DNA from: Polytrichum commune
Lineage: Eukaryota; Streptophyta; Polytrichopsida; Polytrichales; Polytrichaceae
DNA length: 64,000 bases
Assembly: GCA_950295325.1 (NCBI GenBank)
Contig: OX485803.1
Location: 75,531,554 to 75,595,553, forward strand
Reading direction: 5' to 3'
Shown: positions 1 through 64,000 of the stretch, in pieces
Layout of the letters: each line of letters begins with the position of its first letter
Numbering within the stretch: the stretch's first letter is position 1
Translations under genes and position numbers: made by a program
The notes under the pieces: generated by a model
What the model was told of the DNA's origin: nothing
The model's database searches: none
The model's input: only the letters and a program-made list of their open reading frames with translations

Positions 1-179
1 TTCCCTTGAGGTAACATTATGCCAATTGAACAACACATTCAAACTATGGTAGAGAAAATATATTTATATATTAACTATTATGAAATTTCTATATTTCATC
101 ATATGGAGTGATCAACTTTTATTGCATTTTGTTGAACAATGTAAGATACATATATTGTTGAAAATACCAAACCCATTAA

Positions 180-1490
180 TTCAGAGTACTCTACCTATAT
201 GAATGTGACAGCAGACATGCAATTTTTGGATGCGATTTCTTTACACATGTCAAAAAAATTATTTGTTGATGTTCAAACTAGTCCTGTAATTTTAATAATA
301 ATGGATGAAACCACTAAAAAGTATTTTTTGGATTTGAATTTCATAGATCATACAGCTAATTGAGTGTATGAATGGTACGCTCAATTAACAATTCAAATGA
401 AGGTAATTCAAATATTATTGGAAGCATTTTGTGACGAAGCTTGAATTATTTTACAAATACATAATGTTCGGTGGTTATCTCGAGAGAAAATTATGAACCG
501 CTTGGTTTATTGTATGTCAACCATTCTTGAAGCATGAGAAATTGATGAGCCTATTTCATATCACACTATGACATCATTCCAATTTCAAATTTTTATTTGT
601 TTCCTAGCAGATGTTCTTCTTAAGTTGAACAAACTTAATAATTATATTTTAATATGATTATGTGGACATCACCGCAATTGCCTGCACATTGGATGTGACA
701 ATTACAATGTAAAGGCGTCAATGCTTGGAATTGCATTTGGAAGAGATCTAAGCATTTAGGAAAGTTTCTTCGTGAGGGAGTACCAACATGTATATATGAT
801 GACATATATCAATTTTTTTGGTATAGAAAAAAAAATCCATTTACTTCATGGAGAGAGCATGTTTGGATGTCAACGTGTTGGTATGATTGAGGCATATAAA
901 ATCCTTGGTGCGGAATATGTTCAGAAATTGATTGACAGTTTGAATGTCCATTTTTCCGATTTGCCTATTTTCAGTGCCACAAGATTATTTAGTCCCAAAC
1001 ATTACCCTTTGGATGAGATTGAGAGGAGTCAACTCACTAAGCAATGGTTTGACAGATTACTTGTGAGGTTTTATTGGAACAATGACATAGCATACCGATG
1101 CAAGGAAAACTACTGGAATTTGTAAAAACTTTGATAAAGGCATGCGAATGGAAAAGAATGCACATAGCATGGTTGTTTTGTGGCACCAATCGGGAGTTCG
1201 TGCAAAATTGGCCTATAATGATGAAATTGTGGCAAAGGCTACTCATTATTCATGTAAGCACAGTTGTATGTGAACATGGATTCCAAACATGATTGGATGA
1301 AAAGTGATTGCAGAAGTCGATAGAAACTTGAAACATTGGATTCATTGATGCGAGTGTCATTATGAGGTCTTCCGATGGAAAATATGGATTGGGCTAGAAT
1401 TTTTTATATTTGGAAATCAACCAAAAACCGGAGGGCTTTGCCTTTGGAGCTAGATGATGATTTCTAAATAATTTTAGTGCATCATTTTAT
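180..1490 (+). pseudogene. decayed hAT-family transposase (ZNF862/KIAA1586-like)
   Basis: Conceptual translation in shifting + frames shows the landmarks of a hAT transposase. First comes a stretch reading ILIIMDETT (first catalytic Asp region). Then RWLSREKIMNRLV near 470-510, the typical RWLS motif of the KIAA1586/ZNF862-like branch, and a helical middle part (772-1125) ending SPKHYPLDEI. A decayed C-terminal dimerisation region around 1215-1300 reads VSTVVCEHGF, resembling the hAT motif VSTAxCERxFS. Stops and frameshifts interrupt it at many places, so it is dead. I saw no convincing terminal inverted repeats or 8-bp target duplication. The family is fairly sure; the exact ends are not. 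Confidence 0.7.
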
Positions 1491-1663
1491 TGCATGTACT
1501 TCTTCAATACAGTGAGACATCATATTACTTTCATATTTAATACAAAACACCTCATATCAAAGTACACAAACTTATTTGCAAAAAAGTTTGAAAATTTGAG
1601 TAATGTGTGATTATTTTGAAGCCCTTCACATTGAAATGCATGTGCACACTACAAACTTGAACA

Positions 1664-2112
1664 CTGCATCCGCCTATCCCAATGCACCTACAAGAACTTG
1701 CCTCCAGAGATTTTCAAGTAGGTTTTAGTTAAGTAGTTTTCACACATGTTCATTGTTTTATCTATCAAGCAATGACATGTTGAATAGTTTTTGTCCCATC
1801 CCCAAATGCCTTACTACTCATCTATCTTACCATTTGTTTTTGTTAATGAAGCTCCTCATGCAATCATAGCTAAGACTAAAAGCAACCAATCACAAGGGCG
1901 GGAGGCAACACTTCTAAAGGTCCTACATTCTTTTACTTCATGTCTAGATCCCGATGGGAGGATCAGTGTTTAAGGCTTAAAATCTCCACTTTCAAATCAT
2001 GCCACATCATTTGCCAACTAGGCTCAGGACTAGATAGTGTCGATGGTATGAAGGCCGTGTTTTTAGAACCAACTTTTAGGCTTTGCTGAGTCAAGTGGGA
2101 AGGGGGCATTAA
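1664..2112 (-). mobile_element. truncated copy of the GCCCCCTT-TIR MITE
   Basis: This segment is the reverse complement of most of 34363-34890. Shared blocks include one beginning with the phrase CATCCCCAAATGCC and an end reading GTGGGAAGGGGGCATTA at 2095-2111. The other end, with its TIR, is missing, so the copy is 5'-truncated. A small open frame at 1791-1973 also occurs in the second copy in degraded form; I regard it as chance. Confidence 0.65.
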
Positions 2113-2883
2113 ACTGATTTAGGGGCTTTTGGAAGCTAAATCTGGTGTCAAATCAACTCCAAAGAGTAAGCAACTTTTGAGCGAAATTGTCGTCGAGTAG
2201 CAATGCAAGTTGGACTTGGGTGGAATGCCAGTTATCCTGATATTAAATTAGTGTATAAACAACTCTTTGTCAACTTGTCTTCCATCATCAAAGGGCCATA
2301 TTCTCAGCTTTACTGGCCTATGAAAAGCGACATAGTAAGGGCCACTTCACACACGAGCCAAGAGCCATGACCATGAAATTGTGACAGCCCTAAAGAAAGT
2401 GTCCGAAGGCCGTCCCAAAACACACCTCCAAAATCATGTGGTGTGGTCTCGGACCCTGAAGTGTAGTGTGAAGTCATATGTGACCAGACCCTCGACCAAA
2501 TGCTATTTCAATGAATTTCTATTCATGTAGGTCTTCACACATGATAAAATAGAATGAACCAACAGATGTGAGCATTCGGAGTGCCATGGTCTCCTGGTTT
2601 TGTGTTAGGGCCACTTCACACACGAGCCAAGAGCCGTGACCATGAAATGGTGAGGGCCTTTGACTTTCATCCAAAGGCCGTACCATGGGTGTTGGGCTGC
2701 CCGTTTTGTGTGGGGCCGGGTCCTCAAACATAGTGTGAAGTGAGAATGGACCATGTTGAGGGACCGTTGAATATTTTATTAGTGGAAAAAGAGGGGCAGC
2801 CCTACCACACTAGTTACATATCTTCATTCTCTCTTTTCTCACTCTCTTTTCGAGTTATACATTGGAGAGGAAGGAAAGAGAGC

Positions 2884-4290
2884 ATGATGGATCACATTGA
2901 GAGAAGAAGAAGGATTCTTGTTGCATTAGCTTTATATTGGTGCTTGCACATGATTGTGCAACATGTGCTTGATATGCAAGCATTGGCACTAAACGGAGAA
3001 TGGGAAAATGCCCTGATTTTGAGCATTTGCTTTGAGGGTATGAAGATAAGCGATCGTAGTGTGTGGGCATTTGAGAGAAATGTAGGGTTTACGGATAGGT
3101 TGTTATTGGGTTCATTCACGGAAAAAATGTTTAAACAAAGAACTCGTGTATGTCACAATACATTCAAGTTTCTTTGTGAGAGGTTAGGTTCATATTTGCA
3201 GAGGAAGAATATACAAATGAGAGAGACAATTTCAGTTGAAAGTAGAATTGCAATGTCATTACAAAGGCTTGGGACTGCAAATACCTTGTGTACCGTAGGA
3301 GAGGTATATGGGGTGGCCGAAAGTACAATTTCAAAAATAGTTCGAAATTTTTGTAGATTGGTTAGAGTTCATTTGCGAGGGACTTTTGTGCAATTTCCAA
3401 GTCCAGCTCGGTTTAGGGTTTTAGCCCAAGAATTTGAGGCTCTTCATGGAATTCCTCATATTATAGGCGCAATTGACGGGTCTCACATTCCAATTCTTGC
3501 ACCTGTAATTGGGGAAGAAGATTATTATTGTAGAAAATCATTTCATTCCGCTTTATTACAAGGTATAGTAGATACAAAATGTGTGTTTTGGGATTACGAA
3601 TTTGGATGGGCAGAAAGTATGCATGATTGGACATTATTTCAGTTGACAAAAGTTGGAAGAGATTGCATTAAAGGGAAATTCTTACCTTATAAGCTGATCG
3701 GAGATTGTGCATATCCAGTGCGGCCATGGATTTACTGTCCATTCAAAGGGTGTGCAGAAGGATTAGAAGGCTACAAAACAAATTGGAATTTTATTCAAAG
3801 TTCTATCCACATGTGTGTAGAACGTGCTTTCGGAATCTTGAAGGGAAGATGAAGAATCATTATGAGAAGATCCGATATACCATTACGGCATATGGCTGAT
3901 ATAGTAGCTACATGTATTACTCTACACAATATGTGTACTATTGGAAAAGACAAATTTGATATAGAATGGATAGAAGAAGCTGAAAGAGAATTGGGTAGAC
4001 GTATAGAGAATAGATCATTGAGAGAAGGACAAGAAATGAGGGCCGAATTAGCAGCTATAGGTGAGGTCATAAATATTAGTATTACAGAAAATGAAACAAG
4101 AAGAGTAGAAGTAGTTGATAGAGATACTGAAATTTTCTTGATAAAAGAAAATGAAAAAGATGAAGATTTATTGATAGAAGCTACAAATATGCATATAGCA
4201 ATAGCTAAATCCCTGTGGCAAATCAAACTGCAGAAAAATTCTAACCTGGAATTCCAGGATATGGATACTAATTCTGATATGAGTATGTAA
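2884..4290 (+). pseudogene. Harbinger transposase (HARBI1-like DDE nuclease) with one nonsense codon
   Basis: The frame starts at ATG 2884 and would encode 468 residues apart from TGA at 3850-3852. The DDE nuclease cuts the element out and inserts it at TWA sites, together with the ORF2 protein. Visible motifs are an N-terminal helical region with an HTH-like segment (VGEVYGVAESTISKIV, about residue 140-155), GAIDGSHIPI with the first Asp near 198, MHDWTLF with Asp near 248, GDCAYPVRPWI, and VERAFGILKGR with Glu near 313. After the stop the same frame continues RIIMRRSDIPLRHMADIV and LHNMC, the normal family tail. The family has Trp directly after the KGR, so TGG to TGA is the likely change. 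An upstream in-frame GTG (2740) is not a start. No other defect was seen. Confidence 0.9.
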
Positions 4291-5553
4291 CTATAACTTC
4301 TGTACTAAGGTTGCCATATGAGCATCCATATTTTTCAGTAAATCTGTTGTTGCCTGAAAAGATGCAATCAAATTTGAAGAATTACTAACTATCTGTTCTA
4401 GGAAGCCTTCCATTTTGTCTTGAAATTTCTTCTTCTTGTCCTTTGTAGCACTTGCAGGTGAATTTTGTTGTGTGGTTTGCATATTGTTGTGGTCTTCATC
4501 CTCTTGAGCACTTGCTGCCATCTGATTTATCACACTTGCACGCTGTCCATTCCACATGTCCATCTGCTCATAATACTGACACTCTCGTCTTTCATGTCCT
4601 GATATTTCATTTGACCTCTTATCATTCTTGTACTCCATCAGCAAAACTTTGTATTTCTTCTTGCAGGCCAGCCAAGTTCTTCCAAAATTCCGCAATGTAG
4701 AAACCATACGAGCATGTAACTTGATCCAAGCATTCATTCATGTTTACATACAACCAGTAGAATTTCAGAATATTACAACAGTACAGTACAAAGAGAATAA
4801 ATACTATGTGGCATCCATTCCTGTTTACATACAACCAGTAGAATTTCAGAATATTACAACAGTACAGTACAAAGAGAATAAGTACTATGTGACATCTAGT
4901 TTATACACTTGAGGGAATGAGTACTCTAGGCTATCCAATCCTCTACGGTTGTCCTATACCCTAGAGGTCCCGGGCTCGATTCCCGAGGTAGCCAAAACGC
5001 CTAAGTCCTTCAATGGGGGGAAAGGGGGGCCCGGGGCAGGCGGCTAAGGCGAAGGCCTTTAAAAAGGTCCAATTGGCCCAATCTGTATCTGAACTTTTGC
5101 ATTTTGATTGAACTAACAAATATTAATGAATATAGTGTACAAATAATATCAATACATACCTTGCTTTCTTGCTGATTTTGCAAATTCCTCCTCCATCTCA
5201 CCGCGAATGACGATGAGAGTTTCGATCTCATAATCTCGCCATTTAATAGGGGCCTCTTCTTCACCTTCCGAATCTCCCAAATCTATTTCATCTACTTTTG
5301 CTTCTTTTTTTTGTGCTCCTTTCGATTTTGTAGCCACTGCCCTACCTCTCTTCTTCTTTCCAATTTCATCTTCTTTCCTACTCACATCTTCTGCCTCTTC
5401 TCTCATGCTCATTTCTCTACTACCCTCTATATGTTGCGGCATTTGAGTTCCAATCACTTCTACATCTTCTTCATTGAACAACTGAAAATTGTTGAAATTT
5501 CTACTTCCTAATGAGGGTCCGTGCAATCCGAATTGTGGTTGACTCCACGACAT
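4291..5553 (-). CDS. Harbinger ORF2, Myb/SANT-like (trihelix) protein
   Basis: This is the second gene of the 2608-6104 element, convergent with the transposase: the two stop codons are adjacent at 4290/4291. Exon 1 runs from ATG 5553 down to a GTATGT donor after 5160 (MSWSQPQFG, then acidic and basic low-complexity stretches, then KWRDYEIETLIVIRGEMEEEF, the first Myb-like helices). The second coding part (4737-4291) continues WIKLHARM, GRTWLACKKKYKVLLMEYK (the third helix, which contacts DNA), and a C-terminal coiled region. In this superfamily the protein binds the element ends and brings the transposase to the nucleus. I could not find an acceptor that joins the two parts in frame; the intron now holds an 81-bp duplication and a tRNA-like insertion, so splicing may be damaged. 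Confidence 0.75.
4741..4900. repeat. 81-bp tandem duplication in the ORF2 intron
   Basis: TGTTTACATACAACCAG starts at 4741 and again at 4822, with nearly identical sequence through both units (period 81 bp). The few differences (AATAAAT/AATAAGT, GGCATCC/GACATCT) imply a fairly recent duplication. Confidence 0.85.
4929..4993 (+). tRNA. tRNA-like segment (pseudo-tRNA or SINE head)
   Basis: The 5' GGCTATC can pair with GGTAGCC at 4987-4993 as a 7-bp acceptor stem. Directly inside it a T-arm-like block CCGGG-CTCGATT-CCCGA resembles a B box (GGTTCGANTCC) with one mismatch. The D arm is too short, and I cannot define an anticodon. At 65 nt it is shorter than a normal tRNA. It lies in the intron of the Harbinger ORF2, which suggests a tRNA relic or the head of a small SINE, not a working tRNA. 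Confidence 0.4.
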
Positions 5554-5847
5554 CCAAGGAGAATTTTGGCTTCATTGCTGGGTTTCGGAACCACTTCCAT
5601 CTTGCGAGAATCCTGCCATCTTGCGAAAAAAATTGACAAAAAAAAATTCAATCAAAAAATCTCTCTACCTCTCTCACACATACAACACACTTCAAGAACT
5701 TCTGGGCATTTCAAAGAAACGGCCATCTTCCTCTTATCCCCTAAACTGCCCTGAAAAAGTTACTGTTGAAAAAAATATTAAAATAATACTGCCATCCTAC
5801 TCGCTGACTGCTGGCAGCTGTCTGACTGTTGTTTTGGGTTCTGACTG

Positions 5848-5920
5848 CCATGGTCTGCCGGAATTTGCATCAGGCCTACCTCTTGGAGGTGGGCCTGACG
5901 CAAATTCCGGCAGACCATGG
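5848..5920. repeat. perfect-stem hairpin in the Harbinger subterminal region
   Basis: CCATGGTCTGCCGGAATTTG and its inverted copy (5902-5920) flank a second short inverted repeat (CAGGCC/GGCCTG) and a small loop, giving an almost uninterrupted stem of about 28 bp. The same hairpin with compensating and non-compensating changes is present at 32139-32210 in a deletion derivative. Confidence 0.85.
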
Positions 5921-6733
5921 AGCCTTATCCATAGCCTGCCATGTAGGACTCCATGTAGACTTTTCATCCACGAACTTTTCTTTGGGCCTTTAGGCCTTCA
6001 CCTCCTAGTGTGAAGCGAACTTGGACGGTCTCCGCCTTTTCGACCAATGAGAGCTCTTACATCGTCATGGTCATGGGCCTTCAGCCTTGTGTGTGAAGTG
6101 GCCCTTAGACTTACTTTCAAAAGATGGTTTTTGAAAATAGTCCAAGTGACCATGAAACATGATCCATTGGATGCCATGTGGGAATCCATGTACACTTTAT
6201 ATCCATCTTGCATTCACATACTCCGTCGGTCCCTCAAGCGTAGTGTGAAGCGAACTTGGACCGGCTCCGCCTCTTCCACCAATGAGAGTGCTTGAAGTAT
6301 AATGGTCACGGGCTCTCAGTGTCGTGTGTGAAGTAGCCCTAAGAGTTGGTTCGGCACATGATCACCAACTAGGCTGATTTTATTACAAAGAGTTTTCACG
6401 TTGTGCATCCCAAGGTCCAATCGACACAACGACAACTCAAACAAGAATCAAAAACTAACCCAAAAAACCACAACACGTCCCAATTCTTAAGTTCAAAATA
6501 CGGGAAAAGTCTAATCGACACCAAGAAAATTTGTAAAAACGTCGCAGAACCTTAAAGGTTTTTACTCGGCCATCCACATGTGAGTGGAAACAAGGAGGTT
6601 ATGTGATATGTTTCCCACCCTAATCCAACCGAGCTCTTTGTGTGCACTCAACCCGGCCCACTTCAAGGTTCCTAGCTTCCCATCCAATAAGTTATGACTC
6701 CGAGTGTCATTTCAAACCAAATCCATCAACTTA

Positions 6734-7266
6734 GGGCCGCTTTACACCTAGAGGCCGGGCCAATTTCCCTTGAGGCCGATTGCACAAAATTTCAACCTTT
6801 TTTGGGTTGGAGGCCGGCCTCTACTACACATTATAATAAGATTATACCGGGGGCCAATTTTCCCATATGTAAAGGCCCTCGGGCCAAGAAGCCAAGCTGA
6901 TTCAAAAAAATTAGCCTAATCCAACGGATGTAGCATAATCTAAGATAGAGCCTTTAGATTCCACATAATCCAATGGATCTAGTTCACTTTAAAAAATTAT
7001 ACTTTATTTAAGAAGATTTTTTTAGTGGAATATGACATTGGCCTCTAGGCCAAGAATTGGCCTTCCATTTTGGGTGCACCCAATTCAACGAGCTCGGGCC
7101 GTGTCATAACACACATTTTTTAATTTAAAAAATCATACCACCAAATCGGCCCGGCCTCTAGATGTAAAGGGGTTGGGGCCGATTTGAGCCTTTTGACCAA
7201 TCACAAATGAGGATTTCAAGCCTCTTACACAACGAATTGGCCCGGCCTCTAAGTGTAAAGCGGCCC
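6734..7266 (+). mobile_element. Harbinger-type MITE, GGGCCGCTTTACAC ends
   Basis: This is a 533-bp element with inverted ends GGGCCGCTTTACACYTAGAGG and TTA duplications at 6731-6733 and 7267-7269. It is non-coding and rich in GGCC words. Internal copies of the end motif occur near 7150-7175. A second copy in opposite orientation is at 61914-62450. Confidence 0.88.
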
Positions 7267-7269
7267 TTA

Positions 7270-8007
7270 GACCATGCACTATTGCACTCCGTAGAGCGAC
7301 AAGTGGAAGCTCATGTACAAATTTATATGCAATCTTTGTCCATATTCACATAATTATATGTCAATTTAATATGTGATCATTGCCCCCGTGTGTCAGTTAT
7401 AGAAAGAAAACAAAAGAAACGTTGGGTGATAGTTATGACATGCGATGTTTGTTTGCCGACTTCCAAGCCATGATCATGTGATCATGGGGCCCGGAGGTGG
7501 TAAACTGCATGTTTGTAATAGCTGGACCATTTGTTAGTGTTAGGTTTAATGTGTAAAGTAGGGTTTATCTAGGGGGGGTGCTTCTTCTTTTTTCTCCAAT
7601 TTTCTTTTGTTAAGGATAATATGTGTGAGGTATTTAATGGCATTTTGTGAGAGGTTTTTCATTTGTTTTTTGATTGTGTTGCAGGATATTGAGGTTGGTG
7701 AGTTGTGTTTTGGTTAGTGTGTGTATGGAACCATGTATACCAATTGTGATGATGATGGGGAGGGGGGGGGGTGGTGCTCCAACCTTTTTGGCTTCATATT
7801 AGTTGTAGTATTGCATATTTGTTTGGCGTTCTTGTTACATATGCTTCGGAAAATTTGTTGTTGCAGAATGTGAATTTGAGGGGTATAAATGATGGTTTGG
7901 CATGCGGGGGTGCTCTTAGGATGCATAGGATGTCGCCCGAAGTCTGGCCAGGCATTTACATTATGGTAGATAGCAAGTGCATGGGATGAGCCATAATGGT
8001 ATGGTGT
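7270..8007. other. no recognisable feature
   Basis: This stretch is TG-rich, with a G run at 7753-7770. Open frames here (for example 7771-7989) show no known motif and I do not call them genes. Confidence 0.6.
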
Positions 8008-9373
8008 TACACCCTAACCTTGATAATGTCACACCCTCCGTTTCACCAAAAAGTGTGATATAAACAAGGTGTGACATACTTGATAATGTCACATTTTGTG
8101 CATAATGTGATATTATCAAAAAATATGTAGAAAATCAAAATATAATTACAATTTTTCAAAAAATAACAAATACGAGACTTCAATGTTTTTGAATGTAAAA
8201 TCTAATTCAAAATTGTGAATAACAACAAGAGCACATCATAATGTGTCATTGAGATCAGGTAAAGACCTCTCACTAGAGACAAAGAAGCTTCTAATGTCAC
8301 ATTGTTTTGTTGATGTTAAATGTGCAACACCAATTCTAATGAGTTTGTCATGCTTCATTGGTACTACACAAAGAGGAACGTATCTTCATAGATTTTTAGC
8401 GCTACATATGCTTGGAAATAAGGCGTGGAGAGGAACCCATTGATATCATCTGTGTTTGAGATGGAGAAGCTTCAGACTTACAAATGTCAGTGTCTACAGA
8501 ACCAAGATAAATCAAATTTTCTATAGCAGGGTTCACCATCTTCCAGACCCGTAGGTATTCTTCACTTTTAAGAGTATCATGAAACTTCTTAGAATTTACA
8601 ATCTTGAAGGTGTGTCTAATGCGAAAGCATGCAACTCCATCAAATTGCTTCTCGGAAATGTTTTACCAGCTCTAAATCTTCAAGGTTAAGAGGCATTTAT
8701 CGACATTGGAAATGGCTACTGAAGGAATGCAACCAAGGTGCTTACCATGTGTGCGCCATCTTCAACGGCAGCCACAAAATCCTCAGGAACCACCGATTGA
8801 TCAACTTCCACCTCACAATGCAATTCTCTGAAAATGCCACATAATGAATGCCAACAGTCTAAGTTTGAAACAGAGAAATCAATTACAAGGTCTTCAACAC
8901 TGAACTGATTCAACAAGCCTCAAAGCTTCAAAAGTACCATTTAGGAAGAAACCTTGTGGATGCAGCAGTTTGTTGAGGAGAGCGGCAAGAAGATGAGGGG
9001 CAGAGCGGTGTGTGGAGCGGCGAGAGGAGAGAGCATACGATGCAGGCGGAGCTGCGAGAAGTTGATCTGCGAGAGAAACCGTTGCTTCTTCGGCACATGA
9101 GATTCAAGATTCAAGAACCCAAGATTCAAGCGGAAGCAGGTGAAGATGCCGACGTCATCCATAGAATTTGTTGTCCATCTAGCCTTTTTTCATCCATGTT
9201 ACTTGTTATTATCACACTTACACTACAAATTTTGAAAAAAAAATGTGACATTATCAAGGGTGATAGTGATAATAACGAGGGAGTTTTACACTATGGAAAT
9301 CGGTTTCAAACTTTTAGGTGACAATATCAAGGTGTTCTATTAACAAGTGTGATATTATCAAGGTTAGGGTGTA
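8008..9373. mobile_element. 1.37-kb non-autonomous TIR transposon
   Basis: The inverted ends read TACACCCTAACCTTGATAAT (start, and reversed at the end), followed by further related GATAATRTCACA words repeated inside both ends. No target duplication is obvious, so the superfamily is open. The middle has broken frames. One on - (8716-8916) reads FSVEDLVIDFS and VPEDFVAAVEDG, faintly like the N-terminal half of GATA-type transcription factors. That may be a captured gene fragment but is weak. Confidence 0.7.
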
Positions 9374-10059
9374 TCCGGTGTGCGTCTCTTTAGGGTACCG
9401 GCGTTAATCAATGAAAAAACATGTGTGTAGGATGTGCCATAAGGATGTTGGCTAATGCACATGTGGCTTTATTATGTTTGTTGGTGCGTAGGTTGTTAAT
9501 GTGGCCATTAGTGCAGGATGATAAAAGGCAGAGGCGTGTGTCATTTTCTATTAGGTTGCAGAGGTTGCACAAATGGTGAAAAAACCATGTTTAAGTACAT
9601 GTTAATTTTCTTCTATAATTACCCATGTATTTTTCCATTTCTAGATTTTAGTATAAATGATATATTAATCTGAGATAGTTGATTGCACCAATGTGCCCTT
9701 GGCTTTGTAAAGAGACTAAAATGGGATACTTTATGCAAAACCATTGTTGATGGTTGCGCCTATGCTTGTGCACCGCACAAGGTCCAATTAAAATGAACTC
9801 AATGTCATATTATTGATTGGGTATCTATTGTGATGTTTGTGGCAAACGCAAATGCATGTATTGAGGTCGAGAGATTTCCCACACCCTTATCCTTGCATAT
9901 GAAGTAACAGTTGGAATCCTAAATAACTTGAAATAAACCTATGTTTATCTTAATTAAACTTATTTGAGACACCTAGATGATAGAAAATTTACCTTTTCAG
10001 TCTTCCCTATCATTCATATCATAAACAAAATTGATTTACATGTACTTTGATGAATCTCA
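9374..10059. other. no recognisable feature
   Basis: AT-rich, non-coding in all frames as far as I can see. No inverted repeats or transposon ends found. Confidence 0.55.
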
Positions 10060-10680
10060 TGTGTGGTAACTTTTGTAATGACACTTCCAATGAATGAATC
10101 TCAAAACACTATTATCATCCCAACTTACTTTTAGCTCAGCCACTTTTAGTTTAATATATTTTGCATCCCAACATGTTCGTAATGATATATTATCATGAAT
10201 GTCAGAAATTTGAATGAGAAATGACTTAGTAACACTAGTAGAAAACATGGTAAAAAAGAACCGCAGTCGTTTTCCCATTGCGGTTCTTTTGACCACCCTG
10301 ATCTGCAGTCACCAAACGGGCATGTAATACACCGTTGGAAAGGTATTTTCAAGACCTATCTAGCGGTATATTATAAGCCCCAAAAATTTCAAAATTACAG
10401 TCGTAAAACCAAAAAAACAAATCCGCAATTGTTTGGTGACTGCAGATCAGGGTGGTCAAAAGAACCGTAATGGGAAAACGACTGCGGTTCTTTTTTACCA
10501 TGTTTTCTACTAGTGTAAGTAACAATAATTGCAATCGTTGTGAATCTCTAATTCCCAACAAAATTTCACAAGATATGACAAATAATGTAGAGTTTACATT
10601 TAGTGTCGGTGACACTACACAAATAATTTACGTTTAGTATTGAGCAAGACAAAGGGAATTGGTGACACTAAATACAATAT
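10060..10680 (+). mobile_element. palindromic-end MITE (left-truncated), interrupted by a CACTA MITE
   Basis: The sequence follows the internal consensus shared with 11106-11483, 57295-57671 and 52329-52701, ending with TTGGTGACACTAAATAC, but lacks the left palindromic end. The CACTA element at 10233-10515 splits it at the family's conserved TTGGTAAGTGACAG site. Confidence 0.75.
10233..10515. mobile_element. CACTA-type MITE with about 86-bp TIRs
   Basis: The ends are CACTAGTAGAAAACATGG, typical of plant CACTA (En/Spm) elements, with 3-bp duplications TAA at 10230-10232 and 10516-10518. The terminal inverted repeats extend about 86 bp with a single mismatch. Within each one AAGAACCGCA and TGCGGTTCTT form a smaller hairpin. 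The element is 283 bp long and non-coding. Confidence 0.92.
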
Positions 10681-11105
10681 ATGGTGGAGTCTTCATTTAT
10701 GGAGTTTAGAGGAATACTTGAGCCTTTGAGGAGAAGAAGAAGAACTCCAGTCCCCATGTTAGGGGGGGAGGGGGGGGGGGGCGGAGTGAATAGAGTGTTT
10801 GTTCGTAGGACATCCTTAGCCATACCTCAGGGTAGTGGCGTTGGATGTAGTACTAGCCTTTGAGGGAGTTTCAGTCAAGCAATTGGCACAAGATACACAA
10901 GGATCCCAAAAAAGCTCAAGATAACAAACCTTCCATGTTGACGAAAAATAACTTTTTCATGGCTTGTGCAATGCTCCCAATTGACCAATCCAAGGGTCTT
11001 TGGCTACTACGCTTCCATGGCATGTTTGACATTAGATGAATAACTTAATAAAATGTTGATGATTTCGGGACTTAATTTGGCCAAAATTTTGAATATGTAA
11101 AGGAA
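10681..11105. other. spacer with a G-rich run
   Basis: Contains GAAGAAGAAGAAC and poly-G runs around 10761-10781. A short frame 10681-10863 only reflects these low-complexity runs. Nothing else seen. Confidence 0.55.
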
Positions 11106-11483
11106 CTACACTAAATATGATATTTGGTATCATATGGTGTTTTATGTCACTATGGTACTTTTTGGATGACACTTCTTATGACCAAGTGAACAAATATTGT
11201 CATGGATGATGGATGAGTTCATTCATTGGCCAAAACACCACCTTCTCTTGTCAGCAACTTGTGATGAGATATTGTCATCACTGATTGAAATTTGGACGGA
11301 AAATCACTTGGTAAGTGACCGTAATTGCAACACTGTAATTCTATAATCACCTTTTTTTTTTTAAAAGGAATGACAAATAACGTTGGGTTAACATTTAGTG
11401 TTGGTGACTCTACACCTTGGTTTACAATTAGTATTGAGCAAGACAATGGTAATTGGTGATACTAAATATCATATTTAGTGTAG
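11106..11483 (+). mobile_element. palindromic-end MITE, 378 bp
   Basis: Begins CTACACTAAATATGATATTT and ends with the inverse, TATTTAGTGTAG. It shares its interior with the copies at 32589, 50306, 52329 and 57295. The end motif is itself a palindrome (ACTAAATATGATATTTAGT), so each end can fold on its own. No reliable target duplication, so superfamily not assigned. Confidence 0.85.
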
Positions 11484-11769
11484 TATGGGCATGTGCCATC
11501 CCAATTCATTATACCCATGGATATAACACATCACGTTAATGTGGTCCTCTACCTTTCCAAAATGATGGAGAACGGTGGGACGACAACCACTATCACTACC
11601 ATGTTGCTCATTGTATATAGGTAGATAGGCAAAACTCAGGGAGGGAATTTTCAATTTTGCAATGGTATACGTCAACCATATTAACTACCTATACAACAAC
11701 CATGTATTGAAACTGCCAAGTGATTAAGATATCAAAATCACAAGAAGAAGGTCTCGATTACTAACTTAG

Positions 11770-11824
11770 GGGAGACGTTAAACACCCCCCTACGAAATTG
11801 TAGGGGGCAGCGTCAGCAAAAAGA
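11770..11824 (+). repeat. left terminal inverted repeat of the MULE
   Basis: Aligns with the reverse complement of 26064-26118, including GTTAAAC, CCCCTACGAA, GTAGGGGG and GTCAGY. Homology fades beyond about 55 bp. Confidence 0.85.
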
Positions 11825-12379
11825 TGCCCTGCCCGGGCTGCCGGCAGCGCTGTCAGCGTCGACAGAATCTGTCGTTACTGTTCCGTCCGACATTCATCCA
11901 CCGGATGACGTACGACGCCCCCCTTCACCATACACCCGGCTCCTAACCACAACCAACGTGGTCCTTCACGGCCATGTCCTTCACGTCCGCGTCCACGTCA
12001 TTCCGGGAAATGCGGATCTGAGATCTAAAATTTTAGGGTTCCGGCCGTCGACTGCCGGCTACTTTTTGGAGGATGCCAGCTGTGTTTGTGTAGGGTTGAT
12101 CCACACCCTTGTCAACAGAATGACATCTCATTCAATGTTGCAACATGATCTTATGAAAGCACCATGCACAATGCACATAGATGGGTAGGGTTTACCACAA
12201 CTTCGACAAGTCTGCTCATTTTGAGTTCATGGAGGTATAGGGTTTAGGGTTTAGAGACCAATAGTGTAGGCTTCATGCACATACTCTTCTCAACCAAAGG
12301 ACATGGCATTGAATGTTGAAACATGATCTTATCCGCACACCATACACAATAGACATAGCTGATCACAACTTCCACAAGG

Positions 12380-12840
12380 CTGTTGTTTTAGGAACTCACT
12401 GATTCCACAAGTATGCTGATCCAGCAGTATGCTGTTTTAGAGTCACACTGATTCCACAAGTATGCTGATTCACAAGTCTGCTCTTTCAAAGTCACATAAT
12501 TTCACCAAGTATGCTGATTCACAAGTCTGCTCTTTCAAAGTCATAGAATTTAACCAAGTAGTGTGATGCACAAGTCTGCTCTTTCAGAGTCACACTGATT
12601 CCAAGAGTATGCTGGTTCACATGCCTGTTGTTTCAGAGTGACATTGATTCCACAATCCTGCAGATTCACGTGTTTGTTGTTTCAGAGTCACAGAATATCA
12701 ATAAGTCTGTTGATTCACAAGTCTGTTGTTTCAGAGTCACAGAATATCAACAAGTCTGTTGTTTCAGGGTCAAATAACTTCAACAAGTCTGTTGTTTCAG
12801 AGTCAGGTAACTTCAACAAATCTGCTGTCTTAGGGTATAT
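12380..12840. repeat. degenerate minisatellite in the MULE 5' region
   Basis: About ten imperfect units of roughly 30-48 bp built on TTCACAAGTCTGCTCTTTCA and GAGTCACACTGATTCCACAA lie directly upstream of the transposase start. The frame 12638-12856 is a translation of this repeat (units like KSVVSES), not a gene. Confidence 0.8.
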
Positions 12841-12863
12841 AGAGCTTATAGTTTAGGGTCCCC

Positions 12864-15800
12864 ATGGGTTCAACATCACAACCTGATGTGGTTGGAGGAT
12901 TATCTTTACCACAAGGGTCCTTGGAGCAAACTGATCCATCAGCATTTCGAGCACAACAGGTTGATATCCTTATGACTTTGCGAGAGACAATTCAAAGTCC
13001 TCCTCCTGGTGATTTTAGAATGGAGGACTTACTTTGGACAGATCATGTCACCCACGGAAAGGGTAGGCATAAACCTTCGAGAATGGCACTGATTCCATGG
13101 GATAGATTGGGGGATTTCATCTCAGGCGAGGAACACCACCCACTCTACCCATGCAAATTCAACCATGATGTCATTAGGCGAAACTTACCAAACTCACTGA
13201 GATCACCCCGGGCGCACAGTCCCGCGATTGTAATAAGGTTCTATTTATTCCTCGTCCACCATATCTGATTTATCTGCAACTATGCTTTGTCTACAATCAA
13301 TCTCATCATCCTAGTAGTTGACATTAATCTTTAATCTTTGTTCAGTGTCCTTCAATCTCTGAAATATGTCCTTCAATATCTGATGAATGTCCTTCAATCT
13401 CTGAACTATGTCCTTCATCATGAATGCATATATGTCGACCTTATTTCATTCTGGGCTTCTGTGGAAGGCATATATCGATGCCATTTCGGACCAGAGGACA
13501 AGTCTGAAGTTGTCCCAGTGGACATGCAAGCACTGCTTAAATCCACCCAGCAGAAAAGGGTGAAAAATAATGAAGCGCCAAAAAAGAAAGGGAAGAAAGT
13601 CGTACCTGAGTATGATGCGTTCCCTGTAACCAGGTCAACTGCTGCAAAGGTAAAGCGCGTGGGACGGACTGTCAGTGGTTTTTCCATAAAGAGAGGTTGT
13701 TTGCGTTCTTTTGTGGCCAAACAATCGTATCTTGATCCGGAGTTGTGCATATTGGTTTACGAGAACACCATGCACTTCAATGCCCGCGGTGAACATTGCC
13801 ATGGATCAATGGTAACTGGATTCCGGTACGCGTTGGGTGCTGGTATTTCTGAAGACATGAAATACAAAATAACCAAAATGCACGCTCTTGGGCTATCTCC
13901 TGCACAAATTATGCAACAGCACACGAAGGAGGTTAGAGAATTGGCTTTGGCTAATGGCCCTGTTACTCGTGATACATTCCTTTTGCCAACTGATGTTAGG
14001 AATATTTGTCGCAAGCGTGCGGAAGAGCTATGGATGAAGCACCCGTCTGATCCTATCAGCGTACGTATGTGGTCGCTGGAAAATCTTGACAGTGTCTTCT
14101 ACTATCAGGAACACTCACTCATGGATTTGAATTCTTCTACTCAGAATGACGCACCCTTTACAATTGGCATTCAAACTGAATGGCAGCTGGAAATGATGGA
14201 CAAATTTGGTCACAACAGCGCACTCTCCATTGACGCCACATTTGGGACCACCCAAACACGGGTTTGACATTAACCTCCTCTTCATAGGTCGATTTTATGC
14301 ATGTCCTTCATCATATAGAACGTCATTCAATATATAGATGTCTAGATGTTCTAGGGGTGTCATTCACGTTGTGTATAGGTCTATGAATGTAACTCACTGT
14401 TTTATGAATATCTAATAACGTCCTTCGCTTACTATGAAGGTCTATGGCTATGCTTCACTGTTGTATGAATATCTAATAAGTCCCTTCACTATATAAGCAA
14501 GTCCTTTTACCATCCACTACTCTCCATATTGAATTGAGGATGCCCTTCACTTGGTTGTCTTAGTATCCTCTATACACGGTTATGGTTTTTGACGACTGGA
14601 GGAATGGCATACCTGTGGCTTTCTTCGCCATATCACGAAGTCGTGAGCAGGACCTCACACCTGTCCTTCAAGCCCTTCACAACAGAGTATCCACACATAA
14701 CCCAAATTGGTCTCCTTCATCAATCATAGTTGACAACGCCCAAGCAGAACTCAATGTATTGAGGTATAACTACCCTAACCATCGTGTCCTTCATTTTGAT
14801 ATTTGGGATATAGTTAAATATAAATCATACTGACCTTAACTTCCATATGCAGGATTGTTTGGCCTGCTGCCAAGATCTTTCTGTGCCTGTGGCACGTTCG
14901 GAAGGCCTGGGTAGAAAATGTTGTCAAGAAAATTTCCACTGTGGGGGAGCGTACCGAAGTACTTCAGATGCTTGGTGATATTATGTATGGCAAAGGGTAT
15001 GTTGTTGACGACGATCCCATTGACTGGGCTCTGAAAAACCTCGACATGATTTGTAACACAAGACCCCGATCAGCTGCATTCATGAGGTACATTGACAAGG
15101 AATGGAGACCAAAAGTAGCGATGTGGTGTAAGGGGGCAAGGAGGATACCTCATGCAGGCCAAAATACCAATTCCGCCATTGAGTCCTACCATTCGCTCTT
15201 GAAGAGCATATTGTCTTCCAGCAAGGAACGTTTTGTTGGAAGACGCATGGATTGGCTCATTTTTCATCTCACGGGAGACGTAATTACACATTACTGGTAT
15301 GGAGTACAGTGCAAGGCTTTTGGGTTTGTCAGAAACAAACATCACGAGGGTCTGGTGTGCTCTGCGATCATACGCGCATCGGCAATACCGGACACACATG
15401 TCTTCATCTCCATGGCCGAAAACATAGCATACGTTAAGTCAGTGAACAACAGCCCAAAAACCTGGAAAATCTATTCGCCGGACTCCGAGTGGGCGCAGTG
15501 TGACTGTCCCGTCGCGCAGGAGGGCATGATATGCAAGCACACTGTCAAAGTATTCAAGATGCTCCACCCGGACATAATGGATGGTGTCATCGTGAGAGAA
15601 GCTGGTACAAGGCACGGAGTTGATCGCAACACTCCAATGTCGCTGTGTTATTCGAAGATTCACCACACCCTGCCCGATGAAGGACAGTCTCAGGCGAATT
15701 CAAACATTTTGAAGGACACTGACAACAATCAATGCGTGGATCTAGAGGCTGAAACCATAGGTGGCCATCTCGATGGCAATGTTGGTGGCTCTGAGGACCC

Positions 15801-16146
15801 CTTCGATGGGAGCTCGCAGATTTCACATGCCAATGTGTCCAATCCTATAGACTGCTCAGGATCTGACCAGGGAAACTCCCAAACTGTGTCTCGGACAACA
15901 GTCACTACCCTATACACTTCCTTGACAAAGAATGCAGATACATACCCCATTCTTCAAGGATATTTGCTTGCGGACTTGAAGCACATCCATGGTAAGCAAA
16001 CTGAGCTCATTGCTCGTGGTCACGCAACGTTGCCCCCAAGAGCCAGCCCTTCTTCCTTCCCAGCGCGCGACGGTGATAACTCCCTTAAGCGCCATCGGAG
16101 CTTCCTGGAAAACCTATCATCCAGGAAAAAATCATCACAACCGTAA
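12864..16146 (+). CDS. MULE transposase with SWIM zinc finger
   Basis: Four exons fit by GT/AG and phase: 12864-13237, 13346-14261, 14564-14763, 14853-16146, giving 927 residues. This is the DDE transposase that moves the element. SIDATFG holds Asp about 421 (last part of exon 2). Exon 3 opens YPLYTVMVFDDW and ends with IIVDNAQAE (Asp about 487). Exon 4 has CLWHVRKAW (the C-x2-H motif that follows the second Asp) and NTNSAIESYH (Glu about 607). A SWIM finger CDC...CKH lies near 713-726 and a Ser/Asp-rich tail follows. The residues of the DDE triad and the zinc finger are all present and no stop interrupts the exons. The start ATG follows the minisatellite; exon 2's beginning (repeated VLQSL) is less sure. 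Its 3' end faces the Ulp1 gene. Confidence 0.9.
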
Positions 16147-16399
16147 AAAACCACATGTAGTACATGCAGTACATTTATATCCTATTTTACGTTCAAGTTC
16201 TTCAAAATAAATAAAACATGCCACCTTCTTACCTCCCCCTTTTACTTGTTGTGCGAGTCAGGTCTTTAGCTCATGCAGGTTTCATAGACCACAAAACGTC
16301 CAGTGGAACTTCTCTCGGGTACTGTAAGTGGCACGGTCTGTCCCACAGGGTAATGGCAACTACGCGACAATCATTGTAGACCAACATTCAACTCTAGTT

Positions 16400-17330
16400 T
16401 ATAGAAATCCAGTACTGAATGATTGAATGACAGGGTGAAGACTGTCTGAAGCACCAATGACTGTCTGCATGACTCAACCTTTAATAAACGATTGATTGAC
16501 TCAAACGACACAGTCTCAATGAGGATTTGATTGTCACACACGTCTTCACAGATACACTGCCTGACTTGTGTATGACTGAAGTACTGACTTAAGTATGACT
16601 GAAGTACTCAGTGAATTACTAAATAAGTACTGACCTGACTTGTGTATGACTAAATTACTAACTAACGTACTTATTGAATTACTCACAAATGATTTCATGC
16701 AGGGTTACATTGCCGAGTTGAAGGCCATTACAGAAAGCATTACCTAGGTCGTCCCAATATGACCGATAAAAGTTACATCAAACAATATCATCTTCACCAG
16801 CCAGTCTCTACATAGAGAAGGAACAATATTTCTTGTCAAAATTTCATGACGTGACTGTTTGGAATGCCACAGCATTGGATAAGAATACCGAATCTTTCTT
16901 GACATGAGGTCTGCATCATGAATGTTTACGTTTGCCTCTTCGTCCCTCTCTGCATCCCATAACAGACTAGCTAAGCAATCACGAGAAGTTGAAAATATTC
17001 AAGTTTCAATGAACCTGCTCTATGACTTACGTATGACTGAAGTACTGACTTAAGTATGACTGAAGTACTGGGTGAATTCCATACTAAGTATTGACCTGAC
17101 TTGTGTATGACTAAATTACTGACTTAAGTATCAGTTAATTACAACCTAAGTACTGACCTGACTAGTGTAGGACTGAATTGCTGACTTAAGTACTAACTGA
17201 AATACAACCTAAGTACTGACCTGACTAGTGTAGGACTGAATTACTGACTTAAGTACTAAGTGAAATACAACGTAAGTACTAACATGACTGAAGTAAGGAC
17301 AACAATTGTAGGAGCGTTAGCTCATCAATA
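16400..17330. repeat. imperfect repeats between the two convergent MULE genes
   Basis: Runs of GTATGACTGAAGTACTGACT, TGACCTGACTAGTGTAGGAC and GAATTACTGACTTAAG recur, particularly 16560-16680 and 17030-17290. The segment is non-coding and probably holds the 3' ends of both transcripts. Confidence 0.75.
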
Positions 17331-17516
17331 TTAGGACAACAACTGAATGGTGTGTCATATCAGATTCAAAAATGAAATCTGCTTTGTATTAAGTAGATGA
17401 GTACAAGTCAGCAGTCATTCAACTGTAGTCATATATCCTAAAGCCTAATGTACAATGGGTAGTATGCCATGTATAATTATATAATACTACAACACACCTA
17501 CCCAAAAACGCTAGCG

Positions 17517-20500
17517 TCATCTGTGCCTATGTCTTCTGACTGCACGAGATCGTTTTCTTGTGTATTTTCTTTGTGGTGTTTCCTTCTTATTGATCACTTT
17601 GACTGTCCACTCTGATCCCTTATGCTTCCCAGTTGTGAGGACTTCGAACAATGCCTCACATACGTACTGACGTTGTTTGATCGCATCCACCCTCTTATAA
17701 TCAAACACACAGCCCTGCACATTGAATTACACTCTGTACAAGTCAGCTGTGGGACATAAGCATGCTAGGAACCAATAAAATTCTATGATACCTGCATTAC
17801 TTGGTATTTGGACGGGGTTTTTCGATGCGCGGTGTCGCAACTGACCTCGCGCAGGGTATGGGGTTTAGTTCTCAAGGCCTGAGTGTACTCCATTATGTTC
17901 TTCAGAACATAAAAGCCACATGCCCAACCAGAATTTTGTTGTGGCACGGGCGGTTGAATCCAAACATTCGGTGATTGAGCATTTCGCCACATGACCGATT
18001 GTTCTTGGTAGCCACTCCGCGCTGCCCACATCTTTGCTAAACGCGTGCGATTGGTTGAACCAGAATGTAGCCCACATTCTTTCAAGGAATCGAAGTGCCA
18101 AAACCCTTGATCCCCTAGAACGTACAAGGACCAGTGTTTTCCGCAAGTGAAGGGCACTAGTAGAGTAGTTATGTCCAACTGGGGCAAAGTTAGATACTTA
18201 TCATGAAGGAAATCTATAAACACTTGAACATTTTCACTCGGGTGTAATCGAAGAAACCCAGTTAGGATAGGTATGAGGTAAGGGCTACAGACATGACACT
18301 TTACGTCTTCTAGTGTAGGATTCAACCATGTCCGAACCCACTCCATCATGTGGTTGGACAACTGACCATACCTAAAAGTTAGCGGTTCTATGTCGTACTT
18401 CCAGTCTAATGTTAGGAAATCACCCTTAAATGTGAACTCAAACAAAGGATTTGCTGCCCCACCTGCATTAGCCACAATCGTGTTCACTAGCTCTTCCAAC
18501 CTGTATAACACACAAGTACAACGATCAATTGTATTACATCAAACAGATGTACTACGCGAATCAGGTGTAGTACACTAGACGTTTGAAGTACAACTATTAA
18601 CTGTATGACATTATGATAACTCCATATAAATAACATAAACCAATAAATTTGAATGTAATTCAACGTCGTTCTTACCTTCCATCAGACTTGAGCGTTGTCT
18701 GGGATATGACATCGTCTTGATCTAAGTCCACGGGTGTCGAAGACACCTTGCTCTTGGCACGCTGTTCGAGGACCTCCGAAACACAACTGGCGTCCTTTGA
18801 CACTGCCCTGTGAGTTGAAGAGATAGAATTGGCGCCAACATCAGTGGGTGGTTGAGGTAAATCCAACTTTCGTGTGACTGAAACCCCCATAGTGTCGGTT
18901 GTCGTGATCAGAGCGGGTGACCTGTGAAACCAAGGTCCTTTTGTTGATCCCCTCTTCAGGTCAGTCGGTGTACACGGAGATTGAGAGTGCATCGTACACA
19001 GAAATGCATCGGGGGAGAGAGGCTGCGGGGATGACATTGTTTTGACTGGCGTATCATGTGTTTCCTTCTCCGATTCGCCCAGTTCTTGCGGGGCAGTATT
19101 ATCAGGCCTCTCCAAACAGTCAGTCCCTTCGGTTCGCAATGCATCTTGTACTTCTGCGACGAACCCCCCTGGTAACTGCACTTCCTGGGCTTGGACAGGT
19201 GTAGTGAACTCACCCACCAAAGTACGAACGAGCGCGACATCTTCTGCAATGTCGTCCGTGGGATCCTCCAGACCTAACCCACTATATAACAAACTCAGCT
19301 GTAACCTCCGCAATGATTTCAGTTGTTCAATGGCATCAAGAACCCGGAGCTGCACGCACCTACTCTTATTGTGAACATCGCCAATTACAAGTGACCCAAT
19401 GTCCGCATCCTCGCGAACGACCATTGCCGATGACAAAACCTGCAGTTTGAAGGACATAGAGCAACTTGTCATAAACAAACCAGAATATAATAATCTTTTT
19501 CAACTTACAATATAAGACGGTCAGTGTCATACCTCGTTGCACTTCGTCCTTCGCTGCTCTGAGACATCGTCCGAAAACCACATATCTTGCAGTTCAGCAT
19601 ATCGCTGCATCCTCACCATGTCAGAGATGGCCCTGTGTGCTACTCTTCCAACAAAGGACCTGATTTTTTCCACAACTGCAACCTGTTTATCCGGGTCGTA
19701 ACCTAGCAATGCAACTGTGTCCGAATGCAGATTGCTGTAGCTATCAACTACTGAATTAATGACTGGAAATGTAGCCCAACCTGATAGCTCTAAATTATGG
19801 ACTACATTAGTCAATGCAACAGACTTCTCCCTATCCACTGCAAAGTCTAGGATGCGCTGCAAAGTAAGACCTGTATCTGGATGAGAAAGAGGGCATTTGT
19901 GACCATGTACTGTTCTGAAGAGCACCAAAAAAGCTCGCACTATATGGGGACACTCTAGCTCAAGGGATAGAGGCTGGGTGCTGACAGTTTCTAACAACGT
20001 TTTCTCTATTTCTACCCACTCCTCGTGCGAGTGTGCCCAAGGAGAGGAAGGGATACCAGGCAGGGGCCATTCCTTGAGAATACGGTAAATAGGAGACCAC
20101 CCCCACTTCTCCTGCTCGACGCGGCTTTTTTTCTGCGTTGTCATACTCCTCGAGCTTACCCTTGACGTAATTTGAGCGCAACTCGGCAATGTTTCCATGT
20201 GCAGCAGCCAGATTTGACTCATACACCCGGATGCGCATCAAGTAAAAGAGGTACTCCTTAAGGCGCATGAGTTCTTCGTACCTTTGCACGTCGGAATTGC
20301 TATTGAAACAAGATATTTGCGATTTGATTTTCTGGAGAAGCGCAATGTGCTCATCTGGTTTGCGAGTATTCTGAAGCAAAAGAAATAAAACATGTCATTC
20401 AGTGTATTACATCTGAAGCACACAGGGTTTATGAATTACACATGCTGTAATTTAAACTGAATAAACGTCACATGCATTGAATGACATCTGAACCTAATGA

Positions 20501-21053
20501 AGGACGTCACAATCATTGAATGACAACTGAAACAGTCTGAAGGATGTGCCCTGAAGTAGATTTACACACTCACCGAATTGCCGTATAGATACCAATGCCC
20601 AAATGCGCTCCCAAGCTTCACTCCAAGGGTGCCCTCCTCCACCATCTTATGAAGAAACTCCATGCAACCCTGAGGGTCATTGAGGAGGTCTTTGGGCATC
20701 CAGTCGATGTCAACCTCGGTGATGAGGATGTACAGTCCACTGACCTCCACGGGTGTAGGCGGAGGAGGGATGCACTTGAAGATTTCTTCAGGGAATTTCA
20801 GCTTCGCTCGAGCCCACGCACGTTCTTCAACTTCCTTCCGGGTCAGAGAGTCATCTGGTGGCCTGTGGCTAACAATGCGGAAGTCACGACTGTCCTCAGG
20901 TTCACTAATCTCATGCGAAGGTTGGGTTGCGGCAGGCAGTGTGTCGCACTCGCTGTCATTCTTCGATGAATGACCTTGAGAGTGTCCTTCATCTGCATCG
21001 TCCATTGTGGCGTCGCTGTCATGGGAACTGTGAGCCCAAAAGGGTGCCCACAT
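17517..21053 (-). CDS. MULE-borne protein with C-terminal Ulp1 (C48) cysteine protease
   Basis: Five exons, all with GT/AG and matching phase: 21053-20574, 20370-19533, 19439-18676, 18500-17792, 17714-17517. Together they give 995 residues if one extra A in an A7 run (20126-20132, exon 2) is discounted. The C-terminal third is a Ulp1-type SUMO/ubiquitin-like protease domain: KHWSLYVL (His about 816), WHFDSL (Asp 831), PQQNSGWACGFYVLKNI (Gln 882, Cys 888), a complete catalytic set. The N-terminal part is acidic, then helical, with a Ser/Pro-rich linker; I recognise no domain there. The last exon ends in a basic KKETPQRKYTRKRSR tail, a likely nuclear signal. Role in transposition is unknown; removal of SUMO-like tags from element or host proteins is the usual guess. 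Confidence 0.82.
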
Positions 21054-23139
21054 TTAGTCTTAGACCCTTGAAACGTTAGTTGATGCACTTTGAAGTAGCA
21101 TGTTACTTCACAAAAATATAAAAAGAGTGAAATGTTAGTCTTAGAAGTACCATGTTGTAAGAGGCTAGGATGTGAGTTGTTATTGTGTTTTTACCTTCGG
21201 AAGGATTTGAGTGAATGAGGATAGGTAAGGAGAACTTGGATTGAGTAGTTAGTGAGTAGGCTAGTACAAATGGATGGAGACAACCAAAGTGACTCAAGAG
21301 GCAAGTGCATTCGAATTGGGATGAATGGAGGATCACATGGAGCGCACAAGTGGACCACCTCATCATGGCCACTTAATGGGGAAGGCCCAAGGAAGAATGC
21401 AAGGTGGAGGATAAGCAAATTCTCAAAGCACCAATCAAATCACGAGTTAAGCATCGTGGTTTGAATTAAGTGGTGAGCGACGATTTGGGAAAGTAAGGGG
21501 AGAAAGTTATGGCGGCGGAAAGCGAAGGAGGCTAAGTTTGGGTTGAAGCATCCCAAGTTTGGTAAAGTGTGGTAGGTAGAAAGCCAAGGCTAGTTAAATG
21601 TTCGAATTAGGATCCTTGTTGATCATTTGAGGGAGGAAGGCTTAGAAGATAGGATTGGCGCCTACTAAGTAGGAGGAAATCTCAAGGGCTTATCGTGAGC
21701 CTTGAGGGTGTTCACCCCCTCAAGCTTACTATATAATCCCTCATTCTTCCCTCACTCATCCTCTCTTTCCTTTGTGCTCCAAGGCACCCCACGAGTTATA
21801 AGTGTGGGTGTGGGAAGCCATATTGGAGCACATGTGTGTGCTTAGTTTTTAGTTTGAGAGCCAAGGCTTGTTAGCCTTGAAGAGGGCTTGACCTCTTGGT
21901 AGAATTAGTGTTGACGTGAAGGATTTTAAAGTTAATTCATGATTCCAATTTGTGGTACTTAAAGTTCATGTTTTGAATACACGTGGTTGCAAGTTCCATG
22001 TTTAAGAGTTGAGCACTTGATGTTGTGATGAGTGCAAAAATATACTTGTGTGGATTAGTTAGTCTTAGTGAAATTAGGAAATTCTCTCTCCCCCTCTCCT
22101 CTCTAGGATTTTAGGATTTTAGGATTAGAGAAGAATTGTGTGATTAGAAAGGGGTTGTTAGTAGAATTAGGGAAATTAGGTAGGAAGATTAGTTAAGGGC
22201 TTGAATAATTAGTGAGGTAGTTGGGGATTACAACTACAAAGTTGTGGGTTCATGAAGGAGCTGGGTTTATGAAGGAGCTGGGTTTGTTTAGTTAGAAAGT
22301 AAAGAGCTGGGTTTATGAAGGAGCTGGGTTTGTTTAGTTAGAAAGTAAAGAGCTGGGTTTATGAAGGAGCTGGGTTTGTTTAGTTAGAAGCTAAGGAGCT
22401 GGGTTTATGAAGGAGCTGGGTTTATGAAGGAGCTAGGTTTATGTAATTAGAAAGTAAAGAGATGGGTTCATGAAGGAGCTTAGTAGATAGCCTACCTAAT
22501 TAGCTCATAGACAAGTAGTTAGTTACATTATGCTAGTTAGTATTATGTGTGGCTTTCACAAGTAAATGTATTTGAGATTGACTATAGAGAATAGTGTTTT
22601 TTTAACACTTGCATCCTCTCTTTAAAAATAAACCACGTGCACAAATTAATGGAGAATGTGGAGCACTCTCGCGATGGCAAGACAAAGGAAGCAAAGACCA
22701 AAGGTGCGAGGGAGAGATTGACATAAGTCACATAAGTATTTCTTAATACTTAAAGGCTTATGTACGGTATGGAGACACCAAGTGAGACCTCTTATAGTAG
22801 CGATACGGAATACACAAGTGATAGTTCAAGTGGTAGTATAGAGTCAACGGCACGGACTCCATTTAGGAGAGGGATATCCTTAAGGGCTTGTGTAGCTAAA
22901 GCGGCCGGATGGACGTTAGAAGCAAACAAAGACAAAATAGCACCCGAGCATAAGGAGGTTAAAATAACATAGTTAACTTGTGTATTCTCCACATACGTAT
23001 TGAAATCGTACATTGAGTTGTTAAAAGTGAAATTCCAGTTAAATCCAAGACCACTTGAAGGGTGAACCTTGCACTATGGACTCATCCAAGTCCAAATCCA
23101 ATACCGCGGAGGAATGTGAGCCCAAACCCACTACTCGGA
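21054..23139. other. spacer between the two minus-strand MULE genes
   Basis: No gene recognised. It has a + strand TATA-like TACTATATAATCCC near 21727, CT-rich sequence behind it, a tandem repeat (22245-22490) and a small + frame (22760-22972, Ser/Asp/Thr-rich N-terminus) without known motifs. It might be a nested insertion or simply the promoter of the Ulp1 gene; I found no LTR ends, primer-binding site or target duplication. Confidence 0.5.
22245..22490. repeat. 46-bp tandem repeat
   Basis: GAGCTGGGTTTATGAAG plus GAGCTGGGTTTGTTTAGTTA and AGAAAGTAAA repeat about four times, the first copies nearly identical. The left and right edges decay into shorter GAAGGAGCTGGG units. Confidence 0.88.
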
Positions 23140-24177
23140 CTACGGACGCTTAAGGGTGGGGGGTTTGGCCTCACAGGAACCATCGCCCTCGGGACTATCC
23201 AGGATTTCGACAACCGAGTCCCCTTGACTCACTGTAGACCGTGATACCTTGCACGGAACCTCTTGTCGTGCTGTGGGGGCAGCAATGGCGGCAAATTTGC
23301 GTCGCTTCGAAGTGGATAGGTGAGCGACATCGTCGAAGTCACGTTTCGGGTTGGCAGACGGCTTAGAAATCGTAGTACACGCCCAAACTTTACCGTACTT
23401 CCTTGCAATCCTGTTAAGTTCGCCGTGATCACTCTTCTCCCACGTAGGGTACATCTTCAATGCAGCAGGTTCTTTGTACACCTTACATAGGTTAAACATC
23501 CTATGGTAAGAGGTCATGTTTTTATCCTTATGTAGTTCCTTGCAAAAAGTACAGGAAAAAGGATACCTACCATTCTTCAACCTCTCTGTAGTAACTCTAG
23601 AATCGGAATAAGCCTCAAGGATCAAAGCTTCGTACTCAGATTCCAGAAACAGAGCTGCACAGGGCTTTCGATTGTATGTCATAGTGCTCCTGTACAAACG
23701 TTGTCCACCAAACAACTGCGAGCCACACAAATGTGTATTGTTCAATGTTTTGTTGAATTACTAAATGACATAGCTCACGCCTCGAAACACTGTGAACAGA
23801 AGTCATCAGTGGTTGAGGCAGGGGCAGAATTCAAATTCACACCAAATAAAATGAAGCAATAGGTATGAGCAACAAAAACATACACCTAAACTAATTAGAT
23901 TGAAGACAGTAGACAACAGAGAATCAGCCTGTACCTAAAAAATGCAGGAAATGAAATGTCTTACCCCCGGTTGCCAACCAACGGCGCCGAACACCACCAT
24001 GTCAACAAATTTCTTCCGTCCCAGGAGAGAAATCAAGGCTGGGTCTTCAACGACGTGCAAGCGGTGCTTTAGGGCCTCTGGAACCAACTTTGCGGTTGTC
24101 CAGGGCACCTGCTTCTTCACTCCAGAGGTCTCCATACCTATGGTGATAATTGGAGTATAGCCAGAGTGAGGGTGCAT
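23140..24177 (-). CDS. unknown MULE-encoded protein with Cys/His cluster
   Basis: Two exons, 24177-23965 and 23715-23140, join in frame across a GT/AG intron (262 residues; a second Met at 24135 is an alternative start). I do not recognise the family. Visible features: an N-terminal region VPWTTAKLVPEALKHRL; RRKKFVD-like basic patch; a middle stretch GRYPFSCTFCKELHKDKNM followed by SYHRMFNLCKVYKEP, whose spaced Cys and His residues could bind zinc; and a basic STSKRRKF patch, a possible nuclear signal. It lies on the same strand as the Ulp1 gene, 2.1 kb upstream of it. A DNA-binding accessory protein is plausible, but only from the zinc-finger look and location. Confidence 0.6.
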
Positions 24178-24503
24178 GCATCATCGTGCCCACATTCCGA
24201 AGTCAGTGGAGGGAAAAGGGATATCAGATTAAATTGTAGGCCAAATCACACCAATTAGGAGTCAGTCAGTGAGTCATTCGAGTCAAGACCTAAACCTTGC
24301 ACTCTGGTCCATGGCCCTAAAGAAAATGGTACACAGTAGTGCTGCAAATGAAGGAGTCATTAGTTGTGGGTTATTAACTAACTCTGAAATTAACTCTGAA
24401 ATTGAGGGAATGCACATGAAAGAAGAGAAGTAGAGGATTTAGTGACTGCACTGCTGATACCAAGATCCCTAAGAACAGAAGCCGTGAGAGAGTCAGAATA
24501 CCT

Positions 24504-24690
24504 ATGCTGATCATTGGAGTAGGCTTAGCAGGGTTAGCATCTGCAAGGCAATGTGCGACCTTAAAATTCCCCTCTTACTCCTCGAAGAGACAGATGGAGT
24601 GGGAGGAAGAGTCCAGACGCATTCATACGAAGCATTATTGCTGGACAGGGGGTTTCAGATGTTTAATTACCCTAAACTCGGAAGCACACA
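24504..24690 (+). pseudogene. captured fragment of an FAD-dependent amine oxidase-type gene
   Basis: The + strand reads MLIIGVGLAGLASARQC (the dinucleotide-binding GxGxxGL motif) and, after one frame change, LKIPLLLLEETDGVGGRV and LLDRGFQMFNYPKLG. These are the first two landmarks of plant FAD/NAD(P) oxidoreductases of the phytoene-desaturase/amine-oxidase-like group, in the right order and spacing. Only about 60 residues are present, with no catalytic part, so it is a fragment picked up inside the MULE. Confidence 0.8.
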
Positions 24691-24714
24691 CAATTCTGGT
24701 CTACGAATGCCGAC

Positions 24715-24870
24715 GGCTACTCAAAACACCGAATCTCAGATATTCCCCTGGCTACTCAAAACACCCAAAATCAAGAAATTCCCCCTGCTACCCAAAACAC
24801 CCAAAATCGAAAATTTCCCCTGCGACTCAAAACACCGAAAATTGAAATTTCCCACGCCCACACAAAACAC
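24715..24870. repeat. short tandem repeat, about 32-35 bp
   Basis: Units of the form GGCTACTCAAAACACCSAA plus AATYNSARAAWTTCCCCCTG repeat four to five times directly behind the captured gene fragment. Confidence 0.8.
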
Positions 24871-26063
24871 TGAGTTCCGAAAATGCGGAGTTGAGACCTA
24901 GAGTGCTTGCAATGAGAGAAGCTACCCAAGAGAAAAGAGAAAAGCAAAGAGCTAAGAGAGGTTGTTGATGGATGGGTTATACCTTTGCTAAACCTGATCG
25001 CTCCTAATCCTCCACAATCGCACCTGCTTCACGATCGCGGCGCCTTCCTTCACCGCCCGCCGCGCCTCCAACCTCCAAACCGACCTTTCGCCTCTCGCCG
25101 CGCCTTCGGCCGCGACCCTAAACTCCAAACTTCGCCCTTCCAACTAAGCCTTCCTTCTGCCTTCGAACTTGAAGAATCCCCTGCGCCCTGCCCCCGAATC
25201 TCCCGAATTCCCTGAAGAAACTCCACTAATCTAGAGCGGTAGATCCCGAATCCCCAGAATCAACTCCACTAATCTAGAGCAGGTAGATCCCAAGGGAGAA
25301 AACCTCAGGAAATCTGTGCATTACAAACCTCCGAAATGTGTGCACACAAACCGCCTCAAACACCAAAATGCTCAAACAGCTAGCGGCCTCCCTAAAACCT
25401 CCAGGATTCAACCCTTTCCTAAACCCAACTACACATCACCAGTAAGACAATGATGAACAGATCGCCATTCAAACCCTACGTCGTGAAAAGACCGCCTAAA
25501 GCCACTCAAACCCGAATACGGCGTGAAGAGACACACTCAGCCACTCGAACCCAAGGTCACAGTGAATAGACACTTTGCGAACTCAATGACGCCCACCACC
25601 TTCAGGATCAAATCTGCAATCATTGCTTGCAAAATCTTCACACCTAACACAATCATACACCCTAAAACCTTCATGACTTTGTCCTACCCTAAAGATCTTC
25701 ACTCAATCACTACTATCCTCAACCCTAGACAGCAATAATCACTGGAAAAACATCTAATCTCTCAACAATCCAACGTCAGTCACTCTCAAATCATTGCACA
25801 TCAAAACAAGCACACACTTCAGAAAGAGTTGGAGCCCCAAACCCTAAACCAATATGAAGGACACCCTGTCTATTCACCTATCCTCGAAGGACGGGACCCT
25901 AGCCTCGAAGGACGCAACCCTTGCCGGACGCGGACTCCACAAAGGACGCGTCCGTGACGCAAACCCTCGTCCCTATCATCACCGTCGCGGCGCTACCCGA
26001 CCATCCACGAATCTATCCATTGGTGACCGGTTCGACCGGTCACCTCGTCGGGCGGGCAGGTGA

Positions 26064-26118
26064 AGTTTTCACTGACACTACCCCCTAGAAGTTCGTAGGG
26101 GGTAGTTTAATGTCCGGC
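26064..26118 (-). repeat. right terminal inverted repeat of the MULE
   Basis: Reverse complement of the left end (11770-11824), with shared GTTTAA, CCCCCTAGAAGTTCGTAGGG and CACTGACAC. It is followed directly by the second CTAACTTAG. Confidence 0.85.
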
Positions 26119-26127
26119 CTAACTTAG

Positions 26128-27312
26128 AGGCCCATTTGCCATAAATTTCAACTTGGCCAACATTGGGCTAAAAACATACAATTCATAATATGGAGGGACT
26201 CTATGAACAAGGGTAACCCTCAAGAACCGGGAGGCCTAACTAGGATTAGTGGGCATGACCATTATGGTACTCTCCGGTCCCCTACACTCCAGTCATGAAG
26301 ATCAACAATCTAGATTTACAATGGGGAAGGAAAGAGTTATGCTTTTGAGAGGTCGTCCTCTTCCCTGATTGTAGAACATCACCTCATACATCAAAGAGCT
26401 CTAACCATACAAAAGAAGAAAAATACGGAAAGAACCCAAAGTATAGTTATGCCATGTGAAAAGCATGATTGACACAAATAACCTCCACAACTAAAGAAAA
26501 AAACGAATGCAATGCTTTAATTATCCTACTCCCTACAACCCATACGTATCAAGTTAAGGCATACATTACCTATTGGTACAAAAAATGAGCTTGACTTTGA
26601 GAGGAGGGGGGGGGGGCAATGCATGCAAAAACGATACTTTCCTAATGCTCATCCCAAAGTAATAAAAATAGCATCCATTTGCGCTTGTAAGTTGGCCTCA
26701 CTCTTGGAGAAATGCCCACTACGAGCCGCTCCAATGCCCCAAGTTTACCTTACCAATTCAAACCGAATGTGGCGACTATTTGAGGGTTTATGCCATAATT
26801 GCGGGAGGCTTCAAAATAGCCCGGGCACCCAACTTGTGCAAGTCAACTCGGGGCACCTTGGAGATGCATAGGACCAAATTGTAGTGGTGTCTTAAACCCT
26901 TCACGGTGACATAATAGTATTATGTGATACCATGAACCTATTAGGAACCCTACTTGGTAGTAGGCGGGGGTTGAGTCCCGTCCCCTATTAATAAGAAAAG
27001 CATGTCCCCAATTCCTCATGAAATCATGCATGCCACATATAACACTTGCGGGAAAGTGAAGGACATTTGGCTTGTCTTATTAGGGTTCCCATCCGTGTTT
27101 CCACCGAACCTTCCTTGGGGGGTGACGCCCCCATGAACCTCGCGTTCGAGGAGCCCAAAAAGGTGCCGTGCCCGGCCGGATGTGGCAATGGGGCCCATGG
27201 GTCCATTTTTTAAGCCCGTTAGCTAGCGGGTCCGTACAAAGGGGGGTAGGGTAGTAAACCAAGTGGACCCTCCTCTTATTACTGCGTGTGTTATGGTGGC
27301 TTGAAGGAGGAG
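26128..27312. other. no recognisable gene
   Basis: Contains a G run near 26606-26613 and a GC-rich stretch 27060-27240 with overlapping minus-strand frames that differ only by reading frame. None shows a known motif. Confidence 0.5.
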
Positions 27313-27320
27313 ATGCCAAT

Positions 27321-28216
27321 CGACAAACGGGGAGAACCCACCACTTAGGGCCACTTCACACATGAGCCAAGAGCCCATGACCGTGAAATTGTGAGAGCCC
27401 AAAAGAAAGTGTCCAAAGGCCGTCCCAACACACCTCCAACATCATGGAGTGTGGTCACGGTTCCTCGAGTGTAGTGTGAAGTCATATGTGATCGGGCCGT
27501 CAACCGAATGCTGTTTCGATGAATTTCTATTCATGTAGGTCCTCGCACATGATAAAATAGAATAAACCAACGGTTGTGAGTGTTTAGAGTGCCATGGTCT
27601 CCCGGTTTTGTGTTAGGCCTACCTTCAAGAGGTGGTTTATTGAAATTAATTCAAGTGACCATGAAACATGATCCATTCGATGCCATTTAGGAATCCATGT
27701 AGAGTTTGCATCCATCTTGCATTCACATACTTTGTTGGTCCCTCAAGCGTAGTGTGAAGCGAACTTGGACCGGCTCCGCCTTTTCCACCATTGAGAGTGC
27801 TTGAATTGTAATGGTCACGGGCTCTCAATCTTGTGTGTGAAGTGGTCCTTCCTTAGAGATGAACCAGTTGAGTTTGAGAAATAACTAGTTGAAATTCAAG
27901 ACTACATGAAAACTACCTTATTGTTTTATACGGGGAATTTAGAGAATACACCTCAAATTATTAAAGAAGTATCAAAAGATGTCATATAACATCATTAAGT
28001 AATGTGCGTTCGTTCTATGGGCCCTAAGATTGTGTAATTATATGATGCACAAACCATGCACATTAAGACACTAATTCATACGGAGTTCCCAACATTATGT
28101 GGTTATATACCCAGGGTCCAAAATTGCTTATAATAATGTTATGCAAGATGTAACAAGTTGGATTTGGAGACACTAGGAGATCAATTGTTTATGCCCAAAA
28201 ATATCCCGAGACATTG
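27321..28216. mobile_element. hAT-type MITE (older copy) interrupted by a Harbinger MITE
   Basis: It shares CGGGGAGAACC, GATGAACCAGTTGAGTTTGA and AACACTAGGATCTCAA-like blocks with the two 226-bp copies at 58521 and 63618. Its right end (ATATCCCGAGACATTG) is a mutated form of their TIR. Likely 8-bp duplication ATGCCAAT/AGGCAAAT (two differences). It is longer than the others by about 160 bp of internal sequence, apart from the insertion at 27348-27852. Confidence 0.65.
27348..27852 (+). mobile_element. Harbinger-type MITE, 505 bp
   Basis: Left end GGGCCACTTCACACATGAG, right end TTGTGTGTGAAGTGG, TTA on both sides (27345-27347 and 27853-27855). Same family as the outer element at 2339 and the one at 33510. 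The hAT MITEs at 58521 and 63618 show the unoccupied site. Confidence 0.87.
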
Positions 28217-31151
28217 AGGCAAATCAAGGGTTAGCGAATGGCCAAGGATTTGTGATGTCGAAGAGAGGGAATCACCACATACAAGTGTACCTCTCATCCA
28301 ACCAACATAAAAACTTTACCCCTATAAAGGTAGTCGTGTCTAAATCAACCACAACAATAATATGGACACTTACATCCTTTACCTCTTTAAGTGTTACCTC
28401 TCCGGAGTATGTAGTTTGTACGACTTGTGGATTTCTAACATAGTAACACTTTAGAGAGGGTGTAAAATTGAAAAATAAGACTAATGTATGAAACAATTAA
28501 CATGGTAAAAATAAAGTCATCAATAGAAATTATAAACTATCACTATTGTTTTGATGCACTACAGTTTGGGGCTTGCAATGCATGAACATAAATGTTCATT
28601 TATGAGTTGGGAGGTGTGTATCGGTATCTATTTATCAATTACCTTTGCTATCTCCAATTCCAAATGGACTCTACTAAATATAAGACTGAAGGACTCTAAT
28701 TCCAACTAGACTTTATCATTTGTAAGATTAGAGGACTCCACCCTAGGAGATCTAATAGTTCTAAAAGGTCAAGGGGAGTTGCCCACTAGTTGGGACTATG
28801 GTGTTACACGATGTTCTCACCTTGTAAGTGATGACCGTTAGTTAAGAGCACTTAACCCACCCCAAAGGCATGGAGGGAGAGTAGGTTACCTATATGCTTG
28901 AGGATTAGTTGAGGGGAGCTTCAACTCCTACTTCCTAGAAGTATATAAGGCTCAAGGTTGGGTGGTTTTATTTCTCCTCTCGCTTTTGACAAATGTTACA
29001 AGGGCACATTGCACACAAGACACTCAAATTGTGAGTCATATGGCTACATAAACAATTTAGGTATGATGATAATCTTGCAATAATTGTATATTTCATATCC
29101 AATGAGAAGTGAGTGCAGAGAGAAAAACATCTATCTAAAGCACGTCTACCTAAGGTTTGTGGTTGATTTCTCTCAAATGACTTAGACTAAGACTAATTCA
29201 AGATTCTTAAAGATATTTCCATTGTCCAATCAATTGAAAATAATAATCTTTGGGACGTTTACTAATTTAAGATTTTTGTTGGATGAATGAGAGGTATGCT
29301 CATATGCAATTATTCCTTTTCTCATGTGATGTCTATGTAAACTCATATGTTGAGAAGGTGAGAATGCAAATGAATTATTCTATGACTTTCATATGACTAT
29401 ATTGAGATTGTTTTACAAGATATGGCATTAGGGACTTCAAAATAGTCTAGAGGAATTTACTTGGAATGATACGGCCCTCACTATGTAGGGAAATTGATAT
29501 TATTGGAGACCTTTCATGCATGATTGGATGTTTTTCATAAATGCCATGAACCCAAGCCATGGCGAATGGCCATGGAGAAACTATTGCATACATCTGTATC
29601 AATGTTGGGTTAGTATAAGGTAGTCATACCCAATTTTGACACTTAGTGTAGTTTGAGTGCATAGATTAATCCAAGTGACGTGTAAATTAATATTGTTCGA
29701 TCAGCTTGCCAACTCCCTTGTCTAGTTGATTTGTAGATAGGAGGTAGGCCTAAACCACATACTTATGAGAATGTGGGCCACAAGAGACAAGCCACACTTG
29801 CTTGTAACGCACTAAGTATGGTTCATTGAAGTGCATAATTGGCAATATCATTGTCCTCCTCATAAGTATAACCTTCACTCAATTGTACCGACAGATTGCA
29901 CTATACATGAACATATGTGTCATGTGTGTACATAGATCATTCTATACCTTCATTCAATTTATTATGAAAACTCCCTCATGACAGGGATCCATATTAGGTT
30001 ACAAACCAAATTAAGTGCAACTACCGTAAGCATGATTCCAAGCGTTTTGGGATTCTTGACAATCATATTGGGAGTTTGGTAAAATTTGGCCCATATAGGT
30101 TTGTGGTTGTATCAACCCCGCTTATCTCATTCATAACATTATTTATTTCCTATCAACTGTTCCATTTTTATATTCGATGATAGTGCTTCACCCGAATCTC
30201 ACTCGTATTTAGGCTGAAGCTACTTCTTGACAAGCATCCGCAAGGTATTATTCTAGTATCTTACATGACATATTCCCAACCCCACCCAACATGGTCACTC
30301 AATTGAATAATTTTATGTTGGGCTAATATGGGGTCTCTAATGCTTAACTATGGGATGAGGTTAGCTTCGAAAAACATATTTTCAATCTATGAAGGCTCTC
30401 AAAGTTTTAGAGATTTGCCATGTATAGGCTTTGGCCAATTTGGCCAAGGATTTGTGGTATTTACGTAAACTCATTTATTAGGAAGGTGACATTACAATGA
30501 ACTATTATGTAGTCCTTTATAAGGCCAATTTGAGAATATTCAACTTTAGAAATGACTCCAATTGCACTCCAATTGGAATGAATTGGCCCTCACCCTTATA
30601 GGAGAATCATTTTATTGTAGCCCATGCACATGCACTTTACGAAAAAAAAGACTTTACATAGACGCCAAGAGGCCCAACTCCATAGTATCAACAATGCTAT
30701 GTGCAATAGTATCAAATACTTTATTCAACATGGTATTTGGATAGCTAATATTGGGCTTAACTTATATTGCACCATCATGACTTATTATGCTACTCCCATT
30801 TAACCCTTGATTGCTCTTGGGTGCAGTTCCATGACCTTGGAACTTCCATACCACCCTTGATGTCGAGGATCATGCAACCCATTGTCAATGACATGATCTA
30901 TGATCAATGACTTTTGCATATGACACATGAATCATTGTTCATATTGGCATTATTCACAAGAAATATTGTCCATCCTGGTATTATCAATTGAAATCCTTAT
31001 TTTATAAGTTTTTTTTCATTAATGCAAGATAGTGAAGGACCACGTCAAATGCTAAATATAAATTGGAACACAACCATGTTGTTGAATCAAGTTATGGGAA
31101 ACCAACTCCATTATGAAGATTTGTTTTTGTTTTGGCTTGAGATATGCTTAT
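28217..31151. other. non-coding or decayed sequence
   Basis: No frame longer than about 75 codons and no motif recognised. A promoter-like TAGAAGTATATAAGGCTC occurs at 28936-28953 with a CT-rich stretch behind it, which might be the core of an old LTR promoter; I found no paired LTR. Confidence 0.45.
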
Positions 31152-31154
31152 TAA

Positions 31155-31677
31155 GGGCCACTTCACACACAAGACTAAAGGCCCATGACCATTGCAAGCT
31201 AAGAGCTCTCATTGGTCAAAAGGGCGGAGACTGTCCAAGTTCACTTCACACACAAAGGTGAAGGCCTAAAGGCCCAAAGAAGACTTCATGGATGAAAAGT
31301 CTACACGGAGTCCTACATGGCGGACTATGGATAAAGTTGCATGATAAATTCTAGGAGACCATGATTTTTTAAATATATTTTCCAGTAGGAAAGATTGCAA
31401 GGCAATTTCCAGGACATACAAAATACCACCAAGTAATTCTCTTAAATTGATAAAAAAAAATTGAGACATATGATATTAAACCAAATCCTCCCCTCTTTTT
31501 CCGCCAACAAAACATGCAATGGTCCCGCAACATGGTCCATTCTCACTTCACACTATACTTGAGGGCCCATTACTGCATAAAACGGCTTTCCCAACACCCA
31601 TGGTACGGCCTTTGGATGAGAGTCAAGGGTCTCACCATTACAAGGTCATGGCTCTTGGCTCATGTGTGAAGTGGCCC
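31155..31677 (-). mobile_element. Harbinger deletion derivative, 523 bp
   Basis: GGGCCACTTCACACACAAG at the left, GTGTGAAGTGGCCC at the right, TAA duplications at 31152-31154 and 31678-31680. The left part matches the reverse complement of about 5925-6104 and the right part that of 2608-2760, so the interior with both genes was lost. Middle sequence is unrelated. Confidence 0.87.
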
Positions 31678-31680
31678 TAA

Positions 31681-31717
31681 TATTTTTATTTTTTATTTTT
31701 TATTTTTTATTTTTTTG
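31681..31717. repeat. T-rich simple repeat
   Basis: Five units of ATTTTTT next to the TAA duplication of the preceding element. Confidence 0.9.
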
Positions 31718-32055
31718 AGACAGAAGGCCGACAAGCCAACGCCAAAGCACAGGAGGCAGGTGAATATATCCATATTCTCAAAATCTTCAAACAACCTGAA
31801 TATGGATGTTATATTCAAAAACGTGCCAGCCACGGTGACTTGCCTGCTTGTATGTTTTCTAGAAGGACTAACTTATCTTCTTTCACGTCACTGGAAGGCG
31901 CTCCAGAAATGTTGGAACTTGTTTATATGATGTTTTATATCTTAATATTGTATAGATTTTTTGGTTGGGTACGTGACAAACTTTTGACCGACAAGCCTTT
32001 GGATTTAGCAAAGACTCACCTCCAAGTCAAGCCCAAAGGAAAAAACCATGACTGA

Positions 32056-32392
32056 GGGCCAATTCTTACACGAGCCAAGGGCCATGACCATGTAGTTTGT
32101 GAGGGCCTTTCACTCTAATCCAAAGATCATATCATTGACATGGTTTGCCGGAATTTGTGTTAGGTCTATCTCTTGGAGATGGACCTGACGCAAATGTTGG
32201 CAAACCACAAAACATTATATATAATATGTCATGTTGAAATTCATGTAGACTTTTCATATATGATGATTTCTTTGGACACGTAGGCCTTCACCTTCTAGTG
32301 TGAAGTGAACTTGGACGGTCTCTACCTTTTCAACCAATGAGAGATATTCGAATGCAATGGTCACATGCCTAAATCTTGTGTGTGAAGTGGCC
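32056..32392 (+). mobile_element. Harbinger deletion derivative, 337 bp, with the conserved hairpin
   Basis: Ends GGGCCAATTCTTACACGAGC and TTGTGTGTGAAGTGGCC. The right duplication is TTA; the left is TGA and has probably mutated. It keeps only both ends plus the hairpin near 32139-32210 of the 2608-6104 element. Confidence 0.8.
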
Positions 32393-32951
32393 TTAGTATG
32401 TGCAATTAGGTCGACTCATGCTAAATTATCAACTTTTCACTATATTTTTTAATATTTATGACCCATGGTTACAAAAATATAAGAATGTTTTATTGTGGTA
32501 GCTATAAGGATGAATAAACAAAGTTATGTTCAATGGATGTGAGGTCCGCTCGTATGCAATAATTCCCTCGCTCTCCCCCCCTACAATACTACACCAAATA
32601 TGGTATATAGTGTCGTTTGGTATTCTTTTGAATGCAAATTCTTTGTTAATGTGGTAACTTTTCTAATGACCCTTCTTTTGAATAAGTTTATGAGTATTGT
32701 AATGGATGAATTAAAATTGGATGCAATCCATGCAAATTATTAAAATAGAGTTTGGTATATTTGGCCTCCTAATAATTATCTAATGAAATATTGTCGTGGA
32801 AGATTGAAATTTGAAAGAAAAATCACATTGTAAGTGACAGTCATTGCAATATTGTAAATCCCTCTAATGCCCAAAGAAGTTTACAAGAAATGACAAATAA
32901 TGTTAGGTTTACATTTGGTATCGGGGACACTAAATGGGCGGCTTACAATTA

Positions 32952-33455
32952 GGGCTGCTTCACACTATGGCCGAAGGTTGAGAGGCCATCGATTTCCACC
33001 AATCGTATTGCAAGAAACCAAGAACTTGGCCTTTTGACCCTTCACACTAGAGGCCAAAGTCCAAAGGCCATTGCTCTCCAAAATGTCTACATGGCAATAC
33101 TTTTTAACCAAGGTGACAAACTCTCAAAGGAAGTTTGGGTCGGATAGGAATGGAAAATCAAGCTATGGTTGAGAGGCCATCGATTTTTTTCTTCATATAA
33201 TATATATATAGACAAGATCTTGGTTGTTAGATTAAAGGGGTTGTTTTGGGCAAGGAATAAAGTGAGATGCTCCTTCTTCCTTTGGACTTTGGGCTTGGCC
33301 TTTGGAGGGTAGCTTCACACTATGCCCGGCCAAAGGCTCCAATTCCTATATTTGTATTGGCTATTTTCAACCCATTTTTTTGGACTCTCAACAAAGTTTG
33401 GCCATTCAATCCCATGGCCTCTCAACTTGGACTACCATAGTGTGAAGCAACCCTT
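32952..33455. mobile_element. Harbinger-type MITE, GGGYTGCTTCACACTATGG ends, 504 bp
   Basis: Inverted ends GGGCTGCTTCACACTATGG and GGGTTGCTTCACACTATGG. TTA duplications at 32949-32951 and 33456-33458. A second copy of the end motif lies inside at about 33309. Different subfamily from the GGGCCACTTCACAC group. Confidence 0.88.
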
Positions 33456-33509
33456 AATATGGAGCAAGACAAGTAGAATTGGTGACACTAAACGTGTGGC
33501 TTACAATTA

Positions 33510-34013
33510 GGGTCACTTCACACACCAACCAAGAGCCATGACCATGAGATTGTGAGAGCCCAAAAGAAAGTGTCCAAAGGCCATTCCAACACACCTCCAT
33601 AATCATGTAGTGTGGTCACGGACCCTCATAAAAGTGTAGTGTGAAGTCATATGTGACCGGGCCTTCAACCAAATCCTACTGCAACAAATTACTATTCATG
33701 CGGGTCCTCACACATGATAAAATAAAAGAAATCAACGGTTATGAGCGTTCGGAGTACCATGATCTCCCGGTTTTATGTTAAGCCTACCTCCAAGAGGTGG
33801 TTTTTGAAAAATAATCCAAGTGACCATGAGACACGATCCATTCGATGCCATGTAGGAATCCATGTAGACTTTACGTCCATCTTGCATTCACATACTCCAT
33901 TGGTCCCTCAAACATACTGTGAAGCGAACTTGGACTGGCTCCGCCGTTTCCACCAATGAGAGTGCTTGAAGTGTGATGGTCACGGGCTCTCAGTCTCGTG
34001 TGTGAAGTGGCCC
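33510..34013 (+). mobile_element. Harbinger-type MITE, 504 bp
   Basis: Ends GGGTCACTTCACACACC and TCGTGTGTGAAGTGGCCC. Left duplication TTA (33507-33509), right TTG (one change). Same family as 27348-27852. Confidence 0.86.
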
Positions 34014-34362
34014 TTGGTATCGGGCAAGACGAATAGAATTGGCAACACTAAATACAGTATAAATCCTCCCCTCGATTACGTGTGGTGAACGTTCATCTGT
34101 TTGAGCACTTGGTGGCAATACTAATTACAGTGAGATCGCTGATGCCATGATGCAAAATCATGGGAAACGTCGAGTCCTGAGTAAAGCACGGAATTCTGGG
34201 GAGGCCATGTAGAGGCAGGAAAGTACCAGGCAGAGTAACAGGGTACCAGGCTGACGAGGCAATGGGGGCCATCTTATGGGCACTCACCTTTAAAGTTCCA
34301 AACCATCTTTGATGATACCATAGGCTGCAACGGATGCATGTTGAAAATGCTAATAGCCATCA

Positions 34363-34890
34363 TTATGCCCCCTTTCCCACCTGACTTTAGCTAAGCCTAA
34401 ACGTTGGTTTTTAGAACACGGCCTTCACACCATCGACATTATCTAGTGCCCAGCCTAGTTGGCAAATGATGTGGCATGGTTTTAAAGTGGAGGTTTTAAG
34501 TCTCAAGCACCGACCCTCCCATCGGGACTTGGACGTGAGGTAAGAATGTAAGATTTTTAAAAGTGTCGCCTCCTGCCCTTGTGATTGGTTGCTTTTTAGT
34601 CTTGGCTATGAGGGCACGAGGAGCTCCATTAACAAAAATTGATGGGAAGATAGGTGAGTAGTAAGGCATTTGGGGATGGGACAAAACCTACCCAACATTC
34701 ATTGCTTGGTAGATAAAACCATGAACATGTGTGAAAGCTACTTAACTAAAACCTACTTGACAATCTCCGGTGCAAGTTCTTGTAGGTGCATTGGGATAGC
34801 CGGATGCCTCCGCTAAAACCAAGGGAGCTTTACCGGGTTTTTAGGAAATACTTTGGTTATTTGGTAAAGTCGAGTGGGAAGGGGGCATTA
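34363..34890. mobile_element. MITE with TTATGCCCCCTTTCCCAC ends, about 527 bp
   Basis: Left TTATGCCCCCTTTCCCACCT and right, inverted, TAATGCCCCCTTCCCACTCG, both followed by GACTTTA, make a TIR of about 27 bp. No clear target duplication, so superfamily open. A truncated copy is at 1664-2112. Confidence 0.75.
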
Positions 34891-34902
34891 GAGAAGCAGA
34901 GG

Positions 34903-37439
34903 AGATGAAACCATGGGTTGAGTCCCAAACCTTGAGTTTATGAGAATTAATACAAAGCCATCCAAGTTCTCTTCATGTTTAAATTATCGTACACATGGAG
35001 TGTGTCGGGCTATCCAAAATTGGTTTTCTAGCTTGTTCTACTATGATGGGTGGGCCAAGCTAGCCTTGCATAGGTTGGTCCGGGAGTTAGGACAGTGGGT
35101 CCCATGCGCATACCCTATTTTAGATTCTAGAATTCTCTCACTTTTTTGTTTTTTTTTTGTTTTGTTTTGGGGGACACAAATTGAAAGTGAATTCAATTGC
35201 AAAAGGATAAGAGCAACCACCTTGAGTGAAAGCAAATGAGACGAGTTAGGAAGTACTGTTCATATGGGGCCTAACTTTCCAAATAACCACTAAATTGCTA
35301 CGAATAACAATAATATCTTTGACACACCAAACATTGTTAAACTCTTTAAGAACATCCTCATAAGCAATGTCCAATGATTTTCCAAATCCATGAGAGTCCG
35401 ATGCCACTCAAGTCTACCATACACAACTTGGTGTGTTCTCTCCACCGGCCATTGAAGAGCATTAAAAACAAGATCATTCTATTGTCACCAAATAATCCAC
35501 GGAAGGCCACTCCTCAAGAAGAACCAAATACGATTGGAAGGTTTTAGTGATTTGCTAAGTGGTTGATCAAAGTGGCATTGCATTGTTGAAAAATATTTCC
35601 GAGGGCCAAGGTTACCTTTTTTAGCAAAGAGTCATCAAATGATGTTAGCCGCACAACACCACACTTGTTGAGCCAAAGGGGCAAATGAAGAATTTGTACT
35701 CCACTGACTCCACAACTAGCGAGCCACAATGGGGGCAACTCTTATCAATATCTATTGAGATTTGTTTGCACCATCCGTTCACCGCCATTGTCTTCTGAAC
35801 GATTGACCAAAGGAAGGGCACCTCCTTCTATGCCTTGTGCTTATGCCAAATGATCCTCCAATTCAGAAAGGTGGAGGAAGGACTCTTGTTTTGCCATTTG
35901 TTGGCGATTGGCTTTTTAAGAATATTTTGAGTAGTGATCTACTTCCTCTCAAACTTGGCCACATATGCCACGAAGGGAGTAATCTCAAGCCACCACCACC
36001 TTGCGAGGTCAAAGAAAAGTTGATCCAATTTTCCAAAGAATAAATCGATTTGGGTTTGACCACTACCATGTGAAAGTGTGTCCACCCTAACATGTGTCAT
36101 CCAACCTGTGAAAGTTGTGAGGGTTTTTGCATCCCTAGCATACGCTTTAACTTCACTAAGGGTAAAGTATTGTGACCCAAAAATAGATTTAGGAGAAATA
36201 CCCATCAACTCAATACTAAAATGGACCAATCCCAACCTACATTCCTTAACATTGCATGCAATAACCACCCATTCCGGCAACTTGTCCTCTTGATGTTTGT
36301 ACAAACCAACCCATTCATGCGAAGTGGGATGCATTTCTTGTTGATTGAGCATCCTAGCATGAAATGAACCATAGTGATCCAATAATTTCACCCAAAAGTC
36401 GTGATAAACATCTGCAAGGAAATTTTGATATGCGCTTCTTCCATTCTATAAATTCATTCCTCCTGGGATCCCAAATATCATGGAATTTTCTCAATCCCTT
36501 ACTATAGAGTACAAAACCCCTGTCTATAGTAATGCCAACGTACAACTTTTGATATTCACTTTGCCACCAAAGGTTAAGTTGTAAAATGTCCTCCGAACAA
36601 GACATAGAAAGGAAGGTCACCTTGCGTGCCATCATCTTCCATGACTTCTATCAAAGTTTTGTACATTTATATAGGGTCCAATGTACAATGAGCTTACGAG
36701 CGCTTAATATAGATATTTCTCATAGTAGGATCAATCCCGTGGTTTTGTCACTTTTTGAGGGTCTTTAAGGAACACTCATTATGAGCATGGAAATTGTTAT
36801 TTTAGTGACCCCATATTAGTATAGTGAGTTGTAATTGGGATGAACACTGAGCAACAAACCTACTTGAACACATGTTATTACCGCACCTCCATGGTTTAGG
36901 GTTTGGGAGACAAAATCATGGCTAGAGCTTTGGTATGTTTAGGTAGACTTATTCACCAAGACTCACGTGAAAAAATTGAACTATTCTATAATTTGGAACA
37001 TCTCATTTTGATCCAAGTTGGCTCCAAAAATGACAACATATTAGAGTTATCCTTAAAGTCCCTCAAAGCAGGATGAAACTGTGGGTTCAATCCTTCTTTG
37101 AAAAACTCTTGAAAAGCTTGTTGGCTCAACATGAATCGGAGCCTCTTTACAAAGTTGGGTGAAATTTTTGGGACCTCCTCTTTACACCTCTCAAATTTTG
37201 AGAGAAAATTTTAAGATCTAATATAAGGTATGTGCATGGGACTTATTGTCCTAAATTCTAGATCAACCTATGCAAAGCTAGCTTGGCCCACCCATCCTAG
37301 TACGACACGCAAGAAAGACGATTTTAAATAACATGACACCATTCTTTATGTATGGTAATCTAAGCATCAACAAAACTTGGGTGACTTTGTGTTAATTCTC
37401 ATAAACTCAGGGTCTGGGACTAAACCCATGGTTTCATCT
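34903..37439. mobile_element. 2.5-kb element with about 230-bp inverted repeats around a LINE relic
   Basis: AGATGAAACCATGGGTT at 34903 and its inverse ending at 37439 begin two arms of about 230 bp. Both contain GAGTTTATGAGAATTAA and GATGGGTGGGCCAAGCTAGC in opposite orientation. Arm divergence is perhaps 20 percent. No target duplication seen. It could be a fold-back/long-TIR DNA transposon that acquired the LINE segment, or two inverted copies of one repeat. Confidence 0.55.
35250..36770 (-). pseudogene. LINE (non-LTR retrotransposon) 3' region relic
   Basis: Reading the minus strand through several frames gives IWDPRRNEFIEWKKRISKF (36.5 kb), a longer frame 36391-35939 with LPEWVVIACNVKECRLG, and then PFLWSIVQKTMAVNGWCKQ followed by CPHCGSLVVESVEYKFFICPF (about 35.84-35.65 kb). 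The last is the reverse-transcriptase zinc-binding domain found behind the polymerase in plant LINEs (pattern FLW...CPxCG...E...FFxCP). Stops and frameshifts separate the pieces, and no catalytic RT motif is left. Confidence 0.6.
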
Positions 37440-37750
37440 ATGATTCTTCATGAATAACTCTATCATATTATGAAATGGAGCTTGAATGAAATGGTCCTCA
37501 ACTTACCGGAGTCCCTTCTTCCAAAACGGATGAGCTTACCTAGACGCCACGAAGCTAGAGCCCAAAGCCATGAAGGTGAAATATCTGTGGGAAAAATGGA
37601 CATAAGCAGGTGCTTGCAGGTTGGTAGGTAAGTTGGATAGGGAAAGGAGGACAAATGGAGCCAAATATAGACATGGGACCGCACCTCCACATTAATCCTT
37701 TTTATTATTTTAATCTCTTTTCCTCTTCGATTCTCTCCTTGATATGTCTT

Positions 37751-37779
37751 CATCTTCTTCTTCTTCTTCTTCTTCTTCT
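37751..37779. repeat. (CTT)n microsatellite
   Basis: About nine to ten CTT units. A lysine/arginine-rich minus-strand frame across it is an artefact of the repeat. Confidence 0.92.
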
Positions 37780-38252
37780 CGATCCGGCCCAGTCCCGCCA
37801 ATGCTCCTCTTCACATGCCTGACATCCTAATAAGTATGAAACCATTCGCAAATCAGTTGCACATGTGCCTTCAAGTAGGCCCATCCTAAATAGTTTTTGG
37901 GATAATCTTTCAGTGGTACCAGACATTAAAATTGCCGGGAGGAACATTTTGACCCCAGAAGTGTGGAGTGGGGAGAGTTGGGAGATTGGAGATCAGTTGG
38001 GGTTTGGGTTTCCTGGAGGAGTCCCAGGCAAGTTCGGGATGTGTGCGGTTGGTGATGTCTTGATGCGTCAGTGGGCGGTAGCTAGATTCGCAACATTTGG
38101 TCCTCAAGTGGAGAGAGTCGAGAATTGAGAGATTCTGGAGTTGGAGTTTGGGGTTTTCCTGGAGCATCTGGCGAGGTTAAGGGATTCGAGGAGAAATTTC
38201 GGAGAGGCATTTCCAACAGTTTTTCTCGCTGTGGCTCTGGCAAGACTCTCAC

Positions 38253-38254
<2 letters not shown>

Positions 38255-38288
<34 letters not shown>

Positions 38289-38425
38289 TTGAGGTTTCCC
38301 GGAGGTTTGGGTTGAATGTGGTATATTGGGATGTGTCCGGAGATGTGAAAGATGCGGGGGAAATGTTGAATTCAGGGAACCTGGACATGGGCATAGAGAG
38401 GAAGAGGAGGAGGAGGAGGAGGAAA
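38255..38425 (+). repeat. (GA)n and (GAG)n tracts in the COI1 leader region
   Basis: A (GA)n tract of about 32 bp (38255-38286) and a purine GAG/GGA tract (38396-38425) lie 130-300 bp upstream of the COI1 start. GA tracts are common in plant 5' leaders. A triple TTACAGGTT repeat follows at 38496-38519. Confidence 0.85.
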
Positions 38426-38464
38426 GGTTTTCCTCTCGCTATGCTGTTGTCCTCTCACCATTAG
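38343..38464 (+). promoter_or_regulatory. candidate uORF cluster in the COI1 5' leader
   Basis: Upstream of the COI1 ATG there is a start-stop ATGTGA (38343-38348), a five-codon ATG...TGA (38352-38369) and a 25-codon frame at 38387-38464 rich in Arg. All end before the main start. They matter only if the transcript begins upstream of 38343, which I cannot see. Confidence 0.4.
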
Positions 38465-38554
38465 ATCCGAAGAGCACGGCCAAGGATTGCAGGATTACAG
38501 GTTTACAGGTTTACAGGTTTTTTCGCACTTGGAGGGTAGGGAAGGGGAGCGGTG

Positions 38555-41500
38555 ATGGAGGGGTCGAGGCGGAGGGGACCTAGCATAGGAGGGGGATTAG
38601 CATGCGTGTTGTCAGATGAGGCATTAGCATGCGTGTTGAAGTATGTGGAGAGTCCTGTGGACAGGGCATCGGTGTCGATGGTATGTCAGCAATGGCGGAG
38701 GGTGGATGGCACCACCAGGAAGTCGGTAACCATCGCTAACATGTATGCCGTGAGCCCCTCGGGGCTAACCCGGCGGTTCAAGCGCCTGGAATGCATCAAG
38801 CTCAAGGGCAAGCCGCGGGCCGCGGAGTATGATCTCCTGGTGCAGGACTGGGGTGGTTACGCGGAGCCATGGCTGCGGGAGCTGGGGCGAACATACGCTG
38901 GCCTGCACACTTTGCGGCTACGACGGGTGCAGTTGTACGATAGTGACTTGGAGTTGGTGGCAAACTCCCCCTTCAGCTCCGTCTTGCAAATTCTGCACTT
39001 GCACAAGTGTGCGGGATTCTCCACTCTGGGCCTCGTCCCCATTGCTCGCTCTTGCCGGTGAGTGACCGCCATTTCCATCCTCCCCCTTTTGGATGCCTCC
39101 ACTAGTTAGCCTCATCTGTAAGGAGAGTTCTTAGATCACTCAGTTAGGCAGGTCCATGTTGCATTGGTATGGTTGGGTCCCCTATGATTCGTTAGTACCT
39201 GTATCCCTCTCCCATGGTAGAAAGAAAGTTCTATCAAAAGGAAGGGAAAATAAGCGATCCACTTTATGACAGAAGTAAGGTGTTCCCTCGCCACATGGCT
39301 AAAGTCCAAACTTGTGAGTGCATTAGTGCAGAAGAGAAAGTCCTCTTGAAGAAGGATGTTCTCTTATATATGCACTACCCTGGGCCTCCTCCATTTGTTC
39401 GCTCTTGCCGGTGAGTGGGCGCTGAATCTACCCTTCTTTTCTCCTCCACTTAGCCTCATCTGTGAGGAAGTTCTTAGATCACTCAGCTAGACAGTTCCGT
39501 GTTGCATTGGTATGGTGGGTTTCCTGGAAAATGAAGGGACGATTCTTAGATCACTTAAGTGGTCAGTTCCATTGCAAATATGAGGGGAGTTCTGGGATCA
39601 CTCAGCAGGACAGTTCCATGTTGCATTGGTACAGTTGGGTCCCCTCAAAATGAAGGGAAATTTCTTAGATCACGCAGTTGTACAATCCATGTGCACACAC
39701 TAAGAGAGTTCTTCGATCTCTGAGTTCCATGTTGCAATGGTATGGTTGGGCATAAGTACCCCTCTCCCATGCCAAAAAGATTTAGGAAAGGAAAGGAAAA
39801 CATGGGATTTACGGCATTACAAAAGTGTAGTATTCCCCAGCCACATGGCCCAAGTGCAAAGGAGAAGTCCTCTCGAAGGTAGGATGCCTTCATGACTTCT
39901 TGAAGATGGGCAACTAGAAGAGGAGAAAAACCAATCTCCTATTGGTCATCAGTTTATTTAACTATGTGAATCATTGGGAGGAAGTGCAAGTTACAAGCCA
40001 AAGATAAGTGTGCGAGGAAAGACTCCGCACTCAGGCGGTGGGGTGGGGTAGGGGGAGCGGGGTATGCAAGCACAATTCCTGAGGACCTTCTTGCAATCCA
40101 GATCCTGCACAGAATACAGCAGCTGGATTGTACGAAGGTTGTAAGAATTTGTGTGTGATGAAGGGCTTCGTCCCAGTTTGTGTTGTTAAGAACAAAACCA
40201 TAAGACACATGCTTGTAAGTATGGATGTTCAAACAACTCTTACAGATAAAGGTAATCAGTAACCAATAAAATGAGAATAAAGAGAGATGATTAATCTAAA
40301 GCTTTTATGTGTGCACACAACTGCTTTCCATTCCTAAAGCATGTAAGTGTTGCGGGGATTAACCTACATGGGAGTCATTCCCCACAATTATTATGGTGTC
40401 TACTTATTATTACCTAACCCTTTGGCACTTCTCCAGATTGTTGAAGGTGCTGAGCATAGATGATAGCGATGTAGAAGACAAAGGCGGGGACTGGCTGCAG
40501 GCTCTGGCTCAAAACAACTCGGTTCTGGAAGTTCTGAACTTTGCTATTCTGGGTCTAGAGGACATTGACATCAATGATATGGCTTTGCTGGTGGAGAAGT
40601 GCAAGTCACTAGTTTCTCTGAAAGTGGGTGAGGTTGAAATGGTGGACATGGTTGGTGTTTTGAGCAAAGCACATTCTCTCAGAGAACTTGGTGCAGGATC
40701 TTGCAATGAGCTTGGGGATGAGGAGAGCGGGATGACTGTAACCATCTCATTGCCATCACAATTGACAGCATTGTCAGGTCTATGGGCCATGGGTGATGTT
40801 GGTTTGACAATGGTCATGCCGATTGCGCCAAATCTGAGAAAGCTGGACCTGAAGTTTACCCTTCTGAGCAGCAAGGGTCATTGCCAGCTTCTCAGTCATT
40901 GTCATGCTCTTCAAGAATTGCAGGTACAGTCCATTAAGCAAGTGATACTAGAATTACTGTAGTTGCCCAATGTGTGCCTCTATCTTGGATTAGAGTTCAC
41001 AATTGTGTCCTGCAGAAATCCTTAGCTAGAACTTAGGAAGTGATTGTGGGTGACATTTTCTGCAGAAGCCTTTTCCATGGCTTGGAGGCGAAAAAATAAC
41101 AGGAAGTTTGTGGTTGATGGGCAGGTACGAAATATTTTAGGGGATGAGGGTATGGAAGTTGTAGGCAAGGTGTGCAAGGGCTTGACACGCTTGAGAGTTG
41201 AGCATGATGAAGCTGGATTTATTACACAGAGAGGTGTGGTGGCTGTGGTGCAAGGGTGTGGCCTGCTGCAGCAGCTGATCTTGTATGTCTCGGACATCAG
41301 CAATGCTGCCCTGGCAATGGTGGGGCAAGGATGCACACATTTGACGGATTTCCGACTTGTTCTGGAGTCAGTTGTAAGGCATGTTGTGGATTTGCCTCTG
41401 GACGATGGCATGAAGCTGTTGCTCAAGGGCTGTATAAACATGACACGGCTTGCTGTATATTTGCGACATGGGGGCTTGACTGACAAAGGATTGGGTTACA

Positions 41501-41925
41501 TTGGTGAATTCGGTAAACAATTGAAGTGGTTGCTGTTAGGATGCGCAGGCGAAAGTGATCTCGGTCTGGCCAAGCTGTCATGTGGGTCTCAGAAAATAGA
41601 ACGGCTGGAAATTCGCGACTGCCCGTTTGGAGAAGCAGGACTTGCAGCAGCAGTTGTGGAAATGAGAGCTCTCAAGTATTTGTGGGTGCAAGGCCATCGA
41701 GCATCTGAAGCAGGGGGGCACCTGATGGCTTTGTCCAAACCATACCTTAACATAGAGATTTGTCCTTCATCAGCAGGGCAACCAGGGCAGCTGATTGCAT
41801 ACTATTCTCTAGCAGGGCCTCGTAGTGATGGCCCTCCAGGATTGAAGGTGCTTGTCTCAAACCCAGACAACCACTACCTGGACGTACATCCATCTATGTT
41901 TACAGATTTTCCAGCTTCTGAATGA
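38555..41925 (+). CDS. COI1: COI1 F-box/LRR jasmonate (oxylipin) receptor
   Basis: Three exons: 38555-39057, 40437-40923, 41125-41925, all with GT/AG and matching phase, 596 residues (Arabidopsis COI1 is 592). The protein is the substrate adaptor of an SCF ubiquitin ligase that binds oxylipin hormone together with JAZ repressors, in the nucleus. Residues about 18-58 are the F-box (LSDEALACVLKYVESPVDRASVSMVC); the rest is leucine-rich repeats. Pocket residues by alignment: KGKPRAA (Arg88), Arg332, Tyr384, Arg407, Tyr442, Arg494 and Trp517 match Arabidopsis R85, R348, Y386, R409, Y444, R496 and W519. Differences are Tyr92 for F89 and Ile382 for A384. ATG 38555 is chosen; the in-frame GTG just before it is not. 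The gene is intact. Confidence 0.97.
39015..39780 (+). repeat. repeated copies of the exon-1/intron-1 junction inside COI1 intron 1
   Basis: The end of exon 1 and its donor (GCTCGCTCTTGCCGGTGAGTG near 39044-39064) recur at about 39398-39418 with TTCGCTCTTGCCGGTGAGTG. The following AGCCTCATCTGTRAGGA and TTCTTAGATCACTCAG are also repeated. Further partial copies of TTCTTAGATCACTCAG, CAGTTCCATGTTGCATTGGT and GGTTGGGTCCCCT occur at 39540-39740. The second GTGAGTG is a ready-made decoy 5' splice site. Confidence 0.88.
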
Positions 41926-42194
41926 CTGAGTGATGCTAACCCAGGGATGTGTTCTCTGATGTCAATACGTTGTCAACTTTCTGGTTGCAGTTGATTGCAC
42001 TGCAGAGGTGAATGACACTTTTAACAGCCCTCATCAGGAGGCAGTGCATGGGAATGTGTCATTGATGATGCACAAGATTCTATCCTGAATCCCAGATTGG
42101 ATGTTTCCTTTTTTAAAAAAAAATCCAACATGAAGCTCTCTTCCTAGACATTTCATTGTGATGTAAATTATTTGAACAATTTGTTGTTGGATGA

Positions 42195-42200
42195 AATAAA
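42195..42200 (+). terminator. COI1: poly(A) signal AATAAA for COI1
   Basis: AATAAA 270 bp behind the COI1 stop, in ATGAAATAAAAGTC, followed by T-rich sequence. Plausible 3' end signal; no transcript evidence. Confidence 0.55.
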
Positions 42201-43615
42201 AGTCTGGAGGGGAGCTGCATTTCCTGAATTAGTGTGAATTTATTCATATATACTTGTTAATGTATTCTGGTTTTTCTACTTGTAACTAACAACGTATAAG
42301 TGCAGCCTGCCCAGTCCCAGGAACGAGCCTCCTCCAAACAGCTTACCAAAATTCCATCACTTTCCAGATAATAATCTCATCAACTGAACCGTGCCTGGGG
42401 CTTCCAAGGGGCAGGCAGATGGACTCACGCTGCTCCTAAATTTTGTATCACAGTTGTAGGTTGAATTGGTAGTTATCTGTTCAGGAACACTTGTAATGAG
42501 GAGTAGTTGATGAGTGTCAAATTAGCAGTCTGTACATTGCTGCATCAGTAAGGTAGAATAGGTAAAGTAGCAGTTCTGACATAAAGCTTTTTTGTTCTGC
42601 AATATGGACAGACGGATAATTTTTTGTTCAATTTATTTTTCTTGTTTGTCAGGAATCTAGTGGGAACATTTGTATATTGTTTGAAATGTAGTCTAATTTT
42701 CTAGATAGCAGTGTGTTACTGGACCTTGCGATTATGACACTGATTATCTTGAATTTAGGTAATTGACATAGATCATACACATGTAAGATGACACTTGGGA
42801 TGGGCAAAGATTGATATTATCCAGAATGAAGTTGTATCTCCTTGCAACTCTTATCTGACCAAGAATACCTCAATGTTGGAAGATGTTACCTGAAGAAGCT
42901 TCTTTGCTGAAGTTTTTCAGGGCCTACAATTGACTTTGTGGGCTTTCCAGTGTTGATTGCTTGGGAATGTTTGATCACTGTTAGTACGTATCTCTACTAG
43001 TTTGGGCCTGTGCTGTTCCGGCTATTACACCTGTGCCATTGATGGTCGCTTGTTTTTGGAACTTTGGAACAGGAACTTACTGTTTTAAAGTTCCAAAATG
43101 TATAGGTAGTATGTTAATCTGACAGCGGGCACTGGGCATTTCATGGTTGAAGTGAAAGGACGTCTCAGTAATTGTACTGCATGCAAGGGTGGAGCAATGT
43201 GGTAGTCAGTCTTGAGCAGTGGTGAATCTTCACAGTATGTGCATTGTGATAGCACTTCTATCATAAATATGATTGCCAGGCTGAAGTAGGTCCTGATAAT
43301 ATTTTGTTAAATAAATGTTAAGATGCAAAATATACCAAACCTCCGTTTCAATAACTGTCGTTTAGATGAACTAAAAGTAAGGGGCTGACTCATTCTCCAA
43401 TAAAGGTCGAAAGAGGAAAAAATAAAAATTTAAGCTCTCTTTCTTAATCCTTAAGTAAAGAGGGCCTTTGGAGAAAAAGCGAGCACGGGGGGCTGCGCTT
43501 TTCTTTTATGAGCCTTTAGTGATTTGCTTTATTGAGGCTGCCAAGGAGGGCCTTCCTGAATTGTAATTTCTTTTGGAAAGCTCCCACTAAAATAAGAATT
43601 TCCCCAGTGAAGGTG
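42201..43615. other. no recognisable gene behind COI1
   Basis: Non-coding in all frames at useful length; no transposon ends found. Probably intergenic sequence, partly COI1 3' flank. Confidence 0.6.
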
Positions 43616-43705
43616 CTTGTAACTTATTCACAAGAAGTGTCATTAGAAAGGTTATGACAGTGACATGAAATGCCATGTAAAACTAAATACAATATCTTAG
43701 TGTAG
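43616..43705 (-). mobile_element. fragment of the palindromic-end MITE
   Basis: ATTCACAAGAAGTGTCATTA through ACTAAATACAATATCTTAGT matches the left 90 bp of the 370-bp family, inverted. The remainder is missing. Confidence 0.7.
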
Positions 43706-44501
43706 TGCTATCATGAGTACTTCCAAAATTCTATCAGTTGTAGTCTTGTTTCCAGGTTTTTGTAGATCTCAATTAGCATCCTGTTGATTCCGGAAACCCT
43801 TCTTTTGTGTGGCAACCTTTGTTGTTGCATTATGGTAAGATTCATCCTGCAGAACAAGTTGTGTGGGTGCATAAATCTTCCATGTATCAATTGAAAATCT
43901 GAATAACCTCAAAATCTGAACCTAGCACTGCAAAATACTTCAGACTAGAGAAAAGTCAAGAAGGATGTATACATTCTGGAGTTCTTCAGGGTGCAGCTGC
44001 CAAATGTATGACATGTCTTAGATATCAGAGCAGATTTGACTGACATGTGTGCACTGCAACATGATTTCATACAACAAGGCCATTGACAATCAAAGCAGTG
44101 GCTCTCACCAATATACTTACAGTAAGTTGATCGCAACACCAATATGGTAAATACTGTGGGCCACACTACTGAACTTATTCACACACTATAAACCTTGAGG
44201 ACACTAATGTGGGTGTACACTATTTATCAACTCATAATATCAGCTATGTTGGAGGTTACAATAATTCATTTGGATTGAAAACAATGTCCATTTGAAAGAC
44301 TTCCAACCTAGAGGAAGGAGGTGGGTATATCACGAGGACATGACAAGTGTAACTAGAGTTACACATTATTTCATGCACAATGATGTATACTGTGGTTCAC
44401 ACTAAATGGTTTCCTATAGAGTTGGTCACACTTTGCATCTACCCACACTATTTAACATGGGCTATGTATGCCAATTCAATATATATATATATTAAGTGGT
44501 A

Positions 44502-44724
44502 CTACACTATATATGATGTCTAGTGTCACTTGCTATTTGGAGTTACACAATGCTATAACTATTTATTGTATGTCTCAATTTTTACCAATAAAGGTCATAT
44601 TGGTTGTTTGGTCATTATAGAACATTGGCATCTTTACTTGGTAAAGAATTACATTCACAGTATAAAGATATAGCATTGTGTAACTCCAAATAGCAAGTGA
44701 CACTAAATATCATATTTAGTGTAG
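44502..44724. mobile_element. short palindromic-end MITE, 223 bp
   Basis: CTACACTATATATGATGTCT at the left and CATATTTAGTGTAG at the right. The inverted repeat continues through GTGACACTTGCTATTTGGAG-like sequence to AATGCTATA, about 60 bp. It uses the same terminal palindrome as the 370-bp family but has a different interior. Second copy at 55981-56202. Confidence 0.85.
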
Positions 44725-46250
44725 TTTTGGACTTGCATATTGATGACAACATCATCTTGAACCAAATGAGTTAATATAAAGCATTTTAGTTTCATATTAT
44801 TCTTGAGGTTCCATAGAGGTTCCACATTATTCTTGTTTTTGAGGTTGCAATATTGCACAAAATCCTAAGCATTGACCTAACCTGCTTAGATTTTTCATAC
44901 ACTCTAACCTCCCTAATATCATGCCTATGGCAACCATCCCATATTTAGGTATTTATGGACAACTTGGGTGAAATCTCGATTAAAATTGTTGAAAATATGT
45001 ATCAAATTGCTCCATTTCTACATCGTTCTAGAAGAATGAATTATGACCTTGAGCTACATGTATAGTGGTCAATCCTTGACGAGTGGTGTGATGAAGAATC
45101 TTGTTTATTGAGGCAAACAAACCTCTTAAAACATTTACATCTCATGCAATTTTGGCATTCAAAGACTTATGCATTTCCTCAAGAAAACAAATTCCAGTCT
45201 TCAATCTTTATTCCAACTACAACTTATAATAATCATATTGTGCATCTATTGTCTATTGCTCCTTTAATGCACTCTTCAATTTTATTTTTTCACACTAGTT
45301 CCATATCTACAACATTTGCAGCATCCAACATAGTGATTGCACATTCTGCAATTTTTAGTGTTAAGAAGTGGGTTGTTTGGTCTTGCCTCTTGCCTCGCTT
45401 TGTGTATACTACACTTGAGCAATAGATGTACTCTATAAGTAATAGACCCTTTGTCCAATATTTTGTCCAACAATCCTTGTACAATGAATTCATTGGACGC
45501 TCTTCCCTTTCTTGAAGGCACCCACCAATGCACTCTAAATTGACCATACAGTGGAGAGGTTTTTTCGTGGTCCACAATGGTTAATGCCCTTGCCAGCTAT
45601 ACATGGCCATCTTTGTTATCTAGCCTCACAAACAAAATTGCCCACTAGGATATCTCTCCATGAATTGAAGACAAGATCATATTTGTCTTCTACTCATTCA
45701 CAATAATCAACCTTCTCCTCGTCCTCAAGTGTCCTATCTTTCTCTCCAATCACTATGTCAATCCCAATTGTAGCATGGAGCCTTCTTCAATATGTGGCAT
45801 GCCAAAAACTCTCTATCAATGTTGCAAGTTGTGATGGGATGGGTCTCTTTAACTCTTCTAGGATGCATTTCGAGTAGTCTACATAGCATGTCATGGCTTG
45901 AGCATACAATTCATTTGTGGTCATTCCCACCTCCCAAATTTCTATATATTTCTCTATGCCTTTCACGATGAACACATGCTTTGTGGTGGCATTTGACGCT
46001 CTTGCATCATCTTTCTCAAGGTTTTTGCATTGGGATTACTCCTTCATCGCCCCATATGAATTTATAGGGCACATGTATGGGATCCTCAAGTGGGAGCGGT
46101 GGCATGGCCTCCCCATTTTCTTGCCACATTCTAATGGACGTCCTTGCAGGCAACCATGTGTTGTCAATTGTTTTATTTTTGAATTTTGTGACTAGCCATC
46201 CATTGTCATTGACATAAAACTTGAATAAATGCTTGGACCCCAAACCTGTT
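44725..46250 (-). other. unassigned decayed coding sequence
   Basis: Minus-strand frames at 46243-46016, 45975-45787 and 45577-45282 read like protein pieces (for example GWLVTKFKNKTIDNTWLPAR; IPSQLATLIESFWHATY; VHWWVPSRKGRASNEFIVQG) in three frames with stops between. I do not recognise the family. It may be an old transposon or host pseudogene. Confidence 0.35.
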
Positions 46251-46339
46251 AGTGCGAGAAGTTTTTGTTGTCTTTTGCTGTGTTGTCGAGTTGCAAATAC
46301 AAATTCTTAAGGAGTTCCACTTCCTGACACCATTTGACC

Positions 46340-46760
46340 CCCCCTCACATGGTTGTGTTGTTGATGTGTTCCTTGTGTTAGAATTTATGTCATTGAGGGT
46401 ACCCCATGAGGATCACATCTATGGGCAGTGCAAGCTATTTCGTGACTTTCATTGACGATTTCTCAAGGAAGGTGTGATTGTATGCGTTGAAGTCCAAAGG
46501 ATAGTGTTTTGAGAAATTCAAGGAGTTCAAGGCACTTGTAGAGATGCAATCCGAACACAAAATCAAGAGATTTCAATTGGACAATGGTGGGGAATACATT
46601 TCCAAGGCATTTGAGCGGTTTTTGAAGGATCGTGGCATTGAGAAGCAAACGTCTACCCCGTATAGACATCAACAAAATGTAGTGGCGAGGTGTGCGAATC
46701 GCACCATCATGGATGTAGTTAGGTTTTTTCGCATGACTGAAATAACCAAAACCTAAGGTA
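46340..46760 (+). pseudogene. Copia retrotransposon integrase fragment
   Basis: From about 46433 the + strand reads SYFVTFIDDFSRKV (first catalytic Asp region), stop, LYALKSK, stop, EKFKEFKALVEMQSEHKIKRF, then QLDNGGEYISKAFERFLKDRGI and PYRHQQNVVARCANRTIMD. This is the Copia integrase core. The third catalytic residue is lost: the family's VAERKNRT reads VARCANRT here. Two in-frame stops and missing flanks show a dead fragment. No LTRs seen. Confidence 0.88.
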
Positions 46761-48800
46761 CAGACTCTCAAGGAAGGCTTTACTAGTGTCTATTGCAGAC
46801 ATTTGTCACATTATAATTCATTAATTAGACAATAAGGTTGTTATCTTCACTTTAACACATCACTCAATCAACTTTTACTATCCTTTCTCTCAAGGTTTCC
46901 TCTCACTGTTTCTCATCGAGTGGGGTATGTGTGTCAGTCACTGTAAGTTTCTATCTTGTCATGAAATTGTAGAACAATAGTCTTTGAGTATCACAATTGT
47001 CTTTGATAACCATTGGCCAATGCATCTTCAAATCACAACAATTCCTTCATAAATTGGTCAATGTTAATTCCAATACAAGACAAATTGTTTATTCCTTAAT
47101 TCCAAGATATAATCATTATTCACAACTTATGCAACTAACAATAATTATCAAGGTCAAGCTATAGTCTTGATTGCCTTGCACAACCTGCAACAACAACAAC
47201 AATAACCAGGGTAACACACAAAACAATAGTTGATCTGGTTAGCTTGCACTATGTACTCAAAGATCAAGTCTCTAGACTATGTACTAATATAAAACTCTAT
47301 GTAAGTTTAGGACAAATTATGCCTAAATCTCCTTGATAATCCAAAGTTTATCCAAACTCATATTCATTTAATCAAACTTAACTCCTCAAATCTACCGCTA
47401 ATCAACTGATCAGAAGTGATTTCTCATCACTTCAGTTGATTGGGGGCTCTCTCATTAAACACACTTGACAAAGTTTACTACTACTACCCTATAATTTTTA
47501 CTTTCACTATAATCGTAGTTTATCTATACAAATTATTTTCTCTCTTTCTGTTGTCCTCTCCCACTGCCTCTCACATGCTTCAACAATGGGCTATGGTTCC
47601 ACTCGCAGACTGACACTTGGCCTTTCAACTTCCTCACACACGATTGTTGCCTTTCACATGTCTTAGAATCCTCTCACGGCTGCCTTTCCCAGGTAACCCT
47701 TTGGTTCACCCTCTCATAGGGAGTCAATAGTTCCACTTCACTATAGGCTTTGGCGAATTTTCCATTCAATCAATCTATCCTTGATTGCTTGAGGACTTCT
47801 GTGCATCACGACTCATGCCTGTAGTTTTTCGGACTTCACTTGGAGATAATTATCTCTTCACCCTTCTTTTTCTCTTTATAACCTGCTTCGGCCAACTATT
47901 TTGCATGAGTTCATCACTCAATTGGACTCATTGCCCATAGTTCTACACAAGTTTGTATCAATGTCATACTTATCACTATAGTCCTATTTGTTTGATTTGA
48001 GAGGCTTTCCACTCAGACAATAGCTTTTTCATACATCAATCTTCACACTCCTGGTGCACAACTTCAATTTACTCAACCATATTTAGGACTTCACACCTGG
48101 ACAATAGTTACACAATGCTCAATTTCTTACGACAATAGTCTTTGCTCTTGCATTCACTCACTAATCCCTCACACATTCCCACTCCTTCCTTTCTCGTTCT
48201 ATCCTTCACAATTTATTTCCTCCTCACAATTTCAAAATCTCTCGTCTTCTCAGAGGTGATTCAATTTTCCATCTACATTGCTTCATCTTTATCAACTCTC
48301 ACTCTCACAATTCCAAACTTAATCACTTGCAGTCACAACAATTGACTATGGTTTTCTAATCTACATTCATGCAATTCAAACAGAAAATAGTTTGACCACA
48401 CGGCCATTCAATCGACTCAAAATTCAAAATAACAATATACTTTGGTAAAATCCAGTATCCCGCAATCCCTGCGATGATTACTACATTTACTCATAAAATA
48501 ATTTAACTATTGTCCTCACACAATCTCGGTGATGAGGCAGACAAGGCTATAATTTAACTTTGCGCTCAACAATGTTAAGAGAATGTCTGCCTTCCTTTCT
48601 GCTGCTAGTCCCTTTGGCTCGGCAGGAGAGGTGATGATATTTTCTGTAACCAACTATGGGCGCCTCAGCCCATGATAATAGTTATAAGTACCTTCCTTGC
48701 CTATAGTTCAACTATTTCCATCTACTCGGATGAAACTTCATCCGAGTTTGACCATCTGCCCATAGTTAAACTATTCGGCCAAAAATTTGGCTTAGATTAC
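46761..48800. other. CT-rich non-coding stretch
   Basis: No gene or transposon end recognised. ACAATAGTT/ACTATAG words recur, and a small perfect hairpin ACTCGGATGA-AAC-TTCATCCGAGT-type lies near 48724-48748. Confidence 0.5.
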
Positions 48801-48807
48801 CCCTCAC

Positions 48808-49702
48808 TTAATTTTTTTGCATCCCTGCAAAAACTTCAACAATAATTTCAAAACTTCCGATGCTTGCTCGAAGAAGCTCCCCAATTTTCTTAGCTTGTGT
48901 GGAGTCTGTAATCTTCTTCAAATTCTGGAACCATCGTCTCCTCCTACGGCAGTTGAATATTGTTGTCGGACTGGTCCTGTAATGCCCTGGCAATCATTTT
49001 CGCTCGCGTATGGCCAAAGTCATTGACCATAGTGTGGTGGGGTCCTATGATAAAATAAGTTGACCAAATTGCTTCCATACATCGCATCCACCTGGCCGTC
49101 CTGTAAAGATGTTTTGTTGCCAGCAAGGCCTCTGGACGTGTGACACTAAAGTTGTTGATGTCCAAGGTTAAACTAAACTTCTTGCAATAGGCTGCCAACA
49201 TTGCACAAAAAATTGTTGCCATAAAACAAATGGGGTCCTTGTGTGCCTTATGCTTTAAAAAGAACCTCCAGTAATTTGTTGCACATTCTATTGGACTCTG
49301 AAACGAACCGGTAACTATACGTCAATTATACTCTAGGATGATAATAGTTGCATTTTGAGACCACTTGTAACACCTCCTGTACGAACAAAATTTTGGGTCC
49401 ATGGTAAGTGCTAAAGGTGGAAGTGAGCAGGAACCCTTAGAGATTCTCACATACACTCTGTCATGTGGCTCCTCCTTCTGAGCTGGAATTATTCGTGAGG
49501 GTTCCACATCTCTGAACAACTAGTTGATTGCCTCCCACGTAGGTATAGGTTGCTCGCTGGGATGCTTAAACATGACTTCGTAGTTACCTATACAGATGAT
49601 GTTTGATATGAAATAGATGTAGATGGAATAACAACTTCTGCAAATGATTCCCTTGTAATTGCTGGAATATGATTTTGTACACTTATCATGCTCCCATGCC
49701 AT
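48808..49702 (-). pseudogene. unassigned decayed gene
   Basis: Consecutive minus-strand pieces (49702-49520, 49519-49322, 49222-48944, 48993-48808) read as one decayed protein across frames and stops, for example PKFCSYRRCYKWSQNATIII and MATIFCAMLAAYCKKFSLTL, then FNLARRRRWFQNLKKITDS-like basic sequence. No known motif. Could be host or transposon derived. Confidence 0.3.
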
Positions 49703-50305
49703 TCATCCATTTCGTGAAACCATTTACATTCTTGTACTCTATTTGATCTAGAAATTTTATTTTTCTTCTTCTCAGACCTGTATTCTTTCAGAATGCTTTT
49801 ATATATTTTTTACATGACAACCAAGAACGATTAAAACCTTTGGTTACAACTATTAAACGAATTTGCAAATTACTCCAAGTGTTTATACTTACACAAAATA
49901 ACAAGAGACCGTAAAAATATATATGAAACATAACAATAGTAGTGGTCTGTAAAAATAACAATCATGCTATGTAAAAACAATGTGAATATGTGAATACAGT
50001 ATCTACAGAGTAACCACATAATATAAGTTATCATAATATCCGTCATGTTGGTTTTTTGAATTAAAACATTTTTCTATAATGAAGGGCAACTGCCAAATCA
50101 TACACAACCCCCAAAAATAATCTCATTAAAAATTTATTAAAATAACATTTCTTACCATGGGCCCTTGCCTTTTCCTACTAGACCACCTTTCTTGCCTCTC
50201 AACGCAAAACTCGTTAGAACATGTCACTGCATTTATTAGGCTTTAGAATTTATATTTTGGGGACCTCGACCTCCATGGTCCCTTTGCGTATGTAGTTAGC
50301 TTCAA
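49703..50305. other. AT-rich spacer
   Basis: No coding or repeat signal recognised. Confidence 0.6.
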
Positions 50306-50673
50306 TATGAGATACAGTGTCACCAATTCTAATTATCTTGCTCAGGATTAATAGTAAATCACGGTACAATGTCACTAACACTAAATGTTAGCCCAACAAT
50401 ATTTGTCATTCCTTGTAATTTCTTGGGGGGATTTTAGATTTTCAGTGTTGCAATTACTATCACTTACCAAATGATTTTTCATTCAAATTTCAATCATCCA
50501 TGACAATTTTTCATCACAAGTTGCTAACAAGAGAAGGTAGAGTTTTGGCCAATGGGTGAACTCATCCATCATCCATGACAATATTTGTTCACTTATTCAT
50601 CAGAAGTGTCATCCATAAAGTTACCATGGTGACATAAAATATCATATGACACTAAATATCATATTTAGTGTAG
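50306..50673 (-). mobile_element. palindromic-end MITE, 368 bp
   Basis: Inverted copy of the 370-bp family; the right end is complete (ACTAAATATCATATTTAGTGTAG as split words), the left is worn (GAGATACAGTGTCACC). Confidence 0.82.
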
Positions 50674-50816
50674 TTGTTACATTAGTAGGTAGTTGATGGG
50701 TAGGAGATTGCATTGTAAGTGATTGACAAGTGTTTAGATAGTTAATTATGTTTCGAGACCAAAACACTGGTCCCCGCATCAGAACTTCAATGATAAAAAA
50801 TTATACCACTTGAGAG

Positions 50817-51345
50817 TTCCACATTGAGCTCCACATGGTGGCTGTTCGGCCTTTGCAACCTACTAGACTCATTCCGCTCCGCAATGTTTGGAACTTCGGG
50901 CAGAGAAAGATGGGTCCCCTCTGCGGCACTCCACCCACGCACTTGTCTAGTTGAATTACATCAAATGCGGAATGCATGAGCTCGGTAATACACACTGGCT
51001 GCGACTGCACGTGGATTGAACAAAGATCTGCACAAGATGAAGATGGCGCTGGCAACTTTGATTTCCACATTGAGATCCACATGGTCCAATTCGGCCTTTG
51101 CAAACCCTACTCATGCCGCTCCACGGGGTTTGCATGGTAGATCGCAACGAACCTACACTAAGAAACTAAGGGCAGAGAGAGATGCATGGATACCCTCTGC
51201 CGCACTCTACCCACACACTTGACTGGGTGGATTATATCAAACGCGGAATGTATGAGCACAGTAATACACACCGCCTGCAAACTGTAACTGGATTGAACAA
51301 GGATCTGCACAAGATGATGCTGGCAACTTCATTTCCACATTGAAG
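50817..51345. repeat. about 250-bp tandem duplication
   Basis: TTCCACATTGAG starts at 50817, 51063 and 51333. The first two units are about 80 percent alike (shared CGCACTCCACCC-like, GCGGAATG, AGTAATACACAC and GATCTGCACAAGATG blocks); the third is only a stub. It lies directly behind the 3' end of the minus-strand gene at 51401. Confidence 0.82.
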
Positions 51346-51400
51346 GTCCTCTGTGACCTTGATACTTTCTGGGGTGCCCATGTGCTGCATGAAGAAATCA

Positions 51401-53000
51401 CTAGTCCTGGCTATTGGCACGGAGCTTTCTTCGCCTGTAACACGAAAGCAAAGCAAAACCCAGAAGCACCGTCACAGGGACGATAAGAGTAGAAAAAATA
51501 ACCACAATAGTCCACACTGCACCGTCCAGTCCTGTATCTTTCTGTGCCTGGAGTGCATTGGCCATGACCATCGCAAACAAACTGTTCACGCACCCTTGGA
51601 TAAGGAACATGTAGCTTGGTATCGACACGCACTGGACAAATGGGTCAGCAAATTCTACTCGAGCACTGTGAATTTTATCTCCATCAATTATTTTGTCTGG
51701 AACTGGGTCAATATACGTCCGCCACCGCGATAATATCACCCCACTCATACATAGAACGACAGCGATGATTCCGTAATAGAATGGCCTGAACAGTGCCTTC
51801 CGGTCTTCGAAGACAATTCGGTAATAATCATCTTCAGAGCTAGGTGCAGGCGAAGGAGCAAAAGATGGAGCACTCGGAGGATTAGTGTTCTCGAGCAGTG
51901 GCAACTTTCCACAATACGAAATTGCAACCATCGCCATAGCCAGGATTGCTATACCTAAGTAGGCCTTGACTTTGGATTCTTCTAGTGCGTCCATCACGCG
52001 AAACCACCTCTTCAGTCCCTGCTCATGAAAATGCATCGTCAATTCACCTCATCAATAGTGGTTAGTGGTTTAGGGGTTCACTTGTACAAACTTGCCGATT
52101 CCACGTACCAAAACAATTTTTGCGTAACCCAAATAGCATCTTGAATGCATCTTGCAAAGGTCGAAATGAATTACAAACCCCGAGTGGGAACTATCTGTAG
52201 GACTATTGCAAGTGTCAGCGTCTTAAGGACCTGGTTTGAAGCTGGTAAGTTAAGTCATTTATAAGTTTCAGCACTATCTTGGACCTGCTTTCGTACTATA
52301 ACCTTTTGAAGACTACACATTACGAAGACTACACTAAATATTGTATTTAGTGTCATATGGTATTTTATGTCACTCTGGTATTTTTCTTAATGACAGTTCA
52401 TCCCAACTTACTTTTAGTTTATCTCAATGCCATGTAATGAAACAAAAGATGTAACTCTGGTATATTTTGACTCCTGTCATTTCTGTGTTGGAAAATTATC
52501 ATGGATGATTGAAATTTGGATGAAAAATCACTTAGTAAGTGACAGTTTTTGTAACATTCTAGATTTATAATGCCCAAAATTTCATACAAGGAATGACAAA
52601 GAATGCTAGGTTTACAATTAGTGTTAATAACACTAGCTACATGGACAGTTTACAATTAGTATTGAGCAAGACAAATAGAATAAAGACAATACTTAGTGTA
52701 GATATCTATAAGAAATTCATGAAATTTATCAGAATCAATAGGAAATCAGAAGTGATGTATATTCCTACTAGCGGCAGCACATGCTAGGTATAACCTGAGT
52801 GGTAAAACCCTCTGGAGGTGTCACCGCTATGACGGCATCCGTCCAATTGTTAGCCAGCTCATACCGTTGCACATCAGCTCCCTCCTGCAAGGCATTTGAC
52901 TCCGAGCTACACATGTCGGCGTGGGAGAATAGTGGAGTGGTTATATTCATCACGAGCTCATTTATCCAGGTCAAGTCCGTTGATGTTGCTCATCTTGATC
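51401..53000 (-). CDS. candidate multi-pass membrane protein, family unknown
   Basis: The best-supported exon is 52018-51401 (206 codons to stop). It starts after a CAG acceptor with GLKRWFRVMDALEESKVKAYLG. Four hydrophobic spans follow: AYLGIAILAMAMVAISYCG, FYYGIIAVVLCMSGVIL, SYMFLIQGCVNSLFAMVMA, WTIVVIFSTLIVPVTVLLG; between the first two is a Pro/Ser-rich loop. The tail CYRRRKLRANSQD is basic. An upstream exon ending at 52795 joins in phase (NNWTDAVIAVTPPEGFTTQ|GLKRW); its left edge is somewhere near 53.0 kb. The 777-bp intron holds a MITE (52329-52701). A frame at 53520-53285 (RASGGTSIEVSYFHPNFDKGW) and one around 53825-53574 may be further upstream exons, but phases are not settled. I do not recognise the family. 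Confidence 0.55.
52329..52701 (+). mobile_element. palindromic-end MITE, 373 bp
   Basis: CTACACTAAATATTGTATTT left, ACTTAGTGTAG right, family interior between. It lies in a likely intron of the 51401 gene. Confidence 0.83.
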
Positions 53001-53520
53001 TTACAAAGCTGATACACCAAATGCTCACTTACATTATGTTTCTCACCAAAATATTTTATTTTCTAAATTTTTGTGGCTACATACGACATCTATACTTACT
53101 TCTTGTATTGTATTCTTAATCGACACAATCACACCCAAAGAATGTAACAGACCAAATTGCCAAGGCGCTACACACACTTCTTCAAAACTTACTGCAACAT
53201 AATTGTAAGCAGCTTGCCTGCAACGACATCAGTATTCCAGCAACAGTTCTAAAGACGACTACTACCAGAGTGCAATCACCATCTTTAACGATGACTGAAT
53301 CTGCTTATCTTGAGAATGAACGGATCTTTCTGCTCACAGATGGTTGTATCAGATTGCCAACCCTTGTCGAAGTTGGGGTGGAAATAGCTGACCTCGATCG
53401 AAGTTCCCCCACTCGCTCTCCCTAACGATGAGTAGTATAAGCTTCTGCTCAAAGTCAGGTTCTTCCTACGCCGGCATGCCGAGCCCCCAAGTTCCGAGAA
53501 TGGCTGTTGATAGAAACGTT

Positions 53521-55176
53521 CTGACTACAGAATCATATTGTTTAGGAATCATGGGCTGCTACGTTTAACCTGTTCATGGCAAAGGGGAGGGAACTTGCAA
53601 GATAAGCAGGGAGGAGCCTCCCAGGTTGCTTTCTACAACACCAATATGCCAAAGATCAGAATTTTTCAGGGTATGATCAGGCCATTCATCAGGATTCAGG
53701 AGGCTAATTTCATCAGGTCTACCTACACCTGTTTCATCTTCAATTATTGTTGACCGCGGTAAAGAAGGCCAGGTAAGCTTGAGTTGCGAGTAACTTACAT
53801 TTTCTAAATTAATACCTTGGTGCATGGATTCTGCCTCACGAAGCTGCCACGGTCCAGGACCACACTGCAGCGTAATTTTTAAAATCCGGTAACCTAGTCC
53901 CTCTCAGTGAAGTGTAAAATTTCATGACACCTATTATGGAGCTACACCAAATAGTCCTATAATTATGTGCCACAGTAATTTTCTAGAACCCATGCTAATA
54001 CTTATAATGAGAATTAATGTGGGCGAATTTCTAGTAGAAAGTTATTATGGATCACATTAAATTTTTTGTTTGAAAATTAATGTGGATAATTTCGATTTTT
54101 TGTGATTCTTTTGATGTACGGAAAATTTATTTTATTTTATGCAAGGTGTTGGTCAAACATAACATTATTTTGCTGACTGACATGTTGGGTGGGTCCAAGA
54201 ATATTTTATGTAAAACGTTAGAATTATATCTTACAGACGCTTGTCAGTAAGTAGATTCGGTCTAGAAAATAAGTGAGTATCAAGTGAAGCACTGCCACTT
54301 GATATTAATAGAATGGAATAGCTGATAGCAGCTAAATAATGGTATGAAAATCTGAAGGAAGACTGAGGTGAAGACCCCGGGTCTGGGGCCCACAGTTTTT
54401 CCACCCTGACTCGACAATTGCAGTGGCCCACGCTACTTATTTTCATGCTAATTTTTCATCCACAGTAATAGGATTATTTCGCGTAGCATTGGAGAGGGTG
54501 AAAACGAAGATAAACAGAGTACACAGTTGAACCGCCACCCATGACCGTGCCAACCAGCCTGCTACAGAGTACCCCGAATATTATAATAAGTGTGTGAGGA
54601 AGACCTCTAGCCGGCTCGAATCCGGGAATAAATCTCTCGACTTTCGGTCAAAAATACACTCTCTAGGTACTAATCCTTGGCATGTTATATGGCATGAGAA
54701 TTTGTCGACGATATCTGACGTCAGTATCGTGCTGTTTAGTATTCGTTAGGAACTCTTTTTCAGAGCAAAATGGTCACAGGAAGACTGATGAGAGGGGAGA
54801 GAAAGAGAGAGACAACGGAAACTGTCGGCAGAGTTGATTTGCGACCATCTTAGGAAGTCTATCCCAAGATCTTGTTATCTCACTCCCAAAGGTTGTGAAC
54901 ATATTCCAGGCAATTGATCTGGAGTGGTCTGAGTTGATCAAGGTACTTTAGGTTGTGATAAGTTCCATGATTGCAAAACTTGACGCTATGAACTGACGAT
55001 GATGATGAATGGATGTTGTATCTGTCTGTGTGTAGATACGAAGGACTCTAGTCCGGACTTAAGTGTTATGGGAAGATTGGAAGTGAAAACCAAGCCGTAT
55101 ACCACCTGCGTTCAGTTCTGCATAATAAATGCAACATTGAGTTATTGAACGGCATAGACTGGGAACTGATCTGGCT
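53521..55176. other. mostly non-coding spacer
   Basis: Apart from the possible upstream exon at 53574-53880 (minus), no gene or transposon end is recognised. It should hold the promoters of the two divergent membrane-protein genes. Confidence 0.5.
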
Positions 55177-57235
55177 ATGGCGGAAAGACGTGATAATTTG
55201 GAGGGGCAGATTTTACCTCTGCACAGCTCTGATCGAGCCCTGCAAGCTGTGCGGCGCCAACTCACTGTACCTGTATGCTATCCTTCCTTTTCAACTGAAG
55301 CTCTTCATTTAGCTTGTTTAGTTTGGGGGTTTTGACGGGCGTTTTCGGAGGGGGTTCCCGAAATGCTGAATTTCTGCACATTATGAAAGAGATCGCTTGA
55401 TAATCTGAGAATCTGAACCGACCTCTTGTTTCAAATCTTTGTATTCAACTTGTACATTATGAAATCTCGCTTGATGAAGTGGCCGGCCATGTGAAGCGAC
55501 GGGTGTTTCTAGGGGCCTAAATTTCATCAAGTCTGGGCTCTGTCCCACTATCCCACTATCTAGGAATGGGGTACATATGCCGCTTTCACCATTGGTACCA
55601 TTACACAACTATTGCAGATACTACACAAAGATGATAAACTCCAGGGTCCTGACCCAATTCACATTTTCCTTTGTATCTAGATGTTCATTATCAGCAAGAA
55701 CTTTCCACATCCAATCCAAATTGTCGGAAGGTGCATCCAACGAGCATTTTGCATCTGTTGCTATTCACCCATCATATGGCACCAAAAATTAGATTTGTTG
55801 TTTACAAAGGAGAATGGCATGTCTCAAGCTACTGTCCTTGTTCACTTGACCCTTAATTTTCACAAGGATCTCAAGAGGTGCCATTCTCCTATAATACATG
55901 ATGTATCATGATTTGAACCCTTGATGCTGATCAAGTAATGGTCAGACCAAGTGATTTGAAAATTTGTTGGTGTGTCCAGACTACACTTGTTATGGTATTT
56001 AGTGTTGCTTACTATTCAGAATTACGCAATGCAATAACTCCTTACTATAGAGTCCAATTTTTACTAGCAAAGGTTATATAGGTTGTTCATATATTCTAGA
56101 ATATAAATGACTTTTTTGGTAAAATATTATATTCTCAATAAACAATTATAGCATTGTGTAATTCTAGATAGTAAGTGACACTAAATACCAGAAATGGTGT
56201 AATCCTGATTGATTATGAGGAGGCACAATATCACTTTTAAATTTTAATAGATGACTATGCTATGGCATTACATCTACTTTAGGTAATGAACACGTGTGCC
56301 ATGCCATAATATGTTGTAGTAAGCACCCAATATCTACTTGGTTGTTACACATCACATGATAAAGCTCTTTGCATCCTTTTCCTATAAATTAATATGCATA
56401 ATTAGATTGCCTTTGCAAATAGGTTGCCTCTTTAACCATGCAAATTTATCTTGGGTCAACATCAAAGCCCAAAAGCTTATAAATTTTATTTATTCATATG
56501 TATAACATAACAAATGCAGTAAAAAAATCATATACTTTGTTACTGTGGTAGTGAATATTTAGAAATAGCATGGATTGTTGATACATTAGCGTGGAGCAAC
56601 CTAATTGCGCATATCAGTATAGTTCACAAGGTCTTGCAAAATCAGACCTTCTGCTCTTTCATGTTTCTAATTCCTTTTGTGCTCTACACAGGGATGATTC
56701 CATGTGTTATGACTAACTTAATGTTCAATTTTATCAGGAACATGATGAACAGGAAGTGGCTTCCCGCTTGGCGAGCATCTCGGCACTCGACGCAACTCGA
56801 TCCAGTGCCCAGACACTCGGGATCATTTCCGCCTTCGTCCTGGCCATCACGTTCACTGGAGGGACGCCTTTAGGTACCTATCCACAACCAGATGAACTGA
56901 CAACGGCTAATTACCCTGCACTGAAGTATCATATCGCTTCTCCTGCTGAATATGGATTCCTTTTCGCGATCTTCTTCGTGAAAACGAGTGCATTCTCCTG
57001 TGCCATGTGCAGTGTTGCTTTCAACCTGCTCGTCATTAATGAAGCACAATTGGCCTTGGATCTCCACCACCACACCACAGATAATCCTCCACAGAATACA
57101 CTAGAAGATTCAGCACCTCTGCAAAAGCACCGAGGCACTCTGAAATGGTTATTGAAACACATGTCTATGTTCACACTCTTATCTGCCATCCTCTTACTGA
57201 TTGTGGAAATTATGAGGGCTTTGATTCTTGCATGA
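55177..57235 (+). CDS. small three-span membrane protein, PGG-domain-like
   Basis: Two exons fit: 55177-55266 (MAERRDNLEGQ to RRQLT) and 56738-57235, joined in phase 0 across a GT/AG intron of 1471 bp, giving 195 residues. Exon 2 begins EHDEQEVASRLASISALDAT. Hydrophobic spans are LGIISAFVLAITFTGG (about 57-72), FLFAIFFVKTSAFSCAMCSVAFNLLVI and MFTLLSAILLLIVEIMRALIL. The first span with ITFTGGTPLGTYPQ resembles the start of the plant PGG membrane domain (TFxxGxxPPGG), but ankyrin repeats are absent; the assignment is tentative. A GTG inside exon 2 (56756) is not the start. The intron contains the MITE at 55981-56202. Confidence 0.6.
55981..56202. mobile_element. short palindromic-end MITE, 222 bp
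   Basis: CTACACTTGTTATGG left and ACTAAATACCAGAAATGGTG right, same family as 44502-44724 but more diverged. It lies inside the intron of the 55177 gene. Confidence 0.75.
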
Positions 57236-57294
57236 TCATGTGTAAGTAGGACCTTAGAGTAGGTGTCTGTGCTCCCTATGCACACAGTTGGTAG

Positions 57295-57671
57295 GTACAC
57301 TAAATATGATATTCAGTGTCATATGGTATTTTATGTCACCATGGTAACTTTCTGGATGACACTTCTTATGAATAATTGAACAAATATTGTCATGGATAAT
57401 GGATGAGTTCGTCCATTGGCCAAAACCTTACCTTCTCGTCAACAACTTGTGATGACATATTGTCATGGATGATTGAAATTTGGATGAAAAATCACTTGGT
57501 AAGTGATAGTAATTGCAACACTGTAAATCTATGACCCCCCAAGTTTTTTTACAAAGAATGACAAATAACGTTGAGTTAACATTTAGTGTTGGTGACACTA
57601 TACCGCAATTTACAATTAGTATTGAGCAAGACAATTAGAATTGGTGACACTAAATATCATATTTAGTGTAG
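57295..57671 (+). mobile_element. palindromic-end MITE, about 377 bp
   Basis: Nearly complete member of the family: GTACACTAAATATGATATTC left, ATATTTAGTGTAG right. It starts 60 bp behind the stop of the 55177 gene, so it may supply that gene's 3' untranslated sequence. Confidence 0.87.
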
Positions 57672-58512
57672 TTCTCACATGGAACACTTGTGATTTCCAA
57701 TCTGAGATGAAGCTTTGATTGACATGTTCTTTTACAACATTTGGTTGCCATTGTGGTCTTGGTTTTTTGGTCTTTGACATCCACCAAATTGCATTCCATA
57801 CCAATGGTTGGGACATTGATATGTCCAAGCAGCAAGACTTGGTGTCCATGGGTATGTCATGGGATAATATGTCAAAACGAAGTGACAGAGACACTTCAAG
57901 GAACACGATGCAAGATTTTCACTTGTTCATGACCATTGAATGGTTACAAAATTTACGATTGTGGTTCAATGATCTACTACTATCATAGATCTTTTAACCA
58001 ATGTATAGTGGTTGGGAATGAGTGAACATTCCATGCGATTCCCATATAATGAGACAAATTCTGTTCTGCAATAACAAGTAACTCCCACGTAATATAACTC
58101 CCATGTAAGTGCTTCGTGAGGAGGCACGATAAGAATCTTAGGGTTATATCTATTTTGAGTTCAAATTCAACTTTTCACAAATGGAAACTAATTGTGCTAG
58201 GCTTGTTAGTGGTTTCCAATGTGAGATGGGTAGTGAACATAAGAAGCAGGCAATAACATTAGAAGACACTCCCACCCCACCTGCCAAGGACAACCCCCAT
58301 GCCACCAAAATCACTTAACAAGGAACTGAGCTACCTACCTACGTAGAAATTGGGGTTCGGTCGTTGTTACTTTTTACGTGGTGGTGCTTCACGTCCGAGG
58401 GGCCCGGCCTCCCCTTGATGTGGGCGCGTTTTCTTGGTTCTTAATGCATTTGACTTTGTTGGCCTCCTGTTCCCCCCCCCCCCCCCCCCCCAAAAAAAAC
58501 AAGGAGAAGGCA
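57672..58512. other. spacer with a long C run
   Basis: Small frames at 57719-57988 (+) and 57906-57616 (-) overlap and show no motif. A run of about 20 C followed by A8 is at 58471-58499. Confidence 0.5.
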
Positions 58513-58520
58513 CTCCTATT

Positions 58521-58746
58521 CGATGATCGGGGAGAACCGGTAGTTAGTTACAGATGAACCAGTTGAGTTTGAGAAATAACCCGTTGAAGTTCAAGACTTC
58601 AGAAGAATTACCGATCACTTTAGAGGAATTTATGGAATATACCTCAAATTAATATAGAAAAACTAAAGGATGTGAACATGTAACCGGTTGGACTTGCAAA
58701 CACTAGGATCTCAACCGATTATGCCCAAAAATCTCCCCAATCACTG
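58521..58746. mobile_element. hAT-type MITE, 226 bp
   Basis: Inverted ends CGATGATCGGGGAGA and CAGTGATTGGGGAGA, with a perfect 8-bp duplication CTCCTATT at 58513-58520 and 58747-58754, as made by hAT transposases. Confidence 0.9.
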
Positions 58747-58826
58747 CTCCTATTATGTCTTTGGTCATTTAACCTTGGGGAGAAAGTACGACTTGTAGGT
58801 GTACTTTAATTGAAATGCATGTGGAC

Positions 58827-59179
58827 GGATAACATTACCCAACCCAATACTCTTAACTCCGGCGCAGAGTTCGATGCGGCTCCGGGGAGGTTCGGATGCC
58901 AACTCCGGTGGGTTCGGGTGGGTTGGGGCAAAAATTGCCCCCTATTTTTTTGATTGGGTGGGGCCTTACTTGATCTCATAAGGGGCCTCCTAGAGTAATT
59001 TGGGGCCGTAGAACCCAAATTTAGCAAAAAAAAACCAAAAAAAGTCATCAAGGGGCCAAAACGGGGAGGGCCAGAAAAATGGACCCACCTGAGCTGGCAT
59101 CCGAACCTCCCCGGAGCCGCATCGGAGCCGCATCGAACTCCGCGCCGGAGTTAAGAGTATTGGGTTGGGTAATGTTAGG
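58827..59179. mobile_element. fold-back MITE, 353 bp, about 85-bp arms
   Basis: AACATTACCCAACCCAATAC at 58831 and its inverse near 59155-59175 start arms of about 85 bp (including CTTAACTCCGGCGC, GTTCGATGCGGCTCC and GGGGAGGTTCGGATGCC). The right arm has one extra CGGAGCCGCAT unit. A 10-bp duplication GCATGTGGAC flanks it at 58817-58826 and 59180-59189, a Mutator-type length. Confidence 0.87.
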
Positions 59180-59679
59180 GCATGTGGACACCTGAGTTGA
59201 CATCCACAACAAGTAGAAAAATGACTCAAGCAGGTTACTTAATTACCATACTTATTGATAGATCCTTGGAAATTGGAGCACACACTTCAGAGATGGCAGA
59301 TCATTCTTCAGTAGGACTTGTTCAGTTTTGCACTTGAGCATGTGGCCAAGGAATCCTTTACTTTTGGATGTACTTTAATCCCCCTTGACACGTTTAGCCG
59401 CACAAGAAAGTGTCATATTATCCGAATGTCATATTCTGTATACTATGACATTTTGGCCTCAAATGTCATATTATCAAGGTTTTTCAAGAAAATGGCCTAT
59501 TTCAATGCAAAATGTTTTTTTATACACAATGTAGATATAAAAGTATGAAAGAATGTTTTTATTAAAGAAATATGTTCACAAGGTCACACAATATGAAATT
59601 AAAAATTAAAAAATACAAAATACAAAATCCTATGATGATATCTTCATCATATCACACACTATGAAAGTAAGAATCTATT

Positions 59680-60840
59680 TTCTTCTAATAATGTTTGTTG
59701 ATGTTGGAAATTAACATCTTGCTCAATTTATTCATAAAATATTGCATGGTCATCATATTTACAACTGAAAAATATGAAGGATGCTCCACTACAAAATTTG
59801 ATAGTAATTGGGCATACTTATAAGCTTGAAGAAGCTTGACTATTGGTGTTGGCTGGTCATCCACATCATTCCCTTCCATTGGCCCTTTATTCAAATTCAA
59901 ACCCAAATGAATTCTTCTACCCCATGCCAAATTCACCAACTTAGCCATGTTGTACTCTGCATCAACAACTTTTCCTCTTGCCAATTGTACATATTCTTCA
60001 GTAGGAGATTCTTTACTTCCAAGAATCAAAGAGGAAATGAGACTTCCCAATTCATTTGTTGTTTCTTTCATTCTTCATTTCTCATGTTCACCATCTATGG
60101 CCAAATGGGCACTCCAATATGCAGGTGAAATCTTGGACATCCTTCAGTTGTTTCGCATAATTTGGAGATTTGTCTCTCTCCACACTTGAGAGTATCGCAT
60201 ACTAGCTTCCCTTACATTAGGCATTATTTTCCTCAAATCATGGTGAGTAATAAAAGAATCAAACTAAGAGAGAACCCATTCCAAGGCTTCTTCTTACATT
60301 GAACTTTGATGTAGCAATTATTCCCTAATCACAGGGTTGTACCACACTTGTAACATTAGGTAGTAAGAAAGCAATAATAATATTGCTCGATTGCAAGGTT
60401 GAAAAATCAAATGAATCGCCCCTATCAACATGCTTAAAGGATTGAGTAGCAAGATTGTCTAAATTTAAAAATATCTTTTACTTTTGGGATTTGAAATGTA
60501 CGTTGAGGCTCATCATTCAATTGTCAAAGACATAATGAGAAGGTCAATGTTGACCAAATTATGTGTAAGTTGGTTTTTTGTGTAGATGTGATCATCAACA
60601 CCATGTTGTTGAAATTATAATCGAAGTTAAAAGCATCCGCCACTCAAGACTACCATCACCTCCAGAGCCAAGAAATTGAAGAGTGACTTGGGCAAATTTA
60701 GGAGTATAAGTTGGAAATGATTGAAACTTCCAATTTGAAGAGATGTGAAATTCATGTGTGAGGACAAATTTGAATCAAGAAGGGAAATCAACAGCTTCAT
60801 AATTCTCGTTTGCAAATCTAGCCATCCCTAAACGCTTCAA
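59680..60840 (-). pseudogene. decayed Tigger/pogo-like (CENP-B/jerky type) transposase
   Basis: The minus strand reads SSNIIIAFLLPNVTSVVQPCD, a stop, then GIIATSKFNVRRSL (about 60.40-60.29 kb). This matches the DDE_1 superfamily landmark (FLPPNTTSxLQPxDxGxIxxFK) that precedes the C-terminal part. Downstream comes WNGFSLSLI-like sequence and an open frame 60071-59685 with QPTPIVKLLQAYKYAQLLSN, consistent with the family's helical tail. Many stops and frameshifts: dead. Flanking GTCATATTATC/AATATGAC words (59420-59480, 61035-61130) may be worn ends but do not form a clear TIR. Confidence 0.65.
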
Positions 60841-61913
60841 CCTCCACTTGTACCCAAAGACTTAAAAGTGCAAGGTTCGTTATGAAATCAAGGTTTAAAA
60901 CAATTGACTTGAGTTAACTAAAATTAACCATTGATGACTTTTCCATGTACTCCCCGATCCTAAGGTAGATCCTTAGTGTGGATCCCACCACCTACATGCA
61001 TTCATTACCTTTATTATATGACAAATCGGGCCTAAAAATATCATATTACGAGCATTAGAGGCATATTATTGGGGTAAATTAACACTAGAAAGTTTGGTTG
61101 ACGGGAAATACGTCGTATAATTGAGGTGTCGTATTATTGGGGTTACATTATATATATATATATTCCTATTGTTATTAAATATTTTGGCATGGGAGAGGGA
61201 TACTAATAATAATTATTATTATATAGCTGGACGTGTCTTCCAGAAGTGAGCACTTGTTAGAATTTCCATGGAAATGTTCATCTTCTCCAACTTTCTTTTC
61301 CAAATCTAGATTAAACTTAAGGTAGATGGGTCTTAAGTGGCTTGTTTTCTTCAATGGACCCTATATTTGATTGGTATGTGGTTCCGTGAGGATCAAAGAG
61401 CAAACATCATAAAGACACATATTTAAAAGAGATTAGACTATGTCTTCAAATATGAATAACTGCTCTACACTCAATAGTGAACACAATTGGGAGGACCTAT
61501 ATATCCGGTTAGGAAATCAACAACATGCGCTTCCGATACCATAAAAAATCTTATTCTCAATTCAGTTTTTGCAGATGTTGCATTGTAGATATGCTAATGC
61601 AACACAAGCTTCGTTGTGTATATCTGATCGGTAGAAGTTGGAGAACATGAACTAATGAGCCAAATAAAAACCACATACCTTCAGGCAAGAGCAACTCAAG
61701 CTCTACATTTTTTGCACTCCACAGCTCTTAATAACTATAAACATTCAACTGTCAAGAATCTTAGTATCAAGTTGCACAAGAAGGTTCGGGGCGATGACGT
61801 ACCCAAGCACTCTTCTTGTGACCGGTACTTATTCAGCTTTGTTGCACACACCAACTTTCAATGTTAGATGACAGATTTATCAAAGCAGCTAGCGTTGTGT
61901 TGCATTGCATTGA
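60841..61913. other. spacer, with a (TA)n tract
   Basis: ATATATATATAT at 61149-61161. A small + frame (61655-61867) has no known motif. Confidence 0.5.
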
Positions 61914-62450
61914 GGGCCGCTTTACACCTAGAGGCCAGGCCAATTCGTTGTGTAAGAGGCTTGAAATCCTCACTTGTGATTGGCCAAAAGGCTAAAATCG
62001 GTCCCAACCCCTTTACACCTAGAGGCCGGGCCGATTTGGTGGTATGAATTTTTTTAATAAAAAAAATGCATGGTATGACACGGCCTGAGCTCATTGAATT
62101 GAGTGCACCTAAAATGGAAGGCCAATTCTTGGCCTCGGGGCCAATGTCGAATTTCAATAAATAAAAAAATCTTCAATAAAATATGATTTTTTTAGCGAAC
62201 CATATCCATTGGATTATGTGGGAATATGAACGGCTCTATGCTAGATTATGCTAGATCCGTTGGATTACGCTAAATTTATTGAATTGGCCTAGCTTCTTGG
62301 CCCTAAGACCTTTACATATGGGAAAATTGGCCCCCATTAAAATCTTATTATAATGTGTAGTTGACGCTGGCCTCCAACCCAAAAGGGGCTGAAATTTCAT
62401 GTAATCAACCTCAAGGGGAATTGGCCCGGCCTCTAGGTGTAAAACGGCCC
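61914..62450 (-). mobile_element. Harbinger-type MITE, 537 bp
   Basis: Inverted copy of 6734-7266: ends GGGCCGCTTTACACCTAGAGG and GGCCGTTTTACACCTAGAGG (inverted). 3-bp duplication TGA at 61911-61913 and 62451-62453. Confidence 0.88.
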
Positions 62451-62453
62451 TGA

Positions 62454-63609
62454 GGTGGGGTTTGTGTTTCTTGAATTCACAGACGTTTTGACAACCAAGT
62501 ATCAGTCCTGGGTATGGATCCATGCTGCTCCCGTCCAAGGCTGGATGATTAAAACAAACAAGTTAGATTTCATAGTTATTTGTGCAAATAAAAATACAAG
62601 TTGGAATTTATCAAGCCCACATAGACAAAATTTAGAAACTATTTCAGTCGGGCCTTTAAGCAAGGATTTTACCAGCACATGTGGAACACCTGTCGAAATT
62701 GATAATGTTCCATATTGCACATGCAAAGAGTTCACATCCCGTCATGTCTAGTCTTGTTATACTATGTGATAGTGATGTGATGTTGGATCCACAAACGTCA
62801 CAAGTGGCAAGGGTGTAATACTGTCAAACTGATGCAACCAATCCTTGGTCAACAATTTGGTCGACTACAAAATAATAATCGATATAGTAGTTGACTACAA
62901 TGGTCTAATGGTCAACTATGAAAGGAGAAGACATTAATTAATATATTTAAAATGAATTAGCTAAAATGAGTGCATTAATTTAAGTTCCTTTTTGAAATGA
63001 CAAAGGCCCTTTCAAATGGTATGTCACAAAAATGATCACTTCATTACTAATGAGGATCTTTTCATACTTTGAACTTCCAAGTGAAATACATGCTTAATCG
63101 AAGGTTTCACTTTGGAAACGAAATCCTAGTCAAATGCTTATTTACTAAGTGGAAGTGAACAAAGAGAGAGAGATGACACCAAATTCTGGAGTTGGGCGTG
63201 TGAATGATGGATGCTTCACCTTGGTCATAGCTACAAGCTTGTATGTGAACCCGAAACAAGTTTATTAAGCATGGTTATGAAACAACTGAAAGTGAATATA
63301 TATAGTAGATTTTCGCGTCTTTAAGTTGAGGCGCACTCAATATGGGATTTATAAACATGACAGCCTTCAAAAATGCAAGGGCAACTTTCTTTGAAGTTGG
63401 GCAAGACCGGCAATGTTTTTCTATTGGATGCAATTTTTTTAATTTTTTTTCTCAAGTTGCATGAGGGTTGTGAGTCATGGGCCCCGGTCCTTATCCTATC
63501 AAGGGACCCATCATCCAAAAAGCTTGTTTGAGGAAGGTAAGCGTCCGCCTTTTTAGGTTGCACAATTTCTACAAATTTGCTTTCCCCCTGTGTCCATTGA
63601 CAATATTTA
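62454..63609. other. no recognisable gene
   Basis: The + frame 62455-62751 (VWIHAAPVQGWMIKTNK; YCTCKEFTSRHV) has no motif I know. The rest is AT-rich and non-coding. Confidence 0.45.
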
Positions 63610-63617
63610 CCTTGCAT

Positions 63618-63843
63618 CTATGATCGGGGAGAACCGGCAGTTAGTTGCAGATGAACCGGTTGAGTTTGAAAAATAACCAGTTGAAGTTCAAGACTTCAGG
63701 AAAATTACTGATCACTTTAGAGGAATTTATGGAATATACCTCAAATCAATACAGAAAAAACGAAGGATGTCAACATGTAACCGGTTGGACTTGCAAACAC
63801 TAGGATCTCAACCAATTAGGCCCAAAAATCTCCCCGATCACTG
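63618..63843. mobile_element. hAT-type MITE, 226 bp
   Basis: Same length and about 95 percent the same sequence as 58521-58746. Ends CTATGATCGGGGAGA and CAGTGATCGGGGAGA. 8-bp duplication CCTTGCAT (63610-63617) and CCTTGAAT (63844-63851), one change. Confidence 0.88.
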
Positions 63844-64000
63844 CCTTGAATATGGTGAAGCTAATCACCATGATTTTTTGGAGCCACATAATATAATTTT
63901 TTGGACACTAATCACAACTCATTCCTGGCCCACGTAACTCATGGAGACGGCCAATGAATGTTTAAATTGAAGGTGTGTGGATCTTCTTTGCCAATTAAAA

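Follow-up and report, generated by a model that had tools for sequence, protein, structure and literature searches.

A recently moved Mutator-like element of a moss pairs its transposase gene with a convergent gene for a finger protein fused to a Ulp1-type protease

The window (the whole stretch of 64,000 nucleotides of moss DNA that was analysed) contains a recently moved Mutator-like element (MULE) of the TIR type, with its own Ulp1 gene in convergent orientation to the transposase gene. The association of transposase and Ulp1 is the rule in the clade of this element, with dozens of copies, and comparison of these copies indicates that the partnership is old inside the host genome. The structure, the gene order, an exon model obtained by comparison, purifying selection, co-inheritance and motif enrichment are shown and form the basis for a functional reading. 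On this basis, we hold it somewhat probable that the product of the second gene (gene 2) acts in the manner of VANC, as an anti-silencing factor guided by motifs and carrying a SUMO protease, although its binding, its anti-silencing activity and its SUMO substrate are inferred.

Structure and boundaries of the element

As the earlier note had observed, a perfect 9-bp duplication (CTAACTTAG on both sides) and matching inverted ends bound the element (Table 1). A search for further copies with such ends recovered the 9-bp duplication at a near-constant offset in all eight elements tested, six perfect and two with one mismatch (L042-L044, in which this pattern located no end, were left out of this count), and the inverted end cores match in these eight elements. 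The duplication is therefore not a product of chance. The proposed recent insertion is also upheld, and three young copies, the window copy among them, are near-identical.

The description as a complete and near-intact element of 14.3 kb has to be revised. The two sister copies measure 12,238 and 12,287 bp, so that the element proper is about 12.2 kb, while the remainder corresponds to a nested insert with the appearance of a solo LTR. Its ends and 5-bp duplication point to a solo LTR. The window copy is damaged, with gene 2 split by the insert, a frame shift in the third exon of this gene, and an altered acceptor in intron 1 of the transposase gene.

Seven large contigs account for 406.1 of the 407.8 Mb of the genome covered, as would suit a moss with seven chromosomes; the Polytrichaceae are a moss family with n = 7. 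The two markers tested, one LHC gene and PsaB, agree with the non-angiosperm host supposed in the earlier note. Among single-domain chains the LHC gene is closest to chains of 8htu and 7xqp, although the two-domain chain 9vfj scores higher, and the best matches of PsaB are 8htu, 6l35/7xqp and 7ksq; these entries are from the moss Physcomitrium, apart from 9vfj. A further contig, C8 (146,561 bp), carries psaA/psaB; moss plastomes are not known to reach this length.

Table 1. Features of the element, in window coordinates; exon models of both genes are predicted from comparison of copies.
Feature	Position	Strand	Remarks
MULE	11770..26118	.	14,349 bp including nested 2,147-bp insert; TIR ~62 bp at 79%
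Target site duplication, left copy	11761..11769	.	9 bp, CTAACTTAG
Target site duplication, right copy	26119..26127	.	9 bp, CTAACTTAG
GTCMTTCA motifs, 23	11961..25862	.	18 outside modelled exons; 0 in nested insert; 0 between 23176 and 25854
Transposase exon 1	12864..13237	+	Splice model from copy comparison
Transposase exon 2	13472..14261	+	Ends in SIDATFG (first D); copy comparison; preceding acceptor AT here, AG in both sisters
Transposase exon 3, MULE core	14564..14763	+	Second D in VDNAQ; splice model, domain match
Transposase exon 4	14853..16146	+	Contains E of AIESYH and SWIM-like finger; terminal stop; splice model, domain match
Gene 2 exon 5, Ulp1 (Peptidase_C48) catalytic domain	17783..18500	-	Domain match, alignment
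Gene 2 exon 4, linker	18676..19439	-	Copy comparison
Gene 2 exon 3, conserved domain B	19533..20370	-	Frame shift against sister copy c3
Gene 2 exon 2, C2HC finger and following domain	20574..23715	-	Split by nested insert
Gene 2 exon 1	23965..24135	-	METSGVKKQVPWTTAK...; copy comparison
GGAAC duplication, left side of nested insert	21024..21028	.	5 bp
Nested solo-LTR-like insert	21029..23175	.	2,147 bp; TG...CA ends (TGTGAG...CTCACA); missing from both sister copies
GGAAC duplication, right side of nested insert	23176..23180	.	5 bp
Flavin amine-oxidase-like gene fragment	24420..24898	+	Degenerate; only in three young copies and likely parent on contig C5

The transposase and the protein encoded by gene 2

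The spliced transposase matches the MULE domain PF10551 (E 2.9e-16; 60.2 bits, cut-off 27.6), and D/D/E residues are seen by eye in its translation, in the motifs SIDATFG, VDNAQ and AIESYH, which we take to be those of the catalytic triad. The assignment as a MULE transposase thus stands. As to the SWIM finger proposed earlier, a CxC...CxH pattern is visible, and the Pfam SWIM profile scores 16.2 and 15 bits, under the cut-off of 19.6, so that the finger is a candidate one; the protein also matches ZSWIM1-3. The frame, described as an uninterrupted one of 927 aa, is open in the window copy, with 885 aa in the four-exon model, yet the acceptor of intron 1 is AT where both sister copies have AG.

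Gene 2 is predicted to comprise five exons with a product of 1,159 aa, whose frame is uninterrupted in one of the sister copies. In most of the 12 copies that were compared, splice sites agree in position and phase, and neighboring exons share a frame in some of them: A and B in one frame and C and D in another in L016, B and C in one frame in c63. The five exons are accordingly modelled as one gene. The third gene of the earlier note is rejected: its 205-aa frame (23140-23757) belongs to this Ulp1 gene, where it makes up the 5' portion of an exon of 347 aa that is open in both sisters.

The Ulp1 assignment is confirmed by a Peptidase_C48 match of the catalytic exon (E 6.4e-8), which retains the expected His, Asp, Gln and Cys. 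All 21 aligned rows that were inspected by eye show these four residues (c1 and c3 were left out); the L026 copy has a stop in place of the Trp after the catalytic His. The finger profile resembles solved C2H2 fingers, with PRDM9 as the best match (E 3e-4). Besides C48, a Pfam search of the full 1,159-aa protein at E values up to 1 gave nothing, and DUF1985, DUF287 or any other known Pfam domain is thereby rejected; single pieces gave only weak, chance-level domain matches. NCBIfam has no match for exons 1-3, and domain B has no relative among solved structures (best E 0.14).

The transposase-Ulp1 partnership across the genome

The earlier note had made its reading depend on the two genes occurring together in other copies. 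A Ulp1 match lies within 15 kb of 78 of the 96 scored transposase matches, in all 78 cases downstream and convergent, whereas the density of Ulp1 matches would yield about 1% by chance. The refuting condition set in the earlier note, that the genes never co-occur in other copies, clearly does not hold. Identities among transposases and among Ulp1 domains are correlated (0.945 for 190 pairs of 20 loci, a value reached in 0 of 999 permutations) and the two trees are largely congruent. Within the genome, identity falls to about 41% for the transposases and about 25% for Ulp1.

Selection was estimated on 12 pairs, and the dN/dS ranges quoted are those of the seven with dS > 0.4: 0.06-0.17 for the transposase, 0.05-0.13 for the finger part (one pair giving no defined value), 0.10-0.35 for domain B and 0.16-0.25 for Ulp1. 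These values indicate that Ulp1 is under purifying selection.

In most sampled lineages Ulp1 forms the C-terminal part of protein 2. Two sister lineages, however, include four copies in which gene 2 is retained and Ulp1 is missing, and the finger part is therefore the constant component. Across the genome, a C48 match is found near only 17 of 142 MULE-domain matches (the C48 set being 150 of 152 Ulp1 matches plus those 23 of 51 Pfam matches that fall elsewhere), and MULEs in general thus do not need Ulp1. Another reading is that the main targets of Ulp1 are the transposase or host repair proteins while the element transposes, with no motif involved; such targets have been proposed for the Ulp1/OTU proteases of Ginger elements (PMC2836005). 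With Ulp1 fused to a finger domain here, and the finger gene persisting in sisters without Ulp1, we regard this as unlikely for the moss element.

Short motifs in the non-coding DNA

The motif GTCMTTCA occurs 23 times in the element and seven times in the remaining 49.7 kb of the window. In the window copy the motifs lie mostly in mid-element introns and intergenic DNA, and the 62-bp TIRs hold none. Other loci show similar excesses: 11 copies of GTCMTTCA against 0.22 expected in L038, 12 of GTAGTGCA against 0.23 in L020, and 25 of GTTCTGCA against 0.55 in L024, reached in each case by 0 of 200 shuffles, these counts not being independent because loci of one clade share ancestry. Motif cores sort by clade, with some loci mixed. 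The subfamily motif groups include a TGTCMTTCA group and a TGTAGTGCA group.

A general frame, TGT-N4-CA, was recognised post hoc and ranks first among the 1,024 gapped patterns compared in pooled non-coding DNA. Enrichment persists in non-coding DNA that cannot be aligned between subfamilies, with 59 occurrences in 16.1 kb, while each of two control core pairs occurs 5 times. The frame is not universal. The first-listed 9-mer has this form in only 11 of 23 loci, and in the window element's own family other repeats outrank it. In an unbiased 8-mer test, L019, L030 and L031 have no 8-mer above the largest shuffle, and L032 and L033 show other words or arrays. The non-coding masks of this test and of the sorting of cores by clade come from tblastn, which counts some intron DNA as coding; a separate analysis used the exact c3 exons.

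It could be argued that repeat turnover in non-coding DNA has left the motifs behind as neutral by-products, and that Ulp1 is a captured passenger. Local arrays do supply part of the enrichment, as with four motifs spaced 21 bp apart from 13347 onward. Among 11 control chunks taken from the window, four also exceed their own shuffles, two by a wide margin (CTTCACAC, 14 and 9) and two narrowly (6 vs 5), and an over-represented 8-mer alone is therefore weak evidence. Moreover, the element did capture what sequence similarity identifies as a host gene piece, the flavin amine-oxidase-like fragment. This fragment, unlike Ulp1, is degenerate and confined to three copies, while Ulp1 retains its catalytic residues under purifying selection and the enrichment recurs in the non-aligning DNA of different subfamilies; the neutral explanation appears distinctly unlikely.

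The motifs could also serve transposition itself. TnpA of En/Spm is an example of an accessory transposition factor, and protein 2 might likewise bind the motifs to pair the ends or assemble the transposase, silencing not being its target. Motifs and gene 2 are retained together, and short relatives, at loci of 2.2-3.3 kb, still hold 11-20 motifs, which would suit such a factor; a dual role is conceivable as well. The mid-element position of the motifs in the window copy, away from motif-free TIRs, argues against this role, to which we give roughly one chance in a handful.

Relation to known Ulp1-bearing and VANC-bearing elements

KAONASHI (KIU, Arabidopsis) and the Ulp1-MULEs of grape, melon and rice likewise combine a MULE transposase with a C48 protease (PMC2528002, PMC6117577, PMC13317346). 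In KAONASHI the C48 gene is in reverse orientation to the transposase (PMC2528002), a feature that it has in common with the moss element. KAONASHI elements are, however, non-TIR and from angiosperms, whereas the moss element has TIRs, and its protein 2 has a C2HC finger and a domain of no known type. VANC of the VANDAL elements is also the product of a second MULE gene and is associated with family-specific short motifs in non-coding DNA (PMC5735166). VANC carries DUF1985 and DUF287, neither of which is found in the moss protein. Ulp1 domains further occur on Ginger1 and on hydra and lancelet Mutators; in Ginger1 the protease lies inside the transposase, unlike its fusion to a separate finger protein here (PMC2836005).

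The earlier note had likened the element to KAONASHI-type MULEs and reasoned that it would show the partnership to be old. Its age within the host genome is supported, but the KAONASHI link is not supported as stated: given the TIRs, the lack of a DUF1985 match and the sister lineages without Ulp1, an independent gain of Ulp1, or else a very ancient divergence, fits better, and either is likelier than membership of KAONASHI or VANC. Descent of moss and angiosperm Ulp1-MULEs from one Ulp1-bearing MULE would account for the shared convergent gene order (PMC2528002), and the angiosperm side also has Ulp1-less relatives, with VANC (PMC13317346). Nevertheless, the features just listed, the similarity of the transposase to ZSWIM1-3 as well, and the dating of the angiosperm capture to the monocot/eudicot split in a review (PMC13317346) render common descent highly improbable. 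Among the literature matches listed, with subscription papers mostly outside the search, there was no report of Ulp1-MULEs in mosses.

Proposed function and significance

In the anti-silencing model that we favor, the finger part of protein 2 would recognise the short motifs particular to its subfamily, of which several have the form TGT-N4-CA, and thereby mark the element and its non-autonomous relatives. At the marked element, protein 2 would counteract silencing, the Ulp1 domain presumably stripping SUMO or a similar modifier off local silencing or repair proteins. Removal of the modifier would then allow the transposase to be made and to work. More tentatively, the system may be a bryophyte counterpart of VANC with a separate origin, in which a finger protein reads TGT...CA with a four-base core that varies per subfamily, delivers a SUMO protease in one large clade, and diversifies together with its motif; we consider this a possibility with rather less than even prospects.

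Why so many DNA transposons carry SUMO-type proteases is an open question, which the moss clade addresses: in this clade, which comprises dozens of copies, Ulp1 is joined to a finger that probably binds DNA and is maintained by selection. Its absence in sisters that keep the rest of gene 2 provides a natural with/without comparison, and the subfamily motifs are ready-made binding targets, which makes the idea of a SUMO eraser testable in a simple haploid plant. If the model is true, a transposon uses a motif-guided SUMO eraser against silencing, and sequence-specific anti-silencing by MULEs would extend beyond flowering plants.

Copies and state of the window element

The assembly has 407.8 Mb, of which 406.1 Mb lie in seven large contigs. 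The best solved single-domain chains for one of its LHC genes are those of 8htu and 7xqp, with the two-domain chain 9vfj_2 scoring higher, and for plastid PsaB the best are 8htu, 6l35/7xqp and 7ksq. These are entries of the moss Physcomitrium, and the host is treated here as a moss. Two near-identical sister copies, c3 and c1, share the ends of the window MULE; the copy on contig C3 is 12,238 bp long and that on C1 12,287 bp. Their identity to the window element is about 99.4-99.5% in the largest colinear block and 92.6-99.2% in the other colinear blocks, and each has its own perfect 9-bp duplication (CTAGGCATA and CTCACTTTT). A 9-bp duplication occurs at nearly the same offset in all eight elements tested, six perfect and two with one mismatch; L042-L044, where the end pattern was not found, are outside this count. 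Recent movement of the window MULE is well supported.

Relative to both sisters, the window copy carries 2,147 extra bp with the ends TGTGAG...CTCACA, flanked on each side by GGAAC, which is single in the sisters. This insert looks like a solo LTR, and what had been described as a complete 14.3-kb MULE is therefore a 12.2-kb element plus a nested insert. The transposase had been called uninterrupted: its frame is indeed open (885 aa in the modelled splicing), but the copy is not intact, the intron-1 acceptor being AT as against AG in both sisters. The related locus L016 also lacks AG at this acceptor. In gene 2, the convergent second gene, exon B of the window copy is frame-shifted and exon A split. 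Copy c1 has a frameshift within transposase exon 3 and a stop within exon B, and in c3 the Ulp1 gene is open but transposase codon 32 is a stop. By these gene models, both genes are whole in none of the three young copies. Judged from its sequence, an amine-oxidase-like piece inside the element is a case of gene capture, for which a likely parent was found.

Coordinates of the element and of other features in the window and genome
Feature	Location	Remarks
MULE	window 11770-26118	TIR 62 bp at 79%, flanked by perfect 9-bp duplication
Flavin amine-oxidase-like gene piece	window 24420-24898	degenerate, inside element; three young copies only
Likely parent of this piece	C5:23773306	542-aa frame, 62% over 42 aa
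372-aa open frame	window 2734-3852	PIF/Harbinger-type nuclease-like by eye
Over-represented CTTCACAC	window 30701-35200	14x
Over-represented CTTCACAC	window 2251-6750	9x
Peptidase_C48 exon cluster	C5:50109103-50462081	perhaps host ULP genes in tandem
Fourteen LHC matches	C5:1751760-1846160	equal top score, ~94 kb
L038, of a short-element family	C4:6261942-6263747	inverted ends ~450 bp
GC-rich tandem array	L032, ~2268-3300	between transposase and gene 2

Structure of gene 2 and its product

The supposed third gene was rejected as a separate gene, since it is part of a 347-aa minus-strand frame (A) of the Ulp1 gene that is open in both sisters and cut by the insert in the window copy. The best reading is that frame A, two further frames (B and C) and the Ulp1 frame (D) are exons of a single gene, because donors and acceptors agree in position and phase across most of the 12 copies that were compared. 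The exceptions are the A/B acceptor in L018-L020 and the C/D junction in L019 and L020, which could not be placed; in L017 the acceptor at B/C is AT. In L016, one 709-aa frame spans A and B and one 538-aa frame spans C and D, while a single 402-aa frame spans B and C in c63. An upstream first exon was located in 10 of the 12 copies, and splicing the modelled exons of c3 yields a predicted protein 2 of 1,159 aa.

The finger residues C46, C49, H62 and C68 of protein 2 are invariant in the eight loci aligned, two of them Ulp1-less. Against solved chains, the finger profile gave 48 matches at E 5 or below. Almost all of these are C2H2 fingers, with PRDM9 the best (3e-4); a Pfam C2H2 model was matched by just two of the eight members (best 0.0039). 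Profile and Pfam searches with domain B returned no known relative. The Ulp1 His, Asp, Gln and Cys, read by eye, are all present in 21 of 21 aligned rows.

Association of the transposase with Ulp1

The transposase exon search gave 96 matches from scoring 96 of 574 candidates, and the Ulp1 exon search 152, of which 150 were used. Among the matches listed, at least 78 of the 96 transposase matches are paired with an Ulp1 match no more than 15 kb away, which in each of the 78 cases lies downstream in convergent orientation, compared with about 1% expected from Ulp1 density, so the co-occurrence proposed in the earlier note extends to other copies. Split by transposase identity, the paired matches are 19/24 (70-100%), 20/22 (60-69%), 30/37 (50-59%) and 9/13 (40-49%). 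Of 142 MULE-domain matches from Pfam, just 17 have a C48 match no more than 15 kb away (convergent in 16), which shows that Ulp1 is a feature of one clade rather than of MULEs in general; the Pfam search probably under-scores this clade, in which introns split the MULE domain.

The histories of the transposase and of Ulp1 are largely congruent, with a Spearman correlation of 0.945 between their identities (190 pairs, 20 loci; 0/999 permutations) and of 0.857 between transposase and B. In the seven of 12 pairs with dS above 0.4, dN/dS is 0.06-0.17 for the transposase, 0.05-0.13 for the finger part (undefined in one pair), 0.10-0.35 for B and 0.16-0.25 for Ulp1; the five close pairs are noisy (0.16-1.35, one undefined).

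The finger gene is present in L032 and L033 and in the related loci L040 and L041 (four of four fetched), but a profile of the clade's own Ulp1 domains, searched over about 10 kb at each locus, matched nothing there at E 10 or below. Under midpoint rooting, L032 and L033 form a group (99/97) next to the 21 Ulp1-bearing loci, so that a single gain or a single loss of Ulp1 suffices. Since the finger and middle domain are kept in these lineages, they form the constant part of gene 2.

Short motifs in non-coding DNA

An unbiased count of non-coding 8-mers found words above the largest dinucleotide shuffle in nine of ten loci (the exception being L019), including GTCATTCA 19 times in c63 and f5, GAAGGACA 15 times in L015 and GCAGAACA nine times in L018, where the shuffles reach 4-6 at most. 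Among 13 later-fetched loci, 11 exceed their own shuffles, the exceptions being L030 and L031; the words include GTTCTGCA (L023, L024, L026), GTTCTTCA/GAAGAACA (L022, L025) and GTAGTGCA (L029). Of 11 control chunks taken from the window beyond the element, four likewise surpass their shuffles, two by a wide margin (CTTCACAC, 14 and 9) and two barely (6 vs 5). An over-represented word by itself is thus weak evidence, and the motif case rests on the identity of the words.

When the non-coding DNA of 22 loci is pooled (L032 excluded), TGT-N4-CA comes first among 1,024 gapped patterns, with 664 occurrences vs a mean of 161. Several over-represented words fit it, as does the first-listed 9-mer in 11 of 23 loci; the others are c3, f5, f6, L018, L019, L021, L023, L024, L027, L030, L032 and L033, of which L019, L023 and L024 have a fitting 9-mer in second or tied place. 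The word shared by L033 and L041 is instead CATGTTAC, 11 times each. The motif cores follow the clades, apart from mixed loci, among them L016, L017 and L022.

Of the 30 GTCMTTCA in the window, 23 lie inside the element, 18 of these outside modelled exons; neither the nested insert nor the stretch 23176-25854 contains any. In c3, with its exact modelled exons taken as coding DNA, GTCCTTCA occurs 11 times in 6,100 non-coding bases vs four times in 6,138 coding. In non-coding DNA without alignment within a set of nine loci, the CMTT group has 59 motifs in 16.1 kb (two control core pairs give 5 each) and the TCTK group 31 in 11.8 kb, and each holds few of the other's motifs (6 and 8). Four short relatives, related to each other (2.3, 2.7, 2.2 and 3.3 kb), hold 11, 16, 12 and 20 GTCMTTCA, with a mononucleotide-shuffle mean of at most 0.20 and 0-2 of two control cores; among the matches listed, transposase and gene 2 are absent there. 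Near-variant cores GT[AT][AC]TTCA are also numerous in them (3, 11, 10 and 14), and hence the motif has a halo of variants. The short-element family of L038 has at least 151 matches, from scoring 40 of 224 candidates; many of these matches are fragments of a single element.

A possible role for protein 2

Ulp1-bearing MULEs have already been described, hydra and lancelet included (PMC2836005). Motifs of 8-9 bp, clustered in non-coding repeats, are bound by VANC proteins, which induce methylation loss there (PMC5735166), and a review reports Ulp1 in some VANC genes with like action, its role there being unknown (PMC13317346). Among the open-licence papers listed, we found no bryophyte clade with the transposase and finger-B-Ulp1 gene plan, no Ulp1-bearing lineages beside Ulp1-less ones and no TGT-N4-CA motif series. 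Most likely, protein 2 would bind and read the motifs of its own and related elements and keep these elements unsilenced, with Ulp1 acting as a local remover of SUMO, its presumed substrate.
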